A program made the translations under genes and the position numbers. The notes under the pieces were generated by a model. The model saw only the letters and a list, made by a program, of their open reading frames with translations, was not told the DNA's origin and searched no databases. Shown here one piece after another: positions 1 to 23,067 of a stretch of DNA of 23,067 nt (positions are counted from its first letter, which is position 1; each line of letters starts with the position of its first letter). This DNA comes from a virus, in the IMG/VR virus record IMGVR_UViG_3300046012_000157, positions 1-23,067 of that record. One strand, 5' to 3'.

Positions 1-1
1 G

Positions 2-982
2 CTCTGGATCGACGAGTCCGCCTTCATCACCTCCAAGGACGCCTGGGGCGTCGTTCGACCGGCCCTGTCCGACAAGATGGGTATGGCGATCACGACGACC
101 ACGCCCCAGGGCAAGAACTGGTTCTGGAGTGAGTTCTTCCACGGCAAGGTGCTGGACGACCCACACCAGTTCCGTGTCGAGTACACCAGCATCGACAACC
201 CGTTCTTCCACAAGGAGGAGTGGGTCTACGCCAAGGAGTCGATGCACCCCGCCCTGTTCCAGCAGGAGTACATGGCCGCGTTCGACGCGATGGCCGGGCT
301 CACGCTGTCGGGCGACTGGCTCCACTACTACACCATGGGCGACGAGGACCTCGACCGGGACCTCATCACGATCCCCAAGGACGCCGGCGGCCGCCTCAAG
401 CTCCGCAAGTACATCGGCGTGGACCCCTCGACGGGTGAGTCGGACGACGAGTTCGCCATCTCGGTGCTCGGCGTGACCGAGGACCTGACGCAGGCGTTCC
501 TGCTCGACTACTGGCTCGGCCACCTGCAGTTCCCGGACCAGGTGGACAAGATCCGCGAGTACCAGCTGAAGTGGCGGCCCGAGCTCATCGGCATTGAGTC
601 GAACGCCTACCAGAGGTCTCTGGTCCAGCAGTCCAACCGGCTGCAGGGCTTCCCCGGCATCGTGCCGGTGATCTCGAAGGGCTCCAAGACCGAGCGCCTC
701 ATCTCGATGTCTCCGATCTTCAAGATCGGCAAGCTCCGCATCCACCAGAAGCACTCGGAGTTCATCGACCAGTGGGTCTCCTACGACGGCAAGAAGAAGG
801 TCAACCGCGACGACCTGCTCGACTCCGTGGAGATCGGCCTCGGCGTAGCCGGGGTGATCCTGCCGCGGATGGAGACCGGCCACCAGGCCGAGCCGACCGA
901 CGAGCACCAAGAAGCAGCAGCCCAGATCCGCGCGAACAAGAAGCGCGGCGCCTACGACCCCGAGTTAGGAAGCGAAGCATGA
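2..982 (+). CDS. terL: Terminase large subunit, 5'-truncated by window edge
   Basis: This is the DNA packaging motor: an ATPase that pumps DNA through the portal plus a nuclease that cuts the concatemer. The reading frame is open from base 2, so the gene begins outside the window and the ATG at 77 is internal. The first visible residues, LWIDES, are a Walker B strand with the catalytic acid pair. TTTTPQGKNW then matches the ATPase coupling motif. An RNase H-type nuclease domain follows: YIGVDPSTG (first Asp at codon 422-424), LIGIESNAYQ (Glu) and NRDDLLDSVE (last Asp pair), in the order and spacing usual for large terminases. Walker A lies upstream and is not seen. The tail is charged and probably disordered. 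The codon 965-967 is TTA, rare here, and it merges with the AGGAAG ribosome site of the next gene, whose ATG overlaps this stop (ATGA). Assignment is by motifs only, but they are strong. Confidence 0.95.
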   Translation, partial: LWIDESAFITSKDAWGVVRPALSDKMGMAITTTTPQGKNWFWSEFFHGKVLDDPHQFRVEYTSIDNPFFHKEEWVYAKESMHPALFQQEYMAAFDAMAGLTLSGDWLHYYTMGDEDLDRDLITIPKDAGGRLKLRKYIGVDPSTGESDDEFAISVLGVTEDLTQAFLLDYWLGHLQFPDQVDKIREYQLKWRPELIGIESNAYQRSLVQQSNRLQGFPGIVPVISKGSKTERLISMSPIFKIGKLRIHQKHSEFIDQWVSYDGKKKVNRDDLLDSVEIGLGVAGVILPRMETGHQAEPTDEHQEAAAQIRANKKRGAYDPELGSEA

Positions 983-1272
983 ACCTGTTCAAGCGCCGGC
1001 CCTGCGCCGGATGCCTGGCCAAGGAGCAGACAATCGCCCTCCTGGCCGATCTCGTTGACTGGCACCGCGGCCGCGAGGGCTTGACGATGCAGTCCGCAAC
1101 GCAAACCGTTGCGCCGCCCCTCGACCCCAACGCGCCAGCGGCCCAGTGGGCCAGCGACGACGAGGAAGTCATCGCGGCCGCACTCGACTACGGCGCCATC
1201 GACGCCGCGTCTGCCGAGCGCCTCATGGCGCACATGCAGGCCCAGAACACCACACTCACCGCAGTCAAGTAG
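979..1272 (+). CDS. Small protein of unknown function between terminase and portal
   Basis: This is a 97-aa protein I do not recognise. The ATG at 979 overlaps the terminase stop as ATGA and has AGGAAG six bases upstream, so it is preferred over longer in-frame starts that lie inside the terminase gene. The N-terminus is basic (FKRR) and carries a single CxxC pair (CAGC, residues 9-12), followed by a predicted helix (EQTIALLADLVDW). A Pro/Ala-rich linker leads to an acidic helical C-terminal half (DDEEVIAAALDYG, then AERLMAHMQAQ). One CxxC is too little to claim a zinc finger unless the protein dimerises. Translational coupling to terminase and portal suggests a packaging or head-assembly role. 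That is inference from position only. A start at the ATG near 1087 is possible but lacks a good ribosome site. Confidence 0.8.
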   Translation: MNLFKRRPCAGCLAKEQTIALLADLVDWHRGREGLTMQSATQTVAPPLDPNAPAAQWASDDEEVIAAALDYGAIDAASAERLMAHMQAQNTTLTAVK

Positions 1273-1284
1273 GAAGGAGGTCCC

Positions 1285-3813
1285 ATGGCCGCACAAGCAT
1301 CCCCTGAGAAGGGTTTCATCGGTCTGCGGGACCTGGTGGACGCGGAAACGCTCGCCGCCAAGCGCACAGAGGTGGAGAACATGCGCTCCGTCCTCAAGCG
1401 GGAGTGGGCCCTGAACCGTGAGTATTACAACGGGAACCAGTGGTCCTTCTGGAACAGCTCGATGCTCCGCGTCGAGTCCCTCCCTCTCGACATAGGCCCC
1501 ACCTGGAAGGTGCGGCTGCAGTCCAATCAGGTGAAGCCCGGGCTGGCGTCCTACGTCGCCCAGCTCACCAAGACGCGCCCGACCATCACCGCGGAGCCGA
1601 ACTCCGGCGCCGACGGCGACGTCAAGGCGGCCCAGATGGCGACCTCGCTCTACGAGTCGCTGTGGGAAGACCTGCACCTGAACATCCGACTGCAGGAGGG
1701 CCTGAACGAGGCCGGCCTGTCGGGCGGGTTCCTCAAGGTGACGTGGGACGCCCTGGCCGGTAAGCCGATGACGTTCGTGATGGACCCGAACGGCCAGCCG
1801 ATCCTCGACGACCAGCTCGCCGAGCTGTTCCTCGACAAGCTCAAGGAGATGGCCCTCAACCAGGGCATCCCCGAGGAGCAGGTTGACCAGCTGGCCAAGA
1901 AGACGGTCTACGTCGGCGAGATCAAGGTGGAGGTCATGAGCGCGGAGAACGTGCTCCTCGACCCGGCCTGCGCCACGTTCGACGAGGCCAAGTGGGCCAT
2001 CTGCCGACACTCGCTGGACCCGGACGAGATCTACGCCCGCTGGGGCAAGCGTGTCCAGCCGAACGCCACCAAGTCCGCCGACGTCCCCCGCACCTTCGCC
2101 TCCATCGAGGAGAAGAAGCCGGAGACCGTCCGCGAGGTCTTCATCATGTACATCCGCCCGTGCCCGGCCCTGCCCAAAGGCAGGTACGTCGCATGGATCG
2201 AAGGGCCCGACACGATCCTGGAGGACCGGCCATGGCCGTACCCCGCCCAGATCCTGCCGCTGGTCAAGCTCCCGGGCATCTACCGGCCGAACAGCCCCTA
2301 CGACGACCCGCTCGTCAGCGAGGTGCGGCCGCTGCAGAAGGACCTCAACAAGACCCTGTCGCAGATCGTCGAGCACAAGAACCTGACGCTCCGCCCGCAG
2401 ATGCTGGCCCCCATCGGGTCCCTGCGGTCGAAGATCACGTCGGAGCCCGGCGCCATCTTCGAGTACAACCCGGTCGGGAACCAGATCCCGCAGTGGCGGC
2501 CCCAGCCCGAGATCCCGCAGTACGTGTTCGCGCACCTCGCCGACACGCAGCAGCGGATCGACAAGGTGTTCAACCGGATGCCGACCACCAGAGACCAGAT
2601 CCCGGCGCGCGCCGACGGCGGCGCACTCCTTGAGGGGATGCTGGAGGCCACGGCCGACCAGCTGTCGCACACCATCCTCGGCATCGAGGACGGCCTGGCG
2701 CGGCTCGGCCACCTGATGGTCTCCCTGGCCCAGAAATACTACGACGAGCCCCGTATGCTCCGCATCCGCGGGGTCGGCGGCTCCATGCAGGTGAAGAAGT
2801 TCGAGTCACGGGACATCGAGGGAGGGTTCGTCTTCCGTCCCCGGTACGGCACCGGCCTTCCGCGGACGCGGCAGGGCAAGCAGGACGCCGTGATCCAGCT
2901 CGTAGAGGCCAAGCTGCTCGCGCCCGACGTGGCGATGAAGCACTTGGACCTGTCCGACCTCAAGGGCGTACAGAACCAGATCGCGGCCGATGAGGACCAG
3001 GCGTTCAGGGAGCACGACAAGATCCTGCGCGGCATCCCCATCAACGCGGCCGCCCTCCAGGCGGCGCAGCAGCAGCTCCAGCAGTTCATGCAGCAGGCGC
3101 AGGGCATCGCCCAGGCGCTGCAACAGGGCCAGCCCATCGACCTCGACGGCGACGGGCAGGCCGACGACCCCCAGCAGATCATGCAGCAGCTCCAGCAGCA
3201 GCAGCAGGGCCTCCAGCAGGCGCTGCAGGATGCTCCGTGGCAGCCGCTCGACTACGAGAACTGGGAGTCGCACATCGCAACCCACAGTGACTTCATGAAG
3301 ACGACGGAGTTCGAGGCATACGACCCGCAGCTCCAGGCCATCTTCCTGCAGCACTACAACCTGACCTACCAGAAGTGGATCGAGATTCGCTTCGCCATGC
3401 CCGACCCGAACAGCTCGGCCAAGATCAACGTCCGCGCACAGACCACCGTGTCGGCGCCGGTCATGGAGAAGCTGCTCCGCAAGGCAGGCATCGAGGCCAG
3501 CGAGGACGAAGTGTCCGCGCCGGCGCTCGACACCATGGTCATGGACAATCTCAACGCGCCCAAGGTCAATGCGTCCGGGAACGACCCGCTCACGCAGATG
3601 GACCAGGCGATCACCACACAGCAGTCCGCGGACAAGCACACCGTGGCCCAGGCGTCCGCGCTCCAGAAGCTCGGAAACGACACGGCCAGCCAAGCCCGCG
3701 AGCAGGCCAAGCACGACCTCGAAATGCAGATGCTGGAAGACCAGCAGCGGCAGCTTGAGGAGCAGCACCAGGCCAAGCTGGCCCGTCTGCGCGCCCAAGG
3801 TTCGGGCGGCTGA
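1285..3813 (+). CDS. Portal protein, large Gln-rich podovirus type
   Basis: The portal is the dodecameric ring at the head vertex through which DNA enters and leaves. At 842 aa it is far longer than typical siphovirus portals (about 400-550 aa) and in the size class of P22-like portals with a C-terminal barrel. The N-terminal region (REWALNREYYNGNQW) is the usual opening helix of such portals, and the middle part carries the clip/stem region (VSEVRPLQKDLNKTLSQIVEHKN). Residues about 590-650 are a run of Gln-rich helix, interrupted by a D-x-D-G-D-G-x-x-D-D loop at residues 619-628 that looks like a calcium site. The C-terminal end (about 800-842) is again Gln/Glu-rich coiled coil. The start is fixed by AGGAAGGAGG just upstream. 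The stop overlaps the next ATG as TGATG. Position after terminase and before scaffold and capsid agrees. Confidence 0.93.
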   Translation: MAAQASPEKGFIGLRDLVDAETLAAKRTEVENMRSVLKREWALNREYYNGNQWSFWNSSMLRVESLPLDIGPTWKVRLQSNQVKPGLASYVAQLTKTRPTITAEPNSGADGDVKAAQMATSLYESLWEDLHLNIRLQEGLNEAGLSGGFLKVTWDALAGKPMTFVMDPNGQPILDDQLAELFLDKLKEMALNQGIPEEQVDQLAKKTVYVGEIKVEVMSAENVLLDPACATFDEAKWAICRHSLDPDEIYARWGKRVQPNATKSADVPRTFASIEEKKPETVREVFIMYIRPCPALPKGRYVAWIEGPDTILEDRPWPYPAQILPLVKLPGIYRPNSPYDDPLVSEVRPLQKDLNKTLSQIVEHKNLTLRPQMLAPIGSLRSKITSEPGAIFEYNPVGNQIPQWRPQPEIPQYVFAHLADTQQRIDKVFNRMPTTRDQIPARADGGALLEGMLEATADQLSHTILGIEDGLARLGHLMVSLAQKYYDEPRMLRIRGVGGSMQVKKFESRDIEGGFVFRPRYGTGLPRTRQGKQDAVIQLVEAKLLAPDVAMKHLDLSDLKGVQNQIAADEDQAFREHDKILRGIPINAAALQAAQQQLQQFMQQAQGIAQALQQGQPIDLDGDGQADDPQQIMQQLQQQQQGLQQALQDAPWQPLDYENWESHIATHSDFMKTTEFEAYDPQLQAIFLQHYNLTYQKWIEIRFAMPDPNSSAKINVRAQTTVSAPVMEKLLRKAGIEASEDEVSAPALDTMVMDNLNAPKVNASGNDPLTQMDQAITTQQSADKHTVAQASALQKLGNDTASQAREQAKHDLEMQMLEDQQRQLEEQHQAKLARLRAQGSGG

Positions 3814-4316
3814 TGGGGGCGGACGCACCCCGCAAGTTCACGGAAGCCGACAAGGCCCGTATCGTCACCGCGCTCGCGGCGAACGGTGGGAACATCAAGC
3901 GCACGGCCCGAGAGATGGGCCTGAGCCCGACCACCGTTCGTCGCTACCGCGACAAGTTCGATCATGGCACCGGCCCGTCAACTGCGGTGGTAGCGCGCGT
4001 CGCAGGTGAGTTCGTTGAGGACGCCACCCGAATCCGCGACAAGGCGATGCTCTCACTGGAGCGCCGCATCGACGCGGAGGAGATCAAGGCGTCGGAACTG
4101 ATTACGGCCCTGGGAGTGCTGACCGACAAGGTCCGCCTCGCCGAGGGCCTCGCCACATCGAAGGTCGAGCACAGTTCGGCCTTCCCGCCCCCTGACGAAC
4201 TGCAGGCCATCCTGTCGGGCGTCGTACAGGGCGCCATCGCCGCGGCCGAGCGCCGGGACGGTGAGATCGTGGACGCACAGATCGTGGAAGTCATCGAGCT
4301 TCCCGAAACCACCTGA
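3813..4316 (+). CDS. Helix-turn-helix protein, possible terminase small subunit
   Basis: This is a 167-aa protein with a homeodomain-like helix-turn-helix near the N-terminus: GNIKRTAREMGLSPTTVRRY (residues about 27-47) has the classic helix-turn-recognition helix pattern. A charged helix follows, then a segment (IKASELITALGVLTDKVRL) resembling the middle helix of small HTH proteins that serve as terminase small subunits in many Gram-positive phages. The tail is acidic (EIVDAQIVEVIELPE). The start overlaps the portal stop by one base (TGATG), so it is translationally coupled. Small terminases normally lie upstream of the large subunit, so a place after the portal is odd. Another small subunit may sit left of the window, and this protein could instead be a late-gene regulator or head DNA-binding protein. 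The HTH is seen; the packaging role is inferred. Confidence 0.85.
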   Translation: MGADAPRKFTEADKARIVTALAANGGNIKRTAREMGLSPTTVRRYRDKFDHGTGPSTAVVARVAGEFVEDATRIRDKAMLSLERRIDAEEIKASELITALGVLTDKVRLAEGLATSKVEHSSAFPPPDELQAILSGVVQGAIAAAERRDGEIVDAQIVEVIELPETT

Positions 4317-4387
4317 TTCCACACCCTGCGGAATCGGGCCATTTGCGGAACAAGCTTCGGCACTCCGCCCTACAAGGGAGCCATCAC

Positions 4388-5386
4388 ATGGCAGACACGT
4401 CTATCGACGTGGCAGCGGCACAGGCAGCACTCGACGCGGCCGGCGGTATGCCGGACCAGTTCGTCGCCCCCACTCCAGATCCGTGGGCGGCGGCACCCGC
4501 AACGAACACGCCAGACCCTGAGCCCACTCCTGACGCACCGCCTGCACCGGCGGCCGACGACGCCCCACCCGCGCCCGACGCGGACACGGAGCCGGACTTC
4601 GGCAGCTTTACGCAGATCGACGCGTCCACGCTGACCCCCGAGCAGCAGCAGATGCAGCGGTCCTTGCAGGCCGACTACACCCGCAAGATGCAGGAGGCAG
4701 CGCCCTGGAGAAAGCTGGCAGAGGAGAGCGGCATCTCGTCCCCGGACGAGTTCAAGCAGGCCGCCGAAGTCTTCCAGCGCCTACAGGACCCTCGCAACTG
4801 GCCGACGATCCACGGCGAGCTGACGGAGTACATGCAGCAGTACGGCATGACCCCGGCGCAGGCTCAGGCCGCGGCGTCCGACCAGCTGATGAATCTGGCC
4901 CCCGACACACCGCCGGAGCCGGACTACAGCGGGTACAACCCCGACGAGGCAGATCCTTCCACCGGACCGCTGATGCGGCAGATTCAGCAGCTCTCGAACC
5001 AGGTCGCGCAGATGCAAGCGCAGACCACTCAGGAGCAGCAGAGTCGGCAGCAACAGGCCCAGTGGAACGCGGCAGCACAGGCACTGACATCGCAGGAGAA
5101 CCACATCAAGGCTCAGAACCCCCACTACGGGGACGATGAGATCACCGCGATCTACAACCTGATGGGCACGGACGGGAATCTCGTCGCCGCCCAGCAGAGG
5201 TTCGAGAGCATGATCGGTGCTCAGGTGTCCAAGTACATCGCAGGCAAGACAGGCGCAGCCCAGGGCACACCCGCCCCGGTCGGCGGCGGCGGAGTCATCT
5301 CCACCCCGTCCCAGCCCGTCATGACCCGCGAGGAGGGACACCGGGCCGCGATGGCCCATGTGGCAGCCCTGGATAGGGCCGAATGA
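4388..5386 (+). CDS. Scaffolding protein
   Basis: This 332-aa protein sits directly before the major capsid gene, the standard place for the scaffold that templates procapsid assembly. The N-terminal third is acidic, Pro/Ala/Asp-rich and probably disordered. A helical core follows (TPEQQQMQRSLQADYTRKMQ), then a Gln-rich coiled coil (about residues 195-235: MRQIQQLSNQVAQMQAQTTQ). The C-terminus holds a short positively charged helix-rich end (MTREEGHRAAMAHVAAL), as expected for a coat-binding segment. The start at 4388 is chosen because AAGGGAG lies at 4374-4380 with seven bases of spacing. The upstream in-frame start at 4343 has no such site. I see no capsid protease in the window or protease motif in this protein, so the scaffold is more likely expelled than digested. 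Confidence 0.88.
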   Translation: MADTSIDVAAAQAALDAAGGMPDQFVAPTPDPWAAAPATNTPDPEPTPDAPPAPAADDAPPAPDADTEPDFGSFTQIDASTLTPEQQQMQRSLQADYTRKMQEAAPWRKLAEESGISSPDEFKQAAEVFQRLQDPRNWPTIHGELTEYMQQYGMTPAQAQAAASDQLMNLAPDTPPEPDYSGYNPDEADPSTGPLMRQIQQLSNQVAQMQAQTTQEQQSRQQQAQWNAAAQALTSQENHIKAQNPHYGDDEITAIYNLMGTDGNLVAAQQRFESMIGAQVSKYIAGKTGAAQGTPAPVGGGGVISTPSQPVMTREEGHRAAMAHVAALDRAE

Positions 5387-5407
5387 CCACACCAACATCC
5401 TGACCTA

Positions 5408-5413
5408 AAGGAG
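5408..5413 (+). promoter_or_regulatory. Ribosome binding site deciding the capsid start
   Basis: AAGGAG lies 13 bases before the ATG at 5427. An in-frame GTG at 5415 begins only one base after this site, too close to be used, so the ATG is taken as the start although the spacing is a little long. Confidence 0.6.
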
Positions 5414-5426
5414 AGTGACGCGACCA

Positions 5427-6659
5427 ATGGCCGCAGATCTCACCTCGTTGTCGCAGGTGCTCAAGGAGTTCTACCTGACTCCTCTCGCCGAGCAGCTGAA
5501 CAACGAGAACATGGTCGCTTCCCTGCTCGAAGTGACAGCGGAAAACCTGGAGGGCCTCAAGGCCGTCCTGCCGCTGCACTACGGACGCAGCTCGGGCATC
5601 AGCTCGCGCTTCGAGGGCGGCACCATCGCAACTTCGGGCAAGCAGAAGTACGCTCGCGCGGAGTTCGACCTCAAGTACCACTACGCCCGCGTGCAGGTCT
5701 CGGGCCCCTCGATCAGCAAGACCAAGTCTGATCGCGGCTCGTTCCTGCAGGCCCTGAAGTCGGAGCTCGACTTCATCAAGAACGACCTGCAGCTCGACCA
5801 GAGCCGGCAGTATTACGGGGACGGCTCCGGCGTCATCGGCGTCATCGCCTCCACCTCGTCCACGGTCGCCACGCTGACCTCGGCCGAGCCGATCTCGAAG
5901 GGCTACCTGTACATCGGCATGTCCTGCGACACCGGCACCGCCGCAGCCTCGACCAACGACACGACCGCCAACATCATCACCGATCTGGACGTCACTGTCC
6001 CGTCGGTGACGTTCACGTCGGCCGTGGCGAACACCGCCAACAACGTCATCGTCCGCGCTGGCAACGTGTCCAGCTCCACCGACGTCACGACCAACGCTGA
6101 GATCGACGCGGGCCTCCTGCGCCTGCTCGGCACCTCGGTCGTCGGCGGCATCGACCCGACCGCGACGGCTCGCGGGTTCTGGAAGGGCGTCGTGACCGAC
6201 AAGGTCGCTGCCCCGGACATCGCCCTCGACGACCTGATGGTCATGTCGAACACCCTGCAGAACGCGGGCTCCAAGTCCAGCGATCAGGTCGTCATGACGA
6301 CGCCTGGCCTGGTGCGGCGCCTGTTCCAGACCGAGGACTTCAAGGACTCGGTCCGGTTCGTCAACTCGACCACCCTCACCGGTGGCTTCGAGCAGATCTC
6401 CTTCGCGGCTGGTAACGGCCCCATGAAGATCAACGCCGACCGCCTCGCCCCGTGGGGCGACGTCATGTTCGTGGACAAGAGCCAGGTCAAGGTCTTCTCC
6501 CCGGCTGACTGGGACTTCCTGTCCCGCGACGGTCTGACGATTCGCTGGGTGGTGGACGTGGACGCCTTCCAGGCGGTCCTGTTCAAGTACGCCAACATGG
6601 GCACGGCCCGCCGCAACACCAGCGGCCTGCTCAAGAACTACACGGACACCGGCTTCTAA
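5427..6659 (+). CDS. Major capsid protein
   Basis: This 410-aa protein forms the icosahedral shell. The length, the position right after the scaffold, and the composition (no low complexity, mixed alpha/beta, Gly/Thr-rich) fit an HK97-fold coat protein. Features in order are an N-terminal helix (LSQVLKEFYLTPLAEQL); a segment like the extended loop and spine helix of coat proteins (SDRGSFLQALKSELDFIKND); a Thr/Val-rich beta insertion (about residues 150-215); then the axial domain with an acid-hydrophobic helix (DDLMVMSNTLQNAG) and the typical ending (VDVDAFQAVLFKYANMGTA). The N-terminus shows no propeptide that would suggest proteolytic maturation. A strong hairpin follows the stop codon. Assignment to a specific coat family is not possible by eye. 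Confidence 0.9.
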   Translation: MAADLTSLSQVLKEFYLTPLAEQLNNENMVASLLEVTAENLEGLKAVLPLHYGRSSGISSRFEGGTIATSGKQKYARAEFDLKYHYARVQVSGPSISKTKSDRGSFLQALKSELDFIKNDLQLDQSRQYYGDGSGVIGVIASTSSTVATLTSAEPISKGYLYIGMSCDTGTAAASTNDTTANIITDLDVTVPSVTFTSAVANTANNVIVRAGNVSSSTDVTTNAEIDAGLLRLLGTSVVGGIDPTATARGFWKGVVTDKVAAPDIALDDLMVMSNTLQNAGSKSSDQVVMTTPGLVRRLFQTEDFKDSVRFVNSTTLTGGFEQISFAAGNGPMKINADRLAPWGDVMFVDKSQVKVFSPADWDFLSRDGLTIRWVVDVDAFQAVLFKYANMGTARRNTSGLLKNYTDTGF

Positions 6660-6680
6660 GCCGACCGTGCAACTTAGGTG

Positions 6681-6704
6681 GGGCGGGTCCTTCGGGGCCC
6701 GCCC
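6681..6704 (+). terminator. Terminator-like hairpin after the capsid gene
   Basis: The arms GGGCGGGTCC (6681-6690) and GGGCCCGCCC (6695-6704) form a 10-bp stem with one G-U pair around a TTCG tetraloop closed by C-G, an exceptionally stable loop. No run of T follows, so it may act as a leaky terminator, or as a 3' stabiliser giving more capsid mRNA than downstream message. Confidence 0.75.
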
Positions 6705-6725
6705 AGCCTTCCCAGAAAGGGAGAA

Positions 6726-7550
6726 ATGGCCTCTACCAACGCACGACATCGCCCCAAGGGCCGGTTCGTCCTCGCCCGGGTCAAGCTGACCATGGGCAAG
6801 ATCACGACCATCGGCTCGGCCGACGGCGCGACCCGCCAGCTGAACATCCGCAACGGTGGCGTCATCCGCGGCATCTCGATGGACTTCTCGGCCTCGGCCA
6901 ACGCCTCCGGCGTGGTGACCATCAAGGAAGCCACCAGCACGGGCGCCACGCTTTTCACCTCGACGACCGGCACGGACACGACGAACGCCTCGACCGGCAA
7001 CATCCTGATGCCCTGCACCGACGCGCGCAGCATCTCGAACGCCGACCTCGGCGACCAGCCGGGCCTGCACTTCAAGCGCGGCCTGAACCTGGCCTACACG
7101 GCGGCCACCGCTGGTGACAACGTCATCGTCCGCCTGCTGATCGACACGTCCGTCAAGTATTACTCGCTGCCCATCGCCCTCACCGGCGCGGACGGCTCGG
7201 CCGCTGGCTCGGTCAACATGTTCCTCGGCCGCCCGGGCATCCTCAAGGCCGTCCGGCTGAACGCCTCGGCTGGTGCCACTGCCGACCTCACCATCGCCGT
7301 GGACAATGACAACAAGGGCTCGAACGCCGGCGCAACGGTGTTCACCGCCACCAACTACGGCACCTCCGGTGTGGCCTCGGCCGCCGGTACCGCTGTGGCT
7401 GCGGGCCTGTCCAACGGTGGCCTCGATGAGGTCAACGGTGCTGTCACGTCCCCGGGCGGCGGCATCCCGTTCATGCACGGCCTCAAGGCGACCATCGCCC
7501 AGGCCAACGCTGCGGACCTGCCTGTGATCGAATACTGGGTGGAGGTCTAG
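6726..7550 (+). CDS. Putative capsid decoration protein with duplicated domain
   Basis: This 274-aa beta-rich protein follows the capsid gene. It contains two copies of one domain: about residues 30-140 and 154-274. Each begins with a G-x-DG stretch, continues through a hydrophobic strand (GGVIRGISMDF against PGILKAVRLNA) and a common GATLFTST/GATVFTAT segment, and ends with F-x-x-GL...A-x-A...D...VI (from residue 116 and from residue 249). Small, Thr/Ala/Gly-rich, beta-rich proteins in this place are often head decoration or fibre proteins that bind the capsid lattice, so that is the inferred role. The ATG at 6726 follows AAAGG closely. Upstream in-frame starts would put the hairpin inside the coding sequence and are rejected. 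A tail role is possible but less likely. Confidence 0.8.
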   Translation: MASTNARHRPKGRFVLARVKLTMGKITTIGSADGATRQLNIRNGGVIRGISMDFSASANASGVVTIKEATSTGATLFTSTTGTDTTNASTGNILMPCTDARSISNADLGDQPGLHFKRGLNLAYTAATAGDNVIVRLLIDTSVKYYSLPIALTGADGSAAGSVNMFLGRPGILKAVRLNASAGATADLTIAVDNDNKGSNAGATVFTATNYGTSGVASAAGTAVAAGLSNGGLDEVNGAVTSPGGGIPFMHGLKATIAQANAADLPVIEYWVEV

Positions 7551-7556
7551 CCCGGT

Positions 7557-8069
7557 ATGGCCAACATCACCTTCACCGGCATCGGCTTCCGAGTCGGCCG
7601 GTCCCACCGCGTCCGCGTGGCGGCCGCTCAGGCGACTGTCGGCCAGACGGACTGGATCAAGGTCCCGACCTGGGCCACGTACTGCCGGGTCACCATCGAC
7701 CTCACGGCGATGGCCGGCACCTCTCCGACCCACACCCCGACGCTGCTCACGCCGTCGGACGCTGCGAAGCCACACCTGTCCGACAACGTGTCGGTCGTGG
7801 CAGGCACGGACGTTCCCCCGACTGACAGCGTCGTCATCCCCTTGGGTGGCACCGCGCTGACCTCCGGCTACACGGCCGCGGGCACGTCGGTCATCTCCAT
7901 CGGACCGGGCGTCACCGGTATCGCCAACGACGTGGCACTGGGCACCACCGGTGTCAACGCTGCGGCGATCAACGACGTGCTGCCGGACATCATCGGCATC
8001 AAGGTCCTGAACACACGCACCAACGGCAACGAGACCTACACCTACACGGTGGACGTCCTGTTCCGCTAA
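7557..8069 (+). CDS. Small beta-rich structural protein, possible second decoration protein
   Basis: This 170-aa protein starts six bases after the previous stop. Its ribosome site GGAGG is part of the last codons of the upstream gene, so the two are co-translated. The sequence is a series of beta strands (QTDWIKVPTWATYCRVTIDL, then ETYTYTVDVLFR at the end) with Gly/Thr/Pro loops and almost no Glu or Lys. This is typical of head-decoration or virion surface proteins. I do not recognise a family. It does not convincingly align to the repeats of its neighbour, though both end on a hydrophobic strand. Its position between the two hairpin zones suggests it is expressed as a pair with the 274-aa protein. 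Role is inferred. Confidence 0.78.
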   Translation: MANITFTGIGFRVGRSHRVRVAAAQATVGQTDWIKVPTWATYCRVTIDLTAMAGTSPTHTPTLLTPSDAAKPHLSDNVSVVAGTDVPPTDSVVIPLGGTALTSGYTAAGTSVISIGPGVTGIANDVALGTTGVNAAAINDVLPDIIGIKVLNTRTNGNETYTYTVDVLFR

Positions 8070-8073
8070 ATCC

Positions 8074-8090
8074 CCGGAGCTTCGGCCCGG
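8074..8090 (+). terminator. Hairpin with UUCG loop after the decoration gene pair
   Basis: CCGGAGC (8074-8080) and GCCCGG (8085-8090) pair over six base pairs with one bulged A around a TTCG loop. It starts four bases after a stop codon and repeats the hairpin design seen after the capsid gene. There is no T tract. Confidence 0.55.
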
Positions 8091-8096
8091 ACAGGG

Positions 8097-8115
8097 GCCG
8101 CGCTCTGAACGCGGC
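8097..8115 (+). terminator. Second small hairpin in the same gap
   Basis: GCCGCG (8097-8102) and CGCGGC (8110-8115) form a perfect six-bp stem with a seven-base loop, six bases after the UUCG hairpin. Together they may act as a tandem attenuator. In such GC-rich DNA a short stem like this can arise by chance. Confidence 0.4.
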
Positions 8116-8172
8116 GAGTGACCGGCGTAGGGCGGGGCCGGGTCGCTGCCATCTTTCAATCGAGAGGACACC

Positions 8173-8610
8173 ATGGAGGACTTGGGCGTACAAGACATCG
8201 TGCCCGGAGGTCCCGTCAAGCTCTGGCTCCCAGGGTTGGGCGTGACCGATCTTCGTGTCCGTGCTGTTGCGAGGGCCGTCGAGCGATACGACGCAGACCT
8301 CCGGCTCGCGCGGCATGAGATCACTGGCGACTGGGTCGTCACCATCGGAGAGAACGGCCACCCGGTCTACGGGTTCGGCAAGGAGCTCCCCCACCCAGAT
8401 GACGTCGAGCGCAAGCTCGGCTCCCACGACATCCGGCGGCAGGGCCGCCAGATCATGGACCACCTGGCCCGCGAGGCCGAGCGCAAGCGCCTCGACGCCC
8501 AGTACCGCTCCGAGGAGCAGAACGGCGAGATGGCCGAGCACCTTGAGGTGGCCTTCCGCCAGAACCATGCCCACAGCACACCCCGCATCTTCGTACCCAG
8601 AGGACTCTGA
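8173..8610 (+). CDS. Unknown 145-aa protein at the head-tail junction
   Basis: I do not recognise this protein. The ATG at 8173 has AGAGGA four bases upstream. The N-terminal half looks folded (VTDLRVRAVARAVERYDADL, then a beta hairpin GDWVVTIGENGHPVYGFG). The C-terminal half is a long, highly charged helix (residues about 85-130, rich in Arg, Glu, Gln and Asp). Its stop overlaps the adaptor start (TGATG), so it is translated with the neck genes. Candidates by position are a minor head protein, a neck accessory protein or an assembly chaperone. None is supported by a motif. The gene begins after the hairpin zone and so may open a new expression block. Confidence 0.75.
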   Translation: MEDLGVQDIVPGGPVKLWLPGLGVTDLRVRAVARAVERYDADLRLARHEITGDWVVTIGENGHPVYGFGKELPHPDDVERKLGSHDIRRQGRQIMDHLAREAERKRLDAQYRSEEQNGEMAEHLEVAFRQNHAHSTPRIFVPRGL

Positions 8611-9284
8611 TGACCGCCGCCGAAATGATCGCTGAACTGCAGGACCACGGCTTCGACGACGCCTCAGACGCTCGGATGATGGCCGTGCTGAACGACGCCT
8701 ACTGGGACGCCTGCGCCCGCGAGCCCTGGCCCTTCCTTGAGAAGGCCGTCAGCATGGTGGTCGCCGCCTCCGGCACCACGTCCGCCAGCTGGCCCACCGA
8801 CTTCCGGGCGGCCCAGCAGATCACGGTGAGCACCGCCGGCGCGGCCTCGGGCCAGAAGCTCGACTACATGCGCTCGGACGACTTCACCCTCCAGTACGGC
8901 AACGACACCACCACCGGCGTCCCGCGCGTCTGGTACATGATCGGCAACACCGCCTACTTCTTCCCGGCGGCCAGCCCGGCCCAGCAGCTCTACATGCTGT
9001 ACCTGAAGCAGCCTGCCGCCATCGTGGATGCCTCGGTCGAGGCGGACATCGCCATCCCGGCGGCCTTCCACCGGAGCGTCATCGTCAACGGCGCCCTGTT
9101 CAAGCTGTACGCCATGGAGGACGACACCGACATCGCGCCCACGTTCGAGACCTACTACGAGCGCGGGCTGCAGAACATGCGCGAATACTGCTGGCGCCGT
9201 CAGTACGGCACCCAGGACATCGTCCATCCCGTTGACTCCGACGACGTCGGCCTCGACGTCGGCATGGGCTACTGGGTGAACTGA
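8610..9284 (+). CDS. Head-to-tail adaptor (connector) protein
   Basis: This 224-aa protein very probably forms the ring that docks under the portal. The pattern is typical of podovirus adaptors such as those of P22-like and SU10-like phages: an N-terminal helical pair (AAEMIAELQDHGF, then MMAVLNDAYWDACAREPWPF) with the characteristic aromatic PWPFLE end, a central beta region (GVPRVWYMIGNTAYFFPAAS), a helix (PAAFHRSVIVNGALFKLYAM), and a C-terminal helix (ETYYERGLQNMREYCWRRQYG) that would reach into the portal. It overlaps both neighbours by one base, and the next gene is the tail hub. Family-level assignment is from this architecture and context. No search was run. Confidence 0.8.
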   Translation: MTAAEMIAELQDHGFDDASDARMMAVLNDAYWDACAREPWPFLEKAVSMVVAASGTTSASWPTDFRAAQQITVSTAGAASGQKLDYMRSDDFTLQYGNDTTTGVPRVWYMIGNTAYFFPAASPAQQLYMLYLKQPAAIVDASVEADIAIPAAFHRSVIVNGALFKLYAMEDDTDIAPTFETYYERGLQNMREYCWRRQYGTQDIVHPVDSDDVGLDVGMGYWVN

Positions 9285-11353
9285 TGTCGATACTCCCGAT
9301 CCCCCGGGGTGTCCCCTCGCCGCTGTCGCTGGAGACCCTCATGGGGGCACCGGGCGGCATCGCGCGCGACGTCCCGCAGCATGAGATCCAGGACACTGAG
9401 TGCTGGATGCTGCAGGACGCCAACCTGATGGACCCCGGCTTCATCCGCCGCCGCGGGCCGCTGACGGAGACTCCCTCCTCGACGCTGACCAACTCCTTCG
9501 CTCTGGGCGCTGCCCGGGTGCAGGACCCGGCCGGTACCGAGCAGAACTGCGTCTACGTCCGCACCACGACTCCCGGCGGCAAGGTCTACGGGTTCGGCAA
9601 CACGTCGAGCCTGACCTACACCTGGCCGTACACCCCGCTGGCCTCCGGCCCGGCGGACCTGTTCTGCGGCAACGACGCGCTGAACGGCGGCGTCTTCCTT
9701 GGCTCGGCCGAGTCCTACGACAAGCCGACCAACAAGGCCCTCCTGTTCTGGCAGGGCGCCAGCAAGCCCGCGTGGACCAACATCGCCACCACGTCCTTCG
9801 CCCGCGGCGCCACCAGCATTACGGTGACCTCGGACATCGCCCACGTCAGCAGCGGCCACTTCGTGTTCGACACGTCCAGCGGCTCGCTCATCGGCGTGGT
9901 CAAGACCATCGCCAGCAACGTCATCACCCTGAAGGACCCGGCCCTGCTGGGCTCCTCCCAGATCGACGTCCAGCCGCTCCGCGGCATGGGCACCCGTGTG
10001 GCCACCGGCCGCATCACGGTCAGCAAGGACGACACCGCCAAGATCGTCAACGGCGGCCAGACCAAGTTCCGCGCCCAGGGCCTCGACTCCGGCACCTGGG
10101 ACCTGTACACCGCCCAGTACAACTACATCGGGACGGTGGCCTCGGTCGCCTCGGACGCCCAGCTCACGCTGGCGTCGCAGGCCCTCATCTCCCTGGTCAA
10201 CGGCGAGTACATCGCCATCCAGACCAGCGGCTCGTACAGCACGACGCCCTTCGGGTGGCTGAACGCCAACTTCGCCGGGCACCAGTTCTACGCCGACGGC
10301 AACATCCTGCGGTTCTCCTCCTACCTCGACCGCGAGGCGGTGGACACGACGCTGGACGGCGACTTCATCACCTTCTCCGAGGACCCGATCCGGGCCCTCA
10401 TCCCGACCACGGGGTCCCTCGTCGTCGTGACGGAGAACGAGACCTTCGCCCTCGTCGGCGCGGTCGGCACCACGCCGGACCGCTGGCGGGGCACCCGCGT
10501 CAACGACGACGGCACCATCTGCGGCATGTCCGCGGTGACGTACAAAGGCGGGGCGATCTGGGCCGGCAAGCGCGGCATCTGGTTCTACGACGGGGCGTCG
10601 CCGGTGAACATCGGCGCCAAGCTCGACGGGGACTACCGCCTCGGGGTGAGCACGTTCACCAACGCCACCTATCGCGCCTACGGGGCCGTGGTCAAGGACC
10701 ACTACCTCCTGTTCTGCGAGAACGTCAAGTCCGGCGTCTTCGACACGGTCAAGGGCGCCTCCACCGCCCACATCACCCGGCCCACGTTCGTCATCGGGCT
10801 GCTGACAGGTGCCACCAGCATCTGGCGGAACGTGGAGCTGCGCGGTGTCATCAACCCGCCCGACAGGCTCGGGCTGGGCACGGCCCTGTTGCCGATCCAG
10901 ACACTGGAGTCGGCGGTGAACACCACCCGGGTCGTCAAAGGCGACACGCTGTTCGAGGACTCGGGCCAGGACGCCTACACCTGCAACGGTGCGGCGGCCG
11001 CGGGCCCGGACCTGTACGTGGAGAGCAAGAAGTACAGCATGGGCGACGGGCAGCGGCTGAAGCTGTTCCGCATGATCCTCCTGTCCTTCTGGGCCGCCGG
11101 CGGCAACATCAAGCTGGACACCATCGTGGGCCTCAACGGCACCGGGGTGACGTCCAACACGGAGTTCTGGGCTACCACGGCCTTCGTGGACAAGCGGATC
11201 AAGTTCAACGCGCGGAGCCAGTACGTGGCCGTGCGCCTGTACCAGTCCGCGTACCAGGGCAACCCGGCCTCGCTGGTCGCTGCCAACACCACACGTATCA
11301 CGCTCGGCCAGTGGGCTTTCGGCTTCAAGTGGAAGCGACCCGGCCGGGTGTAG
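9284..11353 (+). CDS. Tail hub/nozzle-like protein with beta-propeller features
   Basis: This 689-aa protein most likely builds the short tail below the adaptor. The N-terminus (RDVPQHEIQDTECWMLQDAN) fits the opening of podovirus nozzle and stabilisation proteins. The centre is a chain of beta blades, with the family-like run FAGHQFYADGNILRFSSYLD (from about residue 330), DGDFITFSED, then SLVVVTENETFALVGA. WAGKRGIWFYDGASPVNIG follows, as in propeller proteins that read ground positions against sequence. The C-terminal part is beta-rich with Arg/Lys ends. There is no tail tube or tape measure gene nearby, so a short tail is implied. It overlaps the adaptor by one base and is followed by the fibre gene. 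The role is inferred from pattern and position; a tail-associated lyase is less likely. Confidence 0.75.
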   Translation: MSILPIPRGVPSPLSLETLMGAPGGIARDVPQHEIQDTECWMLQDANLMDPGFIRRRGPLTETPSSTLTNSFALGAARVQDPAGTEQNCVYVRTTTPGGKVYGFGNTSSLTYTWPYTPLASGPADLFCGNDALNGGVFLGSAESYDKPTNKALLFWQGASKPAWTNIATTSFARGATSITVTSDIAHVSSGHFVFDTSSGSLIGVVKTIASNVITLKDPALLGSSQIDVQPLRGMGTRVATGRITVSKDDTAKIVNGGQTKFRAQGLDSGTWDLYTAQYNYIGTVASVASDAQLTLASQALISLVNGEYIAIQTSGSYSTTPFGWLNANFAGHQFYADGNILRFSSYLDREAVDTTLDGDFITFSEDPIRALIPTTGSLVVVTENETFALVGAVGTTPDRWRGTRVNDDGTICGMSAVTYKGGAIWAGKRGIWFYDGASPVNIGAKLDGDYRLGVSTFTNATYRAYGAVVKDHYLLFCENVKSGVFDTVKGASTAHITRPTFVIGLLTGATSIWRNVELRGVINPPDRLGLGTALLPIQTLESAVNTTRVVKGDTLFEDSGQDAYTCNGAAAAGPDLYVESKKYSMGDGQRLKLFRMILLSFWAAGGNIKLDTIVGLNGTGVTSNTEFWATTAFVDKRIKFNARSQYVAVRLYQSAYQGNPASLVAANTTRITLGQWAFGFKWKRPGRV

Positions 11354-11365
11354 GAAGGAGAGCCG

Positions 11366-14300
11366 ATGTCGTTCCTCGACAAGCCCTTGTCTGAGCTGAC
11401 CACCGCGGAACTGCAGAAGCTCATCTCCGACGAAGTAGCACGCCAGACCCCTGCCATCCCGTCGGGGGTTCTGGCGCTGCTCGACTCGGCCACTCCGGTC
11501 ACGGTCCCGGCCACGCAGGACGACGCGGACGTGCTGACCTACGACGCCTCCAAGGGCTCGTACATCGCCGCACCGGTGCCGTCGGCCAGCCCGGTGACCC
11601 CGCCCCAGGCCAACACTCCGGTCGTCGCCGGCGGCGTCGGCTACATCGTGGCCTCTTGGACCGCGGTGACGAACGACACGCCTGTGGACTACGACGTCTA
11701 CATGGACACCAACAGCGGCTTCACGCCGGGCCCGGGCACCTTCATCGCCACGACCCCGGCCACCATGCTTTTCATCCGCGCCACGTCTGACGGCACCAAG
11801 CTGGACTACGACGCCACCTACTACGTGGTCGTCATCGCCCGCTCGGACACGCTGTCTTCGACCCAGAGCGTCCAGAGCGCCGGTGTCTCGCCGGTCCGCG
11901 TGGACCACGAAGACATCGCCGTCAACGCCGTCCATGCGGACACCATCGACGCCCTCGCGGTCACCACCGGCAAGCTCGACACGGCCGTGGTCCTGTCGGG
12001 CCTCATCCAGACCGCAGAGACCGGCGCCCGCATCGTGATCCAAGGCGGCGCAGGCAGCGACGGCGGCATCACGCTCTACCAGTCCGACGGCGAGACCATC
12101 GCCGCCCGGCTCCCCACGGACGGCTCCACGGCCACGTTCAACGGCAACGTCGTCACCGGCGGCCTGATCGTCACCGACACCGCTGTCATCCAGGGCGCCA
12201 ACAACTACATGGACCGCGCCTCGGTGCTGACCCTGACCGAGAAGCTGGGCGACCCGGGCTTCACGCCCCTGGTCACTGCGAACTACGACATGGTCCCCCT
12301 CGACTACGCGCTGTCCTCGCCGACGTTCTACCAGACGTCCTACGGCACAAACTACACCGCCACCGGCGGCGCGGGCGGGGCCACTCCGGTGTTCCTTGAG
12401 GTCGAGCAGCACATCAACAACTCCAACGGCCACTACGCCATCACCTTGCGGGAGTATGACTACACCACCGGCGCCTCCACCGGCCGGGCCGTCATCTTGG
12501 AGTCGGGTGAGACCTTCGCTACCGGCGTTTCGTGCCCCATCGGAGCCTGCAAGATCGGTTCCAAGATCTACGCGTTCACCTGGCACCGCACCGGCGTCTT
12601 GTTCATCTGGACGATCACGGCCAGCACCTTCGCAATCGACGTGTCCAACTCGTACTCGGGCACCGGCCTGCAGGGCTGCAACACCAGCGGCTTCGCCACC
12701 CTCGACCACAACGTGGCCCTGGGCTCGGACGGGACCAACCCTTGGCTGTTCTCGTACACCACGGCCACCAAGCTGCCCAACCGGCGCATGGTCACGATCA
12801 CGTCCCCGTCCAGCCCCACCCTCGGATCGGCCACGGACTTCGCATCCGGCTCGGTCAAGTTCAACTCGGCGGGCGACGCCAACAACCCCGGCACCGGCGC
12901 CCAGCCCGTCGGCATCGCCGGCGCGGCGTGGGACCCCGTCGCCGGTACTTGGTACGTCGCCTACAACTACGACACCGCCAGCTCCTCGGGCTCCCTGCTG
13001 CAGAAGTACAAGCAGTCGGACAGCTCCATCGTCGCCAAGCAGGAGATCTGGCAGGACGCCAGTGAGGACGTGGATTCGGGCGACGCCACCTGCTCTGGCT
13101 TGACCTACGACGGCACCAACTACTGGTGGTCGGAGATGGGCTTCGGCTCGGGCCAGAACTTCCAAGCGTCCATGCGGAAGCTGACGAACCTGACGTGGGA
13201 CTACACCCTCGGCAGCAACATGTACATCGGCACGTCCTGGGTCAAGGACACCAGCTATGGCACCGTCAGCTGCGGCCACGACCCGGTCGCCTCGGTGGCC
13301 TACGTCGGCAACCGCGGCTCGGGCACGGTGGACGGCACGTTCGCCCTGACTTGGACCGCGACCACCACCGGCACGTCCATGGTGACCGGCAACCGGGCCA
13401 TCCTGGGAATCGTGCTCCACTCCTCCGACAACACCATCGACTCGGTGACCGGCGGCGGGGTGACGTGGGTGCAGGACGGCTACGGCCACAACACCGACGG
13501 CGAGGTCGTGTACTGGTTCTCCGCCGAGCTTCCCTCGGGGCTGGCCACCGGCACGACCCTCACCATCGTGGAGCACGCTGGCGGCGACGTCTTCGAGAAG
13601 CGCCGCTGGTCCCTGATGGAGGTGTCCGGCATCACGGCTGGCCCGCCCGGCGGTACGCACACGCACGGCTCCAGTGGCACCAGCACCACGCCCTCCCCGG
13701 GCGCCACGTCGGGCTCGGCGAACTCCGGCGACTTCGCTGTGTCGGGCATCGCGTTCAAGAACGGCTCGGTCACAGGCGACTGGACCGCGACCTCCGGCTG
13801 GACCAAGGAGAACACCCTCTCGGCCAACAGCCGGTCGGGCTGGTTCGAGTACAAGATCCTCGCCTCCTCGGGCGCCGTCACCGGCAACGTCACCACGACG
13901 CTGACGGCAATACAGTGGGCCGCTGCGGTGGTCTACTACACGCAGGCGGGCGGCGGCTCCTCGCCGCTCCTTGTACACGCACCGGCGCACGGCTTGGTGG
14001 TGGACCAGGAGGTCTACTTCACGAACTCGGGCGGCGCGCTGCCGACCGGGCTCTCGGCCAACACGCCCTACTACGTCATCTCCACGTCGCTCGGCGTCGA
14101 TGACTTCAAGGTGTCGGCCACCCGCGGCGGCACGGTGGTCAACACCACCGGCACCGATTCGGGCACGACCACCCTGCACATCATCACGGAGACCAAGGTG
14201 TCCCCGCGGGCCGTTGTCTCGCTGCTGTCCGGCATCACTGCCGCTCCGCAGATGCGGCAGAAGATCCGCACGATGAACGCCGGCGTCCCGTCGGCGGCCT

Positions 14301-15319
14301 CGGCCGTCCGCACCTACGCGCAGGTCGTCACCGCTGTCCCGGCCACCACGGCGCTCCGCTACCAGTCCCTGTCGGGCGGGTACGTGGACTCCGAGACCGC
14401 CGCGCATGTGGTGTCGCTCCTGTACAACGACGCGGGCAACGCCCCCAACCCGACCAACAACTTCCCCGGTGCGTCACCGGCCTCCATCACGGCTTCGGCC
14501 ACGGCGGCCACGGCGGCCTGGAAGCTGCAGGGTGACGGAGTGTTCCGTGTGCCGACGTTCACCAAGGCCCAGCGCCTGGCGACGCCGACCACCGGCGACA
14601 TGCACTTCGACACCACCACCGGGGCCAAGGGCCTGGCGGTGTACGACGGCAGCGACTACGTCCACATGCCCAAGAGCTGGTACGCCTCCGGCGGCGAGGG
14701 CCTCCGGGACGCCATGTTCGCTCTGGCCGCGGTCAACACCCGGGTCCGGGCCCAGAACTTCCCCATGTGGGGAGCCATCGCACCGGGCAACTCGCAGGCG
14801 TTGACCAACCAGCGGCTTGTCTACCTCGCGGTCTACTGGCCGGGCGGGTCCTGCACCGGCATCGATTGGATTCAGTCGGTGGTCGGCTCATACACCGACT
14901 CGACGCCCCACTCGGGCGTCCAGCTGCTCGGCGGTTCCTCCACGGGGCCGCTGCTGTCCACGACCACGACGGTCACCCGCATCACCGGCTCGAACGCGAC
15001 CAGCGCCTCGATCTGGAAGGGGTCGGCCGGACACCGGGTCAAGGACTTCACGGGCGGCCCGATCACACTCGCGGCCGGCATCTACTACGTCAACCTGTTC
15101 TGGTTCCAGACGGCGAACACCACGTCGCCGGAGCTCTCCGGTATGGCGGCCACTGGCAACGACTACGTGAACGACGCGTCCCAGACTCAGGCGCTGCTCG
15201 CTCCCGTCGGGTTCCCCTTGGTGGGCACCGTTGCCAGCGCGGGGGACCTGCTCGCCTCGGACACCATCGCAACGTGGGTCCTGACCACCACAAACGTGCC
15301 CTGGGTAGGGCTTCACTAG
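11366..15319 (+). CDS. Large mosaic tail fibre / receptor-binding protein
   Basis: This 1317-aa protein is probably the fibre or spike that recognises the host. Domains in order are a short helical N-terminus (LSELTTAELQKLISDEVARQ) for tail attachment; a fibronectin III-like domain (about 80-175); a shaft region with coiled repeats (DHEDIAVNAVHADTIDALAV, then TATFNGNVVTGGLIVTDTAV); a long beta region that reads like a propeller (about 290-640); a jelly-roll-like domain (about 655-760); a Gly/Ser/Thr/His linker (about 762-785); and a small HGLVVDQEVYF...GALPTGLSANTPYYVI domain (about 869-942). A second shaft end (GDMHFDTTTGAKGLAVYDGS, about 1079-1098) leads to a final beta domain to residue 1317, the likely receptor-binding head. 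No catalytic motif of a depolymerase is evident. The start follows AGGAAGGAG. Confidence 0.83.
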   Translation: MSFLDKPLSELTTAELQKLISDEVARQTPAIPSGVLALLDSATPVTVPATQDDADVLTYDASKGSYIAAPVPSASPVTPPQANTPVVAGGVGYIVASWTAVTNDTPVDYDVYMDTNSGFTPGPGTFIATTPATMLFIRATSDGTKLDYDATYYVVVIARSDTLSSTQSVQSAGVSPVRVDHEDIAVNAVHADTIDALAVTTGKLDTAVVLSGLIQTAETGARIVIQGGAGSDGGITLYQSDGETIAARLPTDGSTATFNGNVVTGGLIVTDTAVIQGANNYMDRASVLTLTEKLGDPGFTPLVTANYDMVPLDYALSSPTFYQTSYGTNYTATGGAGGATPVFLEVEQHINNSNGHYAITLREYDYTTGASTGRAVILESGETFATGVSCPIGACKIGSKIYAFTWHRTGVLFIWTITASTFAIDVSNSYSGTGLQGCNTSGFATLDHNVALGSDGTNPWLFSYTTATKLPNRRMVTITSPSSPTLGSATDFASGSVKFNSAGDANNPGTGAQPVGIAGAAWDPVAGTWYVAYNYDTASSSGSLLQKYKQSDSSIVAKQEIWQDASEDVDSGDATCSGLTYDGTNYWWSEMGFGSGQNFQASMRKLTNLTWDYTLGSNMYIGTSWVKDTSYGTVSCGHDPVASVAYVGNRGSGTVDGTFALTWTATTTGTSMVTGNRAILGIVLHSSDNTIDSVTGGGVTWVQDGYGHNTDGEVVYWFSAELPSGLATGTTLTIVEHAGGDVFEKRRWSLMEVSGITAGPPGGTHTHGSSGTSTTPSPGATSGSANSGDFAVSGIAFKNGSVTGDWTATSGWTKENTLSANSRSGWFEYKILASSGAVTGNVTTTLTAIQWAAAVVYYTQAGGGSSPLLVHAPAHGLVVDQEVYFTNSGGALPTGLSANTPYYVISTSLGVDDFKVSATRGGTVVNTTGTDSGTTTLHIITETKVSPRAVVSLLSGITAAPQMRQKIRTMNAGVPSAASAVRTYAQVVTAVPATTALRYQSLSGGYVDSETAAHVVSLLYNDAGNAPNPTNNFPGASPASITASATAATAAWKLQGDGVFRVPTFTKAQRLATPTTGDMHFDTTTGAKGLAVYDGSDYVHMPKSWYASGGEGLRDAMFALAAVNTRVRAQNFPMWGAIAPGNSQALTNQRLVYLAVYWPGGSCTGIDWIQSVVGSYTDSTPHSGVQLLGGSSTGPLLSTTTTVTRITGSNATSASIWKGSAGHRVKDFTGGPITLAAGIYYVNLFWFQTANTTSPELSGMAATGNDYVNDASQTQALLAPVGFPLVGTVASAGDLLASDTIATWVLTTTNVPWVGLH

Positions 15320-15331
15320 AAAGGAGGACCG

Positions 15332-16060
15332 ATGGCTGCAGACACCACGTCAGTCGGAACCACGCCCTATGAGGGCCCAGACCCCGGCTTGGGGCAGTAC
15401 AGCATCCTCCAGAACCAGGCGCACAAGGCGTTCACCGACGCCCAAACGCAGATCCAGAACCAGCGGGACACGTTGTACCGCGGGGCTGGCGTTTCCCAGT
15501 CGGGAGACAGCTGGATCGTGGACCCGAACGGCCACGGCACCTACCAGTCGATCCTCCAGGGCAACGCCCAGCAGGGCGCGGCCGACGCGGCCGGTATCGG
15601 GGCCATGGGCTTCGGTGGCGGGCTCAGTATGCAGGCGCAGGAGGCGGCCCAGACGGGCTACTCCCAGCACGCGCAGGACTGGGCCGATCAGATGACCGAC
15701 TCGACCACCACGCTGCGTAACAGGGACACGGCCAACGTGAACCTGGAGAACGACACCAACTTCAACAACCTGATGACCGACATTCAGACGGCCATTGCGA
15801 ACCACCAGTTCAACCCGGCCAACTACACCGGCATCACCATCCCTGGCTACGACGTGGCCGGAGACCTGGCGACGATCCCCGTGTCCACGGTGGACGACCC
15901 GGGCAACCCGGACTTCATCGGAGGCTCGGGCGGTGGCGGCGGTGGCGGGATGCACGGTGGCGTCAGGCTGGCGGACCACCCGCACTACGCGGACGCAGTC
16001 AAGGCCGGATACGGCAAGAGCTACGCCGCATGGGTCAAGGCAGGAAGGCCCCCGAAATGA
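15332..16060 (+). CDS. Putative internal virion protein with C-terminal HPHY/GRP tag
   Basis: This 242-aa protein is mostly helix, rich in Ala, Gln, Asn and Asp (LQNQAHKAFTDAQTQIQNQR), with a Gly-rich turn in the middle (GIGAMGFGGGLSMQAQEAAQ). This resembles internal core proteins of short-tailed phages. Residues about 198-206 are a Gly run, and residues 216-242 are a compact tag, HPHY-x4-KAG-x5-AAW-x3-GRP-x2, that recurs at the end of the gene at 21479-22177. AAGGAGG upstream of the ATG fixes the start. It opens the ejection block directly after the fibre gene. Function is inferred from context. Confidence 0.8.
   Translation: MAADTTSVGTTPYEGPDPGLGQYSILQNQAHKAFTDAQTQIQNQRDTLYRGAGVSQSGDSWIVDPNGHGTYQSILQGNAQQGAADAAGIGAMGFGGGLSMQAQEAAQTGYSQHAQDWADQMTDSTTTLRNRDTANVNLENDTNFNNLMTDIQTAIANHQFNPANYTGITIPGYDVAGDLATIPVSTVDDPGNPDFIGGSGGGGGGGMHGGVRLADHPHYADAVKAGYGKSYAAWVKAGRPPK
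15977..16057 (+). other. C-terminal tag, copy 1 (27 codons)
   Basis: This is the last 27 codons of the 242-aa gene. It shares 13 of 27 residues without gaps with the last 27 codons of the 232-aa gene further downstream: HPHY at 1-4, KAG at 9-11, AAW at 17-19 and GRP at 23-25. A Gly-rich linker precedes it. The first 12 bases (CACCCGCACTAC) are identical in both copies. The GRP end resembles the core of an AT-hook. Confidence 0.75.
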
Positions 16061-16069
16061 GAGTGAACC

Positions 16070-17461
16070 ATGCCTAGAACTTCAGGCGAGACCGGCAGCG
16101 GCAGCGGACAGCCGGCCGGGGCCCTTCAGTGGCCCAAGGGCACCAAGTGGGCCTACTTCAAGAAGCTCCCGCCCGGGATCACCACCGGCAACGGCAAGGG
16201 CGCGGGCTGGGTCAGGGTCGGTTCCGACAACTGGCACAAGATCCAGTCGTACAACAACGGCAGCCACCGTCATGTCTCGGCTGGCGGCGGCCACGGCGGC
16301 CACGGTACCACGTCGGTCCCGAACACCCAGTACCACCCGTCCCGCAAGGCGACGCAGCAGTACAACCCGTCGAGCCCTCGGGGCCAGATCATCCTGAACA
16401 ACGGCAGCACGTCCTCCGACGGGAAGAAGAACCCGGGCGTTGACCCGGGCCGCGGCGGCGAGCAGGGTGCCAAGCACAACGGCACCGCTGGCGACCAGAC
16501 GCCGGGCGGCGACCGCAACCCCGGCAACGCGCCCAAGGACAAGACGAACAAGACCACCAAGACCACGACCCAGCAGGAGAAGCAGTGGTCGAAGTTCATG
16601 GGCAACCCGAACACGCAGTCGCTCATCCCTCTGAAGGACGCGGCCGCACAGGCGGGCCTGCAGTACGACGGCCAGATCAAGGACGCTCGGGTGGCCAAGG
16701 CCGACCAGATCGCCCAGGCTGGCCAGAACCTGCAGGACATCAAGACCTGGTACTCGCACCTCATCAACATGAACGCCGGCGCCGCCACGGCCAACGACCA
16801 GGCTGTCGGCGCGGAGACCTCTGGCAACAACGCTGACCTGCAGGCGGCCCTCGCGGCCATCGGTGGCAGCGCCAATGCCGGCTCCGCCTCGGTGGCGGAC
16901 CACGGCCTCCAGGCCAACCGGTTCGCGCGGCAGATGGGGCAGAACGCCGACGACTACTTCGGCCAGCAGGCGGTCGCCCTCGGGCAGAACGAGGACGCGC
17001 AGCGGCTGGCACAGAAGGCTCTCGACAGCCAGACGTCGCAGTCGCTCGACTCGAACCTGCAGAACCTGATCGGCCAGCGCGGACAGGCCCTGACGACCGC
17101 CCAAATGGCGATCATCGCGGCCAACAACGCGGCCAAGCAGGGCAACTTCGGCAACCGCATCAGCAAGGCCCAGAGCATCGCAGGTCTCCTGCAGCTCGGC
17201 CTCAACGCCAAGATCAGCGCGGCACAGCTGCGCCAGATGGGCGGCGGCGGTGGCGCCCACCCGGGCTTCACCAAGTTCTCGTCGCAGACCCCGGCGCAGC
17301 AGCAGCAGACGCTGACCATGCTGCTCCAGGGCGGCAAGGACGCACAGGGTAACCCCATCGCCATCCCGCTTGTGCAGGCCGCCCAGCGCGCCAAGCTCGC
17401 GGGCTACGACGCGGCGCCCGGCTCCACGCTGTGGAAGCTGCTCGCCACGTACACGCACTAG
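16070..17461 (+). CDS. Putative internal virion (ejection) protein, Ala/Gln-rich
   Basis: This 463-aa protein has two parts. Residues 1-150 are low complexity: Gly, His, Ser, Thr and Lys, with a Trp-rich start (WPKGTKWAYFKKLPPG), a His-Gly stretch (HRHVSAGGGHGGHG) and a Lys/Thr linker (NKTTKTTTQQEKQ). Residues about 160-440 are helical, rich in Ala and Gln (LQAALAAIGGSANAGSASVA, ADDYFGQQAVALGQNEDAQR), as in podovirus core proteins that form the internal cylinder and later pass into the cell. No enzyme motif is seen. It lies between two other candidate ejection proteins. The ribosome site (GAGAG) is weak, and the gene starts nine bases after the previous stop. Confidence 0.75.
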   Translation: MPRTSGETGSGSGQPAGALQWPKGTKWAYFKKLPPGITTGNGKGAGWVRVGSDNWHKIQSYNNGSHRHVSAGGGHGGHGTTSVPNTQYHPSRKATQQYNPSSPRGQIILNNGSTSSDGKKNPGVDPGRGGEQGAKHNGTAGDQTPGGDRNPGNAPKDKTNKTTKTTTQQEKQWSKFMGNPNTQSLIPLKDAAAQAGLQYDGQIKDARVAKADQIAQAGQNLQDIKTWYSHLINMNAGAATANDQAVGAETSGNNADLQAALAAIGGSANAGSASVADHGLQANRFARQMGQNADDYFGQQAVALGQNEDAQRLAQKALDSQTSQSLDSNLQNLIGQRGQALTTAQMAIIAANNAAKQGNFGNRISKAQSIAGLLQLGLNAKISAAQLRQMGGGGGAHPGFTKFSSQTPAQQQQTLTMLLQGGKDAQGNPIAIPLVQAAQRAKLAGYDAAPGSTLWKLLATYTH

Positions 17462-17475
17462 AAGGGAGGTGAGGC

Positions 17476-20469
17476 ATGGCCACACCGGTCATCGGCCTGT
17501 TCGGCTCCAACGTGGGCAAGGGCATCAAGCTCAAGGACCCGTACCGCGACCGGAAGCCGGTCGGCGTGATGAGCCTGACCGACCTGCAGGCGCCCGCAGT
17601 CAAGGCGGCGCCGACCATCAAAGCCTCACCGATCCACCCAACTCAGACCCAGCTGAATGGCGGCGTATCATCCTCCTCCAGCTCCTCGTCGTCGGAGATC
17701 CCGACGAACTTGGGCCCTACCTCGGGCGGTGACTCCGGCAACGAGCTGGGTCACCTGCTCGGGGTGGCGGCGGGCGGCTTGGAGGGCTTCATCGGCCACC
17801 TGGGCTCCGACGTGATTCACACGGCCATGGGCCTGCCGGTCGGCGTGGCCTACATGATGGAGCACCCCATCGCGGGGCTGGAGGGCGCCGTCAAGATGAC
17901 GTGGGCCGACTGGTCTCCGCTGTACCACGCGGGCGCTGCCCTGGCCACCGGCAACTTCGACTCGGCCTGGGCTGACACCAGCCTCTGGGCCAACAACTTC
18001 TACGAGCACCCGCTGGCGCCGCTCCTCGACGTCGCCGGGCTGCTCACCTTCGGCGCTGGCACAGCTGCGCGCGGGGCTGCCATCGCTGGCAAGCTCGGCG
18101 AGGCGGCCAACGCCGCGGACTCCGTGGCCCTCGGGGCCGCAGCCGCCCGCGAGACCCTCGCTGCTGGCGGTGTCCGTCAGTCGCTCGCCTACGGCGGCGC
18201 GGTGGACCGGACGGCCGCGCAGGTCGGTGAGGTGGCCGGTAGCTACTCGGCCGGTCTCGCCACCAATACGTGGTGGATGAAGGCAGAGCGGTTCGCCTCC
18301 CCGTCCGCCTACGCCGCCAAGACCTACGGCAAGCTGGCCGACACGCTCGGCTGGAACGTGACCCCGGCCATGCGGCAGGAGTTCATCAACGGCGCCATGG
18401 CCAACGACCCGCTGGCCCGCCGGATCTTCGACTCGGCCACCGACATCCCCATGTACGCCGACCGCTCCTCGAACCCGTGGACCCGGTGGCGTCAGGCGGC
18501 CATCGAGAAGCACATCACCGAGCCCCTCGCGCAGAGCAAGCTCGGCAAGGTCGCCCGGGCCGACAAGGTCATGGGACGCGACGCCCACTACCGCAAGCTC
18601 GCCCGGCAGGACGCCGGCGTGCGGCGTGCGGCGATGAGGTCGGTCATCCCGAACGAGATCTCGGCCCTGCTCGGCAAGCTCCACGACACCGGTGTGGCCA
18701 TCCGCAACATCGACCCGGTCACCCGCCTCCAGCACATCGTGCCGGGGATGCGGACCGGACTGGTCGGGCAGGCGCACATCGTCCGCCCTGCGGGCGCCCT
18801 CGGAAGCGCGGAGCTGGACGCCCAAGTGGCGGCCATGCGGCAGGCGGGCTACCAGTTCGTCGCCTCAGACGCCCACACCGCGGGTCGGCTCGCTCCGGCC
18901 TACGCGAAGGTGGACAAGGCAGGCGAGCCCGGGTTCAATGAGTTCCTGAAGAAGGACTGGTCTGCGGCGAACACCACCAACGACCCGGCCCTCGCGCTGA
19001 AGGATGCCGACGGTAACTTCCGCGTCGTGAGCTCCCCCGACAAGGTCGCCAAGGAGGCGCTGTTCTCCCACGCGGTGCTCAAGACCCTCATCTCCCAGCC
19101 GACCAAGGTGTGGAAGTACCTGATTCTGGGCACCAGCCCGCGGTACTTCGTGAACAACTTCGTCGGCAACACCCTGATGCTGGCGGCGGCCACCAACCCG
19201 GTCGCCGTGGTCAGGGGCTTCAACGACTACATGCGAACGGTCCGCCACGCCAATGCGGACTGGGCCCAGCAGCTGTCCGACCTGTCCGCCAAGGGCGCGT
19301 CGGCCGAGGACATCGCTCTGGCTAAGGCCCTGCACAACCTGCGGGGCGGCGGCAACTGGATGAACAAGTGGTTCGCCGGGGAGTACGGCTTCGGCCAGAT
19401 GAACATGCTCCATGAGGACACCAAGTGGGTCAAGAACCCACTGACCGGCAAGGACGAGCTGGTGCCGCGCAACGCGTCGCTGCTCGACAAGGCCAACTCG
19501 GGCCGGTTCACCTCGCTGCACCACATCACCAACAAGTACGCCGACATGCCCCAGCGGTACATGTCGCTCATCTACTCGATGAAGCGGATGCCGGAGTTCC
19601 AGCAGGCATACGCCCAGCTGCGGGCTGGCGGGATGCGCCACTTCGAGGCCGAGCAGAAGGCTGCCGACATGGCGGCCGAGAGCCCGGCCGTCCGGCAGAT
19701 CGTGCGGTCCCAGGTCCACCACATGCTGGGCCAGTACCACACCTTCACGCACGGCGAGCGCGCGGTCACCGCGGTGGTCCCTTTCTACGCGTGGGACAGG
19801 GCCATCGCCCTCCACATGAAGGAGCTGATCGTCAACCAGCCGTACAAGGTCGCCATGGGTGCGGCCATCGGTACGCTGGGCGGGGTCAAGTCCGAGGAGA
19901 TCCTCGGGCAGGTGCCCGACTTCATGCTGGCGGCCATCCCGGCCAAGATCATGAGCGGTCCGCTCGGCGCCCTGATGGGCAAGAACGGCTCCCGCATCTC
20001 GGTCATCAACGCGGCCTCCCTGAACCCCTATGGCACCATCGCCGACATCACCGGCATGGGGCTGGCGGCTGGCGGCATCGGTCACTTCAAGACCGGCGAC
20101 TCGCTGGGCGCATCGCTGAACCCGGTGCTCCAGTCTGCGGCCACGCAGATCACTGGCACCAACCTGCAGACCGGCCTGCCTACCAAGGCCACGCCGGGCG
20201 GCCCGCTCGTCGGCACCTACCTCGGTGTCTTCGGCAACGTGCCGCAGCTCAACTTGGCCAAGGCGCTGGTGGGCATGGAGGGTGGGTCGCTGACCAGCGC
20301 GGGCAAGCCGACGCTGTACGCGCACAACATCCAGAACCCGCTGTCGAGCTGGCTCGGCCTGTCGATCCGGCAGGTGGACCTCGGCACAGCCAAGTCGCTG
20401 TACGACAAGCAGGAGGGCATCAAGCACCCCCGCAAGAAGAAGTCCATGTTCGATGTCCCCGGCCTGTAG
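17476..20469 (+). CDS. Giant internal virion/ejection protein
   Basis: This 997-aa protein is the largest of the internal set and the best candidate for the protein that leads DNA into the cell. It starts after GAAGGGAGGTGA. Residues 65-73 are nine Ser in a row, a disordered linker after the N-terminal peptide. Then come amphipathic, Ala/Gly-rich helices (GLEGFIGHLGSDVIHTAMGL). Near residues 545-575, KVWKYLILGTSPRYFVNNFV followed by a GN turn and a hydrophobic stretch resembles a motif of large phage polyvalent/ejection proteins. PFYAWDR near residue 770 and the hydrophobic hairpin after it (PYKVAMGAAIGTLGG) fit the same family. The C-terminus (SSWLGLSIRQVDLGTAKSLY) is also family-like and ends basic. 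There is no tape-measure repeat, so a long tail is not supported. Family by pattern memory; role inferred. Confidence 0.75.
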   Translation: MATPVIGLFGSNVGKGIKLKDPYRDRKPVGVMSLTDLQAPAVKAAPTIKASPIHPTQTQLNGGVSSSSSSSSSEIPTNLGPTSGGDSGNELGHLLGVAAGGLEGFIGHLGSDVIHTAMGLPVGVAYMMEHPIAGLEGAVKMTWADWSPLYHAGAALATGNFDSAWADTSLWANNFYEHPLAPLLDVAGLLTFGAGTAARGAAIAGKLGEAANAADSVALGAAAARETLAAGGVRQSLAYGGAVDRTAAQVGEVAGSYSAGLATNTWWMKAERFASPSAYAAKTYGKLADTLGWNVTPAMRQEFINGAMANDPLARRIFDSATDIPMYADRSSNPWTRWRQAAIEKHITEPLAQSKLGKVARADKVMGRDAHYRKLARQDAGVRRAAMRSVIPNEISALLGKLHDTGVAIRNIDPVTRLQHIVPGMRTGLVGQAHIVRPAGALGSAELDAQVAAMRQAGYQFVASDAHTAGRLAPAYAKVDKAGEPGFNEFLKKDWSAANTTNDPALALKDADGNFRVVSSPDKVAKEALFSHAVLKTLISQPTKVWKYLILGTSPRYFVNNFVGNTLMLAAATNPVAVVRGFNDYMRTVRHANADWAQQLSDLSAKGASAEDIALAKALHNLRGGGNWMNKWFAGEYGFGQMNMLHEDTKWVKNPLTGKDELVPRNASLLDKANSGRFTSLHHITNKYADMPQRYMSLIYSMKRMPEFQQAYAQLRAGGMRHFEAEQKAADMAAESPAVRQIVRSQVHHMLGQYHTFTHGERAVTAVVPFYAWDRAIALHMKELIVNQPYKVAMGAAIGTLGGVKSEEILGQVPDFMLAAIPAKIMSGPLGALMGKNGSRISVINAASLNPYGTIADITGMGLAAGGIGHFKTGDSLGASLNPVLQSAATQITGTNLQTGLPTKATPGGPLVGTYLGVFGNVPQLNLAKALVGMEGGSLTSAGKPTLYAHNIQNPLSSWLGLSIRQVDLGTAKSLYDKQEGIKHPRKKKSMFDVPGL

Positions 20470-20478
20470 GAGGCGCAA

Positions 20479-21468
20479 GTGAACATCGCGGAGCGCCGCC
20501 AGTACATCGTCAAGCAGGCCCGGAGACTCGGTCTCGACCCGGCCGCCGTCATTGCAGTCGCCTCACGCGAGGGGCTCTCTGGCGGCGTCGGGGACGGGGG
20601 CCACGCGTTCGGACCCTTCCAGATGAACGACGCGGGTGGCGTCCTCACGGGCGACCCGAACCCGCAGCACCACACCAACGCCTACGCCTGGTCGAACCAG
20701 GGCATCCTCCGCGCGCTCCGGGCCCAGGCCACGGTGGCCGGTGGGCTGACCGGCAGGGCCGCGGTCCACGCGTTGGTGTACAACTACGAGCGCCCGGCCG
20801 ACAAGGCGGGCGAGTTCACCGGGGCCATGGCTGCCCTCGGGCACGTCGGGGCGTCCTCCGGGACCGTCCCTGGCGCCCAGCCCGGCGCACCCGGCTCGGG
20901 TGTCGTGCAGACCGGCAAGCACACCCAGTTCGACACCGGCCAGTTCAAGAACCAGCTGGCCATGAGCATGATGCAGGACGCCACCACCCGGGCACAGGGC
21001 GGGACACCGCCCCCGATGCTCGACACCATCGCCCAGCTGCGGGCGGCCGCCACCACGCGGGTCAACAACGCGGCCGGGCCCGGCGGTATCCCCACCGGCG
21101 GTGGCGCAGGCACAGGCATCGGGGCCCACGCGGCCCGCATCGCGGCCAACCAGATCGGCACCCCCTACGTGTGGGGCGGCGAGAGCAAGAGCGGGTTCGA
21201 CTGCTCGGGCCTCGTCCAGTTCACCTACGCCAAGCTCGGCATCCAGCTCCCGCGCACCGCCGCGGAGCAGGGCACAGCCGGCCGCGCCGTGAGCTTCAAG
21301 AACCTGAAGGCCGGGGACCTCCTGGTCGAGAACAACGGCGACCACGTCGTCATGTACGCGGGGAACGGGCGGGTAGTCGCAGCGCCTCACTCTGGGCAGA
21401 ACGTCCAGTACCAGCCCCTCAACTACTTCCCATCCTCGCAGTACCACGCGCGCCGCATCGTCGGCTAG
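20479..21468 (+). CDS. Virion peptidoglycan hydrolase: lysozyme-like plus NlpC/P60
   Basis: This 329-aa protein has two cell-wall domains. The N-terminal part (about 15-110) fits a lysozyme/transglycosylase fold: PAAVIAVASREGLSGG with likely catalytic Glu31, then HAFGPFQMND and VHALVYNYERP. After a Gly/Pro/Gln linker, residues 213-329 form an NlpC/P60 cysteine peptidase: QIGTPYVWGG, GFDCSGLVQF (Cys242), LKAGDLLVEN and DHVVMYAGNGRVV (His289). The usual third catalytic His before Ala-Pro is replaced by Ala301, with His304 just after. It starts with GTG, with AGGAGG five bases before. No signal peptide or membrane segment is seen. Lying among internal proteins rather than with the lysis genes, it probably opens the wall during DNA entry. 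It could also be a tail-tip lysin. Confidence 0.88.
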   Translation: MNIAERRQYIVKQARRLGLDPAAVIAVASREGLSGGVGDGGHAFGPFQMNDAGGVLTGDPNPQHHTNAYAWSNQGILRALRAQATVAGGLTGRAAVHALVYNYERPADKAGEFTGAMAALGHVGASSGTVPGAQPGAPGSGVVQTGKHTQFDTGQFKNQLAMSMMQDATTRAQGGTPPPMLDTIAQLRAAATTRVNNAAGPGGIPTGGGAGTGIGAHAARIAANQIGTPYVWGGESKSGFDCSGLVQFTYAKLGIQLPRTAAEQGTAGRAVSFKNLKAGDLLVENNGDHVVMYAGNGRVVAAPHSGQNVQYQPLNYFPSSQYHARRIVG

Positions 21469-21478
21469 AAGGAGAGAC

Positions 21479-22177
21479 ATGAACAACACCACAGGACCCC
21501 TCGGGGGACCCACAGGCGGCGGAGTTGACCAGACCGACCTGACCAACGGTGGCGCCGGTGGCGGGGGTGGCGGCTACACCGGCCTGCAGGGAGTCCTCGA
21601 CTTCCTCGGCGGCTCGGGCGGCATCAATGCCACCCAGTACCAGAACATGATGAACGGCTACGGCGGCTACAAGGTCGGCGGCCAGATGTACAAGGTGCCC
21701 GGGTCCAAGGGCGCCCTCTCGGGGCTGTCGCCGTGGGCGATCCAGTACCTGATGAAGAACATCATGAAGCAGGACACCCCGCAGCAGACCAGCCTGACCG
21801 GCCTGACCGGTGACGCCCTGTTCCAGGCCACCCTGATGAACGCCGCGCACAACGCTGCGCCGGCGCTGTACCACCTGAACACCGCCATGACCGACGGCGG
21901 CCTGAAGGACGAGAACGGTGCCAGCGAGACCGCCGAGCAGTACCTGAACGCCTTGTTCCAGGGCGGCGCGCTGGGCAGCAACAAGACCTACCGCAACAAG
22001 AACTACGGTGAGGACGGCTACACCGCACCGGCTGGCGGCAACCAGCACACCGGCGGCGGCGGCCTCGACGGCCACCCCAACGCCACCACGGCACACCCGC
22101 ACTACCGCGCCTACATCAAGGCTGGCGGCACCATGACGATGGCGGCTTGGAACCACCACGGCCGACCGAAGCAGTGA
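21479..22177 (+). CDS. Putative virion protein with C-terminal HPHY/GRP tag
   Basis: This 232-aa protein starts after AAGGAGAG, closely following the hydrolase. The N-terminus is Gly/Thr-rich and disordered (about 1-35, with a Gly run). The middle is mostly helix (SPWAIQYLMKNIMKQ, DALFQATLMNAAHNAAPALY, SETAEQYLNALFQGG). Residues about 180-205 form a Gly/His/Asn linker, and residues 206-232 are the second copy of the tag also found on the 242-aa protein (HPHY...KAG...AAW...GRP). The stop overlaps the next start (GTGA). I do not recognise the core. The shared tag and position suggest a virion protein of the same ejection set, but a lysis accessory role cannot be excluded. Confidence 0.78.
   Translation: MNNTTGPLGGPTGGGVDQTDLTNGGAGGGGGGYTGLQGVLDFLGGSGGINATQYQNMMNGYGGYKVGGQMYKVPGSKGALSGLSPWAIQYLMKNIMKQDTPQQTSLTGLTGDALFQATLMNAAHNAAPALYHLNTAMTDGGLKDENGASETAEQYLNALFQGGALGSNKTYRNKNYGEDGYTAPAGGNQHTGGGGLDGHPNATTAHPHYRAYIKAGGTMTMAAWNHHGRPKQ
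22094..22174 (+). other. C-terminal tag, copy 2 (27 codons)
   Basis: This is the last 27 codons of the 232-aa gene. It aligns without gaps to copy 1 at 15977-16057. Outside the four conserved blocks the residues differ (for example GTMTM against YGKSY), and the DNA differs by far more than the shared CACCCGCACTAC start. The similarity is therefore held at the protein level rather than being a recent DNA duplication. Confidence 0.75.
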
Positions 22178-22446
22178 CCGCCGCAGAGCAGGTGAGCGTT
22201 GAGGCGCTCGCCACCCGCGTTGATGGAGGGTTCCGTGAGTTACGCGGAGACATCAAGGCGGTGCTCGCACTGATCGAGCAGCGCAGACTGGACGACGCGA
22301 CGGCCCACGCAACCATGGACCAGCGCATGTCCTCATTCGAGCGAGACCGCAGCGTCGCCGAGGCGTTCTTCAGCTTCGGCCGCTGGATCGGCGCGGCAGC
22401 CTTTGCCAGCGCCGGGCTGGTCATCGCATACCTGTCCTACCACTAG
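22174..22446 (+). CDS. Small membrane protein, possible holin or lysis accessory
   Basis: This 90-aa protein reads from GTG at 22174, overlapping the previous stop as GTGA. An in-frame TTG at 22147 also exists but lacks a good ribosome site. The N-terminal two thirds form a charged, probably coiled-coil helix (VEALATRVDGGFRELRGDIK, then LDDATAHATMDQRMSSFERD). One hydrophobic segment at the end (IGAAAFASAGLVIAYL) is followed by SYH, so the protein is likely tail-anchored with its bulk in the cytoplasm. This layout fits small actinophage lysis-cassette membrane proteins, and the endolysin follows shortly. Codon 22240-22242 is TTA, one of only two seen in the window. Function is inferred from neighbours. 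Confidence 0.7.
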   Translation: MTAAEQVSVEALATRVDGGFRELRGDIKAVLALIEQRRLDDATAHATMDQRMSSFERDRSVAEAFFSFGRWIGAAAFASAGLVIAYLSYH

Positions 22447-22454
22447 GAGACCAC

Positions 22455-22595
22455 ATGTCACGCATCAAGGACATCGCCGTCAAGGTTCTGGCGGCCGAAA
22501 GCAAGAGCCCGGCGGTACACGGTGCGCTACGTGCGCTGCAGGCGGCCGTCGTGGCCGTCGCGGTCGGAGTCATCCGCTCCTACGTGGGGGTCTGA
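22455..22595 (+). CDS. Very small hydrophobic protein, candidate holin
   Basis: This is a 46-aa protein, starting at ATG 22455 after TAGGAG. The N-terminus is charged and amphipathic (MSRIKDIAVKVLAAESKS) and the second half is a single hydrophobic helix (ALQAAVVAVAVGVIRSYVGV). Its stop overlaps the endolysin start by one base (TGATG), the coupling expected of a holin or pinholin next to its lysin. At 46 aa it is short for a holin, so it may work with the 90-aa membrane protein just upstream or be an antiholin-type partner. The reading frame is supported by ribosome site, coupling and lack of any gap rather than by homology. Confidence 0.65.
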   Translation: MSRIKDIAVKVLAAESKSPAVHGALRALQAAVVAVAVGVIRSYVGV

Positions 22596-23067
22596 TGGTC
22601 CAGACACGCAAGGCCCGCCGAGTGCGGGCCAGGGTCGCGCGCTACTGCGCCTACCTGTACGCCAACCGGGCGCACCTGCCCTACTTGGAGTACCGGCCGA
22701 TGCGGAGCTTCCCGACCCCGTACCTGAAGGTCCCAGCCCGCGCCACGGACTGCTCCGAGTCCAGCGCCATCATCCTCGACGCGTCCGGCGCGCCGACTCC
22801 CTACGTGAACCACAACGAGGGCTACACCGGCACCATGCTGGCGACGCTCCCGCACATCCGCAAGGCACAGACCCGGCGGGGCGACCTCGCCGTCTTCGTT
22901 CACGCTGACCGCCCGGGCGGCGACCATGTCGTCGTCCTCACGCAGGGCGGCCTGTTCCATCGTGACCCCACCTGCTTCAGTCACGGCTCGCCAGGCGCTT
23001 GGTGCCCGACGATCTCCGCTGAAGCGGCCTACCACCCCGGCTGCAGCATCGTGTACCTGCGGGCCGT
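22595..23067 (+). CDS. Endolysin, NlpC/P60-like cysteine peptidase, 3'-truncated by window edge
   Basis: The frame opens at ATG 22595 (overlapping the previous stop) and runs off the right edge after 157 codons without a stop. The N-terminus is basic (TRKARRVRARVARYCAYLYA). The core matches NlpC/P60-type lysins of actinophages: ATDCSESSAIILDASGAP with likely nucleophile Cys53, the GYTGTMLATLP segment that is characteristic of this phage group, RRGDLAVFVHAD, then GGDHVVVLTQGG with His111, and DPTCFSHGSPG near the end. The reaction would be cleavage of peptidoglycan stem peptides at host lysis. Position after two membrane proteins makes a lysis cassette. Any cell-wall binding domain would lie beyond the window. 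Confidence 0.85.
   Translation, partial: MVQTRKARRVRARVARYCAYLYANRAHLPYLEYRPMRSFPTPYLKVPARATDCSESSAIILDASGAPTPYVNHNEGYTGTMLATLPHIRKAQTRRGDLAVFVHADRPGGDHVVVLTQGGLFHRDPTCFSHGSPGAWCPTISAEAAYHPGCSIVYLRA

Follow-up and report, generated by a model that had tools for sequence, protein, structure and literature searches.

A common C-terminal tag on two otherwise dissimilar proteins of a podovirus-like phage, with a possible role in loading or anchoring internal proteins

How short-tailed phages pick the proteins that are packed into their heads is poorly known outside a few models (T4, T7, and P22). In the DNA analyzed here (the window, a whole IMG/VR record of 23,067 bases from a podovirus-like phage), two proteins that we call P1 and P5 end in a common 27-residue tag, which raises the question of what this tag is and why it stands on both. 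The observation is real, well defined, and modestly surprising.

The phage is short-tailed, with a probable actinobacterial host. Its genes include a terminase end, a P22-type portal (PF16510, 3e-21), a helix-turn-helix protein, a likely acidic scaffold, a podovirus capsid protein, and an SU10-type adaptor (PF24175, 4e-20), and this combination of portal, capsid, and adaptor constitutes a P22-like head module. The phage records closest to the portal and capsid, at 20–32% identity, are those of Arthrobacter phage Jasmine (a podovirus (PMC5513430)) and its relatives, Microbacterium phage Shocker, Cellulosimicrobium phage DS1, and uncultured podoviruses. After the head genes come a large tail-fiber-like protein, so called from its size and position, and then P1 to P5, a block flanked by the tail genes and the lysis region.

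4343–5386, + strand: likely scaffolding protein, strongly acidic (pI 4.5, net charge −24), between the portal and capsid genes
5415–6659, + strand: major capsid protein (profile match to NCBIfam capsid_maj_Podo, NF033394, 3e-41)
15332–16060, + strand: P1, 242 aa, with an acidic body (pI 4.2 without the tag); the orthologue in a relative (see below) is 54% identical, tag included
15920–15976, + strand: Gly-rich linker of P1, GGSGGGGGGGMHGGVRLAD (translation)
15977–16057, + strand: tag copy 1, HPHYADAVKAGYGKSYAAWVKAGRPPK and then a stop, the C terminus of P1 (residues 216–242; translation)
16070–17461, + strand: P2, 463 aa, basic, without the tag; orthologue in the relative 51% identical
17476–20469, + strand: P3, 997 aa, large block protein without the tag, with weak C-terminal profile similarity to the Jasmine gp28 family
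20479–21468, + strand: P4, 329 aa, NlpC/P60 peptidase domain (domain match), without the tag
21479–22177, + strand: P5, 232 aa, Gly-rich; the relative's orthologue aligns to about residue 184–200 and then continues without the tag
22028–22093, + strand: Gly-rich linker of P5, PAGGNQHTGGGGLDGHPNATTA (translation)
22094–22174, + strand: tag copy 2, HPHYRAYIKAGGTMTMAAWNHHGRPKQ and then a stop, the C terminus of P5 (residues 206–232; translation); absent from the relative's orthologue

The translations bear out the original prediction of a shared C-terminal end: the tags of P1 and P5 are identical at 13 of 27 positions without a gap, they occupy the extreme C terminus of each protein after a Gly-rich linker, and the two genes are separated by three others, encoding 463, 997, and 329 aa. 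The remainder of the two proteins had been described as dissimilar, and whole-protein BLASTP agreed, aligning the tag (13/27, 30 bits, E = 1e-5) and beyond it only short scraps, the best of which was Gly-rich and 8 residues long. P1 and P5 are not full-length paralogs, as this alignment is confined to the tag and the P5 of the relative is tagless.

A short stretch beside low-complexity sequence might resemble another by accident, yet such a coincidence is scarcely credible here. When all pairs of C termini of the window proteins were scored over 27 residues (BLOSUM62), the P1/P5 pair reached 68, and the next best pair reached 13. None of 1,000,000 shuffles attained 68 (the maximum was 54), and the tag is conserved in the relative. 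On the shuffles, the pair ranking, and this conservation, chance resemblance was rejected, and the tags, as judged from their residues, are homologous.

The DNA encoding the two tags is identical at only 44 of 81 positions (54%), and the codons match at 6 of the 13 identical residues, so that one tag is not a recent DNA copy of the other. The 12 bases encoding HPHY (CACCCGCACTAC) are identical in the two tags of the window and in that of the relative and are absent elsewhere in the window and in both stretches of the relative; because these codons are the ones common in the phage, the identity says little. The next ORF may begin at a GTG that overlaps the stop codon of P5 (GTGA at 22174), so the tag ends cleanly at a gene border. 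This ORF (22174–22446) encodes 90 aa with a hydrophobic C-terminal stretch and is holin-like by position; its counterpart was not found in the relative.

The relative, IMGVR_UViG_3300046511_000298 (32.5 kb), was found in a capsid search (capsid 83% identical) and is collinear with the window through the head, tail, and P1–P5 genes, which confirms the reading frames of both P1 and P5. Its P1 (252 aa) ends in HPHYAAAVKAGFKGNYNQWVAQGKPKGRH, a tag in which AAW has become NQW and GRP has become GKP; all three tags retain HPHY, KAG, W, G, and P. The body of its P5 (192 aa) aligns with that of the window P5 and stops after GGHAPKGGKKGKGK, a lysine-glycine tail in place of the tag. Because P5 of the relative lacks the tag while P1 keeps it, paralogy of P1 and P5 is excluded, and P5 alone has either gained or lost the module, as seen in this comparison of two genomes. 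Identity between the P1 proteins of the two phages is 15/27 in the tag and 102/188 in the rest, so the tag is not better conserved than its carrier; across genes, identity is 35–64% in the block and 58–83% in the head module.

How far does the tag extend beyond these two phages? The original prediction had proposed a pattern search of phage proteins; the searches made here found only one other carrier, the relative, and the tag is not widespread among phages. The idea of a portable module is borne out in that the P5 orthologues form one with-and-without pair. The comparison supports a C-terminal module that has been gained or lost and that appears to behave like a swappable end-piece.

The searches behind this statement covered several collections. 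A DNA pattern fitting all three tags matched only the relative and one chance sequence in IMG/VR, and its 13 matches in GTDB contigs were due to chance, none having the motif at the C terminus of a plausible gene. A profile of the three tags, for which the relative served as positive control (E = 6e-23), gave only fragmentary chance matches in 395 class-level and 396 phylum-level actinobacterial genomes. With the same profile, only the tagged proteins rose above background among 4,993 ORFs drawn from the window and fetched loci, at ∼72 bits compared with <9 for all other ORFs of the loci and for shuffled ones. These tag scans cover the spacing of the three tags, and differently spaced tags would escape them. 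No match was obtained by tblastn of P1, P5, P3, and the tag against 50,697 phage records or by single-protein scans of IMG/VR with P1, P5, and P3, and a two-sequence profile of P3 picked up no sequence but the relative in IMG/VR and had no match in GTDB contigs or the 395 genomes. In addition, 18 related genomes or fragments were screened roughly for common C-terminal ends, with a greedy ORF choice that dropped the window P5, and no second case of the tag appeared. All tag carriers found thus come from two metagenomic fragments.

An AlphaFold model built with the three tag sequences agrees with the two short helices that had been predicted, placing them at residues 10–17 and 24–30 of a 35-residue fragment with the KAG turn between them (pLDDT 74); the model of whole P1 (pLDDT 46) was too poor for use. 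Foldseek found nothing significant for the tag model (best E = 4.5). The tag had been said to match no named motif, and indeed nothing in Pfam, PHROGs, or the PDB sequences matched it significantly, one PHROG match (E = 0.97) being due to chance. The suggested likeness to an AT-hook did not hold up: both have GRP with nearby basic residues, but no Arg precedes it in the tags (AGRP, HGRP, and QGKP), and no Pfam family matched at E up to 10. The AT-hook, which has an RGRP core with basic flanks, is not supported as the identity of a tag that reads GKP in the relative.

Each tag contains 4–5 K/R and 0–1 D/E residues, for a net charge of +4 to +5. In the relative, the tagless P5 has GGKKGKGK at its end, and its last 30 residues have a net charge of +4, compared with +3 to +5 in the tagged proteins. 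Since the tagless protein keeps a positive end, a positive C terminus is the common feature, and the folded tag one way to make it. The P5 body has a pI of 5.4.

The arrangement of the block bears on where these proteins act. Its order of small, medium, and large proteins followed by a cell-wall enzyme is the same in Jasmine, Shocker, and DS1, and it places P1 to P5 in the internal-protein position of podovirus ejection proteins. The ejection proteins of P22 (gp7/gp16/gp20) and T7 (gp14/gp15/gp16) likewise follow the head and tail genes as a small-medium-large set that includes a peptidoglycan enzyme; unlike P1 and P5, they have no common C-terminal tag in those parts of the sources that were available. 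At the level of sequence, the C terminus of P3 was weakly similar to the Jasmine gp28 family in a profile comparison (E = 7e-4, probability 27%), and P1 and P2 had no detectable similarity to their Jasmine, Shocker, and DS1 counterparts by the same approach. P1, P2, and P5 had no significant match to any PHROG or Pfam family. From gene position, we infer that P1 and P5 are virion (internal or ejection) proteins.

The reading that we prefer, and hold tentatively, is that the tag serves to anchor or load internal proteins by fastening them to an acidic partner within the head. It would be a small, homologous, basic two-helix module that a flexible Gly-rich stalk connects to two unrelated proteins at the place where podoviruses keep their internal (ejection) proteins. 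While the head assembles, P1 and P5, with their acidic or Gly-rich bodies, would be held by way of the tag to one and the same acidic partner, for which the acidic scaffolding protein is a candidate, as are the portal-core assembly and the packaged DNA. P1 and P5 would thereby be built into the particle and kept there until ejection, the tag being what puts or holds them there. What this account builds on was observed directly, namely the homology of the tags, their position, the linkers, the basic charge, and the presence or absence of the tag on P5 orthologues.

Homology beyond chance, the two helices, basic tags on acidic bodies, and the order of the block all count in favor of loading or anchoring. 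Against it count the absence of profile similarity between P1 and the small proteins of Jasmine, Shocker, and DS1, a relative whose P5 dispenses with the tag, conservation of the tag no better than that of the rest of P1, and its occurrence in two genomes only. P22 evidence points both ways: incorporation of the ejection proteins needs the scaffold (PMC8402733), and in gp7 and gp20 the N-terminal part is held responsible for incorporation (PMC8402733), which speaks against a C-terminal signal. In T7 gp16, five basic C-terminal residues are required for infectivity (PMC8954989), the basic C terminus being a point of likeness.

Binding to DNA is a somewhat unlikely alternative. The helices and basic end would hold packaged or entering DNA without sequence preference, like the C-terminal part of T7 gp16, and P1 and P5 would travel with the genome. 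The net charge of +4 to +5, the lysine-glycine tail as a replacement in the relative, and the two-helix prediction fit this idea, as does the binding of DNA by T7 gp15 and gp16 (PMC8954989). However, no AT-hook, helix-turn-helix, or other DNA-binding family matched at E up to 10, and the conserved Tyr, Trp, His, and Pro residues fit a specific small fold better than a charge tail.

It is also unlikely, somewhat more so, that the tag reflects 3′-end shuffling with little function, in which recombination at Gly-rich coding DNA would have placed a copied part of one gene on another, where it is tolerated because these Gly-rich ends are free. Such DNA recombines easily, both tags lie downstream of Gly-rich coding stretches, the relative's P5 is without the tag, and the block genes diverge faster than the head genes. 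The amino acid pattern has nevertheless been kept at 44/81 DNA identity and 15/27 identity between the P1 tags, which suggests that selection has preserved the peptide across a long divergence. Binding outside the head, to the host cell wall or to a tail or tip protein, where the tag would help ejected proteins assemble in the envelope near the NlpC/P60 enzyme, is improbable. P5 adjoins the NlpC/P60 gene, and short aromatic and Gly/Pro-rich modules can bind polymers, but no cell-wall-binding family matched the tag.

Known systems offer partial parallels to a loading or anchoring peptide. The P22 scaffolding protein, itself flexible, likewise carries two helices at its C terminus, in the form of a helix-turn-helix coat-binding domain; the P22 element belongs to the scaffold and binds coat, whereas the tag is carried by two proteins of the block. 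In T4, the capsid targeting sequence stands at the N terminus and is cleaved off by the prohead protease, whereas the tags are C-terminal and no window protein scanned matched a prohead protease family, so that a T4-type cleaved targeting sequence was rejected. The comparison with T4 concerns how the peptide works, since its targeting sequence is a short peptide common to the otherwise different internal proteins IPI–IPIII that brings them into the head (PMC3012670). Encapsulin cargo-loading peptides are short, often C-terminal, and load cargo into an HK97-fold shell (PMC11190991). The tag does not resemble the peptides LTVGSLRR or GGDLGIRKL (PMC11190991) and was rejected as one of them, and the shell gene here encodes a podovirus capsid protein, not an encapsulin.

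It is possible, if doubtful, that the tag represents a new means of loading or docking at the C terminus of phage internal proteins. Unrelated proteins of the same virion could then exchange it, a simple polybasic tail could stand in for it, and it would be the phage counterpart of the encapsulin peptides. Its presence on one P5 orthologue and absence from the other form a natural with-and-without pair for the loading or holding of internal proteins. The tag, known from the sequences of two metagenomic fragments, could serve as a packaging handle in actinobacterial phages.

Some minor observations were made in these genomes. In the uncultured podovirus MW202795, two proteins (2332–3453 and 4262–4639) contain common repeats (VxLTxQxxTVTNRAPxV) and end in similar basic tails (RTRKRRRQ and KSRKKRRI), another within-phage C-terminal likeness, made of repeats. 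Segments matching the 1317-aa protein (11366–15319) are reordered or split over genes in the relative (15477–17423, 17445–17855, 17867–18538, and 18632–19543 of its stretch G001), a case of tail-fiber mosaicism. The end of P3 carries a conserved basic-hydrophobic motif in both phages, KKKSMFDVPGL (20434–20466) in the window and RKKNMFTIPGF in the relative (10690–10722 of stretch L029).
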